Assembly: GCF_040183065.1 (NCBI RefSeq)
Contig: NW_027185499.1
Span: 2,728,001-2,792,000 of the forward strand
Length of the DNA stretch: 64,000 nucleotides
From: Periplaneta americana
Taxonomy: Eukaryota > Arthropoda > Insecta > Blattodea > Blattidae
Reading direction: 5' to 3'
In this document: positions 1-64,000 of the stretch, in pieces
Layout: every line of letters starts with the position of its first letter
How positions within the stretch are numbered: position 1 is the first letter of the stretch
Made by a program: the position numbers and the translations under genes
Notes under the pieces: generated by a model
What the model saw: only the letters and a program-made list of their open reading frames with translations
What the model was told of the DNA's origin: nothing
Databases searched by the model: none

Positions 1-1
1 T

Positions 2-430
2 GTCAATATTTATGCTCCTTCAGGTAGCAATAAACGGCAAGAGAGGAATGAATTTTTTCAAACGGATGTTCCTTATCTCATGCGTTCCCTGAATGATGCT
101 TATGTGTTTGGAGGAGATTTTAACTGTGTACTCCGTCCGCAAGATTGTATGGGAGAGTATCGATCTAGCAATACACTGCAGCGTTTGGTGACAGGACTAC
201 AAATGAGTGATGCCTGGTTAATGAAGCATAATGATGTTGGTTATATATGTGGCTAGTAATTCTGCTGCTAGATTAGATCGTTTTTACGTCCATCGGTCAA
301 TAGCTCCAAACATTCGATGAATTGAGATCATTCCTGTAGCCTTTTCTGATCACTCAGCGGTCATAATGCATATTGAAATGAATATGTCGTTTTTGATATT
401 TGGGCGTCCCTACTGGAAAATGAACACAAG
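2..430 (+). pseudogene. LINE endonuclease domain, C-terminal half
   Basis: The reading begins VNIYAPSGSNK and includes FGGDFNCVL, the metal-binding GDFN segment of APE-type LINE endonucleases, which nick the target for target-primed reverse transcription. Near 245 the frame is lost; the next frame carries SAARLDRFYV and FSDHSAVIM, the family's SDH catalytic block. The start is beyond the left edge. Shares the element with the RT at 901-3066. Confidence 0.75.
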
Positions 431-886
431 GTGTCTTCAAATCCCACAAGTAATGAAGAGCTACATCAGTTGTGGACTGAATGGTCGAAGAAGAAGAAAT
501 ACGAATATCATGATGTAGTGAATTGGTGGGGATATTATATTAAATCTCAATTAAAGAAATATTTCCAAAGACAAACTTATCTTCAATATCATGCCGATGA
601 ACATAATCTTAATTTCTATCATCAATGCCTGCTCGACTTGCATCATAGTTCCATATCACACTCAGAACGACGCACTCAACTCAACAAATATAAAGCTAAA
701 ATTTTGGGAATTCTTAGACAGCGAATGGAGAGCTTAAAAGTTCGAAGCGGACTAATCCCTCCCATAACAGACGAAAGAATCAACCTCTTCCATCTTATAC
801 AGACGCATAATAGAAAACGCTCTACCATGATCAGAAAAATTCAAGACAACACAGGCCAGCACTATACTACACAACATGATACATAA
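431..886 (+). CDS. LINE linker between endonuclease and RT
   Basis: This 151-codon open stretch has no recognisable catalytic motif. It is rich in Lys, Gln and His and lies where L1/Tx1 ORF2 proteins carry the helical linker between endonuclease and RT. It runs on from the endonuclease frame (the initial codon is a GTG inside the reading, not a genuine start) and ends by a frameshift near 880: the alternative frame reads ISNAFLLHFSNIF straight into the RT segment at 901. I infer one ancestral ORF2. Confidence 0.6.
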   Translation: MSSNPTSNEELHQLWTEWSKKKKYEYHDVVNWWGYYIKSQLKKYFQRQTYLQYHADEHNLNFYHQCLLDLHHSSISHSERRTQLNKYKAKILGILRQRMESLKVRSGLIPPITDERINLFHLIQTHNRKRSTMIRKIQDNTGQHYTTQHDT

Positions 887-900
887 GTAACGCATTTCTG

Positions 901-3066
901 TTGCATTTTAGCAATATTTTTCAAGAAAAATCCCACAATTCACCTTCTCTACGATATTTTGATTCAGTCAAGATCGCTACCGTATCAGAAGAAGAAAACC
1001 TATTGCTTGAACAGCCGGTCACTAAAGAAGAAGTTTACACGGCGCTTTGTCAAGGTAAGCGCTCAAGAACACCCGGAATTGATGGAATTCCACTAGAATT
1101 TTATTTAACCTGCTGGGAAATAATTAAGGAGGACTTAACAACAGTGATAAATGCAATTCTACATCGGAAGAAGCTCTGTGCATCGCAACAGAAAGGTATT
1201 ATTGTTCTTATTAAGAAAAAAGTCGATGCGGTCACCGTGCACGATTACAGGCCTATTACATTGCTCACATATGACTATAAAATTATAGCTAGAATATTAG
1301 CCAACCGCATAACACCGCTTCTAAGTAAGCTCCTACATCCAGCACAGTACTGTGGCTCGTCTGAGCGTACTATCTTTGATGTGGTGTGTTCCCTGAGAGA
1401 TTGTGTTGCTACTTCGCTTGAAGATAAAATCAAGAGATTATTGTGTTCCATCGATTTTGAACGTGCCTTCGACAACGTGAATCATAATTTCATGTTCCAG
1501 TGTCTAGCATGGTACGGTTTCAGTGACACTTTTATCTCCTATATCAAATGTCTTTATAGTGGAATTAATAGTCAGATTCAAATAAATGGTTTTCGTTCAC
1601 CAACGATCAATATCACTAAATCGATTAGACAAGGTTGTCCTCTTTCTATGTTATTGTTTACTTTAGTACTTAATCCACTTATATGTAAATTGCATAATTC
1701 TATTACTGGTATTTCCCTCAGGGAGCAGAAGTTAGCGGTAGTTGCGTATGCGGATGACGTCAGTGTTTTGCTTTCAAATGAAAAGGATGTTGAACAACTT
1801 AAAACTATTTTGAATGAATTCAGTAACATTTCAGGGCTACGTATCAACGAGCAAAAATCCAAGATTCTTCCGATAGGACAGTGGCAAGTACTTCCGCAGA
1901 TACCTCCACTGCAAACAGTGAAGACCATCAAAATTCTTGGGATTGTGTTTTCGGCTTCTATAGGAGAGATGATACATCTCAATTGGAAGAGAATTGTTCA
2001 AAAGATTAAAGTAACAGCGCAAGACTTATATTTTCGTGATTTGTGTTTGTATCAACGAAGTTGGGCTGTACAGACGTATATACTGTCCAAGTGTTGGTAT
2101 TTAGCCCAAGTGTTACCATTAACAAATTCTTACGCACGACAAATTAATTGTGCAATATCGTGGTATATTTAGAGAGGTTGTGTGTTTCGGGTGCCTATGT
2201 CAACATTAACCTGCAGTCCATCACAAGGTGGTATTGGATTAATACATGTCATAGACAAATGTCTTGCGTTATTCCTAAGCAGAGGGAGAAGGATTCAACT
2301 TTCTAATGCTTGTTACTCAGCGGCATGGCTCCAACATTGGTTACTTAAATCGGACCTTCGAAATCCACCTGATCTTCATGTAATCCCAAGGTCGTTACTA
2401 TATCTTCAAGTTTATTTGCTGGAATGGTGTTACATGGACTCACTAGGTGCAGATCCGAATACGAGACTTGTTCAGGTAGTGTACCAGAATCTTAGAGGAA
2501 GGTCTCCTCCACAACAAATGCGTATACAACGAATCGCCCCTACCAATGTGAATTATGATCAACTCTGGCGTAACATCAGCTACCCTGCTTTGTCTTTTGA
2601 TGTCCGCTCCACCTGGTTTAAGGCGGTACATGACGTGGTGGCCACACGCACTCCCCTTTTCTCCATCAGGTTGAGTCTAACGGAAGTTTGCCCCTCGTGT
2701 CAACAACAGGACACTATCCTGCACCGCATCTCAACATGTTCTTCTGTTAGTGACAATTTTGAAGCTGCCACGAGTTATGTACGGAACCTAGGTTTAATCA
2801 ACTGTTCACCCGAGAAGTTCCTTCGTCCCGATTTTCAAATTTCACCCCGTCCTAGACTAAATGCCATCTTGTTGGTTTTAGGTAATACAATTTCTTATGT
2901 GTTGCAAAATCATGGAGCTTTAGACAAGGCTGTATATTTGGATTTTCTCAAACGGACACGGTGGAAGACGCGACAGGACAGTCAACACAAGATTATGTTT
3001 GGCAGTTTCATTGACATTGTAGAAAGGTTCAAAGATCACAGGGAAAGTGTTAAACTTATACATTAA
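901..3066 (+). pseudogene. LINE reverse transcriptase and C-terminal region
   Basis: RT domain with fingers/palm motifs in order: RTPGIDGIPLEFY (about residue 60), YRPITLLTYDYKIIARILANR, IDFERAFDNVNHN (first catalytic Asp), RQGCPLS, and YADDVSVLL (catalytic AYADD). The thumb follows. The reading stops at TAG 2170-2172 and continues in the same frame (TGG to TAG is the simplest change) into 294 more codons with a CPSCQQQ...HRISTC cysteine/histidine motif typical of L1/Tx1 C-termini, ending at TAA 3066. Only one stop in 2.1 kb suggests recent activity. Confidence 0.85.
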
Positions 3067-3814
3067 TTTACTTTTATTGTTGTATTCATTCGTATTTTAT
3101 GTATAGTATGAGAACGGTATAATAAAAAAGTGGCTTTAAAAATAATAAAAGGTGGTGGCGCTTACAGCTACGAACAAGTTCGAATTTTACTGTGAATAAA
3201 AGTATAGGGATAAATTAATTTCATTTCTTAAATAAAATTCGAAATTAGTTTTGTTTCAGTGTATTGAATTTATTTTTCTTTAAAGCTATACGTGCGTTAG
3301 AAATAACTTTTTTTCGCTCTTCAACTTTTGATTCACATACACTTAGCGGCAAAAAGAATGGGCCGACTCTTGGTCGATAGAAATGCTAAGTTCTATCGCG
3401 CGGTTCACTCGTGTAAACGTAACGCACTGCAAGGCATTGCTGTGGTGTCTCTTCATTGAAAGTCGTCCGTCTATAATGTAATAACCCTTACGAGCAGTGT
3501 GTGGCCCAGTGATAAGAAGGTTGACATCCGTATCAGGAGTTATGAGTTCGCCTCCCGGTGCAGTAAAATTATTTCTTTTATTTTCACTTTTACTTAATTT
3601 ATTAGTTTAAATGTGAAATGGCATTTGTTAACAAACTTCGTTATGCCTGCTTTGTAAAAATATTATTGTCCATCACCTGTGGGCTATTAATAGGTGACAC
3701 CTGGCCTGTATAAACAAACATACTTGTTGCGCATCCTAAAAACGGACGCATATTAAACACAAATAAATAATTAAATTAACAAAAACAAACAATTTGTTAG
3801 GATATTAACAAAAC

Positions 3815-4320
3815 AAGGCTGTGGTGGGGACTAGTATCTCGTCCACAAACCACCTGCGTCAACAACTGCCCTCATTCTGCGCGGCATGGAATCCACAAGA
3901 TTATGGAACAGGTCTAAATTCTTGCCATCTCCTCCCACGCATCTAGAACTCTGTCCCACAATTCCTCAGGTGTCCGAACTGGTGGTTGTTCTGCCCAATT
4001 AGAGCGTAGGATCCTTTTGACTGCAGCCCACAAATTTTGAATCGGATTCATATCTGGTGAATTTGGAGGCCAGTCGACTGGGTCGACATCACGCCTCCTC
4101 GTAAACTACCTTTGAATCCGGTTGGCGGTGTGTATCGGATGATTATCCTGCTGGAAGAAAAGTGTTCCTTCTGGATATCGTTTTCGGGCGGAAGGGATCA
4201 TTACATTTGTCAAAATGTGTTCGTAGACTTCTGCCGTAAACCGTCCGTGGCTGCGTTCGTTGCTATTGGAGACAATTACCTCGTTGGAGAAAATGATATT
4301 TCTCCAATCGAAGTCCTGTT
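3815..4320 (-). pseudogene. Tc1 transposase, catalytic half
   Basis: Minus-strand reading shows DWRNIIFSNEV, then FQQDNHPIHTA (second catalytic Asp of the DDE triad) and DWPPNSPDMNPIQNLW (third carboxylate region), then the usual tail with TPEELWDRV. A stop lies between the two motifs and others follow near the C-terminus. The N-terminal helix-turn-helix half is not found; the corresponding space holds AT-rich DNA and a SINE. The enzyme cut and joined element ends in the nucleus; this copy cannot make an intact protein. Confidence 0.88.
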
Positions 4321-4537
4321 GGAGAGTAGCATACGCAGAATAACCTATGCGAACCAGGGCAATGATTTATTGTTTCTGTGCCATCTTCAAGCGTAATGAC
4401 GAGAGAGAACGTTGTATTAACAGATAGCAGTATTGCTTGAAAGAGAGAGGGAGGTTTATTATTTATTAGAGTTTGGCCATATTCTAAGAGATATCGCCAC
4501 TTAATTAAAGCTTTGCGAGACACATATGTTGGCAAAT

Positions 4538-4655
4538 TTGTAATAAAAAAAAAAAGAAGATTGAGAGAGATTCGAACCTTGAGCTACTACTACTACTAGC
4601 TTGTTCAATAGACCAGTGCCGTAACGACTTACGCTACTGTGACTGTTAATATCAG
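4538..4655 (-). mobile_element. tRNA-derived SINE inside Tc1
   Basis: On the minus strand an A-box-like TAGCGTAAGTCG and a B box GGTTCGAATC are spaced as in a tRNA gene, followed by a T-rich stretch and an oligo-A run on the opposite strand at 4543-4554. (CTA)n triplets sit between the boxes. Ends and duplication not determined. Confidence 0.5.
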
Positions 4656-6052
4656 TTCGGCATAATCCGTGATTTTCCTGTTCATATTCGCTCCGGTTGA
4701 TTTTGTATTTATCAATTTTATTATTATTTCACTCTTCAAGGGTTCTGATGTATCTAGAATCAACCCGCCATTCGATTTTATTACATATTTTAGAATCTTA
4801 AACAAAATACAGCAAATTTAAATGGTTTAATTATGTGTTACCTGGTAAACTATGGCTTTGACGAGACGAGCATGCGCAATGTTATGTCTCTTGAACTTAA
4901 AAAATTGTCGGCTGGCCCATTCTTTTTGCCGCTAAGTGTACATACTGTGTACTACCTATTTATCCTGTTCATTACATTCGCTAGCAACCATTTTATTACG
5001 AAGATTAAAACACAGAATTATATTGCATTTTAGATGGACTCTGCAGCGACGCGACGTACCACAGCGGTAGCTCAACATCCAGCTTGACTACACAGAGTAA
5101 TGCAGCCAGTCTGTCAGAAGGTACAGTAATTGTTTACATTCTGAGGTGGTGGCGCTTTCAGCTACGAACAAGTTCGAATTTTGCTGTGAATAAAAGTATA
5201 GGGATAAATTAATTTCATTTCTTAAATAAAATTCGAAATTACTTTTGTCTCAGTGTATTGAATTTATTTTTCTTTAAAGCTATACATGCGATATAAATAA
5301 CTTTTCTTCGTTCTTCAACTTTTGATTCACTTACATACTGTCTCGTACCTATTTATCCTGTTCATTACATTCGTTAACAATCATTTTATTACGAAGATTA
5401 AAGCACAGAATTATATTGCGTTTCAGATGGACTCTGCAGCGACCCGACGTGCCACAGCGAGGAAAGCTCAACATCCAGCTTGACTACACTGTGCAGCACA
5501 GTCCATATGTTAAAAGGTACAGCAATTGTTTACATTCTGAGGCGGTGGCGCTTTCAGCCACGAACAAGTTCGAATTTTACAGTAAATAAAAGTATGGCAA
5601 TAAATTAATTTCATTCCTTAAATAAAATTCGAAATTACTTTTGTTTCAGTTTATTGAATTTATTTTTCTTTAAGGCTATACGTGCGTTAGAAGTAACTTT
5701 ACTTCGCGCTTCAATTTTGGATTCGCGTACATAGCGTGTACTACCTATTTATCATGTTCATTACATTCGCTAAAAATTATTTTATTACGACGATTGAAAC
5801 ACAGAATTATATTGCATTTTAGATGGACAGCACAGCGAGCCCGACCTGAGGTACTTCTGCTACTACTACGCCAGCAGAGAATCCAGCTTGACTGCACAGA
5901 GCAGCGAAGCCAGTCTTTTAGAAGGTACAATAATTGTTTACATTCTGAAGTGGTGGCGCTTTCAGCTATGAACAAGTTCGAATTTTACTGTAGGCTAAAT
6001 AAAAGAATAGGGATAAATTAATTTCATTTTTTAAAAGTAAGATGAAAGAATT

Positions 6053-7181
6053 CATCAGTTTATTGAATTTATTGAAAGAATTATATCAGGCAAGGGTAAA
6101 CATAATCAAAGATGAGAATGGTGACTTGCTTGCAGACGCTCATTCAATCCTGAACAGATGGAAAAACTATTTCGGACAACTACTAAATATACATAGGCCG
6201 AAATTGAAATACAAACTGCTGAGCCATTTATACCCGAACCCACACTTTCTGAAGTCGAAATTGCGATAGAAATCTGAAAAATTATAAGTCTCCAGGTATC
6301 GATCAAATTCCAGCAGAATTAATACAAAAGGATGGAAGCACATTATCTAACGAAATTTATAAGCTTGTACCTGCTATTTGGGAGAAGGAAATTGTACCAG
6401 AACAATGGAAGGAGTCCATAATCGTACCTATATTTAAGAAAGGGGACAAGACTATAGTAACTTTCGAGGAATATCACTTTTGTTGACGTCGTACAAAATT
6501 TTGTCCAATATTCTTTTGAGAAGATTAACTCCATATGTAGATGAAATTATTGGGGATCATCAGTGTGGTTTTAGGCGTAATAGATCGACTATTGACCAGA
6601 TATTTTGTATTCGACAGATAATGGAGAAAAAATGGGAGGATAAGGGTACAGTGCATCAGTTATTCATAGATTTCAAAAATACATATGACTCGGTTAAGAG
6701 AGAAGTTTTATATGATATTTTTATTGAATTTGGTATTCCCAAGAAATTAGTTCGGTTAATTAAAATATGTCTCAGTGAAAAGTACAGCAGAGTCCGTAGG
6801 TCTATAGGTCAGTTTCTGTCAGATGCGTTTCCAATTCACTGCAGGCTAAAACAAGGAGATGCACTATCACTTTTACTTTTTAACTTTGCTCTAGAGTATG
6901 CCATTAGGAAAGTTCAGAATAACAGAGAGGGTTTGGAATTGAATGAGTTACATCAGCTGCTTGTCTATGTGGATGACGTGAATATGTTAGGAGAAAATCC
7001 ACAAACGATTAAGGGAAACACGGGAATTTTACTGGAAGCAAGTAAAGAGGTTTGGAAGTAAATCCCGAAAAGACAAAGTATATGATTATGTCTCGTGACG
7101 AGAATATTGGAAAAAAAATTGGAAATTTATCTTTTTAAGAGGTGGAGAAGTTCAAATATCTTGGAGCAACAGTAACAAATG
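6053..7181 (+). pseudogene. RTE LINE reverse transcriptase segment
   Basis: Readings include NGDLLADAHSILNRWKNYF (linker), [74 protein letters not shown] (first catalytic Asp), [14 protein letters not shown] and YVDDVNML (the usual YADD has Val). This is the RTE group whose proteins are often misnamed craniofacial development protein 2 in insect annotations. Frame changes near 6270 and 6470 and a stop after 7061 break it. The endonuclease is absent through 5' truncation. Confidence 0.85.
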
Positions 7182-7526
7182 AGGCTATCAAGTGCAAAAC
7201 TCGTCTTATCCAAAATAAATAAAAAAAAATGAGTTACATATGGGATGTTGTACTACTTGCAGCCCTCTATGTACTGATATAGTCGGTTTGTGCAAATCTT
7301 GTCTAATTCCTTTTCCATAGAGCTCAGAAAACTACTATCAAATGCAAAACTGTCCATATCCATAACAGTGGTTCGTGCAGAACCAAGTCTGATCCATCTA
7401 ACAATGTAGAGCAAAACTCTTCTTATCCAATATTTGCTGTGCTACCATTAAGAAATATGAAGAGCAAAACTAGTCTTATCCAACGTTAAGAAAAACACAC
7501 ATTTCTATGCTCGTTAATATTATTTT

Positions 7527-7879
7527 GGCAACCCTGCACCGAAAGAGCTTAGAGGCGGAGATAGAGTGTCACAAAAGAACAACAGTAAGAGAGAATATCG
7601 GTCAGATCTGTGTGTGGGCAAGACAATTTTAAAACGCGGAAAAAACTTAGAAATGCTTTCTGCAAGGAATCTGAATATAGGTATTGCAAGAAATGAAGAA
7701 AAATTGAAAGATGTAGTTAATTTATTAAAGAAACATTTTGGTAAGAACTGAGAGGAGAATGAAAATCTTGTCTATTACAAAAATGTAATTTCTCAGAATA
7801 CTACAGCAGATCGCAATGAAGAGGAGGATGTGTTTTGCAATAGTTTCATGGACGTTGAAGGAGAACAACTCAGAATTTG
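7527..7879 (+). pseudogene. Unrecognised coding remnant in segment X
   Basis: One frame reads from FGNPAPKELRGGDRVSQK through KDVVNLLKKHFGKN, has one internal stop, and continues EENENLVYYKNVIS...CNSFMDVEGEQLRI to a second stop, about 115 codons in total. Composition is charged (Lys, Asn, Glu) and lacks membrane or zinc motifs. No family recognised; the in-frame continuation past the stop argues for a decayed coding sequence rather than a chance frame. No upstream ATG in frame was seen. Confidence 0.35.
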
Positions 7880-7961
7880 AAATGAAATATTGAAAAAAAA
7901 CTACATATGTGAATATAGAGAGTTTTCATTTATCTTTTTTTATTGTGAAAGTGTTAACATA

Positions 7962-8945
7962 CAGAGTGTCCCATTTATCTTGTACACCTAACATAATTTT
8001 TTTGTTTGGATAGGTATTGGGATTTTTGTTTTTGAACGTTATGTTATGACGAGGGGCTAACATGAGTGTGAAGATTTGGTGTATGTAACTACATTATGGT
8101 ATAAGATACAGTGAAATAAATTTTTCAAAAGCACTACATTACTTTAATCATTTTACATTGATTACACACATTAAGACGAGTTCAAAAATGTATCACAATG
8201 TCACCTTCCCAATCAATAACAACAAAATGAAACAAAAACGTACTTCCAATGTGATAATGTTATGCTTTGAGACTCACAGAAAATGTTCCAAATGGTGACC
8301 ATTCACATTAATGCACATTCGAAGGCATTCCCCGAAAGACGGTAGGACTGCCCAGCATGTTGCTAGCTCAATGGACACACAAGCCTGTCGAATGCTTTGC
8401 TGCATGTCTGGTGTTGTCAGAATGTCCTGGTACACACTGTCCTTTACAGTTCCTCACAGGAAGAAGTGAAGTGGCGATAGGTCCGGAGAACGTGCAGGCC
8501 ATTGTACGTGGATTGTGAAGTCGACAGTTGTTGTGGTTTGTTTACATGTTAAGACAGCAAACACACAACACACGACGTGTACAGACGTCAGTCGTCTTTC
8601 GTTTTGTGTAAATCAATGCACAAGATGAATGGGGTACCACAACAAACGACACATTCTGATGGCATTCATTTTGCATTTTGTTGTTGTTAATGATTGGGAA
8701 GGTGACATTGTGATACATTTTTGAATTCGTCTTAATATGTGTAATCAATGTAACATGATTAAAGTATGTAGTTCTAGTTGAAAAATTCATGACGTCACGT
8801 GTATCTTGTACTATAATGTTACATGCACCAAATCTCTACACTCATATTAGGCCTTCGTTTTAACGTAACTTTCAAAAACAAAAATTTCAATACCTATCCA
8901 AACAAAAAAGTTACAATAGGCGCACAAGATAAATGGGACATTATG
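7962..8945 (-). mobile_element. IS630/mariner-like element with ~280-bp inverted repeats
   Basis: Ends read CAGAGTGTCCCATTTATC and, inverted, CATAATGTCCCATTTATC, flanked by TA (7960-7961, 8946-8947). The inverted repeats are unusually long: roughly 7962-8240 against 8660-8945, high identity with scattered changes. The 420-bp middle keeps a transposase C-terminus on the minus strand. Length 984 bp, therefore non-autonomous, with fold-back architecture. Inserted in segment X. Confidence 0.85.
8288..8520 (-). pseudogene. IS630/mariner-type transposase, C-terminal fragment
   Basis: Minus strand reads VQWPARSPDLSPLHFFL, stop, GTVKDSVYQDILTTPDM...CLRMCINVNGHHLEH, the widespread insect DDE family whose tail is LRMCINVNGGHFEH. 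The SPDLSPLD segment normally carries the third catalytic Asp; here it reads SPLH. Only about 75 codons remain, so it is a relic inside a non-autonomous element. Confidence 0.8.
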
Positions 8946-9224
8946 TATAAAGAATAGTATGTGTATTTGCACTAAATTATAAAAAGTTATTCATTTATGT
9001 TATGAAGCAAAGATAGTGAATAGTAAATGAGAAAATTGGAGCTATTTTTTATAAAAGCATATGTTGTAACAACCAAAACTTGTCTTATCCACAACAGTAC
9101 AGTGCAAAACTCGCCCTATCCAAAATTACATTGTGTTTCACTGTCGTAATATTGGTGTCTGATTTTTCACATGATGCATGTTAGATTTAGGGCCTTGTAA
9201 GAAAATGATAGTATTAAAATGCTA

Positions 9225-10830
9225 AGGTGTAGTGCCCAATGTTCGTCCCCTTGCCTAAATTCGTCCCCCATATTATTTCACCCATAACGTGTCGCACCCT
9301 GGTGATGTGTCAGTAGAGATTATCTTTCTTTATGCAGTAAGAAGCGTGCTGTCAGTTGGAGTGAGTGTTATTGTTTGTTCATTGTTATTTAAGTTTTAAA
9401 TATCTGGAAGGTGGAAAACTATTCTTCTTATATATTCTCAGCAGTATATTACAGCCTAAGGTGCGTATTTTCATAACATTTTTTGCTCCTATATATAGAG
9501 CAAAGTGTCTAGTGTAAGAATATATTAACTGGACCGGAAATTGCAGCGTGCTTAGAACAAGATGCCGCCATACTTTTGTGGTGCACACGCCTAAATTTCG
9601 TCCCCCAGGACGTGTCTAAATTTCGTCCCCGGAACGGATTTCGGAATGTTATTTCCATATCATGTAATTTCAGTAAGGCTGTTGCCATTTATATTTCTGG
9701 TTGTCTTCAGTTGGGAAAACGGAAACTATGGAGCAAGGAGGAAATGATAGAAGCCGTAAAACCTGTTAGGGAGAAAAATATAGGCTACAAGTTGGTATCT
9801 AATCAACATCAACTTACCCAAGTGACAGAATATCAGAAAACTGAACCTGAAACTTCAAATTCTGTGATCAGTCCAGAAGATATTAGAAAAGTTCCAGTGA
9901 TAGATCCTTTGTCTTCCAATAGGCGTGGTATAGTACTTCTAGTAACAAGTGCACCCCATAAGAACAATGTTCAGAAAGCAGCAGGAAAGAAAAGAAAAGT
10001 TAATGAGTCTGAAAACCAAAAACAAAAGCAGACGAAAAGAAATCTGAATGTCGACTTCAAAAACTGCAACCTCAGTTTCAACCAAAAAAAGTGTACCGAA
10101 ACAAACAAAAAATAAAATTGTTTGCGAGTCTTCTAGCGATAGTGAAAGTGATGATGAAGACAATGATGATGAAGATGTAGTATTTCCGTTATTTGGGAAA
10201 AATTTTCATAACATAAGCAAGGACAGAAATGGATCAAATGCACGCGATGCTGCCATTGATGCCACCAAATGTGTTCCTCATCTTGTGAACACAAAATATT
10301 TATTTGTGACATGTGTCTGAATGGGTGAAACATAAAATTGAAAGGTTTTAGTTCTATTGGACACAATGAACGATTTAATGTTAGGTTAAAATGTTCAACT
10401 ATGTAATTTTATTTTGAAAGTTCTAAGAAACGTAAGAAAATATCACATGGAGTCTTTTGTTTTACAAAATGTAATTTAAACAATTTTCTGAATGCTCTCT
10501 TACATACTTTCTATAATTATTAGTTATTAATAAACATTCTTGATATTCTATGTTTTTATTTCATTGTACTACTGAAATTATTGACATTCAATATATTAAA
10601 AAGTATCGGGGACGAAATTTAGACCGCTTCATTGAAATGTAAAAAATTGCATAATTTTATTCTTCATGTTTTATATTCAGGTTGATTCCCAAATTTATGA
10701 ATTTCGAATTCTGTGTCTTGTAGTTAAATGTTGAACGTTCTTAACTAGATTAGTTTCAAGACTTCAACTTTAATGGTATATGAATGGTGAGACAAAACTA
10801 AATGGGGGACTATAAATGGGTACCCTACCT
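9225..10830 (+). mobile_element. pogo-like element, internally deleted
   Basis: Imperfect inverted ends (AGGTGTAGTGCCCAATGTTC against AGGTAGGGTACCCATTTATA) are flanked by TA at 9223-9224 and 10831-10832. The phrase CTAAATTTCGTCCCC and its inverse recur near both ends (9240-9275, 9588-9625, 10605-10625), probably transposase-binding sites. Removing the element joins AAAATGC to TATAGAGTG, the RTE sequence. 1606 bp; keeps N- and C-terminal coding parts but not the DDE core. Confidence 0.8.
9703..10320 (+). pseudogene. pogo transposase ends joined, DDE core missing
   Basis: Reading starts KRKLWSKEEMIEAVKPVREK (psq-type helix-turn-helix of pogo transposases) and passes after about 25 residues straight into the C-terminal linker VISPEDIRKVPVIDP...SAPHKNNVQ, a Lys-rich tract, and an acidic SSSDSESDDEDNDDED stretch after a frameshift near 10050. 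A third frame at 10228-10320 gives a cysteine-rich tail (WIKCTRCCH...CEHKIFICDMC) like the PHD-type finger ending many insect pogo proteins. About 300 residues of catalytic domain are gone, so it cannot transpose itself. Confidence 0.75.
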
Positions 10831-10832
10831 TA

Positions 10833-11040
10833 TAGAGTGTTAGACGGGAGGCCGGAGGGAAAAAGACTTTTAGGCAGGCCGAGACGTAGATGGGAAGATA
10901 ATATTAAAATGGATGTGAGGGAGGTGTGATATGATGATAGAGAATGGATTAATCTTGCTCAGGATAGGGACCAATGGCGGGCTTATGTGAGGGCGGCAAT
11001 GAACCTCCGGGTTCCTTAAAAGCCAATAAGTAAGTAAGTA
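10833..11040 (+). pseudogene. RTE LINE C-terminus and TAAG tail
   Basis: Reads LDGRPEGKRLLGRPRRRWEDNIKMDVRE, stop, YDDREWINLAQDRDQWRAYVRAAMNLRVP, the end of the RTE ORF, then CCTTAAAAGCC and (TAAG)n. The normal 3' end of the element that starts at 6053. One premature TGA replaces the Gly codon seen in the copy at 42838. Confidence 0.9.
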
Positions 11041-11079
11041 AGTAAGATGAAAGAATTACTTCTATTTCGGTTCACTTGC

Positions 11080-11590
11080 GCTTATTTTGGCTGCCGTTTA
11101 CCATATATGGTCCATATTGGCGTATACAATTGTGTTGTCCCAAGACACAGAAATGCTAAGTGTGTTTCCATGTTAAATTGTCTATGTTCTAAACTCTTCA
11201 TAGTAAAATGGTTATCACAACATGACCCTCGTGTTCGGAATCCATTTTGTTCTTCAGTGGTTTTGTCTTCATAAAGATGTGACAATTTATTTTTGATTAT
11301 GGTTGTACAGATTTTATAACCTGATTTGAGAAGCCTTATGCCTATAATTTTCACATTGCTTTTTGTTTCCTTTCTTATAGATGGGTATTATAATAACCTT
11401 TTGCCAACTTACTTTCTGGGGGTTTTGATCCTGCCCAAATATTGTTTAAGAAGCATAAAATCTATAAGTAAATTCTTCTCCAACGCATTTAAAAAGCTCT
11501 GTATTTAAACCATCTCCACCTGGAGCTTTTCCGTTTTTTTTAGCGTTTATATAGGTCTACTTCAATGAGTTCGTCTTAAATAGGGGGCGG
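11080..11590 (-). pseudogene. LINE reverse transcriptase fragment
   Basis: Minus-strand frames give KNGKAPGGDGLNTELFK, KVIIIPIYKKGNKKQCENY, GIRLLKSGYKICTTIIKNK, EEQNGFRTRGSCCDNHFT and THLAFL: RT fingers and the first part of the palm. Frames change at least twice. It ends at HLAFLCL where the first catalytic Asp should follow. Wording is close to the LINE at 53214-55108. No tail or duplication seen, so both ends are truncated. Confidence 0.8.
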
Positions 11591-12365
11591 ATGTTGATGA
11601 AAAGTCATCTTCGTATTTCTCACATTAAGACGATGCCTATTAATATAGACGTCTTTTCTATGTTAATATCAATGTAAAAAATTAATTTCTTATATTGAAT
11701 TTTGCATTTTTTTTACGTTTTTGAACTAATAGGTCAGTTTTACATTTCTTTTCGACTTTTTCGGTCATTTTTAATATTTTGAACAACTCTTAGATCATTT
11801 TGAATGCATTTTACTTCCTTCTTTACATATAGGCCTGTTAAATATTTTCTAAGCAAGCAGTTCAGTAGTAGGCCCTACTATTAATTACCTACTGAATAAG
11901 TGAATAACAGTGAAGTTTGGTTTCGTAGTTTGAAACAAACTCTAAAGTCCATTGTTTCTCTTATACCATGGCGATGTTATTCTAATAGGGGATACAACTA
12001 AATAAAGATCCGTCTCTAACACTGTTCTAAAAAAAAAAAAACATTTTTCTGGTATAACATTCTTGATTAATATGGAAATTTACCTCCTGAATTCAAATCT
12101 GTAATTAGTTTCTCTGTGTCACGCATAGTTTTCAAGTTATATGCAATTTCATTTTTTAAATAATTTTCGTTTCCACGGTATGTATTTATGTAGGAAAAAT
12201 ATGTAACTATTAATATTTTAGTCACTTACAAAATTATTTACAAACATTTTATGCACTATAAAACAAAAAATAAATACAAGCCTTAATATAATAATTATAT
12301 TATATGGAGAAACTTATTTAAGGTTAGAAAATATGAATAAAATACACTTTTCCCTAAGAATTTAA
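11591..12365. other. AT-rich stretch without recognised features
   Basis: Very AT-rich sequence with short A and T runs (A12 near 12031). No open frame above 60 codons with family resemblance, no inverted ends and no tRNA-like boxes were seen. Confidence 0.5.
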
Positions 12366-12369
12366 AAAT

Positions 12370-13300
12370 CTTATCTTTTTCTCCTGTGTTCAATTTTGCA
12401 GTCTCTAATAATGTTCCAGCAGTAGTCAGCAAGCATCGCAGGCATCTATTTCCCTTCATACCGCTTTTCCATGGATATTATATCTTTATAGAACCTTTCA
12501 CCATGTTCGTCGGAGACATCACTGCAGCTCTCAGGAAAATGATGTAGATGGGAATCTTGAAAATACACTTTTAAAGACATGTGACATCCTAGATCTCTAT
12601 TATGCATTTATCATTTGTTGAACCAATTGTTCGAAGTCGTTAACTCTTTTTCTTCCCAGAAAATTTTGCGTTACATTCTTGAAACAAAACCACGCTCTTC
12701 TTTCTTTTGGTGCAAGGCATTGTTCAAAATCTAAATCCTTGTGAAGGTCTCTAATTTGGGGACCCACAAAGAGTCTTCTTTTATTTTTGCTGCAGAAAAA
12801 CGAGGAAACTTTTTTGAAAGGTATATAAATCCTCTTCCAGATGTATCCATGGCCTTAAGAAATTGTTTAATAAGGCCTAGCATGATGTGAAGAGGGGGCA
12901 GCAGAACATCTTCACTGGCTACCAATTTGTCATTCAGTATATTTTTTCTCGAACTTTCCACTTAAGTTCAGACCAAATCCCTCTTTTATAATGGAAATTC
13001 CTATCGCGACTATCCCACTCACATAGAAAACATCCATATTTGGTGTAGCCTTGTCGCATACCTAATATCATGGCAACTATTTTCAAATTACCACATATTT
13101 TCCACTTATGCTCATTATATTTTATTAATCTCAGCATACTCATATTTTTCAAAATATCATATGACTCTTTAGTCATACATAGGCAACTGGGACAGAACGC
13201 ATTATGTTCCTGTTGTGGAGGAGAACTCTCTTTAGACTGTATTTTGATGCATCTATAAAAAGTCTCCACTCCTGTGACTCTTATTTGAAGTTCAAAGTAT
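12370..13300 (-). pseudogene. Broken gene of unnamed arthropod repeat family
   Basis: Minus-strand readings, in order: CPSCLCMTKESYDILK, HKWKICGNLKIVAMILGMRQG, YTKYGCFLCEWDSRDRNFHY, VLLPPLHIMLGLIKQFLKAMD, RGFIYLSKKFPRFSAAKIKE, CFKNVTQNFLGRKR, and DVSDEHGERFYKDIISMEKRYEGK...MLADYCWNIIRDCK. I recognise the order of these blocks from many uncharacterised arthropod and cnidarian proteins that occur in multiple copies, so probably transposon-borne, but I cannot name the superfamily. Two long frames overlap at about 12934-12961, and several breaks elsewhere preclude function. Cys pairs (CPSC, CFLC) suggest metal binding. Confidence 0.7.
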
Positions 13301-13309
13301 TCATTAGGT

Positions 13310-14100
13310 CACAAACATCATTGCAGAATGTCATCATGAGTTGAATTGTGCATATGCAGAAACAATATTTCATGTAAACAAACAATACTCACTTCCTCTA
13401 ACAAGAATTTCAGGTTAAACTCAAGATTTCTCTCTCTCTCTCTCTCTCTCTCTGTTAGAATCTATATATTTTATTTCTATGATTTAGGAGGTTTCTGTAA
13501 AAGAGAAATATGTAAAGTATTACATATTTTATATACCACATATGTCGGAATATTATGGTTGAAAATGAATATTTACTCACATAATAAGGAATGTCTCCAA
13601 ATAATGCCAGATTAACTCAATTTTAAATCCTGTGACAGCGACTTGCTTATTAACATAAAATTTTACTAGCAACAGGAATGCCACAATTTGAAAATTAAAA
13701 CCAATGTAGAACAAAATTAACTGTAGGCAACTGTTGTTAAGCAAAGTTCACCATCTTTATCACAAACTTAAAATGTCAGTTAAATGAGACGTATATTGTC
13801 GTATACTAAAAACTATGCCTGATAGCGAATTTCTGTTTTCAGATTTGAATTTGCCATATAATAAATCCTTTGGAATCACATATTTTCATATAAGAAAAAT
13901 GACCCTTGTAGAACAGTGTAATTCGTTTACTCCAAAGTGTTTAAGTGAATGCTTTGTTGACGTGAAGGCATTTCGTGGTATACGAGTAGCTTCTAGCCAC
14001 GTAACTTATCATTTCAGTTGGACATTTGAGAACTGTAACATAACACTCTCATTTATAGCACTCTGGTAATTGTTGGTACACACAGGCATACAACATTTAG
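13310..14100. other. Intergenic stretch with (TC)n
   Basis: No family match seen. It holds a (TC)n microsatellite at 13431-13453 and an 84-codon frame at 13815-14069 (MPDSEFLFSDLNLPYNKS...) without similarity known to me; codon use is unremarkable, so I do not call it a gene. Confidence 0.5.
13431..13453. repeat. (TC)n microsatellite
   Basis: Eleven to twelve uninterrupted TC dinucleotides. Confidence 0.95.
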
Positions 14101-14282
14101 GAGCCATCTGTAAATATAAGAATATGGGTAAATTAATTTCATTTTTAATGAAAGTACAGTATAAACTTTCTTTATTTCAGATCCCTGAATTTATTTTTCT
14201 TTGAGATTATACCTATATTAGGATTAACCATTACTACGTCCTTCGTCTTTTTAATTCCTGTCAGACTTTACTTTTATAATTG

Positions 14283-14677
14283 GAATTGTATTCCAATGGA
14301 TACCATCCCATTGTGGAATTCTGGGAAACGAGAATGCGGATGCTTTAGCAAAGAAGGGCAGCACTGCTACTTACAGACCTGTTACTAAATCTACGTATTA
14401 ATCTGTGAAGAGGTTTATTAAATCTACATATTTAGACTTCAACAAACAAAATTTGATAACTCAATCCCAAGGGAAAAAATGGAACACTCTGCATCAAAAT
14501 CCACAGTTAATTCCCGATTTACCACGAAAATCGTATGTAGCTGCATTTAGATTGGCAACAGGACATGATTGTTTGGCCAAACACCTGCATAGAATTGGAA
14601 TATATCAGTCCCCTAACTGCCCATTGTGCAACTCAAACCAAGAAATGGATTCGGAACACCTCAAAATCTGTGCTTGA
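14283..14677 (+). pseudogene. LINE RNase H and Cys/His tail
   Basis: RNase H of a LINE ORF2: IPSHCGILGNENADALAKKG contains the Asp that completes the active site in this family (removes RNA from RNA-DNA hybrid during integration). The C-terminal CPLCN...HLKIC motif follows after about 95 residues. Only the last 130 or so codons of the ancestral protein are present. Confidence 0.8.
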
Positions 14678-14770
14678 GTGGCTGGTCATGATAATATCTT
14701 TGAAAAATATTGGAGTGCAAGAGGTCAAATGACTTTATTGTCAAACGCCTGGCATTAGAAAACAACAACA
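14283..14770 (+). mobile_element. 5'-truncated LINE insertion with 12-bp duplication
   Basis: A 488-bp insertion flanked by identical ACTTTTATAATT at 14271-14282 and 14771-14782, ending in (AAC)n. The coding part reads VFQWIPSHCGILGNENADALAKKGS, an RNase H domain with the GNE..D..A signature, then FRLATGHDCLAKHLHRIGI and CPLCNSNQEMDSEHLKIC, the zinc-knuckle tail of I/Ingi/Outcast-type LINEs. One stop near 14401 and a terminal stop at 14677. Cleanest single-copy retroinsertion in the left part. Confidence 0.9.
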
Positions 14771-14814
14771 ACTTTTATAATTCACTTATTGTTAGCAGTC
14801 TGGTGACGTGCATT

Positions 14815-14890
14815 TTGTCATGCTACTGCCCGTCCGAGTGGTTAAGTCACATGGTCGTCAAAACAGGGGAAATCACATGATAATCACTTA
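14815..14890 (+). other. Possible SINE head (tRNA-Leu-like A box)
   Basis: CCGTCCGAGTGGTTAAGTC resembles the D-arm of tRNA-Leu/Ser genes, followed by GGGGAAATC rather than a proper B box. Could be a decayed SINE head just left of the 285-bp array. Confidence 0.25.
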
Positions 14891-15018
14891 CTTAGACTAA
14901 GAGAGCCTTTTTCTTTAATTATTTTAAACAGTTGTATAATACTACGTAAACTGCAAATCAAGATTTCAGGTATAACTCCCTGTAAAGTTGATTTGAATAA
15001 TTTCGAGGGAAAAATTGT

Positions 15019-15089
15019 TCCGGAGCCGGGTATCGAACCCGGGGCCTTTGGTTTAACGTACCAACGCTCTACCACTGAGCTACTCGGGA
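15019..15089 (-). tRNA. tRNA-like unit 1 (Ala-type body, GTT anticodon position)
   Basis: Minus-strand cloverleaf: acceptor TCCCGAG/CTCCGGA (6 of 7 pairs, C-C at 4:69), D arm GCTC-AGTGGTA-GAGC, anticodon arm TTGGT-ACGTTAA-ACCAA, variable AGGCC, T arm CCGGG-TTCGATA-CCCGG. D and T arms match tRNA-Ala genes almost exactly, but the loop reads ACGTTAA: position 33 is C instead of T, anticodon GTT (Asn). Hence a SINE-type pseudo-tRNA is likelier than a working Asn or Ala tRNA. Internal A and B boxes intact. Confidence 0.6.
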
Positions 15090-15303
15090 ACTCTAACCGA
15101 CACCGATCCAATTTTTCCCTCTATATCCACAGACCTCAAAGTGGGCTGACAACCGTCAAGCAACCAACTTCGAGTGCACACTAACTCCGTGTGACTTAAA
15201 TTGTGGTTTTCTGTTAACGAACAGTGACGTGTATTATGCAAATCAAGATTTCAGGTATAACTCCCTGTAAAGTTGATTTGAATAATTTCGAGGGAAAAAT
15301 TGT

Positions 15304-15374
15304 TCCTGAGCCGGGTATCGAACCCGGGGCCTTTGGTTTAACGTACCAACGCTCTACCACTGAGCTACTCGGGA
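15304..15374 (-). tRNA. tRNA-like unit 2
   Basis: Acceptor 3' strand CTCAGGA, so pair 4:69 is C-A instead of C-C; the rest equals unit 1. Confidence 0.55.
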
Positions 15375-15588
15375 ACTCTAACCGACACCGATCCAATTTT
15401 TCCCTCTATATCCACAGACCTCAAAGTGGGCTGACAACCGTCAAGCAACTAACTTCGAGTGCACACTAACTCCGTGTGACTTAAATTGTGGTTTTCTGTT
15501 AACGAACAGTGACGTGTATTATGCAAATCAAGATTTCAGGTATAACTCCCTGTAAGGTTGATTTGAATAATTTCGAGGGAAAAATTGT

Positions 15589-15659
15589 TCCGGAGCCGGG
15601 TATCGAACCCGGGGCCTTTGGTTTAACGTACCAACGATCTACCACTGAGCTACTCGGGA
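15589..15659 (-). tRNA. tRNA-like unit 3
   Basis: D-stem 3' strand is GATC instead of GAGC, losing one pair; boxes otherwise intact. Confidence 0.5.
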
Positions 15660-15873
15660 ACTCTAACCGACACCGATCCAATTTTTCCCTCTATATCCAC
15701 AGACCTCAAAGTGGGCTGACAACCGTCAAGCAACCAACTTCGAGTGCACACTAACTCCGTGTGACTTAAATTGTGGTTTTCTGTTAACGAACAGTGACGT
15801 GTATTATGCAAATCAAGATTTCAGGTATAACTCCCTGTAAAGTTGATTTGAATAATTTCGAGGAAAAAATTGT

Positions 15874-15944
15874 TCCGGAGCCGGGTATCGAACCCGAGGC
15901 CTTTGGTTTAACGTACCAACGCTCTACCACTGAGCTACTCGGGA
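15874..15944 (-). tRNA. tRNA-like unit 4
   Basis: T-stem begins TCGGG, giving a wobble at the first T-stem pair. Confidence 0.55.
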
Positions 15945-16158
15945 ACTCTAACCGACACCGATCCAATTTTTCCCTCTATATCCACAGACCTCAAAGTGGG
16001 CTGACAACCGTCAAGCAACCAACTTCGAGTGCACACTAACTCCGTGTGACTTAAATTGTGGTTTTCTGTTAACGAACAGTGACGTGTATTATGCAAATCA
16101 AGATTTCAGGTATAACTCCCTGTAAAGTTGATTTGAATAATTTCGAGGGAAAAATTGT

Positions 16159-16229
16159 TCCTGAGCCGGGTATCGAACCCGGGGCCTTTGGTTTAACGTA
16201 CCACCGCTCTACCACTGAGCTACTCGGGA
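16159..16229 (-). tRNA. tRNA-like unit 5
   Basis: Anticodon stem starts GTGGT, breaking its first pair; acceptor variant as in unit 2. Confidence 0.5.
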
Positions 16230-16443
16230 ACTCTAACCGACACCGATCCAATTTTTCCCTCTATGTCCACAGACCTCAAAGTGGGCTGACAACCGTCAAG
16301 CAACCAACTTCGAGTGCACACTAACTCCGTGTGACTTAAATTGTGGTTTTCTGTTAACGAACAGTGACGTGTATTATGCAAATCAAGATTTCAGGTATAA
16401 CTCCCTGTAAAGTTGATTTGAATAATTTCGAGGAAAAAATTGT

Positions 16444-16514
16444 TCCGGAGCCGGGTATCGAACCCGAGGCCTTTGGTTTAACGTACCAACGCTCTACCAC
16501 TGAGCTACTCGGGA
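16444..16514 (-). tRNA. tRNA-like unit 6
   Basis: Same T-stem variant as unit 4, two units away. Confidence 0.55.
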
Positions 16515-16728
16515 ACTCTAACCGACACCGATCCAATTTTTCCCTCTATATCCACAGACCTCAAAGTGGGCTGACAACCGTCAAGCAACCAACTTCGAGT
16601 GCACACTAACTCCGTGTGACTTAAATTGTGGTTTTCTGTTAACGAACAGTGACGTGTATTATGCAAATCAAGATTTCAGGTATAACTCCCTGTAAAGTTG
16701 ATTTGAATAATTTCGAGGGAAAAATTGT

Positions 16729-16799
16729 TCCTGAGCCGGGTATCGAACCCGGGGCCTTTGGTTTAACGTACCAACGCTCTACCACTGAGCTACTCGGGA
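16729..16799 (-). tRNA. tRNA-like unit 7
   Basis: Acceptor C-A variant at 4:69; all arms intact. Confidence 0.55.
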
Positions 16800-17013
16800 A
16801 CTCTAACCGACACCGATCCAATTTTTCCCTCTATATCCACAGACCTCAAAGTGGGCTGACAACCGTCAAGCAACCAACTTCGAGTGCACACTAACTCCGT
16901 GTGACTTAAATTGTGGTTTTCTGTTAACGAACAGTGACGTGTATTATGCAAATCAAGATTTCAGGTATAACTCCCTGTAAGGTTGATTTGAATAATTTCG
17001 AGGGAAAAATTGT

Positions 17014-17084
17014 TCCGGAGCCGGGTATCGAACCCGGGGCCTTTGGTTTAACGTACCAACGCTCTACCACTGAGCTACTCGGGA
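17014..17084 (-). tRNA. tRNA-like unit 8
   Basis: Identical to unit 1 within the cloverleaf; the 5' flank differs (GGAGG for GTGTC). Confidence 0.55.
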
Positions 17085-17298
17085 ACTCTAACCTCCACCG
17101 ATCCAATTTTTCCCTCTATATCCACAGACCTCAAAGTGAGCTGACAACCGTCAAGCAACCAACTTCGAGTGCACACTAACTCCGTGTGACTTAAATTGTG
17201 GTTTTCTGTTAACGAACAGTGACGTGTATTATGCAAATCAAGATTTCAGGTATAACTCCCTGTAAAGTTGATTTGAATAATTTCGAGGGAAAAATTGT

Positions 17299-17369
17299 TC
17301 CTGAGCCGGGTATCGAACCCTGGGCCTTTGGTTTAACGTACCAACGCTCTACCACTGAGCTACTCGGGA
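17299..17369 (-). tRNA. tRNA-like unit 9
   Basis: T-stem 5' strand CAGGG disrupts the second T-stem pair; acceptor C-A variant. Confidence 0.5.
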
Positions 17370-17583
17370 ACTCTAACCGACACCGATCCAATTTTTCCCT
17401 CTATATCCACAGACCTCAAAGTGGGCTGACAACCGTCAAGCAACCAACTTCGAGTGCACACTAACTCCGTGTGACTTAAATTGTGGTTTTCTGTTAACGA
17501 ACAGTGACGTGTATTATGCAAATCAAGATTTCAGGTATAACTCCATGTAAAGTTGATTTGAATAATTTCGAGGGAAAAATTGT

Positions 17584-17654
17584 TCCGGAGCCGGGTATCG
17601 AACCCTGGGCCTTTGGTTTAACGTACCAACGCTCTACCACTGAGCTACTCGGGA
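17584..17654 (-). tRNA. tRNA-like unit 10
   Basis: T-stem change shared with unit 9; acceptor as in unit 1. Confidence 0.5.
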
Positions 17655-17868
17655 ACTCTAACCGACACCGATCCAATTTTTCCCTCTATATCCACAGACC
17701 TCAAAGTGGGCTGACAACCGTCAAGCAACCAACTTCGAGTGCACACTAACTCCGTGTGACTTAAATTGTGGTTTTCTGTTAACGAACAGTGACGTGTATT
17801 ATGCAAATCAAGATTTCAGGTATAACTCCATGTAAAGTTGATTTGAATAATTTCGAGGGAAAAATTGT

Positions 17869-17939
17869 TCCGGAGCCGGGTATCGAACCCGGGGCCTTTG
17901 GTTTAACGTACCAACGCTCTACCACTGAGCTACTCGGGA
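17869..17939 (-). tRNA. tRNA-like unit 11
   Basis: Cloverleaf identical to unit 1; shares the CCATG change outside it with unit 10. Confidence 0.55.
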
Positions 17940-18153
17940 ACTCTAACCGACACCGATCCAATTTTTCCCTCTATATCCACAGACCTCAAAGTGGGCTGAC
18001 AACCGTCAAGCAACCAACTTCGAGTGCACACTAACTCCGTGTGACTTAAATTGTGGTTTTCTGTTAACGAACAGTGACGTGTATTATGCAAATCAAGATT
18101 TCAGGTATAACTCCCTGTAAAGTTGATTTGAATAATTTCGAGGGAAAAATTGT

Positions 18154-18224
18154 TCCGGAGCCGGGTATCGAACCCGGGGCCTTTGGTTTAACGTACCAAC
18201 GCTCTACCACTGAGCTACTCGGGA
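18154..18224 (-). tRNA. tRNA-like unit 12
   Basis: Cloverleaf identical to unit 1; the 5' flanking A run is shortened. Confidence 0.55.
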
Positions 18225-18438
18225 ACTCTAACCGACACCGATCCAATTTTTTCCTCTATATCTACAGACCTCAAAGTGGGCTGACAACCGTCAAGCAACC
18301 AACTTCGAGTGCACACTAACTCCGTGTGACTTAAATTGTGGTTTTCTGTTAACGGACAGTGACGTGTATTATGCAAATCAAGATTTCAGGTATAACTCCC
18401 TGTAAAGTTGATTTGAATAATTTCGAGGGAAAAATTGT

Positions 18439-18509
18439 TCCGGAGCCGGGTATCGAACCCGGGGCCTTTGGTTTAACGTACCAACGCTCTACCACTGAGC
18501 TACTCGAGA
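18439..18509 (-). tRNA. tRNA-like unit 13
   Basis: Acceptor 5' strand TCTCGAG, a T-G wobble at 3:70. Confidence 0.55.
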
Positions 18510-18723
18510 ACTCTAACCGACACCGATCCAATTTTTCCCTCTATATCCACAGACCTCAAAGTGGGCTGACAACCGTCAAGCAACTAACTTCGAGTGCACA
18601 CTAACTCCGTGTGACTTAAATTGTGGTTTTCTGTTAACGAACAGTGACGTGTATTATGCAAATCAAGATTTCAGGTATAACTCCCTGTAAAGTTGATTTG
18701 AATAATTTCGAGGGTAAAATTTT

Positions 18724-18794
18724 TCCGGAGCCGGGTATCGAACCCGGGGCCTTTGGTTTAACGTACCAACGCTCTACCACTGAGCTACTCGGGA
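18724..18794 (-). tRNA. tRNA-like unit 14
   Basis: Cloverleaf as unit 1; downstream run changed to AAAAATTTTAC, leaving T4 as terminator. Confidence 0.5.
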
Positions 18795-19008
18795 ACTCTA
18801 ACCGACACCGATCCAATTTTTCCCTCTATATCCACAGACCTCAAAGTGGGCTGACAACCGTCAAGCAACCAACTTCGAGTGCACACTAACTCCGTGTGAC
18901 TTAAATTGTGGTCTTCTGTTAACGAATAGTGACGTGTATTATGCAAATCAAGATTTCAGGTATAACTCCCTGTAAAGTAGATTTGAATAATTTCGAGGGA
19001 AAAATTTT

Positions 19009-19079
19009 TCCGGAGCCGGGTATCGAACCCGGGGCCTTTGGTTTAACGTACCAACGCTCTACCACTGAGCTACTCGGGA
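19009..19079 (-). tRNA. tRNA-like unit 15
   Basis: Cloverleaf as unit 1, followed by AAAAATTTTTCCC. Confidence 0.55.
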
Positions 19080-19293
19080 ACTCTAACCGACACCGATCCA
19101 ATTTTTCCCTCTATATCCACAGGCCTCAAAGTGGGCTGACAACCGTCAAGCAACCAACTTCGAGTGCACACTAACTCCGTGTGACTTAAATTGTGGTCTT
19201 CTGTTAACGAATAGTGACGTGTATTATGCAAATCAAGATTTCAGGTATAACTCCCTGTAAAGTTGATTTGAATAATTTCGAGGGTAAAATTTT

Positions 19294-19364
19294 TCCGGAG
19301 CCGGGTATCGAACCCGGGGCCTTTGGTTTAACGTACCAACGCTCTACCACAGAGCTACTCGGGA
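19294..19364 (-). tRNA. tRNA-like unit 16
   Basis: A14 of the D loop is T (CTCTGTGG), weakening the A box. This unit also carries the 1-bp deletion that makes it 284 bp. Confidence 0.5.
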
Positions 19365-19577
19365 ACTCTAACCGACACCGATCCAATTTTTCCCTCTATA
19401 TCCACAGACCTCAAAGTGGGCTGACAACCGTCAGCAACCAACTTCGAGTGCACACTAACTCCGTGTGACTCAAATTGTGGTTTTCTGTTAACGAACAGTG
19501 ACGTGTATTATGCAAATCAAGATTTCAGGTATAACTCCCTGTAAGGTAGATTTGAATAATTTCGAGGGAAAAATTGT

Positions 19578-19648
19578 TCCGGATCCGTGTATCGAACCCG
19601 GGGCCTTTGGTTTAACGTACCAACGCTCTACCACTGAGCTACTCGGGA
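19578..19648 (-). tRNA. tRNA-like unit 17
   Basis: T-stem 3' strand CACGG and acceptor ATCCGGA, two mismatches; the most diverged complete copy, at the array edge. Confidence 0.45.
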
Positions 19649-19881
19649 ACTCTAACCGACACCGATCCAATTTTTCCCTCTATATCCACAGACCTCAAAG
19701 TGGGCTGACAACCGTCAAGCAACCAACTTCGAGTGCACACTAACTCCGTGTGACTTAAATTGTGGTTTTCTGTTAACGAACAGTGACGTGTATTATGCAA
19801 ATCAAGATTTCAGGTATAACTCCCTGTAAAGTTGATTTGAATAATTTCGAGGGAAAAATTATTCCGGAGCCGGGTATCGAA

Positions 19882-20390
19882 TATGTTACCACTGCCACTG
19901 GGTGTTTACCCATTCGCAGTGTGGATAAATAGATGCATGCAAATCAAATTTGGCAACAACGCTGAGTAACCTGCTTCAAAACAGGGCAACCAATCTCCTT
20001 GGCGATTAAATCTGCGTGTTGATAAGGCTATCGAAGTTGAGTATCATCTTTAAGTCAGGATAACTAACCTTCGTGAAGACGTCTGGAAGCGACTTTTGAC
20101 TTCTATTAGAGTATGAAGCTCCAGGGTGTAATCAAATACGGAAAAGAGATGGTAATATGATCAAAGAAAATGTTGACCGGAATCCTCGAGAAACAAGTTA
20201 CAAGAAGAACAAGATCTAGAACCACCTGTTCAGCAACGTTCAGCAGGCAGTAATCTACACAGACGTAAGTACGAGGGAGCTGAGTTCAATTTCCCTCTCC
20301 ATAGCTATACTGCAGAGCGGATGGCAGTTCAGTACAGGTTATTCGATAAACAACTTACAATGTCATTCACAGTTTAGGAATATCATATAT
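19882..20390. other. Right flank of the satellite, nothing recognised
   Basis: Sequence changes abruptly at 19882 inside the T arm of the partial unit. No family resemblance seen up to 20390. Confidence 0.5.
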
Positions 20391-20391
20391 T

Positions 20392-20515
20392 AGGCCTATT
20401 TATTTATGGAGGAAGTCGTCGTAATTCAAGTGAGGCAAGAAGCATGCAACGTCAAAGTTTTCCTCAAAGAAGGTTGCCTAATGAGCAGGCTTCGAGATTT
20501 TGGACCCGATACAAT
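20392..20515 (+). pseudogene. DUF4817-type transposase N-terminus, fragment 1
   Basis: The plus-strand frame reads IYGGSRRNSSEARSMQRQSFPQRRLPNEQASRF, the helix-turn-helix block at the start of many insect IS630-type transposases (usual form YGEARGNSSEA..Y...FPNRRLP). The normal continuation TFVAVSQRLRETGS is not here but appears 0.9 kb downstream at 21430, suggesting one element opened by later DNA. Confidence 0.6.
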
Positions 20516-20759
20516 AAGTTTACTGTGCAGATACTATAGGTTGTTGACTCGCTGCAGGTAGCGAAAGGTAGAGATGTGTTGAGGTAATAACGTTGCTGTT
20601 TAGAATAGAGTACGGTGGTATGGGGAAATATACATTACACAAGGACAATGTCAAAATAATGTGAAACGCATTTATTTTCCTGTCTTTTATAAGTATTTCT
20701 TTTCAATTATACACAGTGTTAACGGTAGAAATAAACATTTTTTATTTTTTATTTATTTA

Positions 20760-20803
20760 GTAGGTTATTTTACGACGCTTTATCAACAGCTTAGGAAAAT
20801 AAA
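20760..20803 (-). mobile_element. SINE 3'-end fragment
   Basis: GGTTATTTTACGACGCTTTATC followed by CAACAGCTTAGG is the inverted 3' end of the SINE seen complete at 33012-33226, where the inverse reads TAGCTGATAAAACGCCGTTAA. Confidence 0.6.
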
Positions 20804-21414
20804 CATGTAGCAATTTTAATTTCTTCATTTATCCTATTGGTTGTCTTTAGGAAGTGCAGTTACAATACCGAATTGAAATACAGTATATTACAAGACACAT
20901 TTTCATTGTCTCAAACGTAAATCTTTTTCGGTTATCTGCCAAACACAGTTTGTACTGTGAAAAACTGCGCTCTACGTCACATGACGAAAAAATCTAACAT
21001 CATTACAGTCTCTGAGAGACAGTCCTTTATTCTGGGGTGACTCTGTATCAATTAATTTGCTGTTTATATTACACAGTGATCCATGTCCGTTATTTTTACA
21101 TAAAATTGATTTCCACTTCTATTTTACACGTTCAGTAACCGGTGTACTTGATGTCTCATTAAATCTCTGCATCATTTTCTAAATTAATTTGAGGGATTCT
21201 GGCATCTCTTGCTCTGACTTTTCTAACCGTGTAATAGTTTCAGACACAGTTTGAAAATATATTTGTAAGAAAACCAAATTATTCGTCAGAACCTTCAAAT
21301 CCAGAGCGTTTTCCTTTGCGTATTTTTTGGCATTCATTCTACAGTACCCCCACCCACTGTACGCTTTACCACTATACTCAGAACGCCGTTATGCGGATTT
21401 CCCACTGAACTCGA
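20804..21414. other. AT-rich interval
   Basis: Lies between two pieces of the same transposase reading. No box, terminal repeat or open frame recognised. Confidence 0.4.
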
Positions 21415-21581
21415 AGCCTGCTAATGGGCGAACTTTTGTAGCAGTTTCTCAACGATTATTAGAAACTAGAAGTCTCTTACCCCGTTTCGACAATAACACA
21501 ACCAGAAATTTGTTTAAAAATGATACTGCTTTACGGAAGCGGGAGAGATTAAAATGTTGCATTACAAAAAAGCTCGTGTGA
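21415..21581 (+). pseudogene. DUF4817-type transposase N-terminus, fragment 2
   Basis: Reads KPANGRTFVAVSQRLLETRSLLPRFDNNTTRN, the second half of the helix-turn-helix block whose first half sits at 20392-20515, then loses similarity. Same strand and order as fragment 1. Confidence 0.6.
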
Positions 21582-22385
21582 TTTTGTGCAGAAAACCATT
21601 ATTGTTCATTCTTTAGATGTACAATTAAAAAATGGAGCAATATTGTTACACAAAAAGTAAATTTACTACAATGTTCTATTAATGAGATTGAAAGTTTGTA
21701 TTTGCTGCTCGTTTTATGTAAACAACGATATTGACATAGTCGCTCCTGCAATTAGAACAGATCATAGGAGCTATATTCCATCTCAAATCGACCAAAATAT
21801 ATAGAAAATTGACTTTGCAATTTTAAATACAATGAAACTTTTTCTGTCTGTAGACAACTGTGCTACAATGCTTTGTGCAAAGTTTGAGGCATCAAAACTT
21901 CAGTGTTTAAATTAAAAATATTTAACTTTATCGTATTTTCATAAAATTAGCAAATTTACACTGTCGTAGCTCCGAAACCCTTTCACCCAATGACTAAAAT
22001 AATGTTTTATTTTGATACTGAGAAATTAAAGTTTATACTCACACATAAACAATTTTTCTTACATTTTATGGAAATGGAGAAATTTAGATTTTTCTTCATT
22101 AAGACGCCTTTGCCCAGAAAAAAAATATTTTAGTTGTATATGGTTAGATTTCTCATTGAAAGTACAAATAAACACATTTTTTACTGGTGGGGCGTTAATA
22201 AGAAAGTACTGAAAATATCAAATAAAGAAAATAAATAGTATGCGCGTGAACTAACCAGCTGACTGTGAGGCGGGAGCTAGCTCAGGCAAGCAAGGCCAGG
22301 AGATATAAACACGAGAAGTGTCGTCTAGCAGCGCATGGCTGTCTAGCTTTATCACAGGAATAAAATGACAAAAGATGGAAGACTG
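21582..22385. other. AT-rich interval
   Basis: No coding or structural feature recognised. Confidence 0.4.
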
Positions 22386-22394
22386 CATCAAAAA

Positions 22395-23507
22395 CCTTTA
22401 CTCACCAAATGTAGCTATTTTTTTACAGAGGACTTTCACATCTCTTTCCACAGAAGAGTATGTTTTTGTCACAAGTTTTGACATCGAGACAGGAATGCAG
22501 GCATGTGTCGGCGAAGTCCCTTGTACTGTGCATGGGCGTTCGAATCTAGGCACCAGCTCTTTAGTCTCCCTTGCATAATCCTCTTTGCTGACGTAGCAGA
22601 ATGTTACTGTGGTCAAATTCGCTGCTGACCACTGAAATAATTCAAACGGAGTGGTGATTTGGTTATGAATTGGACGTTGAACACTGGCTCTGCCTGCCTG
22701 TCGTTTTATTGTTCCTCCAACTCCGTCACACGTCCCTTTCCATGAGAAGTAGCAAAGAAGTGCCATTCTGCCTTTATACCAAACTCTTATTCATGGTAAT
22801 ACAGATTGATAAAGTTCTTTCTGTTTTTATATTGAGAAGGAGCACCATCACTGAAATAGAATAATTTCTCCACTTTGTCATAAGCTTACTTCTGTTTCAA
22901 AAAATTAACTGCTTTCGAAAGAGGTGGACTGCAACAGTATCATGTTTCAGGCAATCGGATATAACTACAAAAGAGTCACATTTCTCAGTGTCATAGTTCA
23001 TATGATAAACAACAAAAGAATGTACCGTTGCCTTATTGTTGTTCCAATGGAAACCAGGTACTTAATTTTGAATAATGAAAGCATAATTTTCAGAGAAGTC
23101 TAGTGTAACTAGAAAATCCCAATGCTTTACATTAATTTTTGTTTCTTTATAAAACATTCTTTGTTGTCTCGCAATAAATGAATGTTCTTTGAATGCCTCT
23201 GCCTTTCTAACTTTCCAATTAACACATTTATAAATTCATCTCTAGATGTTTCCAGGCTTTCTAATGTTGTTTTGTCTGTAGCTGCCCACTGTTTACATGA
23301 AATTGAGTCTATCAAAGCTTCATCAAAAATAGACAGTGATTGTGTTTCTAAATCTAATGTTCCGGGACACTCAGCACACTTATCAAAATAACATGACGGT
23401 TGTGGTGGACTGCAAATGATTCTTGCAATACAGTCTTGGTAGGATTTTATAGGTAGGCCTAATTCTCCACTTTTGGTTAGCTCTGGGAATTTTACACCAT
23501 CTATCAT
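22395..23507 (-). pseudogene. cc8L18.2-like repeat-family protein, broken
   Basis: Minus strand readings in order: MIDGVKFPELTKSGELGLPIKSYQDCIARIIC, CKQWAATDKTTLESLETS, LDFSENYAFIIQN, GFHWNNNKATVHSFVVYH, CDSFVVISDCLKHDTVAVH, LFYFSDGAPSQYKNRKNFINL, KAEWHFFATSHGKG, CDGVGGTIKRQAGRASVQRP, then CYVSKEDYARETKELV and a basic end. I recall these blocks from multicopy metazoan proteins often labelled cc8L18.2-like; the SDGAPSQYKN block could carry a catalytic Asp, which would fit a DDE-type recombinase, but this is inference. Several frame breaks separate the blocks. Confidence 0.65.
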
Positions 23508-23639
23508 TCTGCTTCTCAGTCCACTTTTTCCTTCCCCTCACTCCCAAGGAGGTTTCACGAGATACCGAATGACCTATAAATACAGCCCTGTTAGTTGTGA
23601 TGCCTGAAGTACGGTAGGCCTAATACCAAATTGCTAATA

Positions 23640-23775
23640 CTGTAGGCGCTTCGAGAAAGCAGATTTACAGTCTAAACCCCTGATGAGTCGGCAACTTCTC
23701 TGCTTTCTGTGTGCAGCGGAAGGATGTAGTCTAAAGACGAATGCTTCGAATCACGGCATGTGGAAAAACGTAGGC
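23640..23775 (+). repeat. Dispersed repeat, copy 1 of 2
   Basis: About 110 bp (GAAAGCAGATTTACAGTCTA ... TCTGTGTGCAGCGG) matches 52868-52996 in the opposite orientation at roughly 80 percent. Class unknown. Confidence 0.7.
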
Positions 23776-23796
23776 TAATGGTATTTCATTATTGTG

Positions 23797-23895
23797 ATTC
23801 CGCCGAATTAGCTCTGTGTTAACGCACTTGCCTCCAGACTAGCCGGCGGATTCCATTTCCACGGATCAGAAATTTTTCTCTAAAATTTGTACCTC
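23797..23895 (+). mobile_element. tRNA-derived SINE, decayed
   Basis: A-box-like TTAGCTCTGTGTTAACGC, anticodon region CTTGCCTCCAGAC, and GGATTCCATTTCC where a B box is expected, followed by GAAATTTTTCTCT as in other SINE tails of this window. Confidence 0.45.
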
Positions 23896-23972
23896 GGACT
23901 AGGGGATTTGATGATGTAGGCCTACAACTTTTTTATCACTAGACCAGTCGTCGGCAAAACGTTAATGTAGGT

Positions 23973-25094
23973 CAGTGATGTCAAAGCAAGAGCATTTTTC
24001 TGACCTTGACGTCATGCGCGGGCATTAAGCGCTAGGTATGCTAGGAGGAATAAGCAGCCTGTTGGATTAAGAAAACAGTGGTGCACAAACTTCACACGGA
24101 ACGTGAAATTTTATGTCGTCATTTTTATATGGCTTCATTCTGTTTGTTATTTTCTATATTGTCTGTAAAACAAAAGTACTAACATCTATTTCTTAATCTA
24201 ATATTGCAGTTGTTTTTTAAACATTAATAATATACTAAAGAGAAAAGAAGGAATATTCACACAAATTCCATAATAACTACAACTATACTGTACTAAGTGA
24301 ATTAAACACATCATTCATAAGGAAAGAGTCATCCCAAAGAAAGACATTGAATATGACATGATAAGTTGAAATTGGTATTGATGGTATCTTTAGTCTTATA
24401 AAAGTAATCAAAACAATATTATAGTACAAAGCAAAGTTGTCTAGGTTTGTGTTTTAACTGTAACTGATGTTACATAATAAAACTTTTATCGCATTATGCT
24501 TTTAGGTGATATTGGTGCGCAACTCTCTGTTATAAAAATATTAAATTATATCGAAACCTGCTGAAGCTATAGAACTGACGTTTTACCAAAACAAAGGCAC
24601 GTATCTTTTGTTTGTGATGAACAGTATTTGCTTTAATTCATTTCCTTACACACATTTTCCATGCGAATATTTTCAAAATTTTCAATACACTATCTTCAAT
24701 AATATGTATTTACGAAAACATTGTTTTAGTACCTGTAAGGCTACTAAACAAACATATCTGAAAATGTCGCTTTTCTGTAAAAAAAAAAGTTGACAATATA
24801 TTCATTTTGAATAAAAAAGAAAATATGTGAAAAATGAACATTAGAATTAAAACTTACATTCTTATAATGCACTTATACTTCTCAGACAAATTTAAAAATT
24901 AACATAGATACAGTTTTAATAAGTTCTCTTCCCTTTATCCATTGAATCAATGCTGGCCATCCCTGTATATAGCTCGACCAAGCGGCATATTTTACCTCTT
25001 TCGTCTATCTCTTTCCTTTCCGCTGTAAAGCGCTCAGGCTTTCCTGGGCTCTAAAGCGCGCCCGTACTCCTATGGGTATCAGTTGACATCACTG
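23973..25094. mobile_element. Non-autonomous hAT element
   Basis: Ends CAGTGATGTCAA (23973-23984) and inverted at 25083-25094, flanked by 8-bp ATGTAGGT (23965-23972) and ACGTAGGT (25095-25102), 7 of 8 identical, as for hAT transposition. The 1122-bp interior is AT-rich with no transposase reading I recognise. GCGCTAGG and GGGCGCGCTT sit near the two ends as subterminal GC patches. Confidence 0.85.
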
Positions 25095-25320
25095 ACGTAG
25101 GTGATGTCATCTAAAACGCAGCCCGTCTTGCAAGACCAGGGGTGGTAGAAAGCAGTAGGCTGGGGTTAGGAGAGGACTGAACCTCGGCCGTATAGTCAGG
25201 AAATAATTAACCGAACTACGGTGAAATCTGGTTCTCCATCATAAGTTACAATTTGTAATTTCTCAAATAAATGCGGAACCGTCAATCGGAAGCGCGCTTT
25301 AGATTTAACGAGTTTCATTT

Positions 25321-25322
<2 letters not shown>

Positions 25323-25364
<42 letters not shown>
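25323..25364. repeat. (AT)n microsatellite
   Basis: About 20 uninterrupted TA dinucleotides. Confidence 0.97.
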
Positions 25365-25366
<2 letters not shown>

Positions 25367-25850
25367 GAGCCGAACATTGAAATAAACCTAGTACAAAATG
25401 ATCTAAGGAGTATATATTTCGAATTGTATTGAATTTTCGGGAAATTTTTTAATCTGAGCAATTTTCCCTTCATTTGGGCTTCTTTGCAAAGTTTCAAAAT
25501 TTTATAATAACAAAACATTATATTCGGAAACGTTTTTTCTTAATCAGTATTAATATTGTGGAAAAGTACAATTGATAATGGAGTTTTGTATAATACCTCT
25601 TTATGGTGCTAATATGAACCCCTTTAAGCAGTTTAAAACATAAACGTATTAAATTTTCTTTCTGTGCACAACAAAATAATTTCTCCTCCTATTCGTCTAC
25701 AATTATTGGTTTTGATGCACTCTTTACGTTTAATGGTTTTAAAACAGACATGCTGATCGCCAGTTACAACTACTTGTCTATCCTGCAAAAGTCTGACATA
25801 AACTGCCGCTTGCCGACCGCTGCACTAGACTGTGCACCAATAAGCCTGGC
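25365..25850. other. Unannotated AT-rich stretch
   Basis: Nothing recognised. Confidence 0.4.
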
Positions 25851-25854
25851 TTAA

Positions 25855-26135
25855 ATCCCAAATCAATCCGCAGCGCATACGACGAGAAGGCTACTGTTGA
25901 TAGTAATTCGTCCGTCGCACGGGGACGTTAAGTCTGGCGGCCTTGATGCTATTCGACAGGAGTAGGCTACGTGCCGGTACCAGTTTTCCCTTCTTTTTTC
26001 CTCTTCTCCATCACCATCATCACTCATTCCCTACACTGCTCTAACATGAACACTTACATTATACCCTAGTACACAACAAAATTGTCCACAGTTACACATC
26101 ATACATAGCGCGGCCGGCCGAAGTGGTGTATAATT
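25855..26135 (+). repeat. Probable LINE 3'-UTR-type dispersed repeat
   Basis: The phrase GGGGACGTTAAGTCTGGCGG and GCTATTCGACAGGAGTAGGC I recall from recurrent insect LINE 3' regions; no second copy lies in this window, so this rests on memory only. A (CAT)n-like run follows at 26008-26030. Confidence 0.35.
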
Positions 26136-26700
26136 TGAAAATTTATCACAGTCCTGCCATCTATGCGCAATATGTGGAACCTGAATCACACAAGTGAAGT
26201 GGATAGGCATTGGATACATCATTGTCAATCACTTTTATTTCAAATAATTATCACCTGATAATTTGCAAACTGTAAAATGTACTACACTCTGAATAAAATA
26301 TTAAGTCATCGTTAAACAATTGTTTTGTCCAGATATACGTTAAGATTGTGTGTGTGTGTTATTGTGTCCGTGTGTGTATGCAATGCCTACCCGCTTCACG
26401 TACGTGATTCGGGTACCTCATATTGGGGATAAATGGTAGAACTGTGAGCCAGTTTTTGTGAAAAAAGACACATTTGTCTAACTCACTGTTTTATATCTAT
26501 CATATCATTTTACCATTCGAAATTTTAAACCAATATTTCAATTCTTTAGTAATGGCTTCGTATAACACTGAGACGGGATCCCACGGTTTATCCCTATTTC
26601 AATAATATATTACAGTCAAATCTATCATCAAAAGCCTTGTTATACTCTATAAAAGCGAAATAAATTTATAAATTTAATCGTCGTCTTTTCAGTGTGATAG
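26136..26700. other. Intergenic, with GT-rich run
   Basis: Contains a degenerate (GT)n at 26347-26380; otherwise unrecognised. Left flank of the large hAT element. Confidence 0.4.
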
Positions 26701-26802
26701 TGAACATATAATCTAAGCAGTGGCGGTTTTCGAAGGGGGGGCTGCGGAGCTGCAGCACTCCCAGACATTTGTTTCTCTTGTCTCGTTTTATGTTGTGAAA
26801 TA

Positions 26803-28165
26803 CGTGGTACAGTCATTAAGTTCTAAGACTTGACGCCTGGAGGGTAGGCTCCCACAAGAATCTGGACGTATCACAAGGTGCCGCATAACACGGCGTACAT
26901 TTAAACAGAACACATCCTCCCTCAAAATAGTCTCCGTTGGCCGTTATGCACGTTTTCCAACGTTGGTACAGCTGCTGGAAGCACCATTGAAAGATGTTGG
27001 CAGGAAGGTCCCGTATGGCTTCTCTTGTGGCAGTCATGACCTCTTCGGAAGAATGAAATCTACGCCCACGTAGGGTTGCTTTCGTGCGAGGAAAGAGAAG
27101 AAAATCGCATGGTACGAGATCAGGTGAGTACGGAGGTGTGGAAGAACTGTTACCTGTTGTCTTGCAAGTTCCTCTCGGACAAGGACAGAGCGATATGCAG
27201 GGACGTTGTCATGTTGCAACAGCCAATTCTTTGTACGCCATAGCTCAGGTCGCTTACGGCGAATTGAATCTCGTAAGCGGCCAAGGATCTCTTTGTAGCG
27301 GGTTTTGTTCACAGTTGCACCTTCTGGGATGAATTGCATGTGAACAATTCCATTTGAATAAAAAAAAAAAACAGTTCAAGCATCACCTTGCCTTTTGACC
27401 TGTCTTGTCGCGGTTTTTTCTATCTTGGTGATAACGGCGTTTTCCAGGTGGCGAATTGTCGTTTCAGTTGCGGATCGTAAAGGAAACACCAAGTTTCGTC
27501 TCCAGTTATTATCCGGTTGAGAAACGTCGAATCCTCGCCAGCACTACTGATGAGGTCACCACAAATCGTCATGCCATCATCACGTTGGTCTTGCGACAGG
27601 ATTCGTGGCACACTGTGCTGGGTAACACGAGACATGTTCAGATCATCAGACAGAATTTTGTAGCAAGTACCATGCCTGACCCCTACTGTTGCTGCGATAT
27701 CGTCTACCGATTGGGAGCGGTTAGCACGCACCAACGTTGCAACTTCTTGGATCTTGCGTTCAGTTCGAATTGTTTGTGGCCGACCAGTACACACATCATC
27801 TTCCAAACTGTCTCTTCCTTGCAAAAAACGTCGGTGCCACCTAAACACAACACTGCGACTCACTACGTCCTCACCGAAAACTTGGCTGCATCATTTGAAA
27901 TGTTTCGGCAGCAGTTTTGCCTAATTTCTGGCACAACTTGATGTTTGCTCGTTGCTCAAACTGTGACATCTCGGGTTCCGACGTGCGCATTCAAATCACC
28001 GTCACAACAAAGACCGTAGTTCTGCTTACAGTGCATGCACTCAACTTTCTCTTGTTGGGTCGAGAGACTAACTGACAAGGTATCATACCATGGCGCCACC
28101 TATGCGCTATAGTGCACCACAACGCCACTAGGCGCTCAGTATTAGTACTTAATGACTGTACCACG
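26803..28165 (-). mobile_element. mariner element
   Basis: Terminal inverted repeats CGTGGTACAGTCATTAAGT at both ends, TA on each side (26801-26802, 28166-28167). 1363 bp, normal mariner size, with a complete-length but broken transposase on the minus strand. Inserted 85 bp inside the hAT element. Confidence 0.95.
26816..27969 (-). pseudogene. mariner transposase
   Basis: Starts MSQFEQRANIKLCQKLGKTA at ATG 27969. HTH region GRPQTIRTERKIQEVATLV and VGVRHGTCYKILSDDLNM follow; catalytic blocks are ITGDETWCFLYDP (first Asp), LLQHDNVPAY (second Asp) and PPYSPDLVPCDFLLFP (third Asp, D34D type), the last in a neighbouring frame. It ends NIFQWCFQQLYQRWKTCITANGDYFEG. Frame changes near 27870, 27340-27420, 27160 and 27050 make it inactive. 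Family length about 345 residues, matched here. Confidence 0.92.
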
Positions 28166-28559
28166 TACATTATTATACAGTCTCTATTTAGCGGCTCGAA
28201 TTAAAAAAAATTCGCTCTCATTGACATGAAGCCACTTCCTCCCCTGGAGCTGCCAGTGTCGTCTCGGATGCTTTGCGCGTTAGTTTTACCTCTCCCCATG
28301 ATGCCCCTGGCCGTGAATCCAGAGTTTCCAGGCGATTCAAAATTTGCAGCAGTTTGTCAGTAGCGCGCAGTTTTAAATACATTTTCTTTAACGTTGTGAG
28401 TATAACAAGTGCAACATTGTTTAATTCTATTCAATATTAACAGTCTATTCAGTTCAGTGCCTTAACAATTCAGGAGAAATGTGAAATAAGTGCCCATCAG
28501 TTGAATCTCATAATGGAAAGAGCCGCTAAACAAAATAGCCTACAAAGCTCGCAAATTTT

Positions 28560-28892
28560 TCGCTAATTTATCCAGTATTTCTGCTTTCTTCTCTCGATCT
28601 CTACACAGCCTTTATTAGATTAATGTGTTTCAAAGGCAGTTCCATCAGCTGGGGCAACAAGATGGAGTTTTAAATAAGAACAGTAAATACTGCTCATGAG
28701 AAGGAGCCATTGCTAGAATGATTTCAAAATGTAATGGAATCTGAAACATGTCACAATATCACAATAAATGGGGCAAGCGCCCTGGTGCGTACTCTTGAAG
28801 ATCCTGAATTCAATTTCTGGCTCAGTTTTCTTCATTTATTAATGAATCATGTAGATATAGTATACAACCAACTACACCATCGCCAGTTAGAT
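28560..28892 (+). pseudogene. hAT transposase, central fragment
   Basis: Reads ESETCHNITINGASALVRTLEDPEFNFWLSFLHLL, then MNHVDIVYNQLHHRQLDT, the central region of ZMYM1-like hAT transposases (usual form HDNITVNGASGLVRKLEDPEF.FWL). The upstream part of the protein (zinc finger and first catalytic Asp) is missing. The fragment is cut by the 453-bp MITE at TA 28892. Confidence 0.8.
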
Positions 28893-28893
28893 A

Positions 28894-29346
28894 CCGTATT
28901 TGCTCGCGTAATTTGCGCCCCCGCGTATTTTGCGCACCCTACTTTTTAGGGGATTATTTTGAACTATATTTTTGCTCCGTGTATTTTGCGCACACATTAT
29001 ACGTACATATTTTTTCAGTGTAGTAGGGATTACGTACATATTTTTTTTCAGTGTAGTAGGGATTTTCCTTCCCTACAGTCCATCGTAGGTCATTCACCAG
29101 CAACTGAAGTGCCTGCTTCAGAAAGAAACCCCAAAGTCCCGCTACTTTAACAATGCTTGTCCTTGGTAGAGACAAGTTACCGGTATAGCAAATTAGCCCT
29201 ATCGTAAATACTTACCTATACATATACTAATTGAGATAAACTCAGAACAGGACCTCTTATTTGAAAAATCCGTATATTTTACGCACCCCAATTTTTCAAT
29301 GGCCAAAGTTAATTAAAAAGTGCGCAAATTACGCGAGCAAATACGG
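28894..29346. mobile_element. 453-bp MITE, pogo/Tigger-like ends
   Basis: Inverted ends CCGTATTTGCTCGCGTAATT with TA on both sides (28892-28893, 29347-29348). The ends resemble pogo/Tigger-type ACCGTATTT...GCGC termini by memory. A short direct duplication of ACGTACATATTTTTTTTCAG-like sequence occurs at 29001-29055. No coding capacity. Confidence 0.88.
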
Positions 29347-29376
29347 TATTTCTAAAGTTTCAAATCTGCATATTAA

Positions 29377-29580
29377 AAAATTGAATTATGGTTTATTTTA
29401 TGACACTCGCAACTGCAGGGGTTATATCAGCGTCGCTAGTGTGCCGGAATTTTGTCCCCGAAGGATTCTTTTAAATGCCAGTAAATCTACTGACATGAAC
29501 CTGTCTCATTTAAACACATTTAAATGCCATCGACCTGGGCCGGGATCGAACCCGCAACCGACTATGCTACCGAGGCCGAC
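29377..29580 (-). mobile_element. tRNA-derived SINE, complete
   Basis: Minus strand: head CCTCGGTAGCATAGTCGG, B box GGGTTCGATCCCGG, body GTCGATGGCATTTAAATG ... GGACAAAATTCCGGCACAC ... CGACGCTGATATAACC. Flanked by TCTGCATATTAA (29365-29376) and TCTGCATATCAA (29581-29592), an 11 of 12 target duplication. It splits the hAT coding sequence. Confidence 0.88.
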
Positions 29581-29592
29581 TCTGCATATCAA

Positions 29593-30240
29593 GCTTTGTT
29601 AATGCCATACAGACAATACGGAACAGTGCACAGTTGAGCAGCGAGATCTGTGAAAATGAAAACCCTTAAATGCGTCGTAAGGTCGAAGGGATTCAGACAA
29701 GGGTTGCGGCAGCCAAGGAAGTGTGTGACCTCATTATCACACAAGCTAACACCCGATTCCAGTTCATAGATCATCTGATATCTTCTCTTCTCTGTCAAGA
29801 AAAATTTGAATGCTACAAAAGCTCATTTCCTGAAAATGACCTAAATGTGTGTGTGAAGCTTTTTGCAATGTTCGATAAAGACAAAAAAAAACGGAACTCA
29901 CTGTGTTGTATCAGAGACAAGAATTCAGAAATATCAGTGACGCAGTCAATCTCTTGCACTTTCTTCTATCTGAGAACTTGCGGGCCTCATTTTGAGAAGT
30001 TGTGAAACTACTACGCATAGCTATCACCATACCAATGACAACTTCCGAACCAGAACGTTGCCTTTAGTGCTTGAAGATAGTATAATCCTATCTCAGAAAT
30101 ACGATGAGAGAAGAGAGACTGACCGCATTAGCTATATTTTCCATTGTAAAGACTATGTTAAACGACATATCGGATTTTAATAAGAAGATGCTTCAAAAGT
30201 TTGCAACCTACAAGACAAGGCGCATGGAACTAATTTTTAA
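29593..30240 (+). pseudogene. hAT transposase C-terminus with dimerisation domain
   Basis: Readings: AAKEVCDLIITQANTRFQFIDHLI, CYKSSFPENDLNVCVKLF, then in other frames LRIAITIPMTTSEPERC and ATYKTRRMELIFK, the hAT dimerisation domain (PMTTSEPERCFS...RR.EFIFK). This domain pairs transposase monomers in the nucleus. Frames shift at about 29890, 30010 and 30180; the FSTLKRIKTFLRN segment is lost. Confidence 0.82.
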
Positions 30241-30559
30241 ATAAGGTAAGTTGCATCGTTCATTTTTGTATGCAGCACCCTGAATTCAATGCCCACGAGC
30301 CGCCACTGAATCTAAGTACGATCTCATCTTCTTGAATATATCAACTTCTAATACTACCAAAGATGTCGGCCTAAGGAACGTAACAGTCGTATCAACTTAT
30401 GAAAATTATCGTACTTCAGCAGACAATTGTCGTAGGCTCCATTTCTCACCTTACTTTTTTGTACACAGAACGTCACAAACACATTTAAGTCAACAACCAC
30501 AACAATTATCACAGAAATATAAAATCCGCACGACATAGTGTTCGGACGTACCTCGTACA

Positions 30560-30655
30560 TTCATTCATAGTGTTTAGCCCAAGGACAGGACTTGCATTGC
30601 AAACCCAGCATCCTACATTGTTTCCTGTTTTCTTTTTACCGTGGAAACACATATT
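30560..30655 (-). pseudogene. LINE 3'-end fragment, (TGAA)n family
   Basis: Inverse of GTCCTTGGGCTAAACACTATG followed by AATGAATG; matches the 3' end of the LINE at 50597-51525 (CCTTGGGCAGAACAATGAAT). About 95 bp only. Confidence 0.75.
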
Positions 30656-31343
30656 ATGTTTGCAATTTCTTCAGGTAAGATAAATGTGGTAGGTTCCCGT
30701 TGCTTTCAGCACACCACTCTCTCTATTTCGCACCTTAAAAGATTCCAGGGGGTCCAATGTGGAGATGAGGATAGTGGGTTTGTCTAATTAGACCCTCCAG
30801 ACTTCAACGAAATTCACCATAATGTTTAAATTACAGTTCTATTAGGATTTTTGACCCAATCAGAGACCGGTATATGCTAATTAGCCTTTACTTCACCTCA
30901 TACAATAGTCAAAACAGTCGTATGCATAAGACTATAGCCATACATATGGACAAGGGGTAAATTAGGTGCAAAATAACATCCTTTCCCTAGACGTGTGGAC
31001 CAGGCGCTGCCCAAAGTGGACTCGGACAAATTCACGCTATAGGAGATCGTTTTTTTTGTCTCAAACACTGCACATGACTTACGAAAAATAATTATTATTT
31101 TAAAAAATTAAAATAAATTTGAATACTAAACGGCACTCAAAAATCCTCCACTATCAATGTTAACTCTCTCTATTTTATTAATATTTGTGTTTTCGTTTTG
31201 TAATAGTTCCCGAATTAACTTGTTAAAATTTTATTCGGTATTTTAAAGATGCAAGGAAAATGTATGATTGGTGAAACTAGGGCTGAAGTACTTCCGGTGA
31301 TTTCGGAAGTGAAAATCGTTGCATTTTTTTTTTTGTGGAGTTG
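30656..31343. other. Unannotated
   Basis: No feature recognised; no open frame with family resemblance. Confidence 0.4.
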
Positions 31344-31589
31344 CAATTGAGGGCTTTGCCGGAAGAAAGGCGGATAGACCTATACGCTCTTCTTCGGGAA
31401 AACGGTTTAAAATATAGTGAATAATTATACTAGCGAAATATTGTTTTAATTGTACTGTACATACCTCCAGGGCAGGGCTGCGTGCGTGTATAACATTTTA
31501 TTCAGGTGCGTTTTAAAATCTTAGATTGCATGTATCTCAATTCGCCATATTGACGTATACGCCCTTTTCCGGCAAACCCCTCAATTGGT
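31344..31589. mobile_element. Candidate MITE
   Basis: CAATTGAGGGCTTTGCCGGA at the left is mirrored by its inverse at 31568-31587 (CCGGCAAACCCCTCAATTG), with CGTATA(G/C) also mirrored further in. Length about 245 bp; no convincing target duplication. Confidence 0.55.
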
Positions 31590-33011
31590 CATATATGCAC
31601 GGCATAACATTAACCTAAACTAACCGAACCTAACCTGTTACAGATTCGTACATGCAAGGTGTTTCCATCATATCTTTAAAATTACCATTTTTCTTGTTAA
31701 TTTTTTATATTATGTAAACAGTTTACTGAAAAAGTAACGAAGGAATTATATAAACATATGGAAAGATTCGATAACTTAATTATCACACAAGATAATATAT
31801 TCAATAATAATAATAATAATAATAACAATAATAATAGCAATAATAATAATAATTATAACAATAATAATAGTAATAATAATAAAATTAATAATAAGAAGGA
31901 AATTCAATGCGTAGGCCTACGTGTAATCACCAACGCGGCACACGAGAAATGTCACGTAACCATTCCAACAAACTATGAAAGGCACTGTGAGACCTGTGTC
32001 CACCTTTCCGACCAAATTCTGTCCTTTCTTATAATTAAATGAAGAATAGACCAGCGGGTTTGCTACGCGGTAATAAAATAAATATTCGCACATAGTGGGC
32101 AGTCTTTCCACAGTTGTAAACCTATAAAAAACATATTCCACATTGCGATTACATACTGCGCATAGCTAGTGCGTTTTGCGTAATAATTCATGGCCGCAAT
32201 TTAGACAAAGGTAGCGAACATGTCACTGTGGACACGGAAAATGCTTTTCTATAGCATGCAATACTCAAACTTCCAACTTGGATATTTGTAAGTTCTTCGC
32301 TGCAGGAATCTCTAACAGGTTAGATTACATTAGCTTTTATTAGGCTTTTCGAATGCCTCGTATATATGAATGTGTAGGTTTTTTATGCCTTGTATATACT
32401 AAGTGAAGTATAATGTGCGTTTCACGTATATTCTTAAGTGTTCTACCTCTTTATTTCACGTGTTAAGTAATCACTGTTAGGTTAACGGTACCGATCAATT
32501 ATTTCCACTGTTTACCTACTTTCTAGTGATTTCAAGGCAACTGACGTCCTACACTAATTCTTCACATTCCGAACTACCTTCCCACGGAAAATTAGTCGTT
32601 TTGTTTCACTGTTTTCGTCAATAAAACTTTCAGTGTTCTATAGAAAACCCTCGGAAAATACTCTATTAAGAGGAAATGCCTCTATATATAAGCCCTATAG
32701 AGATTCTGTGATTCCAAGGGAAATATGATGGATAAACGGTTTGGTGTAAATGAGATTTCTCTGTATGTTCTGCATTCTAATCTTATCTCTATTGTGGCCA
32801 AATATGACATTTATATATTTTTCTTTCTAAGTAATTGGTATGAAACATGATACTATGATTTTATACAGTCGTTCAAACTTTAAATTCTCGCTCCTGAAAG
32901 GCTGCAAAAATAGCATCATATTTTGCCTTGAAGCAACAGGATTGCGTCTCTAAGAAAATGTATTTGTAACATATTACATTCCCTGGCTGATATAAGAAGT
33001 TTGCAGAAGGT
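31590..33011. other. Unannotated, with (AAT)n
   Basis: Apart from the AAT-rich microsatellite at 31799-31895 nothing is recognised. Confidence 0.4.
31799..31895. repeat. (AAT)n microsatellite, interrupted
   Basis: About 30 AAT triplets with AAC and AGC interruptions. Confidence 0.95.
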
Positions 33012-33226
33012 TAATTAACGGCGTTTTATCAGCTACAAGATTACTTAGCGTCAATGGAATTAGTCATAATGAGATGTCTTTCAAAGAATATGAGATCGAT
33101 GATTCGCCATGTGTCTGTCTAACATTCTGCTTACAGTTCGGGAAAACTTGAGAAATCAAAGCTAGTTATTCAGCTGAAACGGGAATCGAAACCACGCTCA
33201 AGCGCAACTCCACATCAGTAGGGAAG
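33012..33226 (-). mobile_element. tRNA-derived SINE, nearly complete
   Basis: Minus strand: GGAGTTGCGCTTGAGCG, B box GGTTTCGATTCCCG, then GTTTTCCCGAACTGTAAGC, ATGGCGAATCATCGATCTCA and the end TGACGCTAAGTAATC...TAGCTGATAAAACGCCG. Same family as 46430-46585. The tRNA 5' part is missing. Confidence 0.75.
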
Positions 33227-33354
33227 ATAATGTGTGATTGAAGCAGTGTTATAGTAGTCTCTAAGAATAGATGTAATACTCCTCCAGATCACAATGATGC
33301 TGTTCTACAATAAGGATGTAACCACCGGACCAAGATCCCTACCTAATGAAATCA

Positions 33355-33560
33355 GAGATAACCTAGACCTACAGGAACAACCGTGTTCAATAAGAGGCGC
33401 AGTTGCAATATAGTTATTTAATTTACGCTAAAAATATAAAACAAACACTCAACGTTTACTTTGACATAAATTCTAAGGAAGAGTTGTGTGGAATAGTCCG
33501 AATTCACGTTGGAAATATGAACTAAATCAGTACGTGTAACGCATGAAACGTGTATAATAC
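33355..33560 (+). repeat. Dispersed repeat, partner of 59262-59465
   Basis: About 205 bp (CTAGACCTACAGGAACAACC ... AACTAAATCAGTACGTGTAA) aligns directly with 59262-59465 at about 85 percent with small indels. No ends or coding frame recognised. Confidence 0.8.
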
Positions 33561-34296
33561 AATATAGAGAACATATTTCTTCCCCAATGCGCAAGTATTT
33601 TTGCCCCTGTCGTAAATAAAAAATACACATAAGTCTATCTATAACACTTTTCTTAAAATAATAATAAATATACATAACACACAGCAAGTTCAACTAGCAG
33701 CTTGAACGTACTAAGTATTACAATGATAGGCCTATACAACACAATTTGTTTTTAATTTGGAAGTTATACGTGATAAAATACAAAACTTCTTTATATACAT
33801 AACTATTTTAAGTATCTGTGCTGCAAATCATCAGTAAGTAACTTACCGTTATGTTGCACCGATTCCTTCGCAATCTGTTCCTATATCTTCAGGTTAACAC
33901 TGAACATTAATTAAACTCAGCCTACAGAAACTATTTACGTGCCCACAAACAGATTCCAACGAACGAATACAGTCAAGAAAAACTACGCACTACACAATAA
34001 TACTGGTGAACTCAATTTTGAAAAGAGATGGTCTTGATTTTAGAGCATCAGCGTAACTACTTAAATTTAAAACTCTTTCTAGTCTTGAAATAAACTCAGC
34101 ACCATAATATACGGTGATAATGTTTACGTTACGGCACACACTTCAATCGAACGCAAATAAACGACACACAGGTTGCGCACCAGGCGAAATACTGTAAGCT
34201 AGGGAGTCGCTGTGTAGAGATGGCGTTGACATCAGTTTACCAATAACAGAGCCTTCTTCAGTTTCAAGCCGGAGCCATACGTCAGCAGCACTGTAA
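33561..34296. other. Unannotated
   Basis: AT-rich; nothing recognised. Confidence 0.4.
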
Positions 34297-34714
34297 TTAT
34301 AGTCGCGACGCTGTTATTTCCGGCGTCACTCCGCCTCTTTGCTTACGTCTTAGGAAGTGAAGGCTCTATAAAGTCTAGGTAGGTAGTATCGTTCGCCATT
34401 TTTGTTCTTTCGTTGCCGAGCTACCATACGAGGAATCTATTTGCCACACCGTTAAACATTATCATGTCGTAGCTCCTATGATAATAAATCAAACGCACTG
34501 TAATTCAGCAAATAATTGAGCGGCAAATAACGTCTTCGTGTGCTTTCTGCGAACGCCAAAGAAAGAGTCAAAATGGCGGGCGATTATATTAAGTATTTAT
34601 CGAGCCTTAAGAAATGAATAACGTCTTCATAAGCGAACCACAAAACGCACACGTTTAAATGTAGCCGACCTGCAACGCGATTGCCTGGCGGAAATTAGAG
34701 CGACGGGACTATAA
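34297..34714. mobile_element. MITE with ~27-bp inverted repeats
   Basis: TTATAGTCGCGACGCTGTTA (34297-34316) mirrors the right end, whose inverse is TTATAGTCCCGTCGCTCTAA. Flanks CTGTAA and CTGTCA may be a 6-bp duplication (5 of 6). The interior is GC-richer than its surroundings; I recall the phrase GGTAGTATCGTTCGCCATTT from cockroach repeats. No open frame. Confidence 0.7.
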
Positions 34715-34984
34715 CTGTCAACCGGAGGCCTACCATACAGAACACGTGTTTGTGCTAATGCCGATTTTCAATGTAAATTAATGTTACAATATAAGTGTGT
34801 CTCGATGGAATTATGTTCGCGGTCGTACCAAACGTTACTTGTTGAAGTATTATAAACTAAGTACGTATTGGCGATAAAACCAAAACGATAAATGAAAATA
34901 AAATGGTTGCATTCTTTGGAAATTTTTACGGTTAATGATGACAAAGTAATTGACTATTCTTCTAAATATTAAATACTAACTGAA

Positions 34985-35008
34985 AGTACCCGGCGTTGCC
35001 CGGGTTTT
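34985..35008. repeat. Hairpin TACCCGGCGTTGCCCGGGT
   Basis: Short hairpin CCCGG-CGTTG-CCGGG, a phrase I recall as recurrent in arthropod intergenic DNA; a CCCGGGC patch recurs at 35933-35940. Confidence 0.5.
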
Positions 35009-36092
35009 CTTTTCTGCTTCTGTTTTCAAATTAAATGGTTGTTAAATTTTCGTTAATCTCGGAAACCCTACTATAGACAACCAAAACGAATTGTCTTTAC
35101 TAAGCTTTCCTCGCACATAAAGATGAATCTTTACTTAATTTTACTTACATGAATTAATACTCCTTAGCCAAATGCCTGCTAGGTTTAACTAAATTTAAAA
35201 CAATTGTAGATCAGGCACCGAAAAGAAAACATTTCACCATGTGCCTGACGTTCAACTTTGTTTTAAATTTATATATTTATTTGTTTATTTAATTTTATTC
35301 TGATGTAGTTAAGGCCATTAGGCCTTCTCTTCCACACCGCCAGAAATACAAATAAAATAATAGAAAAATCAAACTATAAACAAAGTAAAACTCAACGAAA
35401 ATATATACAGGCTACAGACACACAACCTTTAAATAAGTTAGCATTGTCTTCAGCAAAACAAAAACACACCCTTCGATCTCTATACGTCCACTTAGTGTTG
35501 ACTCAATGTTCTACAGATCTTGCATTTTAGCTCTGCCGGTCAGTTACCGCTAAATTTCAAGTGCTTTATCTTAGTCGTGGCTCTCAGCGTATTAAATACC
35601 ATTAATTTTTCTGCCGTCTCCTTTCCTCCCCGCCACAAATGTGACGTTGTACAGAGGCAGAGAAAAAATAATTATAAGATTTGAACATTGATCTGAAGCT
35701 ATGCTGACATACATTTCACGTAATTTCATGTCTATGTGTGCTTTCACTTGAATTTCAGAGACAGCTGATGGTAATTAGAGAATTCCCTTGTTCCCAGTCT
35801 GAATCGTTGGGGTGTCATCGTGAGCCGAAATTTATCTATTGGTCGTACCAAAGACTCAATATATACGTATGTAATTCAATTTATATTGGAATATTTTTCA
35901 TCCCTTGACAGCTGTACGCCTGCTTATATCATACCCGGGCTTTTTTAAATATGACTTGAGATATTATATCTAACAAATTCAGAACATATTAAATATATTA
36001 CTTTTTATTTTATATACAGAATGCTGATAGAGTATAATTTTGCAAGAACTCATTGTTCAGCACAAATAATAATATTCTGAAAAACATATGTT
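35009..36092. other. Unannotated
   Basis: Includes AAGGCCATTAGGCCTTCTCT at 35311-35330, which may be part of a dispersed repeat; otherwise nothing recognised. Confidence 0.35.
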
Positions 36093-36103
36093 ATAGAAAA
36101 TTA

Positions 36104-36357
36104 TGTGACCGTTCTTTCCACAACGCTTAACATATTACACTGGCAACATGATTACACGGACTATTACACTTTTACTACGTCACACTACTTTCGACCAATA
36201 AAACGGTACGAAAGGGCGTCTTTCAACCAATCATGGCTGCTTATCGCACAATTTTATCGCGTCCCTAGCATTTGTTTAATTTTATCGCGTCCCTAGCATT
36301 TGTTTCTTTCCCAACATTTGAAACTGCGCTGGTCTGGACGTCAAAAAAAAAAAAAAA
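36104..36357 (+). mobile_element. 254-bp poly(A) retroposon with 11-bp duplication
   Basis: Flanked by ATAGAAAATTA at 36093-36103 and 36358-36368; ends in A16. No A/B boxes of tRNA type seen, so it is not one of the tRNA SINEs of this window. Carries a perfect 28-bp tandem duplication (36250-36277, 36278-36305; core TCGCGTCCCTAGCATTTG). A 63-codon frame inside is probably chance. Confidence 0.85.
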
Positions 36358-36368
36358 ATAGAAAATTA

Positions 36369-39300
36369 CAAACCACTCCAGTCGATGCACAGCAGTTACA
36401 AATATGACTCGCATTGGCATTTAAGAACAAGAATTAATCAAAATCACTGATCATACCTATGCATCTTCTGAAATCCTATTTACAAATAAATGAAGAGCAC
36501 CATTCGGAAATCCTGAATAAGTTGAATACACCATGTAGGCCTACATCAACGAGTTCCTCTTCTATTACGCACACGTCCAATATAACATCAATTGAACCAC
36601 CAACCACTAAAACATTGAAATTTGAAAATTGTACATTCAATAATTATTTCTTTTAAATTTATTCATGTTTATTTTTATGTCATCGTCGTTAATTAAAACT
36701 TTTCTAACACTTGTGTATATTATTTAAGTTATGTTATAGCTTCTGCTATATGATATTATGGATAGTCACGTATCAGAGATTGTTTAATATTAAGATTTAT
36801 TGAAAATCATCTGTCAAGTGACGTTAATTACTGGGATTCGGATAATTGAAGTGGAATGTAACTGTTTTAATAAAAATGAAACTGAATCAACAAAGCTTTC
36901 TTGACAAGTAACACTGCCATCGTGATATAGATCGAGAACTTCTCGACGAGAAGACATTAATAGTAATCATAACTCACTACTGCCATCTAGCATGCATCTA
37001 GATATAATGATATCTATTATTTTTGTAATGTTGAGATGGTACAATAATACATTTGAAGACAGTTGTATTTTCGTAAGTCAATTAATATTGTATTGTATTG
37101 GAGTACTTTGTTACTTCTAATCTTTATATACTTTCTTCTAATCGTGTAATAGTCAATTAAATCCCACTCGAGTTTTGATTTTCTCTAGATAAATCAAAAC
37201 CTTTAGTGAGATTACTGTTGATAAAATTTCGAATAACACATTATTGGACATGGGAAATAATATTTTGAAAGATATATATTTTATAATTAAGTAGTATATC
37301 GAAATGACAGCCGTCCAAACCTTTGATTTAAACTATCGGCATCCTAATCAATTCAAATGAACAAAAATAAAGAAAATGTCAATTAATGTCTTATTTTCAG
37401 TGGGCTTACGTATATTCACATACTACATTAGGAACATGACAAAAGTATCATTGATGAACATATAATTCGTTTTCCCCTCTCTTGTATAAATGTGTATATA
37501 TATATATGTTTAGGTGTGCTCACTCGAAAGCAAGTTACGCAATTACTGACAATGTGAAAAACACGGAGTTCTTAAGTGAATGTCTGCAACTTCGAGCGAC
37601 TATCCTTGAGCTTTATTTTACTACGGTCATTACGAATGATAGTTGCACTGAAATGGCAGTTGCTTAAAATCGAATGGCATGATACTGGCTATCATAAGAA
37701 TATGTGGGATAAAAAATATTTTCCTTTCGTTTTGCCAGATAATACTGTCACTTCTATCACGTTTGGCATGAGTTTTTTCACACCAATTCCTGTTCCATTG
37801 CATAATTCTTGTCGGTCAGTATTTCGCAATAGTACTGATTTAATATTAAGTATTAAATGATTTGTTTGCAATCCTTGTGATTTCAAAGAATTTAAGCATT
37901 CAGTTTGATAAAACAAAGTCTGCTCATTATCTACAACTGTCTCGAGAAACACATAATACGGTTCTGGACTGCATAAGGATACTTATTGCATGAATTGTCT
38001 AGATTTTGGCCTTAATGATGTATCTACAATGTTATTTTATATCGTTTTGCTTTTTCCATGGCCTCATGAAAGTCGATGTTGAATACAACAGACAATAATA
38101 AAGAACAATTGACTGTAGAAGATTGCATTTAATGTTATACATTAATATTTGATCGTATATATTTTTATTTTATTCATCTTTTTAATTAATTTAACTTCCA
38201 TTTGTCCGATTTTAATCAGCCTATGTTCTTCTCCTGTTTATGAAGGTTCAATGTGCAAACTTTGGCACATATAGGTCAAAGCGTGTAGATTTGTATAGAG
38301 AACATACACACATACATACATATATACTGTACATACATTCATACCCACATTCAATTTTATATATTAAGATTGTTTAAATTACATTTTTATAGTCTTACTT
38401 GTGGTGTGTGGTGTATCAGAATTCCAGTCAAATTGTTGGGTCTCGCCTGATATATCAATAAAGTTACGCCGTTGATTTTCAAGTTCATTATAAACAGCTG
38501 TTTTGTGATCCCATAAAATAAGTTTCAGTTTTGAAGATTCGTAATGCCTGCTATACGTCAGAACTATCTATAATTATTTGTAGATGCATACACTTACTTT
38601 GTTGGTTTTCAAGGTTTGTTTATTAATATTATTCCTTTTGTAATAAATTAGTTATAAATATGTTTCTTTTCACTTCGTATTTACAGGATTTAAAGTTCAC
38701 TGGGTTTACGTTAATTGCCACATACTTAATAGATAATGATTTGTTTTGTTACGTATTATGTTGAAGGTATGTTTCTTCATTTTTTCATAGATCTTTATAC
38801 TTGGCCTAACTGTATTTACATCCTCATACTTTATTATAATATGTCAATAGTTTCCTCTGTTTACATTTGTATTTTATTTGCATAATTTACATTCTTAGCT
38901 TGTTTTCTGCAGTTATTTTTATTTAAAATTATATTTTAAAAAGTTTATAACAAATAAATTAGGATAACAGTATTGTTATAGTGACTGGCCAGGTTCAAAC
39001 TAAAACGGGATTCCTGGACATCTGAAATATGGAATTTATAGGAAAGCAAGATAGATAATCGCATAAGATAATATTAAAATGTATCCTAGACCTTTCACGT
39101 TATAGGTGAAACAACATAAAGTCGGAAAACATTGTCAATTTTTTAGCCACTAATTTGTTAATTGAATGGAACTTAAAAATAAATTTCTAAATTATAGACA
39201 TCAGCTCAAAGAATTTGAGTGACCACAAGGGTCCTGAATACAATAAACATATACAATATAATGTGATGTGATGCATTAAAGAAAAAATAAAGTTAATTGT

Positions 39301-39380
39301 TGAAGGCAAATATAAGTTGATTAATTGAAATAGATATGATGATGTAATATTTGATGAGAATCCTTGATAATATTTATAAG
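36369..39380. other. 3-kb AT-rich stretch
   Basis: No coding family recognised. A 65-codon frame at 36459-36656 ends LKFENCTFNNYFF, reminiscent of C-terminal tails of some transposon proteins but not diagnostic. Near 38230-38330 a phrase GGTTCAATGTGCAAACTTTG...(CATA)n looks like a LINE 3' end. Confidence 0.4.
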
Positions 39381-39384
39381 AATA

Positions 39385-39705
39385 GACATTACATAATCAA
39401 AAGGAATGTGAAGTTCCTTAAGATAATTCCATGTGAATTTTGTAATTGAACCTCTACTGCCAAACAGCAAACCAATGACAGACCATTGTTTAAGAGGGAC
39501 GTTGTACTTTTGAGAAAGATACGGCAGACAAGGTTTATATATAGACTTCTTCTCAATATCAACTTCGGTGGCCTGATTTAGGTTTCTTTCGAAACGGATA
39601 GTAGGGTCAAGAACAAGAGCGCGTTTTAAGCGTCCGTTGATAGTAATAATGTCTGGCCGTCTGAAAGAACCATCTGATGATACACAATGTACTTCCTAAT
39701 GAATC
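39385..39705 (-). pseudogene. R2-like restriction-type endonuclease fragment
   Basis: Minus strand reads EVHCVSSDGSFRRPDIITING, LKRALVLDPTIRFERN, then VDIEKKSIYKPCLPYLSQKY and KQWSVIGLLFGSRG. The RRPDI...VLD arrangement is the PD-(D/E)xK active site of C-terminal endonucleases in R2-like LINEs, which nick the target site. About 105 codons open without a break. No RT remains; no tail seen. Confidence 0.72.
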
Positions 39706-40176
39706 TCCCAATTTAAAGTTTTTAACGGTACCTCGTAGGAACTTATGTCTTTATTGCATTGTCGATTTTATTATATTCGGTGCAAGGAATATCTTTTTTA
39801 TTTCTTTATTTACCTTTGTACTATCAACAAAAAACATGTTTTTGTAATTATTTTAAGTGGCAGTCTTTGTATGTATGTAGCCTACTTACGCCGTATTCTG
39901 AAGTATAGCTATAGCAATAAAACACTATTTTCGAATCCGTAATAATTTACATCACTACTCTGAATCTTGATCTTACCTTTGTGCATAAAGTAATGTTTTT
40001 TTTTTTTCAATTTATTGATCGATCAGCGCATTTAGCGCTATACAGATCATTTCTAAAAATTATATATATAATATATGACACTGAATTGAGGGCAGCCTAG
40101 ATTGGGCTCCTCAATGAACAAAAATAATTGTTAATAAATAATTGTTTACATAGGTTGGTGTGATGATAAATTTTGA

Positions 40177-41289
40177 TTATAATATGAGGGCCATTGGAAG
40201 TCGGCTCTTGATTCTGGTGGGAAATGTGGACTTCTTTCCGAGAGAGTAATGGACGGCGCCAGGAACATTTTCTAGGTTGTCATAGAACTTCTTACCTTGT
40301 GAATGAATAAACTGTTTGATTGTGTCAATACCAGTTTCTCTGTGTAGTTGGCTGTTATGGACAAACCAAGGAGAATTGAGTGAAATTCGTAGGACTTTAT
40401 TTTGAAATGACTGGATGTGATTAATTTCACTTATTGCAGCTCCTCCCCAGACAGGACAGGCATAAAGCAGTAGAGGTCGTAATAGAGATGTGTAAAGTAG
40501 CATGCGATTTTGTAGCTTTAGAGATGATTTCTTGTTGAGGAGCGGATATAATTTAGCTAGTCTTGAGTAGGCCAATTTAAGTTTGTTGTTGATGTGATGT
40601 TTCCATGATAGACGGCGATCTAAGTGCACTCCAAGATATTTTACAGCTTCATCCTTTGGTTTCCACGGTATCACGTTGGTTGAAAGATTTATGCATGGAG
40701 GATTAGCAGGATGACACAAAGTAAATATCATTGCTTCGCATTTATTGTAGTTCAGTGCGATGCGCCAATTTTCAAGCCAAGGGCATATGATGTTCAAGGC
40801 TTCCTGAAGGTGATTTGAGGCTATGTTAATGTTGCGATGGGTTGCATAAATAGCTGTATCGTCTGCATGCATAGCAATTTGTGCAGTTGGTGTTGCAGGA
40901 ATGTCCGAGGTATATACATTGAATAATATCGGACCTAAGATAGAGCCTTGTGGAACGCCAACACTAATGGGTCTAACAGAGGAGTGAGTACAACCCACTC
41001 TGACTGAGAATGTGTGATTTGACAAGAAACTAGTCATTATGTTGCATAGGTAGTCTGGAACGCCGGACTTGTGTAATTTGTACCGAAGACCTTTATGCCA
41101 AACTCGATCAAATGCTTGAGTGAAGTCAAGAAATGCGACTGCAGTCTGTTCTTTGTTTTCAAAGCCCTGTGCAATTTGTTCAGTGATACGAAGCACTTGA
41201 TGGTTGGTAGAATGATTTCGACGAAAGCCAAACTGATATGGAGGTAGGATGGATGCTTGAAGTAGAAACGTATCCAAGCGTTTCAGCAA
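40177..41289 (-). pseudogene. Jockey ORF2, reverse transcriptase main part
   Basis: Palm motifs: PYQFGFRRNHSTNHQ, VAFLDFTQAFDRVWH (first Asp), GVPQGSILGPILFNVY, MHADDTAIYA (HADD in place of YADD), then VKYLGVHLDRRLSWKHH and a thumb/tail LLLYACPVWGGAA. Open for 370 codons to the natural stop at 40177. A frame change near 41285 separates it from its N-terminal portion. Confidence 0.92.
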
Positions 41290-41819
41290 AACCTTTTCAA
41301 AGATTTTGGATATAGTTGATAAAAACTTATGGGACGGTAACTTGTTGGATTCGAAGCAGGTTTTCCAGGTTTATGAATTACAATTATTATTGCATGTTTC
41401 CAAGTATCAGGGAAATATTCCAGACGAAGTAGAGCATTGAATAATGAAGCTAAGTTTGCTAGAGCTTTACGAGTAAGATACTTCAATACAAAGTTTGGGA
41501 TGAGATCGTATCCAGGAGATATCTTTGTTGGAAGTTTCTGAATTATTGAGTGGATCTCATTTGGCGAGGTGAAGTTTACGGGCAATGATGCTGAAGGATA
41601 ATTATTCGGAAAATGTTCTATTTCTTCGTTGAATTCTTTATTCATGATTGGGTTTGGTATGAAAGAGGCTTGGAAGGTGTCTGCGAAAATTTCACACTTT
41701 TCATTGTCACATGCATATTGACAACCGTCTTTTTGTAAAGGTGGAATTATACATGGCTCTTTCAATACTCTCTTTGTCTCTTTCCAAAGGGAGGAATCTT
41801 CTGGAGATAAAGTGGCTAG
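41283..41819 (-). pseudogene. Jockey ORF2, RT fingers
   Basis: Reads ATLSPEDSSLWKETKRVLKEPCIIPPL, FADTFQASFIPNPIMN and KLPTKISPGYDLIPNFVLKYL, then HAIIIVIHKPGKPASNPTSYRPIS. It adjoins the RTE insertion at 41831 and resumes on the far side at 42957. Confidence 0.88.
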
Positions 41820-41830
41820 ATGGCGTTGAT

Positions 41831-42946
41831 GTATTGTGGGTCCCTATCACCACGGCATGGCGCGTCCTCAGGTTCCGGATAGAGGAGACGGCCTCCAGAT
41901 ATGGAGGGTAACTGCGAATATATTGAATAAGCAGTCGTGGACAGCCGACAAGGGGTGGTCCTCCAGCTTGGGGGTTGGGCGAAGGGCTAACAACCCATCA
42001 CCGTAAAAAACAGCTTGTTACGTATCCCTATAATAAGAATATGCCATTAGGAAAGTTCAGGATAACAGGCAGGGTTTGGAATTGAACGGGTTACATCAGC
42101 TTCTTGTCTATGCGGGTGACGTGAATATGTTAGGAGAAAATACACAAACGATTAGGGAAAACACGGAAATTTTACTTGAAGCAAGTAGAGCGATCGGTTT
42201 GGAAGTAAATCCCGAAAAGACTAAGTATATGATTATGTCTCGTGACCAGAATATTGTACGAAATGGAAATATAAAAATTGGAGATTTATCCTTCGAAGAG
42301 GTGGAAAAATTCAAATATCTTGGAGCAACAGTAAAAAAATATAAATGACACTCGGGAGGAAATTAAACGCAGAATAAATATGGGAAATGCGTGTTATTAT
42401 TCGGTTGAGAAGCTCTTATCATCCAGTCTGCTGTCCAAAAATCTGAAAGTTAGAATTTATAAAACAGTTATATTACCGGTTGTTCTGTATGGTTGTGAAA
42501 CTTGGACTCTCACTCTGAGAGAGGAACATAGGTTCAGGGTGTTTGAGAATAAGGTGCTAAGGAAAATATTTGGGGCTAAGCGGGATGAAGTTACAGGAGA
42601 ATGGAGAAAGTTACACAACACAGAACTGCACGCATTGTATTCTTCACCTGACATAATTAGGAACATAAAATCGAGACGTTTGAGATGGGCAGGACATGTA
42701 GCACGTATGGGCGAATCCAGAAATGCATATAGAGTGTTAGTTGGGAGACCGGAGGGAAATAGACCTTTAGGGAGGCCGAGACGTAGATGGGAGGATAATA
42801 TTAAAATGGATTTGAGGGAGGTGGGGTATGATGATAGAGACTGGATTAATCTTGCACAGGATAGGGACCGCTGGCGGGCTTATGTGAGGGCGGCAATGAA
42901 CCTTCGGGTTCCTTAAAAGCCATTTGTAAGTAAGTAAGTAAGTAAC
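41831..42946 (+). mobile_element. RTE LINE, internally deleted, inserted in Jockey
   Basis: 1116 bp flanked by ATGGCGTTGAT at 41820-41830 and 42947-42957. The first 200 bp (GACGGCCTCCAGATATGGAG ... CAACCCATCACCG) look like the RTE 5' region; at about 42034 the sequence jumps into RT at ATGCCATTAGGAAAG and runs to the (TAAG)n tail. The endonuclease and most RT motifs are absent although both termini are kept. Confidence 0.9.
42046..42916 (+). pseudogene. RTE ORF2, last third
   Basis: [17 protein letters not shown] (YADD replaced by YAGD), [33 protein letters not shown], one frame change near 42345, then VILPVVLYGCETWTLTLREEHR, RRLRWAGHVARMGESRNAYRVL and RRRWEDNIKMDLREVGYDDRDW to the family C-terminus AAMNLRVP at 42916. 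Confidence 0.9.
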
Positions 42947-42957
42947 ATGGCGTTGAT

Positions 42958-43470
42958 AAGATATGAATCGGTATTCGTCCAACAATTTTTTTACCTCACT
43001 GGTTAGTTGATTTAGGTGGTGATGCTGCCATGGTTCTCTATGTTTTTGCCACAATCGACGGGTTTGACGTTTTTCCTTTATAAGCCGTTTTATTTTTGAG
43101 AGAAGAGTTTCGTGATAAGATTTTCTATGTACCCGTCTTGTCGGAACCGTTGCTGCTCGAATAGATGAAGCAATAACATCAGTGAAAGTACGAACTGCTG
43201 CATCAGCATCGGTGATTGTTTTCAAGTTACTGGTGGGCTGCAAAACATCGTCTAGGTTTAGTTGAAAGTTGTTCCAGTTTATAGTACCCTCGATAAGTCG
43301 ATTGGGAGGAGGACGAAGCATAGGATTGTCATCAAATGAAATCAGAACAGGACAATGATCGGAGTCTAATTCATGTAATACACGCTGAGGTGTTCTGAAT
43401 ATATTTGTGCAAAGCTATGTCCAGTATATCAGGTAATATGTTAGGTCGATAGAACGTTGGTTCCAAAGGT
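42958..43470 (-). pseudogene. Jockey ORF2, endonuclease end and linker
   Basis: NIDAPLEPTFYRPNILPDILDIAL, then in another frame RVLHELDSDHCPVLISFDDN (SDH block of the APE endonuclease) and NRLIEGTINWNNFQLNLDDV, SIRAATVPTRRVHRKSY, and the basic linker LIKEKRQTRRLWQKHR. One frame change near 43395. Confidence 0.85.
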
Positions 43471-43496
43471 GCATCGATATTAATAGAGTTTTCCTC

Positions 43497-44021
43497 TTAG
43501 ATAGTTAGTAATCGTCTTCCGTTAGGTGTGGTTACACGACATCCCCATATTTGATGTTTACTATTTAAGTCTCCTAAAAGTATTGTTGGTGTAGTATTAG
43601 AAAAAAGATTAACAACATCTTGAGAATTCAAACGTACTTTTGGTGATTTATATGCTGAAATTATAGTAAACTGTGGAAGGTTATGTGAAGTTATCTTAAT
43701 AGCACAGGCTTCTAAACAGTTCAGTTCTGGCAGAAGTATTGAGTAATGCTGTATATTTTTCCTAATTATAATTGCCACACCACCAGAGGCTTCGGGAGCA
43801 ACACGATCAGTTCTATAAATATTGTAACCAGGAACTGTAAACTGCTCTGGGTGAATAAGATGAGTCTCAGCAACACACGCTACAGCCACATTGTGTCGAG
43901 AGAGAAATTCTAAGAAAGCTCCTCGCTTAGCTTTGATTCCATTTACGTTCCAGTTTACAATAATCAGTTCAGAGAACGTTTTATTGACATTAATGTTCAT
44001 TATTGAGAAGGCCTGTGACAA
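43497..44021 (-). pseudogene. Jockey ORF2, APE endonuclease N-terminal part
   Basis: Begins MSQAFSIMNINVNKTFSE at 44021. VNWNVNGIKAKR (Asn metal ligand), CVAETHL (catalytic Glu), GVAIIIRKNI, FTIISAYKSP and ILLGDLNSKHQIWG follow in the normal order. Ends at a TAG near 43499 after RRLLTI; similarity continues beyond it in the same direction. Confidence 0.9.
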
Positions 44022-44215
44022 GTTGGAGGAGGAAAGCTTTAATCACAGGTAGGTGTGGTTTCAGGGAAGTTATCACTAATTGAATTAAGTTTCCAATAAC
44101 ATCTGTAGCAGGAGCGGTATCTTGAATTGAAGTATTGGTAACATTTGTTTTAATAGGTAGTGAGTGTGGCCAAGAAGGTGTAGATGGCGAGGCAGAAGGA
44201 GAATTTGCTGTAAGA

Positions 44216-45280
44216 TTAGGAACATTTTTGCAAATTTAAGGTTGGCGGTGATGTTGAGAGGTTTTGCTGTGGGGGATTTGAATCAGACTTTTTCTTTAAG
44301 TCAAGACAATAACTACAACCCTTAAAATTTGCTGAGTGTGCTCCTCCACAGTTTATACATTTTGGTTCGGCTTCTTTAGGTTTAGTGCATTCAGAAAAGT
44401 GATGATTTTGAGGACACTTCACACAGCGTGGTGTGAGATAGCAAAAGTTTTTAGTGTGATCATAACGCTGACATTTTGTACACTGAGGAATGTTTCGGGG
44501 TTTTCGGCGATATTCTACTCTAATGAGAGCATGTTGAATTTGTTTTATATCAAAAATCTTCTTACCCTGTTCATTGTTGTCTAATTCCACTGCGCAGAGC
44601 GGCATAGGTTGTCTGTCTCTATAGAAAAGCCTGGTAACTTTAATAACAGGCAGGTTGAGGGATTTAAGCTCCAAGATAACATCATTATCTGTTAGAGAAT
44701 GATGAACATAGCGTAAAACGACTTCCAGTCTCTTGGTATCTGGATTACGAAAAGTATGATAAGGGAGCTGTGATTCTTCTAAGAATTTTGTAACTAAACG
44801 AAAGTCAACAGCAGTAGTGTTAATTTTTAAGACTTTGTTCTGTTGTTGTGTTGAATACTCATTGGAAACAATGGAATCTATGTCGCATATTATCTGCTGG
44901 TAATTATTTACTTCGTGAAGAAATATTGGTGGTACTCTGATTTTGGGAGTAGGCCTAGTAGAGGTTGAATCTTGTGTTGATGCTGGAGTCACATTATCAA
45001 TTTCATCATCCATCTCCTCGAGAGGGGAGAACTTGTTGTGGACGGTAGTTAGATCGACTACATATTTAGAATTTATTTTAGAAGCTGAAATTGTTTGTTT
45101 TTTATTTGGTGTGAAAAAACTTTCATCAGAATTAGAAGACTTATATTCAGTTATTTCTTCATATTGTCGTTTTGTGACTAATTTTGAAGGCTGTATCAAG
45201 GAACGTGATGTAGAAGAGTTAACTGGAGGGCCTTGATTTGGGAAGGATAATTGGCCTTCGTCTTGTTGATGTGATTGCAT
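44216..45280 (-). CDS. Jockey ORF1 nucleic-acid-binding protein
   Basis: 354 codons open from ATG 45280. Low-complexity N-terminus, then the zinc-knuckle-associated domain (about residues 150-260: YHTFRNPDTKRLEVVLRYVH), and three CCHC knuckles near the end: CTKCQRYDHTKNFC, CVKCPQNHHFSEC, CINCGGAHSANFKGC. Such proteins coat the LINE RNA. A probable 1-nt shift near 44225 ends it at LNLQKCS; the alternative frame continues NVPNLTANSPSASPSTPSW to about 43998, overlapping the ORF2 start, so natural length is about 430. Confidence 0.9.
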   Translation of the reverse strand: MQSHQQDEGQLSFPNQGPPVNSSTSRSLIQPSKLVTKRQYEEITEYKSSNSDESFFTPNKKQTISASKINSKYVVDLTTVHNKFSPLEEMDDEIDNVTPASTQDSTSTRPTPKIRVPPIFLHEVNNYQQIICDIDSIVSNEYSTQQQNKVLKINTTAVDFRLVTKFLEESQLPYHTFRNPDTKRLEVVLRYVHHSLTDNDVILELKSLNLPVIKVTRLFYRDRQPMPLCAVELDNNEQGKKIFDIKQIQHALIRVEYRRKPRNIPQCTKCQRYDHTKNFCYLTPRCVKCPQNHHFSECTKPKEAEPKCINCGGAHSANFKGCSYCLDLKKKSDSNPPQQNLSTSPPTLNLQKCS

Positions 45281-45515
45281 ATTGAAGGCTATGATAAAAA
45301 CAAAACACTATCTGTTTCAGATAACCAAAGTGTTCGTATTTAACTTATTAAATATTATATTATTTGAGTAAAACAAATGTTCCTAATATTTCCACACTTT
45401 CTTCAGCTTTCAATAATACAAATAAAGTTTAAATTCACTTACGAACTTTGCTGGATGTAGTTATAAGCACTTAAATAATAATAATATCACCATCGAACAC
45501 AAACTTAAAGTAATG

Positions 45516-46425
45516 TTGAAAAAGTACACATTACATACATCGAAAGCAATGAGCAAGCAAAATTACATCAATATCACTTTAGAATATCCCGCCTCCGCTC
45601 AACGTTGCCAAACCTTCCCAAACCGAAGAAGGTTCTGCCAATAGACATACGAATTCACAGGTTGTTTCAGAAGATATTAAACTCGAAATATTAACAAATG
45701 AAATGTTATGTTACATCAGTGGCCTATCATTTGATCGCCACTGATCAGAATAACGTCAATATCGTTTAGTATGTGTACGGATATCAGAGTGAATATAGAA
45801 GTACTAGCGGATACCTGCCTGGTATAGGTTGCACAAAATTAACAACCCGACTTCTGACTCACTGGCAGAATTATCTTTGCGACAATTTAAAATTTAACAA
45901 AATGAGTTGTCTAGCCCAATCACTTGTACCTGCTTATCACGGAATTCTATTACGTCACAGGAGTAATTCGCCTGCCTGCCACGCACACCCATGTCACTGT
46001 CGACTTAAACGGCATGTGCGCATAATAACAATGAAGCAATAGAGTTATAATGAACTTAAAATGGTAAAGTAAACAACTTTCGACGTTAATACGTCTATAA
46101 ATTCGGTCCAGTAGTAGGAGGCCATTCCAGAATATCGACTAGCACATTTTCAGGTCATCTTTGTCGCGCCTATAATTCGTGAACTACAAGACATATTCAA
46201 TAAGGTAACCGGCGATCGATAGCCGAAGAACCGCTGTATCCAACATGATCTTAAGTTTGAGAGGGTGACGTCATCTAGCAATACGCGGAAGGAGTGAAAT
46301 TGAGGCAAGAATTGTCGGATCGCACGGCTACCGAGGCAGTGTAATTCGAGAATGCCAAGTGGTAGGACATTCGCAGTGATGTCAAGCTAATTGTAACGAA
46401 GCAGGTTACAATAACAGTTCAGCCA
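45516..46425. other. Unannotated, with one palindrome
   Basis: ATCAGTGGC...GCCACTGAT, a 9-bp-arm palindrome, lies at 45715-45745. Otherwise nothing recognised. Confidence 0.4.
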
Positions 46426-46429
46426 TCGG

Positions 46430-46585
46430 CGCAGTTCAGTCGGCTAAAGCGCCTGCCTGCCGATCAGGAATTGCGCTCGGGCACGGGTTCTGTTCGCGCT
46501 TGGGGTGATTACCTGATTGTTTTTTTTATTGTTTTTTTTTTTCGACGTTTTCAGCAACCGTAAAGTCAATATCAAGGATTTCAAC
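46430..46585 (+). mobile_element. tRNA-derived SINE
   Basis: Head GGCGCAGTTCAGTCGGCTAA (A box), GCCTGCCGATCAGGAATTGC, B box region GGGTTCTGTTCGCGC (altered), then TTGGGGTGATTACCTGATTG and CAACCGTAAAGTCAATATC. Same family as 33012-33226; 3' part truncated. Confidence 0.8.
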
Positions 46586-46898
46586 TCTGGAAACAGTCAG
46601 CCCTATTCCTTAAGTAAGAAAACCTAAACCCTCTGGGCGTAAAAACAAACAGCGGACGTCCTATCTTCCCTACGACGCGATGTCAACTTCATTGTTAACC
46701 TATAGATCTAACTTACTGATGCCGATAACATAAATTTTATTATTAATGGTATAAAACTTGTAACTTAATCTTACATCTGCGAGTGTGTCGAATAAGTGCT
46801 TTCAAGGTGAGCAAGTTTGAAGAAGCAATTAAACTTGGAATCTCACAACTTACATTACGGCCGTGTATAGATACAGAAGGCATTACTCCAATACACTT

Positions 46899-47027
46899 TG
46901 CACCAATCAAATTTCTAATCGCCGCGCAAGTGTTGCTGGGAATGAAATGTACCCAACAAACCTTGCACCAATAAAATTTGTAATCACCGCGAAAGTGTTG
47001 CTGGGAATAAAATGTCACTTATATTTG
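46899..47027. repeat. 65-bp direct duplication
   Basis: Two adjacent copies beginning TTGCACCAAT and containing GTGTTGCTGGGAAT, about 88 percent identical. The second copy abuts the RTE fragment. Confidence 0.8.
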
Positions 47028-47120
47028 TTACTGTTGCTGCAAGATATTTGAATTTTTCCACCTCTTCGAAGGATAAATCTTCTATTTTTATGTTTCCATT
47101 TCGTACAATATTCTGGTTAT
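47018..47120 (-). pseudogene. RTE LINE fragment
   Basis: Minus strand: [25 protein letters not shown], matching 42250-42325. About 100 bp, truncated both sides. Confidence 0.85.
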
Positions 47121-47195
47121 CGCAGACATAAGGAACAGGAAAATCAGAAATGTGAACATTCGGTTGCAAAGTTCCAATCGTACATTGCAACTGCA

Positions 47196-47477
47196 TTGAC
47201 TACATCAGGGAAAGAAAAAAACAAAAAGCATCGTTCCAATGAACATCAAGGGATCTCTCCGAAAGGAAGAAAATTTGCGATCCGACCAGTTGACGATGTC
47301 CGATATGATGGTTATCAGCACTGGCCCCAGTACTCTGCCAAAGGCAGATGCAAATATTGCTCTACAGGCTTTACTCGGGTAGTTTGCTCAAAATGCAAAG
47401 TAAATCTGTGCATGACTTCGGGAAGGGAAAGAACTACTTTCCATAACAAGCAATCTGACAAAGATAGTAAATTCTGA
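47196..47477 (+). pseudogene. piggyBac transposase C-terminal zinc finger
   Basis: FAIRPVDDVRYDGYQHWPQYS followed by CKYCSTGF and VVCSKCKVNLCMTS, the cysteine-rich DNA-binding tail of PGBD4-like piggyBac transposases (usual form D..GHWP.......RC..C......Y.C..C...LC). Only the last 70 or so residues are present; the final His-bearing part reads TTFHNKQSD. No TTAA-flanked ends identified. Confidence 0.78.
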
Positions 47478-48217
47478 ATTTTTGTAATGCTTTGTAAGAC
47501 ACGACTTTGCTTTTTTATTATTTTCTAAAATAACTCATTGTAATCGTAACACATTTCTGTTGACCTTCTTTGTGTAGAAATTAAAGCGTTGTAAGAAGTT
47601 TATTCCTGTTTTATAATACTTTGTGTTTTTACAACCACTCCACCTCAATGTAGCTGTCAAAGTGTAACCATATTTGGGATGTTTTTTTTTTACAAAGTGC
47701 ACATATGTGTGCAAATACAGTCCATTGTTGCGATAAGGTACAGAAATTAAATTTAACATTATGTTTTATGCATTTGGGGTTTAAACTGTAATATGATATT
47801 CAATGAAAGCCAGTGAATATAATGACACATGCTTAACGATCAAGTTCATTTTGCTTTTTGCAGAATTACTGGTTGTGGACTGTGACGATTATTCGCCAAC
47901 ATCATCTGCCACCCCTGCTGCAGCAGAGGAAAACGGTGGAGAAATGGAAACGAAGAGGAAGAAATTTAATGTCTTATTTTAAATTATTTTGGCGGTTTTT
48001 TTGCTACTGTTGTTGTGTTGGGCGTAAGAAGTAGTAAATTTTAAGTCTATGGCTAGAGCTCGAACAAATTCTTCCTAAACAAGATAGCAGCACAACCATA
48101 ACATTCAATTTAAAATGCGCGATGGTGCTTATTCCATCTTAATAAAACTGCACTGCACGTAAGAAACGTAACTTCAGTCGCTAACTACCAAACTGTTCAC
48201 TTAAGAAGACACTATAA
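47478..48217. other. Intergenic with one exon-like stretch
   Basis: T-rich sequence; see the candidate exon at 47872. Confidence 0.4.
47872..47985 (+). CDS. Candidate terminal exon, weak
   Basis: A good acceptor (TTTTGCTTTTTGCAG) precedes an open stretch reading ELLVVDCDDYSPTSSATPAAA, then EENGGEMETKRKKFNVLF and a stop. GC content and codon choice rise relative to the surroundings. No family recognised and no upstream exon found; it could equally be the tail of an unrecognised transposon gene. Confidence 0.22.
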
Positions 48218-48219
48218 TA

Positions 48220-49613
48220 CAGTGAAGCCTGCCTTTGCGGTCACTTTATTTAAACGGCCACCTGGCCAAAAGGCCAATTTTCTCTGGAACCAATTGGATT
48301 TTCCATAAGTTCAATACAAATTCTCTCTTTATTTAGCGGCCATCTCATGTGCCGGCCAGAGGCCGGGGTCTATTTGCATTGGAACCTGACTATAACGGTC
48401 ACTGTCCAACAAAAAATCTTTTCACAGATACTGTCTGACCTACTTTTTCGACGGTTAGAGGACAGGAAGCAATATGCACTTGATTCAGAGGAACTGTGAA
48501 GTTAGTTTGAGAGAGAAATCAAGTTTAACAATAAATTTAGAATGGTGTTAAGTTTAGAGGTGAGACGAAAAATGATTGAAGGCAGTGAGAAGGAAACATC
48601 TGCGAGAAAAATTGCAGAAACATTCAAATGTGGAAGGACACAAATAAACGGTATAAATAAGAATAAAGATGAAATATTAAAAGAATGGGAGGAAGACAAT
48701 CTGTGTTTAGTAATGTGAATGATTTCGTTTACGAATCGTTCAAGTGTGCGAGGGAAAAGTAATTGCCTGTAAGTGGGCTTATGATTCAAAAGAAAGCTCT
48801 TGAAATTGCGAAAGAACTCAATGTAAGAAATTTGTTGCTAGTAATGCGTGGTTAGAGTGCTTTAGAAAACGGCATAACATTACATTTCGTTCTGTATCTG
48901 GTGAAGGAGGTGACATTGCAACCAATGTTATTTAAGAATGAAAAAATTAGACTGCCTTCAATTCTTGCGGAATATGAACTCAGAGACATTTACAATGTTG
49001 ACGAAACAGGTTTATTTTCAGAGCCCTCCCTAACAAAACTTAAGTTTTAAGAAGAAAGTATGTAAAGGGAGGGAGTTGGCAAAAAAAAAAAAAAGAGAAT
49101 AACCCTGCTCTTTCGTTTTAATGCTGCAGGGGAAAAAGAACCTCTCTTAATGATAGGGAAATCATTGAAACCGAGATGTTTGAAAAATGTTGACATGGGC
49201 TTATTGGAGGTGAAGTGAACTGCCAATAAAGCTTGGATGACATCATCATTGTTTGAGAATTAACTATGCGTTTTCAATTCCAAGATTAAACGACAAAATC
49301 GCAATGTGATCCGTGAAATTGGCATTCCTCCCACCAAATACCACATCACACCTCCAGCCCCTTGAGCAAGGTATTATCCAGTCATTTAAACTGAGGTACC
49401 GCATGCGAGTTTTCAAAAGGCTAGTTGCAAAAATGGAAGAGGTTGACATTAATATGCATGATTTTTGTACGCGCACAGTCCTAAAAAGTCAGTGAAGTTC
49501 AGTATTTTCATGCTGATCCATAAAAGAAACGCAACCGTAATCAAGCGGCCACCTGATAAAACGGCCATTTTACAAGGTAACTTCAGATGGCCGCTTTAGA
49601 CAGGTTTCACCTG
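48220..49613 (+). mobile_element. Tigger/pogo element
   Basis: Left end CAGTGAAGCCTGCCTTTGCG and right end whose inverse starts CAGGTGAAACCTGTC, a TA at 48218-48219, and repeated subterminal CGGCCACCTG / GCGGCCAC motifs. 1394 bp with a decayed transposase on the plus strand. The right terminal base pattern has a 1-bp change, so its target duplication is uncertain. Confidence 0.82.
48541..49495 (+). pseudogene. Tigger/pogo transposase
   Basis: Readings: LEVRRKMIEGSEKETSARKIAETFKCGRTQI (CENP-B-type HTH), KALEIAKELN, DIYNVDETGLF (first catalytic Asp), TLLFRFNAAGEKEPLLMIGKS, LAFLPPNTTSHLQPLEQGII (third catalytic region, here LEQ in place of LDQ) and KLRYRMRVFKRL. Many stops and frame changes; part of the segment between first and third motifs is shortened. 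Confidence 0.85.
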
Positions 49614-49794
49614 TTATTGAACGGTTCCTTGTTTACGAAGAAATTGTTATCTCTACTTAATAAATTAGTGGCGAAAATAGGAGTTAAAAAGTGACATGCT
49701 ATAACTGTAGTTCAATGTAAACTGCAATGTTGCCAAAAAATTATAACGATCGATTCCCAATTTAGAGAATGGAATGACTCTGTCTTATACTTTA

Positions 49795-50145
49795 TGTAGT
49801 CTTCTTCTTCTGTGTGTCCTTCCGGTGTCCTTTGGATTCCCCTCGTTCCCACTGTATTCCTCTTATTCTCTTCGCATCCACTACTCTGTTCTTTAACACC
49901 TATTATTCTCTTGATATTTCTCTCGTTCTCATGACATTTTCTAAGTAACCCTTGTATACCCATTCTCATTGTTGTATTCCCCTTCCTTGTTCTTGAATTT
50001 TTCTTATTCTCCCTGTATTTCCTTTTCCATTAGTATTCTCCTCGTCTTCCCTTTTCTCTCGTCTTTCTCTTTTCTACTCGGGTTACCTAGTTTTTCTTTC
50101 ATTCCCCTTGTTCTCCTTGCATATCCTCTATTCTACTTACAGTAA
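49795..50145. repeat. Polypyrimidine tract, degenerate TTCTC repeat
   Basis: About 350 bp almost entirely C and T on the plus strand with words such as TTCTCCTTG, TTCCCCTTG and ATTCTC recurring. Strong strand asymmetry; no coding. Confidence 0.85.
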
Positions 50146-50359
50146 CATTTTCCCCCATTATACACGAGTCATTAAATAATTAGTGGCAACAATGTCTGTA
50201 TCTGGCGCTATCAGCGGTTAAATATGCAAGCTGATAACAATGGGAAAGAAGAGCATCTGATGTGTGTTATCTGTGAGTTTGAAGACGTAATCTCATTTAT
50301 AAGATATTTGTAGTGAGTTTAATTTGTAGATAGTTACCCGTAGTGCTCTAAAATGTTTC

Positions 50360-50596
50360 GCAAATACGAATAAAGATGCTTCATTAAAATTCAGATTGCA
50401 AGAGGCAGGAACGCTTGACAATGCCATACAGCATTACTGGAAGCTTGTGATAGAGAGACTTCACCATATCGTACCGTGGCTAGGTGGGCATATGCATTTC
50501 GCAACGGGAGAGAAGATGTTCATAAAAACGTGGAGCAGGAAGACCGCAATCGGCAAATGATGATGTGCATGTGAGCACTACTGGAGAACCTATGAA
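50360..50596 (+). pseudogene. mariner-family transposase N-terminus
   Basis: Readings in two frames: ASLKIQIARG, SPYRTVARWAYAFRNGREDVH and the remains of a GRPQSANDDVH block. PYRTVARW is the second helix-turn-helix signature of insect mariners. It stops where the LINE at 50597 begins. Confidence 0.7.
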
Positions 50597-51525
50597 ATGT
50601 CAGATGGAAGTGGAATTGGGAGAGGAGTACATCGAAGATGCACCTTATCAACTATTCTGCTCAACATCAATTTGAATGATTTAGTGAAGAACAATTTTCA
50701 AAACATGGGAGGAGTTATAGTAAGAGGCAGAAGAATAAAGTGTATACGGTTTGCTGCTGATATGGCGTTGTTAGCTATAAAGGAGATGATACAAAGGGAT
50801 ATGCTACTGGAGCTATATGACAGCTGTGAACAATATGGGATGAAGAGAAATGCAAATAAGACGAAGATCATGGTCATAGGAAGAAAAATAAAGAAGGTAA
50901 ACTTGCGAATTCTAAATGAGACAATACTACAAGTGAACAGCTACAAATACTTGGGGTGTACTATAAGGAGTAACATGAGCTGCTATCAGGAAGTCGAAAG
51001 GGGGACAGCAATGGCCAAGGAAGCTTTTAATAGAAAAAGGAGCATCTTCTGCGGACCTCTGAAGAGAGAACTAAGGAAGAGACTAGTGAAGTGCTTTGTA
51101 TGAAATGTAGCATTGTAAGTGACAGAAACATGGACGTTACGACGAAGTGAAGAGATGAGAATTAAATCATTTCAAATGTGAATATACAGAAGAATGGAAC
51201 ATGTGAAGTGGACTGAAAAAATAAGAAATGAAACTGTGTTGAAAAGAGTGGGTGAAGAAAGAATGAGGCTGAAACTGATCAGGAAAATGAAAAGAAATTG
51301 GTTCGGTCACTTGCTGAGAAGAAACTGCCTACTGAAGGGTGCAGTGGAAGGGGTGGTGAACGGGAGAACAGTTCGGGGCAGAAAATGTTATCAGATGATA
51401 GACGACATTAAGATGTATGGCTCATATGAGGAGGCAAAGAGGAAGGCAGAAAAGAGGAAAGATTGGAGAAAGCTGGGTTGGCAGTGAAAGACCTTGCCTT
51501 GGGCAGAACAATGAATGAATGAATA
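50597..51525 (+). pseudogene. LINE RT second half, (TGAA)n-tailed family
   Basis: IGRGVHRRCTLSTILLNINL (palm), IRFAADMALLAI (FADD altered to FAAD), GMKRNANKTKIMVIGRK, VNSYKYLGCTI, a stop at 51101, WFGHLLRRNCLLKGAVEGVV, RGRKCYQMIDDIKMYGSYEEA, end LGWQ, then CCTTGGGCAGAAC and (TGAA)n. 5'-truncated. Fragments of the same family are at 30560 and 55843. Confidence 0.87.
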
Positions 51526-51530
51526 TATAT

Positions 51531-52184
51531 CGCAAAGTACCGCAGTTCACGGAGAGAGAGCTACTACTATCTGATGAGGACAAAGTGATTTTTCTGAAAG
51601 GAAAATGCAAGTATTACATATGAGGTAGTGATGACATTATATTAGTGACAATTTATACAGAGTGTTTTAAAAATGGACTGAAAGTAATCCCAGTGTTAGG
51701 GAAATTTTAGCTAACAACAGTTAGAGGTTGAATTGTACCGTAACTTTCGCGGAAAATATGTTATATGCAATCAGACCTTGTGAATCACCAGTATCGTGTC
51801 CTGAAAATTGACACCTGGTCCCAGTTGGGGACATCCTAGGAAATAGTTTCAGGAGAGCAACAAGAATCGTAAGAGACGAAAAGTGGAAACATTATTCGCA
51901 AGTATGAGTGCAAACTAACTTCTGCTGGTCAGATTAGCTTACGATCTGAATAACGTTAAAATTATGTTTTAGAGAATATTTTTATAACTCTTTTTTATTT
52001 TTTATTTTGTTTGAAGAAGACAAACTTTCACCTAAGTAATTGTTCGACTTTTATATATTTTTTGGTGGGGGGGGCAGGTCAATCCTAATAATAACTGATA
52101 GGCTTTAGGAGTAATTATTCCACTTTCTGGTAAACTGAAACATCCGGTGCCATGACTCTCTAAAACTCAATTTTCGAATTATTC
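51531..52184. other. Unannotated
   Basis: ATACAGAGTGTTTTAAAAATGG near 51657 looks like a transposon end, but no partner was found. Confidence 0.4.
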
Positions 52185-52290
52185 AGGAAATAAAAATCAC
52201 TCCGATCAGCTCGAATCCGCTCTTCTCTGCATGACTTGCAGATGTCTGAGCTACTGAGACGAGTCAGAAGACTTCACTTCTGCGCGGCAT
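52185..52290 (-). mobile_element. tRNA-derived SINE
   Basis: Minus strand: CTCAGTAGCTCAGACATCTG (A box), GCGGATTCGAGCTGATC (B box), then GAGTGATTTTTATTTCC. The motif CTCAGTAGCC recurs just upstream at 52288-52300. Confidence 0.55.
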
Positions 52291-52319
52291 CTCAGTAGCC
52301 TCACTAAAGTCTAGATATA

Positions 52320-52867
52320 CAAGGTGATTCAAAAGTCGCACGACATAGGACATCTCCGGTATTAATGTAAGTAAAAAAATTAATTTCAAATAAATGTTTA
52401 GATAATGGTACGTGTAGTTCATGTGGAAAATTTAAATAAAATCGTAAGAGCCATTTTTCAGAAAAATTACAACAAACCTGTTCGCGTTTCAAGTGAAGTA
52501 CCAGTTTGGTTAGGGGAAACGCATCCAAAACTGAGGTGTCACATCTCTGGAGAGTACGAAACTTAAATTAGAAATCTGGTTTGGGTCGCGCGCCTTAATT
52601 AATAAATTGTGTTTTTTTTTTTTGTGTTGACAGGTGAGTAAGTGCTAGTTTCACCAGTGAACCAGGTATCAACAAACATGTACACTTTTCCTGAGAGGGT
52701 GGAAATGGTTCTCATCCATGTGGGAGGCCTGAGTCTACGGGAAGCAGCAGAAGAATATCACAGACGGCATCCAGAGCAACCTACCCCACATCACGGAAGC
52801 ATTGGTCGTTTAATGGAAGGGTTCAAGACAGCAGGCAGTATCCAGTTACACAATAACGAAATATTGC
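52320..52867 (+). mobile_element. IS630-like element, left part
   Basis: Starts with a TA and CAAGGTGATTCAAAAGTCGC, a terminus style common to insect IS630/mariner-like elements, followed by a 5' UTR and the first 75 codons of a transposase. It breaks off at about 52867 against a dispersed repeat; no right end found. Confidence 0.65.
52642..52866 (+). pseudogene. DUF4817-type transposase N-terminus
   Basis: Starts properly at MYTFPERVEMVLIHVGGLSL (ATG 52678), then REAAEEYHRRHPEQPTPHHG and IGRLMEGFKTAGSI, a complete helix-turn-helix module (usual form MYT..ERVEMVLI.GE...R.A...FN..HP). It then loses similarity as the frame enters the neighbouring repeat; catalytic domain absent. Confidence 0.75.
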
Positions 52868-52996
52868 GTTTTTGTTATGCCGGCACTCCAAGCTTTCGCC
52901 TTTAGACTATATCGTCCCGCTGCACACGTAAAGCAGTGAAGTTGCCGATACATCAGGGGTTTAGACTGTAAGTCTGCTTTCCCGCAACCCCTATTA
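52868..52996 (-). repeat. Dispersed repeat, copy 2 of 2
   Basis: Inverse orientation match to 23640-23775. Its inverse is preceded by GGTTTGATTCC, a B-box-like word, which hints at a SINE tail. Confidence 0.7.
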
Positions 52997-53213
52997 CTTT
53001 AGGAATCAAACCCAGCGAGCTGTATGTACCAGATGTACGTATTATTATTACTGACCACTAAGTATGCGTTTTTATAATTATTCTTCTGTACGTGCATGAA
53101 TATTGATATTTTTAGATCTTCTCCATAGAAGGATAAAATTATTAGGTTCTCTCTCTATTTTAATCTTCTTAACTTTTACATGAGGGTAACTATTTATTAG
53201 TTATTCATTTACA

Positions 53214-55108
53214 GATGTCAATCAAGAATGGGAGGATCTAAGAAATATAATTGAACAAGCGGCATATGAATCCCTGGGAAAAAGAAATAAAAGAAGAAGT
53301 AAAAGAGGCATCTCAATTTGGAATGATGAAACTAAACAGATTGTAGAAGACAAACGTAAGGCATATTTAAGATTTTTACAAACAAAATCAGAAATAGATA
53401 GGAAGGAATATAAATATAGAAGTGCTATAGTTAAAAGAGAGATACGAAAATTAAATAGATAAAGCTGGGCCACTTATATAAGTAATATAGAATACGATGT
53501 ACATGGAGCACAAACAATGGCTTATAAAGCCTTAAAGTATTTGAATAAAGAAGAAAGAGATACTGTAGCACTGAACAATATAAGGACAGAAGATTGGATT
53601 CAATATTTTAAGGAACTATGGACAACTCAAAATTATGAGACAAATTTATATGATGACAACAATACTTCTGTTCCAGACCCTGTAAGAGATGTCGATCTCA
53701 TCGAGTATGTGGAAATGGAACAAATCCTACAATCCTTCCACAACAATAAATCTCCAGGTAGTGATAACTTAAACATAGAATTATTGAAATATGCCTCAAG
53801 AAGTATAAAACAACGCGTATTAAATATATTGAATATTTGCTGGACGACTTATAAAGTGCCAGAAGAATGGGCAAAAGCAATAATAATCCCAATATACAAA
53901 AAGGGGGATCGTGACAACCCTAATAACTATAGGGGTATCAGTTTATTAAACTCCGTATACAAATTGTATGCAAAAATATTAACTCGACGCCTAAATATTA
54001 TTAGTGAAACGAAACTAAATGAAGTACAATGCGGGTTTAGAAAAGGAAGATCCTGTTCTGACTGTGTTTTTGTGATCCAGCAGATAATTCAGAAAAGAAG
54101 GGAATTTAATCTCCCAACATATATATTGTTCATAGATTATGAAAAAGCCTTTGATAAGGTCTTAAGGAACAAATTATGGAAAATATTGTATGAAGAAGGA
54201 TATCCCAAACATTTGGTAAATATCATGAAAAGCTTATATGAGACAAAAATATTGATAAGAGTAGGTAATCAGATAAGCAATTCAGTAATAGTAAACCAAG
54301 GTGTGAAGCAAGATTGTCCGCTATCTCCAACATTATTTAATATATACCTCAATAAAGCCATAGAAGAATGGCAGAATAAAATAGCATTTGTTGTAAATTT
54401 AGGAACAACTGTATTAAATAAAATGCTTTTTGCCGGTGATCAAATATTGATCGCAGAATCTGAGGATGATCTACAAATGGCAACTTACCAGCTCCAGCTA
54501 ATAACAGAAGGATATAACCTAAAAATTTCTAATAAAACTAAAACAATGCCTTTCAGAGGGCTTAACTATAGGCGATGTAAAATAGTTATTAATCAAGGAA
54601 CTATACAGCAGATATCTTCTTTTAACTACTTACGCTGAAATATATCTTATTTGGGTGAACAGGATATTAACAGTAAGTTGAGCAAATTCCAACAGATGTG
54701 TGGAACAATAAGAAGAACTTTAAGAAATAAAGCACAGCGTTCAACACAATTAAAATTTTACAAAACCCTAGCAGTTCCATTATTAACTTACGGCTCAGAA
54801 AATTGGTCATTAAACAGCGCATCAAAAAGAAAAATCCAAGTAAGTGAAATGAAGTTCCTACGAGGTGTTGCAGGTTATACTTTATTGGATCATCAAAGAA
54901 ACGAAAATATCCGACAATTATTAAATATTTTTAATTTAGAAGAAACGATTAAAAATCAGAAACAAAATTGGTACCAACATATTACAAGAATGACTAATGA
55001 CATTACCAAAACAAATTATGGATTATGCACCAACAGGATATAGAAATGTCGGAAGACCGAAAATAAGATGGACAGATGATTTAAGACTTGAAGACGGAAC
55101 AGGCCAAT
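53214..55108 (+). pseudogene. LINE linker, reverse transcriptase and C-terminus
   Basis: One frame from 53214: WEDLRNIIEQAAYESLGK (linker), KSPGSDNLNIELLKYA, AIIIPIYKKGDRDNPNNYRG, CGFRKGRSCSDCVFVI, LFIDYEKAFDKV (first Asp), GVKQDCPLSPTLFNIY, MLFAGDQILIAES (FADD altered to FAGD), FNYL. In-frame stops only at 53460 and 54636; a frame change near 55000 leads to YRNVGRPKIRWTDDLRLEDG and the end near 55108, followed by GAAGAAGAAT. 5'-truncated (no endonuclease). Clade probably RTE-like. Confidence 0.9.
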
Positions 55109-55842
55109 AGGCCTAATCCCTGTAGCTGAAGAAGAATATTTAATAATAATGTAGAAAAACTTATTCAATATTATGTGTCAACGAACTGTTGAACGCTAGG
55201 AATTGACAGGTCTTAAATCAATGATCGTCAACTCGACTGAAAATGGGGAAGGGCGCTCATCACCCCTTCCGTGCGGGGCAAGCGTGCATTACCTCGTGCT
55301 CGGCATTATACAACCCTATCTCCCGTTCAGTAGCGGCTCTTGGCAGAAGCTAGCTGCAATGTTGAATAGAAGTAGTATGTCTCAATAGTCGTCAGGAATT
55401 TCATTCACAGTTTCAAGACTTGAACGTATGATGTCAGATTTCAAGATTTTCAAAGCCTAGCGTTGGAAAGAATCATTCTTTTCCTGGAACTTTTCCAGGA
55501 GTTTCGTTTCCAAGAAAGTACTAGTTCCAAAGCACAGTTCAGAAATAACAGCAAGCGTCTGACATAACGTAATAATCACCAAAATTTTATATTGTTTCGG
55601 AACTAGTTCCGTTTTCAAAAATCTTATACCATAATGCAATTCGAACCACGATATCTGTTACAGTCAGGTGTAACAGTAATTTTTACAAACAAAAAACATC
55701 GCAATGATTTGATCATTCCTCCTGTTAAATAAGGGATATTACTACTACGTGATATTAGTCTCTATTAAAGCTTCTTAATTTATTTGTAATAAACATTGAG
55801 ATTAGTTGGGCTACATTTGCACTGTTATTACCGTAGTCATTC

Positions 55843-56035
55843 ATTCATAGTGTTCTGCCCAAGGGCAGGTATTTCATTGCAAATCCAGTATTCTCCAGTC
55901 TTTCTATTTTCTGCATTCCCCTTAGTCTCCGCATATGATCCATATAATATCTTAATATCGTCTATCATTTGATATCTTCTTCTGCCCCAAACTCTTCTTT
56001 CGTTCACCATTCCTTTCAATGTATCCTTCAGAAGG
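55843..56035 (-). pseudogene. LINE 3'-end fragment, (TGAA)n family
   Basis: Minus strand reads GMVNERRVWGRRRYQMIDDI, GSYAETKGNAENRK, PALGQNTMNE; matches 51350-51525. Confidence 0.85.
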
Positions 56036-56133
56036 CAGATATGTTACAATATACAAATTTTATAACACAATACAGTGCGATATATAAATTTGTGTAATTT
56101 TTTTATTTTATGTAGTAAAACAGTGACTTTGAT

Positions 56134-56138
<5 letters not shown>

Positions 56139-56187
<49 letters not shown>
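56139..56187. repeat. (AAT)n microsatellite
   Basis: Sixteen uninterrupted ATA triplets. Confidence 0.96.
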
Positions 56188-57334
56188 GGCACAATCTCAC
56201 AATTTGATTTTCTATTCATTCTTATTGCTATATTAATAGCGAACAATGTAACTGAAGCTGATTCGCCAATCAGATTGATTATTTAATATTGAAACGCGCC
56301 CTGCAAATTGATTGTCGTAAAATATTTCACTCTCCTTCCAACATACTTAATTCTGAAGGAATTACTGTACACCCAAGAAGAACATTTAGGCTGGAACTGT
56401 TACGGTCTCTGAGAGAGTATCTGGAGTGTTCCAGACAAGATAGTTGGACGGTACGTTACACAGTACTCCAGTTCCTATGAGAAAGATTGTCTCTATCATA
56501 GACTCATCTACTCTGGATGTAGACTGTGCTCCTGCTTAGCTTCAGCTAGAAATGACAGACTGATAGTGTGATAATGAATGGAAGGTGATATACTGTATAA
56601 AAGCATCTAGCTTCATCAGCAGCTTTCGACAAACTGTGCATGTTCGGATCCACATACATTATACGAGCATTGTTTTCTTTAATGAAAATAAGTGAATCCC
56701 ACCACAGAACTAGCTAGGCTAATTCATCTGACTACAATCTACAAAATTTTCTCAGTTCATGCACTGCTCAGATCATAGTGCATAATATCGAGCAATCAGT
56801 ACGCAATAAGGAGGCTAAAAATCTCGTAAAATTAGCATTACAGAAGGTCAGGAAATATTTTTACTAATGGCCATGCATTAACAAAATGAAAAGAAAAAGT
56901 AGAAATTTAAAATGCAGCACAGTATTTAGTTTTATTCAGCTTTCATTTTATCCCTGACTTATCAACCATTTACTGTCATAAATTCAAACACCAGTATTAG
57001 GCATTATTCACATTACTTTAAGTTTAATTTGATCAGAATGAGAAGCATTTATTATCACGAAAGGCAGCCACCATCGGAAGCCTCCGCTGTGTCCGCGGCA
57101 GCGAAACACGAGCGCAGCGGGCTTCAGAGCTGCCTGAGATGACGTCACAGGGCATCGAGTTGACGACCACTGTCTTAAATCATAGCCAGGAAGAGAAAGA
57201 TGAGATAAATAAATGGAAATCAGCTACCTAATGGGGTTTGAAATATCTCGTGCACTAAAGCCTTTTAGTAGAACAGAATTTCTCAAAAGAAAAACGATTA
57301 AGATACTGTAGCTTAAATAACTAGTCCATAAGAA

Positions 57335-57730
57335 TATATTACGATGTACCGAAGTACATATGATAGGCCTATTTCCGTGCATAAATTCTGCGTCATATGA
57401 TGAAAGATGAGTGGAACAGAGAAAAATTCTCTCCGGCACCGGGATTTGAATCCGGGTTTTCAGCTCTACGTGCTAACGCTCTATCCATTAAGCCACACCG
57501 GATTCCCATCCCCATGTCTGATTGAATCCTCTCAGTTTTAAGTTTCACATCTTGGGTTCCATCTAGTGGCCTACCCTCATGTACTACGTCATAGATGTAT
57601 GACAGTGGCACAATGTCCATACATATGCAGAGGTGCACTCGTTATGAGTGACTAACTGTAAGTGGCCGCGATCCGACGGAGTATGCGCCGTCTTAAATCA
57701 GAAAGTGATTCTTTTTCGCATATCATACAT
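57335..57730 (-). mobile_element. Long tRNA-containing SINE/retroposon
   Basis: About 395 bp with a tRNA-like core at 57432-57502. The left side carries GTACCGAAGTACATATGAT, found again at 59075-59093. The core is embedded centrally, with about 230 bp on its 5' side, as in the 285-bp satellite units, and not at the extreme 5' end as in simple SINEs. Confidence 0.65.
57432..57502 (-). tRNA. tRNA-like core of the SINE at 57335
   Basis: Minus-strand 71-nt cloverleaf: acceptor TCCGGTG/TGCCGGA (7 pairs with two wobbles), D arm GCTTAATGGATAGAGC, anticodon arm TTAGC-ACGTAGA-GCTGA, T arm CCGGA-TTCAAAT-CCCGG. The anticodon position reads GTA (Tyr) but position 33 is C, as in the satellite units. Followed by GAGAATTTTTCTC. 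A pseudo-tRNA. Confidence 0.5.
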
Positions 57731-59069
57731 TATTATTACTAGCCTTCGTATTCCGGCTACCTAAAGACTGAAGTTAAGGACACATTGGGTATATAGTACT
57801 CCGAACACAGGTAATGCAACGGATCAGAATGTAAACAAACAGGTCGTCGCTGCGTGTTCATGAAGTACAGTCAACTCCCGACATTCTGAAGCTATGCTAG
57901 TAAACACTTATTTCAACCGAGATGTTCATTTTCGTCGTGATCTTTGCAATGAATAATAACGTGCATTTATAAGTTACGTAAACTTGAACATATGCGGATG
58001 TCACTTGAAATGATTTTGTATGGGAAGAAATTCTTTCAATAACTGGCGTTCAAAGATATCTGGCCTACGATTTTATGATCGTGTAAGAGAATTTTCCAAC
58101 CACGGGAGAAGGCAGAACCAAAGATAGAAAAAATTGACAAACTTTGAAAGAGTTCTGCTAGTTCTCAATAGGTGGCACTATTATTGGGGCCATTAAAAAG
58201 GTGCCACGGAAATAGATTATGAAGATTAAGCATAAATTATTCTCATAATTGACAATATCGGCGGTTTCCAATTGTTTTACAATGAGTAAATTCTATAATG
58301 CGCGTATATTTATGTACAACTATTATCATCGCCATCTATTCATGGAAGTAATGACTAAAGAAGCTACACTTAAATCAACAAATTATCAATCACTATCGAT
58401 TAGTGGAGTCAAATATCTTTGAATGTCGTGTATATGACGTTATTTGTGCATGATATAGTACAAGATATTGAAATGTCTGATATTTTTTCGTATTTCATTA
58501 GGATATTGGATATGTCGCTTATCATTGAAAACTCACTAATTTTCGATGTACTTTTCTAGAAATCCCTTAAAATGTATTTAATTTATTATATATCTTGATT
58601 ACACAATTTATTAATAGGGATGTTAGCACTGAAGATCATGCTAGGCTACACAAATCCGTGCTGAACGTCGAGTTAATATCTTCATAATATTCAGAGTGTG
58701 ATAGTAATGGTTCTTTTAGATTACGTTTAACACACTTTCTGTGCCTCTTGGTATTGCAGAGTCTTTCATTCAGTGCACTGTTTTTGTCACTTTTACGTTT
58801 ATTTTACACTTTTATATGTAATGTTGTTTATATTGACAGTGAAAATATTAGTTTAAATACCCTCAACTATGCCCTGCATAAGGCCAGTGATCGATAAGAC
58901 TACTTACTATGACTGCGTCCCGATTTTTATTTTCTAGAGGAAGAGGGCAGAGTATTTGCAACTATTTTGCATACGAAAGTACCTGTACCTGCGCTGTGAC
59001 GTCACATATACTTCAAATCAGTCGAGCTCATTGCAGTTTACAGGTAGCTGAATTACGAAGCCTAATTAT
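57731..59069. other. Unannotated
   Basis: No element or gene recognised. A 67-codon frame at 58909-59112 runs into the repeat fragment and is unlikely to be real. Confidence 0.4.
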
Positions 59070-59110
59070 TATGATGTACCGAAGTACATATGATATTTCC
59101 GTGCAGAAAT
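59070..59110 (-). repeat. Fragment of the 57335 SINE
   Basis: ATGATGTACCGAAGTACATA and ATATTTCCGTGCA match 57345-57383. Confidence 0.75.
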
Positions 59111-59261
59111 GAGAAGTTTTTAATTTTGATCAATATGATAGTACAGGAACCACCACTGGTTGTAGTTTTCATCCCAAGTACCTTTCCTCCAACTCATTAC
59201 TTCACAGGCCGTCTGTCGCATGTAATCACTACAGCTCGACTTTCGTTACCGCTGACTTAGA

Positions 59262-59465
59262 CCTACAGGAACAGACCTAACCGTGTTGAGCAAGACGCGC
59301 AGTTGCAGTATGAGTGTGTAACTTACACTAATAAATATAAAACAAACACTCAGCGTTTACATTGACACATACATTTTAAGGAAGAATTCACTGGAATAGT
59401 CCAAATTCACGTTCGAAATATGAACTAAATCAGTTACGTGTAACGCATGAAAAGTGTATATACGG
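59262..59465 (+). repeat. Dispersed repeat, partner of 33355-33560
   Basis: Same orientation and order of blocks as 33355-33560; followed by T15 at 59477-59491, absent from the other copy. Confidence 0.8.
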
Positions 59466-59783
59466 TACATAATTCTTTTTTTTTTTTTTTTCTTGCAATT
59501 AAACCCTGGCTTTTTAGATATCTTACAAGCTAACTCTGTGAAATTTTCCTCAGACGTTCTTATCAGTTTTTCTCCATCGTTTAAATTGAATTTTAGTCAG
59601 CAGAGTTGATAAATCAAATGGAAAAATATGTTTTACAATTCTTCTATGCATCCAGCGTAAAGCGTGCTGGCATAGTGAACTTGTAGTATAGTAGGAAAAA
59701 GTGTTCTTGCAAACAATGTACCAAGGAGAAATTTCAACGATAAATTCCTATCTTCTATTCACAATATTTACTGGAATTAATAT
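59466..59783. other. Unannotated
   Basis: Besides the T run nothing is recognised. Confidence 0.4.
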
Positions 59784-59934
59784 TTACAATGAAGTAACAG
59801 ACTCCCAAGACTAAAGTGTAGTATCACTGGGAGTATAATAAAGGTTCAAACAAAACTTATGATTTAATTGTGATCCTTCTGTCAGTTTCTCAGAATATGT
59901 GGTTAAAATTTGATTTACTTTTAACATTCTTCAA

Positions 59935-59986
59935 CAGAGACAATGATCCAAATTGTTACAATGAAGTAACAGACTCCCAAGACTAA
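59935..59986 (+). CDS. Candidate 52-nt terminal mini-exon A
   Basis: Acceptor ending TTCAA directly before CAGAGACAATG is weaker than in the next copies; encodes RDNDPNCYNEVTDSQD then TAA; AATAAA at 60009. Confidence 0.25.
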
Positions 59987-60106
59987 AGTGTAGTATCACT
60001 GGGAGTATAATAAAGGTTCAAACAAAACTTATGATTTAATTGTGATCCTTCTGTCAGTTTCTCAGAATATGTGGTTAAAATTTGATTTACTTTTAACATT
60101 CTTCAG

Positions 60107-60158
60107 CAGAGACAATGATCCAAATTGTTACAATGAAGTAACAGACTCCCAAGACTAA
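60107..60158 (+). CDS. Candidate 52-nt terminal mini-exon B
   Basis: Acceptor CATTCTTCAG intact; same 16-residue tail; AATAAA at 60181. Confidence 0.3.
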
Positions 60159-60278
60159 AGTGTAGTATCACTGGGAGTATAATAAAGGTTCAAACAAAAC
60201 TTATGATTTAATTGTGATCCTTCTGTCAGTTTCTCAGAATATGTGGTTAAAATTTGATTTACTTTTAACATTTTTCAG

Positions 60279-60330
60279 CAGAGACAATGATCCAAATTGT
60301 TACAATGAAGTAACAGATTCCCAAGACTAA
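60279..60330 (+). CDS. Candidate 52-nt terminal mini-exon C
   Basis: Acceptor CATTTTTCAG; a synonymous-looking C to T change in the Ser codon (GATTCC); AATAAA at 60353. Confidence 0.3.
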
Positions 60331-60450
60331 AGTGTAGTATCACTGGGAGTATAATAAAGGTTCAAACAAAACTTATGATTTAATTGTGATCCTTCTGTCA
60401 GTTTCTCAGAATATGTGGTTAAAATTTTATTTACATTTAACATTCTTTAG

Positions 60451-60631
60451 CAGAGACAATGATCCAAATTGTTGTAGCAATGTAGCAGAAATGTACGTAC
60501 ATAAAAACAGGGAAAATGAGGATCGATTTGCTGATTTTCTAAGTTCTACTGAAACTTCAACTGATTTACATTTAACAGCCACTCTGAACAGGAATGATTT
60601 GAGGGACGAATATCTACTCGTAAACTGGTAA
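60451..60631 (+). CDS. Candidate host terminal exon
   Basis: After acceptor CATTCTTTAG an open stretch reads RDNDPNCCSNVAEMYVHKN, then ENEDRFADFLSSTETSTDL and ends RDEYLLVNW before TAA 60629-60631. Shares its first 22 nt with the mini-exons and then diverges. Charged, Ser/Thr-rich; looks like a cytoplasmic tail. I do not recognise the gene; upstream exons would have to lie outside the window or in sequence I could not read. Confidence 0.4.
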
Positions 60632-61971
60632 CGCAACAATAACTAATTAAAAAGGAATTTGTAACATATTATAATATGACATTGTAACATGAGTGAAATT
60701 GTGATTTTCAAAATGTGACCAATTCCCATTTACAAAATTATGTTTCCCTTAGATATCAAAATCACGGTAAATTCCTCCGAGGATCCTTTATAGGTTTCCA
60801 AACGTTTTTGACTGAAGACACACTTTACTGAATGCCCACGATATCTCGGCACACGTGTTTGTTTTTATTAAGAAAAACTTAATAACAACAACCAGTGATT
60901 TTCTTTTGCAGGAAAAGGTGGTGAAACTGTAGAATTTTATAGCGTACGGGGAGACAATTACTGTTCATAGCACGGGAATTTTGTGCTTTTTATCCTCCTT
61001 TTCGTTTAACTAAGACTTTCAAGGTGTAAGCGGAATTAAATGAAAAATTAAATTAAAATCATAGTTATCCATTGATATTTCGCTTGCATGATGGAAAATA
61101 CAATAAAAAAATGCCGGAACACCGTTCCAGCGCGTTCCAACAGAAAAAAGGCACTGATAACTTCTATGTACTGTTGGACATCCAGTGTAGTAGGTCGATG
61201 TTAACAGGCAATCGAAAATTATGAAAAAAAGCAACAACTTGATTGGCATTAGAAAAAAAATACAAACGTAGTAGGCTATGTGTCAAAAATCCCAACTGAT
61301 CTATGCTGGATGTCCGATAAAAAATGTTTATGATCGTTTTTGAGAACTCCCATATTTACTGTAAATTAATGTGAAGTCTGCGCTTGGTAGGTTGCACAGA
61401 ATTTCTCTATACGTGACCTTATGTTTCACAGGACACGTAAACCATTTACAAGATGCAGCACTCTGTTACATTGTTTAGAGTTCACTATTTTCATGGTAGA
61501 AAATACTGATTTACACAAATATGACGTTGAAAACGGCAGTTCTAAATGCATTTTTGGTTTATTGGGCACCATAGATTGATTTGACAAAACATTTCCGCAT
61601 ATAATACACTCGGTATTTTGTTTACATTCATCTCCACGTCACGCAGAGCCATGTTGCTTACAGAACGCAGTACGTTTTTGTGAACCTGGAGGGAATTTTC
61701 GCGCACATTGTTCGAATCAGCATTACTGTTATCTAATTCTAACCCAGAGCTTGATTTCGAATTAAAAATTTACCCATGATAAAATCTAAATTAAGCACAT
61801 TTCATAAAATAGTCTCACTATCACCCGCCCATAATGAAACTGAACAATATGTTCTGACGATTCTAAACTCTAGGGTCTATTTATTAATAAGTGGAAACAT
61901 TAAACGAATTACTAGCATTAGCGCAGATATTATACACTTATTAATTTGTCATACAGAATAATATCTGTAAT
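60632..61971. other. Unannotated AT-rich stretch
   Basis: Nothing recognised. Confidence 0.4.
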
Positions 61972-62045
61972 ATTGACAATTAATATTTGAGGAGAAAAAT
62001 TCGCAACGGCGCCGGGGAACGAACTCGGGTCCTTGGTTCTACGTA
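61972..62045 (-). mobile_element. SINE fragment related to the 285-bp units
   Basis: Minus strand: GTACGTAGAACCAAGGACCC, GAGTTCGTTCCCCGG, then GCGAATTTTTCTCC. Shares the ACGTAGA loop and tail style with 57432 and the AACCAAGG phrase with the satellite units; D arm missing. Confidence 0.6.
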
Positions 62046-62335
62046 CAGTTTCCCTGGAAAAGAATGAGACGATTGAATATTCCTAAGTCTCAGATGTAAA
62101 ACACTGCGCATGATCGGAGACCAGAGCACTGATACACAAGATAACGAATATTGAGTTACTTAGATTCAGGTTATTTGGTTTGTTACTAGCATCGTTCCGA
62201 AATTCACTTCAAAAACTGCAAAATATATGATAATATTACGTAAATAAAAGATGAATATATACATAAATCGTGTAGTTAAATCGACAATGGACCTTCATGA
62301 CTAGATCGACACTCCGCACAGAAAGCAAAGCTTTC
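62046..62335. other. Unannotated
   Basis: Nothing recognised. Confidence 0.4.
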
Positions 62336-62337
62336 GT

Positions 62338-62435
62338 GTCGTTGCAATAGCTCAGACGCTAATACTTCTGCCTGTTGTGTAGAAGAGAGCGAGTTCGATT
62401 CTTAGTCTACATCAACGATTTTTTTGTCTAAATAA
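62338..62435 (+). mobile_element. tRNA-derived SINE
   Basis: ATAGCTCAGACGCTAATAC (A box), CTGCCTGTTGTGTAGAAG, GCGAGTTCGATTCTTAG (B box), then ACATCAACGATTTTTTTGTC with a T7 run. Confidence 0.65.
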
Positions 62436-63934
62436 CATTGAAATAGCTAAGTAACGTTGAAATAGATTTTCACAAAGTCCTCAGATCAAGTGTTAATGAT
62501 CACAGACAATACAAAATTACAAGTTATAATATTATAAACATTAATCTAATGAATGCATTTATACACACATATATACAATGTAAATGCATATATATTAAAA
62601 ACTAACAAAATGAAATTAAAAAATATTCCTAAGCCACACAGACAAACTTTTACAAAGGTTTAGACTCCTTAGGCTATGTCATTTGTTGAGTAATTATTAC
62701 AATGTTTTAATAGTACCTTTCCTTTCCCATATGTGTAATAAATGCACTCTCACAAAACACTTTTTGTTAAAAGTGTGGCTTTGGATTATTTCGTTCTCAC
62801 CCCTTCAGTTGATTTCAACTATTTTATCTACGTGTTTGAAATAGTGTCTAATTTAATGTGCATTCAATTCCATTCATGTTATGATTGAATAAAAAAGCAC
62901 CGTTGCAGTTATTCACTAATTACATATATTAATATTAATTATTAAATGCATCTGTTAAGTAACCAATTGCAGTATCTTTTGCAAAATCTTGAATATTTAA
63001 GTTGTCAACAATATTTCTGTACTATATACTATAAGACGTTAAAAGAATTTGCAATAGATTTGGAATCCTCTATAATCACTGGTTTTAATGAAAAAATAAT
63101 TTCTTTCTTTGGATATCCACAAGTTTAAATTTAATAATATTCCGATTAGCTTTAATTGCATTATCTCAATTTGTACTATTCTATTCAAATATGTGTTATA
63201 TTTCCCTCTTTCATAATTTTTTATAAATTACACTGTACTTCTTGTAGTATTTAAGAACATGGATTATTACATTGCAACTCATTACATATAGATCCTTCTT
63301 TTTAATACATGAGATTTTAAAGTCCCTGCCTTATATACATGTTTTTACTTTTGAACTTTTTTCACAAAATTGAGTGGATAACAACCACTGAAGTGATTCT
63401 GAAATTAAGTGAAAAATACAATAAATTTACTCTTAATATCAGTAGTACCAGTATCATATACGTTTTTCCACGATTCATTTTGTAGGCATAAATGTAAATA
63501 ATCACTAGATACAGCATTTACGATTCTCTTTTAGTTTTTAAATTAAAATTTTGAAATTGTTCAGTGACATTAGAAACACTTAGGATTTGTTTATCATGTT
63601 CAGACAAGCCATTGATTATAGGTTCTGTCGAATAGGAATTCAGTCTAATTCTGTGTACAAAATTTTTATCAATGGCTGTGCTACTTCAGCTTGTATGCTG
63701 GGGGATAATGACTCTACGACTAAGGTTTCCAGTTTCAAGGAGTGAAATTAATTTACTTTTACGGAAAAGTTCCGAGAGATAATCTATGTTTATGTCACTA
63801 CAGATCACAAATTTCATATGAGATTTCTAAAGTCTTTTCTTTACAAATTCAATGTTGGCTATAAATATTAATAAATAATGTAAGAAATATGAATGATTGT
63901 AGTTAGAAGTCTGATTTACATTATAAAAAGCAAG
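62436..63934. other. AT-rich stretch
   Basis: No gene, box or inverted end recognised. Confidence 0.4.
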
Positions 63935-64000
63935 AAGTTACATTCCTCGGCAAGATTCGAACTTTCGATGTTTGCTTTGTCGTCCAACGCATAAGCAAGG
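63935..64000 (-). mobile_element. tRNA-derived SINE, cut by window edge
   Basis: Minus strand: TTGCTTATGCGTTGGACGAC, AAAGTTCGAATCTTGCCGAG (B box). The head lies beyond 64000. Confidence 0.55.

Follow-up and report, generated by a model that had tools for sequence, protein, structure and literature searches.

Introduction

Satellite DNAs of the kind in which a tandem unit carries a tRNA-derived sequence are already known from amphibians and reptiles. PolIII/TAN (Hirt) of the newt Cynops pyrrhogaster is a tandem unit of ~360 nt with a tRNA-like sequence and has been transcribed in vitro (PMC10702118), and tandem units with tRNA similarity have also been reported as OAX/satellite I in Xenopus, Rana/polIII, and Hy/polIII in Hydromantes (PMC10702118, PMC9659126). 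OAX and Hy/polIII were once claimed to be related to SINEs, but a SINE origin of these families has been doubted (PMC10702118). The Squam1/2/3 satellites of squamate reptiles consist of tandemly repeated pieces of SINEs with tRNA heads, some of them holding added DNA of unknown origin and some keeping a LINE-derived region (PMC10702118). Among cockroaches, the Sbg1-9 SINEs of the German cockroach are 306-658 bp long, with 10-15 bp target duplications, tails, and A and B boxes that are canonical or one letter off (PMC9191728). Tandem hairpin units are represented by hp-CG4068, present in 20 copies in D. melanogaster and nine in D. simulans (PMC10317233).

The 285-bp array described here, located in a 64-kb window of Periplaneta americana DNA (the whole 64,000-nt stretch analysed), is probably a further case of the tRNA-derived kind, being composed of near-identical head-to-tail units that each contain a tRNA-like sequence with promoter boxes; one diverged tRNA-like sequence lies outside the array, at 57431-57502. 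The array adds an insect to the few satellites whose monomers all hold a tRNA-like Pol III unit; the initial annotation had called such satellites rare, which is fair as to their number, but the kind itself is in print (PolIII/TAN, OAX/satellite I, Rana/polIII, and the squamate families). PolIII/TAN resembles the array as a tandem unit with a tRNA-like sequence, a likeness drawn from published text, whereas it belongs to another lineage, measures ~360 nt instead of 285 bp, and has no foldback mentioned in the available part of its description. The Xenopus, Rana, and Hydromantes families are likewise likened by description. The squamate satellites trace to named dispersed SINE families, in contrast to the array, for which there is one diverged isolated copy. 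Sbg1-9 and the termite elements Talua-Talud share tRNA heads with the array, as far as their descriptions can be compared (PMC9191728), whereas the target duplications and tails of Sbg were not found in it. The likeness to hp-CG4068 lies in the tandem hairpin units, a tRNA-like part being unmentioned in the available text on that locus (PMC10317233). No published description of the 285-bp unit was found among the titles and abstract starts searched, a search that left outside most subscription journals and the repeat libraries Repbase and SINEBase.

Array structure and tRNA-like sequence

Tandem Repeats Finder delimited the array at 14952-19881, with a period of 285, 17.3 copies, and 98% matches. 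Cutting at a repeat word gave 17 complete units in head-to-tail order; all are 285 bp long except unit 16 (284 bp), and an 86-nt partial unit that stops within the B box follows at the right end. On average, two units differ at 4.87 of 285 columns (1.7%), and the mean difference is 4.5 for neighbours, 4.2 at a spacing of two, 5.0-6.0 at spacings of 7-15, and 4.0 at a spacing of 16, where there is one pair only. Variants common to several units are scattered, as column 215 in units 2, 5, 7, and 9 illustrates, and units 4 and 6 are identical. Such low divergence together with scattered shared variants is the pattern given by unequal exchange or conversion. Within the 64-kb window, the only further copy of the unit was an 18-nt chance match; BLAST comparison gave no match to the 396-bp array, the 172-bp array, or the right flank (E up to 1), and two chance-level matches to the left flank (E 0.68). 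Unit patterns had 0 matches in viral contigs and prokaryote genome contigs, collections not expected to contain insect DNA.

A 72-nt tRNA-like sequence lies on the minus strand at 15018-15089 in unit 1 (Rfam RF00005, 60.7 bits; ARAGORN, tRNA-Asn GTT) and recurs in every complete unit, for the last time at 19577-19648. ARAGORN called all 17 as minus-strand tRNA-Asn(GTT), and RF00005 matched all of them with 45.4-61.3 bits (E 1.9e-6 to 7.7e-11) against a gathering score of 29. The A box (TAGCTCAGTGG; also TRGYNNARNNG) and the exact consensus B box GGTTCGATACC are each intact in 16 units, and the looser B box RGTTCRANNC is present in every unit, whereas the canonical form RGTTCRANTCC, as printed in PMC9191728, occurs in none. 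A T run begins 3 nt past the 72-nt match throughout, T5 in 13 units, T6 in two, and T4 in two; in unit 1 this candidate Pol III terminator is a T5 run at 15010-15014 on the minus strand. The initial annotation, which had described 17 complete 285-bp units each with a 71-nt cloverleaf, A and B boxes, and a T4-T5 run within 6 nt, was right about the units, the boxes, and the close T run, and needs amending in that the match, counting the discriminator, has a length of 72 nt and T6 also occurs. Energy folding speaks against its cloverleaf, which is the minimum-energy structure of the 72 nt by themselves in none of the 17 units. In these folds the acceptor and T-arm mostly form and the D and anticodon region adopts other pairings. 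The cloverleaf assignment depends on the covariance-model and ARAGORN matches.

Several features of the tRNA-like sequence are not of decoding grade. The anticodon loop of unit 1 reads ACGTTAA, and position 33 is C in all 17 units, while U33 is near-universal in tRNAs. The acceptor stem carries a mismatch in every unit (C.C in 13, C.A in four), and the discriminator is A, that of metazoan tRNA-Asn being G. Additional changes in the tRNA-like part are present in nine units. Within the array, variable columns number nine of 72 in this part and 19 of 213 in the rest of the unit (Fisher p 0.37); were its rate 50% or 70% lower, at least nine of the 28 variable columns would be found there with p 0.014 or 0.0006. 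By our own placing on the unit consensus, eight of the nine fall in stem columns, one of which is the mismatch column 215, and one at A14. The tRNA-like part is without protection from mutation inside the array. In view of C33, the acceptor mismatch, and this spacer-like variability, the units are probably not working tRNA-Asn genes.

Foldback and isolated tRNA-like sequence

The tRNA-like sequence sits inside a foldback, in which the 5' leader mirrors the element's own T-arm, acceptor, and trailer; this inverted repeat was absent from the initial annotation. In unit 1 the whole foldback occupies 15000-15126, with arms of 42 nt at 15000-15041 and 15085-15126 that are 71% complementary and separated by 43 nt. 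Its outer part is a 13-bp inverted repeat (GAGGGAAAAATTG / CAATTTTTCCCTC) between 15005-15017 on the trailer side and 15109-15121 in the 5' leader, perfect in 11 of the 17 units and with one or two mismatches in units 4, 6, 12, 14, 15, and 16. The arm complementarity of unit 1 was equalled by eight of 27466 random pieces of the window. The inner leader by itself did not reach significance (1918 and 1013 of 27564 random pieces scoring as well); it is the arm as a whole that makes the foldback significant, and in the satellite the 13-bp outer repeat contributes most.

The isolated diverged tRNA-like sequence outside the array, at 57431-57502 on the minus strand, scores 47.4 bits. Its anticodon loop is ACGTAGA, with C33 as in the array, and it is followed by AATTTTTC(C/T)CT, a trailer (AGAATTTTTCTCT) similar to the array's, although in a comparison of the trailer by itself 577 of 18464 random pieces did as well or better. 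Several pairs of the D and anticodon stems are changed yet kept, and five of 26 predicted pairs differ on both sides between the two elements, so that covariation between the isolated copy and the satellite is suggestive at best.

A foldback also surrounds the isolated copy (57418-57536; fold z -3.03), its leader mirroring its own 3' part through arms of 30 nt (57426-57455 and 57498-57527) that are 73% complementary, with a loop of 42 nt compared with 43 nt in the array. This arm complementarity was again equalled by eight of 27466 random window pieces, in a test that included the T-arm and acceptor after the fold had suggested including them; a shorter test of trailer against leader was not significant (5699 of 18442 random pieces as good), and in direct comparison the leader is unlike that of unit 1 (16711 of 18432 as good). 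When one uniform inverted-repeat test was applied, the isolated copy scored 32 and unit 1 scored 34, values reached by 17 and 11 of 18414 random pieces, whereas 22 of the 23 other A/B-box-like places, one at the window's end being excluded, scored 8-16 (reached by at least 2369 of 18414 pieces). The layout common to the array and the isolated copy provides a lead on how tRNA-derived elements arise and on why they might become tandem arrays.

Origin of the satellite

We lean towards reading the array as a short satellite of recent origin, into whose monomer a tRNA-derived element, dispersed and non-decoding, was captured. That element would originally have been ~120 nt long, comprising a tRNA-like Pol III unit and a leader mirroring its own T-arm, acceptor, and trailer, and hence able to form a foldback. 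Head-to-tail duplication would then have acted on a 285-bp segment made of this element and ~165 bp of other DNA, and the copies could have been spread and kept alike by unequal exchange or conversion. Both promoter boxes and the T run would have arrived with the captured element. We infer common descent of the satellite with the isolated copy, mobility of the element, and this route of amplification, the descent argument drawing on two elements of which the isolated one is diverged. The boxes and the T run may still permit transcripts of ~80-90 nt, possibly by passive transcription, and nothing in the analysis indicates selection for such an RNA.

Of the two origins proposed in the initial annotation, a SINE turned satellite and a cluster producing a small RNA in high dosage, the former is better supported when broadened to a tRNA-derived element, which is favoured because the tRNA part is of non-decoding grade, is unprotected in the array, and has an isolated relative with the same layout. 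A plain SINE origin is not supported: neither the array nor the isolated copy, for which two choices of ends were tried, has a target duplication beyond chance at its borders, as far as these can be placed, and a terminator-like run stands directly behind the head. Since T5 at this place is the expected Pol III stop, the 285-bp unit is unlikely to be one SINE transcript, and in all 17 units a head-body-tail transcript without an early terminator, as in a classical SINE, would be lacking if termination takes place as predicted.

The foldback shared by the two elements could also mean, although we consider it unlikely, that both represent a class of ~120-nt foldback tRNA elements not described before, in which the leader repeats the T-arm, acceptor, and trailer in inverted orientation. 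Reverse transcription that halts in the T-arm, for example at a modified base of the T-loop, and then switches back to the 5' end of the RNA could produce such elements. If so, one sequence would have two folds, a cloverleaf and a long hairpin, which might offer a choice between a tRNA-like Pol III RNA and a hairpin RNA for RNA interference.

The second proposal of the initial annotation, that each unit yields a structured non-coding RNA of 80-90 nt which the host uses in high dosage, appears rather unlikely. It agrees with the A box in 16 units and the loose B box and T4-T6 run in all, and the predicted 87-nt transcript of unit 1 is more stable than its shuffles (z -2.86; equalled by one of 200), but the 72 nt taken alone stand out less (z -1.93; six of 200). 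The Pol III unit shows no conservation beyond that of its surroundings, so the comparison of variable columns lends this proposal no support; the units are near-identical throughout, so that the young age of the array is enough to explain the intact boxes; and no Rfam family other than tRNA reached its gathering score.

A non-autonomous DNA transposon (MITE) whose terminal inverted repeats enclose a tRNA-like core, and which was tandemly amplified afterwards, would account for the inverted repeats found on either side of the core, both in the array and at the isolated copy. It is nevertheless a doubtful explanation, as no target duplication adjoins the foldback of the isolated copy and the arms extend into the tRNA T-arm, unlike ordinary terminal repeats.

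It seems improbable that the array is a hairpin-RNA locus, in which Pol II read-through would give one 120-nt hairpin per unit to be diced to siRNAs, in the manner of hp-CG4068, which in Drosophila is also tandem (PMC10317233). The predicted folds are stable, ranging from -47.7 to -57.8 kcal/mol for the 120-nt foldback over the 17 units, with -56 kcal/mol and z -5.56 for 15003-15122 on the minus strand (this z being for unit 1 only) and z -5.1 for the whole of unit 1, but only the outer 13 pairs are perfect, these are imperfect in six units, and the middle is loose; moreover, a foldback also surrounds the isolated copy and therefore probably came with the element.

A tandem cluster of true tRNA-Asn(GTT) genes raising tRNA dosage is very improbable, for although ARAGORN and Rfam (up to 61.3 bits) recognise tRNAs in all units, a T run lies directly behind them, and tandem tRNA gene arrays exist, such as the human 1q23.3 repeat (PMC4041453), it is opposed by the departures at position 33, in the acceptor stem, and at the discriminator, by the extra changes in nine units and the spacer-like variability, and by minimum-energy folds that are not cloverleaves in any unit. 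There is a warning in this for annotation, as the 17 'tRNA-Asn genes' that a tRNA finder lists here are very probably no genes for tRNA.

Among further structural matches, no ribozyme family, hammerhead included, was found up to E 5 in 14500-20500 or up to E 10 in the whole window. MIR1031, alpha_tmRNA, and Six3os1 in the array, and mir-297, snR66, and YenS elsewhere in the window, lay far below their cut-offs and were taken as chance or hairpin effects; the MIR1031 matches (18-31 bits, cut-off 100) may reflect the long hairpin and no more. A second small foldback, at 15233-15286, spans the border of units 1 and 2, with 23-nt arms (15233-15255 and 15264-15286) that are 83% complementary and 8 nt apart, and the fold of 15233-15288 has a z of -4.77.

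The array and its tRNA-like sequences

Tandem Repeats Finder recovered the 285-bp satellite at 14952-19881, exactly where the initial annotation had placed it, with a period of 285, 17.3 copies and 98% matches, in a window of 36.7% G+C. Cutting the array at its own repeat word set the unit borders and returned the 17 complete units claimed, 16 of 285 bp and one (unit 16) of 284 bp, with an 86-nt partial unit at the right end. The units differed by 1.7% in mean pairwise comparison, and 28 of 285 aligned columns were variable. The right end falls inside the B box and adjoins a short hairpin sequence, CACTGC...GCAGTG (19882-19925), which is perhaps the end of another repeat.

A tRNA-like sequence was found on the minus strand of every unit, called as tRNA-Asn(GTT) by ARAGORN in 17/17 and matched by the Rfam tRNA model over 72 nt (15018-15089 in unit 1) at 45.4 to 61.3 bits (E ≤1.9e-6 for the window). 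Of the A and B boxes proposed for each unit, the A box TRGYNNARNNG could be found in 16/17 and the B box in 17/17 when the relaxed pattern RGTTCRANNC was allowed, but the canonical B box was present in none; the B box of the consensus unit reads GGTTCGATACC. The proposed T-run was borne out as T4-T6 in 17/17 units, starting 3 nt past the 72-nt match. The tRNA-like matches, boxes and T-runs of the array are far beyond chance.

A foldback encloses the tRNA-like sequence

The initial annotation did not include the foldback, an inverted repeat that encloses the tRNA-like sequence. An inverted-repeat search placed the arms of unit 1 at 15000-15041 and 15085-15126 (42 nt each, 71% complementary, 43 nt between); on the plus strand, the tRNA-like sequence contributes its 5′ leader as the right arm and its T-arm, acceptor and trailer as the left. 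In 11 of the 17 units the outermost 13 bp, GAGGGAAAAATTG / CAATTTTTCCCTC, pair without a mismatch, and in the other 6 they carry 1-2. A stricter scan of the whole window listed 18 inverted repeats, 9 of which were the foldbacks of 9 different units. The 120-nt stretch of unit 1 was predicted to fold at -56 kcal/mol (z -5.56), with a range of -47.7 to -57.8 kcal/mol over the 17 units. A second small foldback (arms 23 nt, 83%; fold z -4.77) bridges the junction between units 1 and 2, and the other 110 bp of the unit had neither a special fold (z -0.4 and -1.4) nor a match elsewhere within the window.

A probable isolated relative outside the array

A lone diverged tRNA-like sequence lies on the minus strand at 57431-57502 (Rfam, 47.4 bits). 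It has C33, as the array does, in a loop reading ACGTAGA, and shares with the array a GAGCGTT.G.ACG stretch and a AATTTTTC.CT trailer. Its leader too mirrors its own T-arm, acceptor and trailer, forming a foldback within 57418-57536 (arms 57426-57455 and 57498-57527; 30 nt, 73% complementary, 42 nt between) that was the first non-array row in the whole-window inverted-repeat scan. Of 27466 random pieces, 8 equalled unit 1 in the complementarity between leader and 3′ part, and 8 likewise equalled the isolated copy; a uniform foldback test gave 34 for unit 1, 32 for the isolated copy and 8 to 16 for 22 other A/B-box-like places. In a consensus fold of the two elements, 7/7 outer pairs were kept, 1 via change on both sides, together with 5/5 anticodon-stem pairs, 2 via changes on both sides. 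Other results speak against this relationship: the two leaders were not alike in direct comparison, the inner portions of the foldback arms taken alone were not significant, the trailer likeness alone was reached by 577 of 18464 random pieces, and the isolated copy failed a first, shorter foldback test. The common layout is likely to be real, and the array's tRNA-like element and the isolated copy probably share common descent. Further degenerate A/B-box-like places occur at 29500-29601 (minus) and 62348-62440 (plus, then T7), and the uniform foldback test found the foldback leader at neither.

Decoding potential and selection

Elongator tRNAs carry U33 almost universally. The anticodon loop in the array is A-C-G-T-T-A-A in the Rfam alignment and thus has C at position 33, and every unit has an acceptor-stem mismatch (C.C in 13, C.A in 4); the tRNA-like part is probably no decoding tRNA. 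Its variable columns (9/72; 8 in stems and 1 at A14) are as frequent as those outside it (19/213; Fisher p 0.37), and the probability of at least 9 of the 28 falling there is 0.0006 at 30% of the spacer rate and 0.014 at 50%. This gives no sign of selection maintaining a Pol III unit in the array, whose boxes and T-runs are intact because the array is young, as its low mean pairwise difference indicates. The claimed cloverleaf stands as tRNA matches by Rfam and ARAGORN in 17/17 units but not as an energy fold, since the bare 72 nt folded into a cloverleaf in 0/17 (unit 1 was weakly more stable than shuffles, z -1.93). Energy predictions often misfold unmodified tRNAs, so this fold is weak evidence either way.

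Origin of the array and known systems

The array most likely originated by capture of a dispersed, tRNA-derived foldback element in a 285-bp segment, followed by tandem duplication. The ancestor would have been non-decoding, with a foldback leader, and the segment holding it would have been duplicated head to tail. Unequal exchange or conversion may have acted among the units, which fits the variants common to distant units, the identity of units 4 and 6 and the slightly greater similarity of adjacent units than of far-apart ones. Any 80-90 nt Pol III transcript from the array would then be a passenger.

A plain SINE is disfavoured as the source by the T-run, which lies directly behind the tRNA-like head in the array, and by the lack of target duplications beyond chance around the array or the isolated copy. 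German cockroach SINEs share the tRNA head but are described as carrying tails and target duplications of 10-15 bp as well (PMC9191728). A MITE, which is likewise disfavoured, is opposed by the same lack of target duplications and by inverted-repeat arms that extend into the tRNA T-arm.

Satellites in which each monomer holds a tRNA-like Pol III unit have already been published, and the array is accordingly grouped with these, the foldback being what is unusual about it. Sections of PMC10702118 describe the PolIII/TAN family of newts, whose unit of about 360 nt is transcribed in vitro, along with Xenopus OAX, Rana/polIII and Hydromantes Hy/polIII; they doubt a SINE origin for these four families and demonstrate SINE-derived satellites in squamates; a table in PMC9659126 includes the Hydromantes family and a Xenopus family. 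The relevant passages of papers on such satellites describe no comparable foldback, repeat libraries being outside this search. tRNA calls without a working tRNA gene behind them are well known, with 92.5% and 93% of tRNA predictions in two earwig genomes annotated as non-functional (PMC9935246) and 2,342 of 2,368 tRNA-Gln-like predictions in Schistosoma mansoni being SINEs (PMC2770079). Tandem hairpins serving as small-RNA loci are also known, as part of PMC10317233 describes for hp-CG4068.

Retroelements and other repeats

Domains were scanned in 10 of the 25 reading frames listed in the window, and RVT_1 was above the curated cut-off in 4 and just under it in a fifth (28.8 vs 29.6 bits). 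Given this frequency, reverse-transcriptase elements are common around the array, and they could be spreaders of tRNA-derived RNAs. Together with the G+C content, the reverse-transcriptase frames are compatible with an insect or another arthropod but do not establish it. The retrotransposon remnants, at 880-3066, 6438-7061, 40177-45307, 50564-51103 and 53463-55043, with PRE_C2HC found in one frame, appear to be of non-LTR type.

A second young tandem array (59784-60473; 172-bp unit, 4 copies, 98% alike) has a unit that does not match the 285-bp unit. Another tandem repeat, with a 396-bp unit in 2.7 copies, occupies 4938-6035; a related piece lies at 3150-3348, where parts of the repeat recur at 3150-3341 (95%) just behind a reverse-transcriptase frame, and a diverged piece (about 72%) lies at 14108-14244, ~700 bp left of the satellite.
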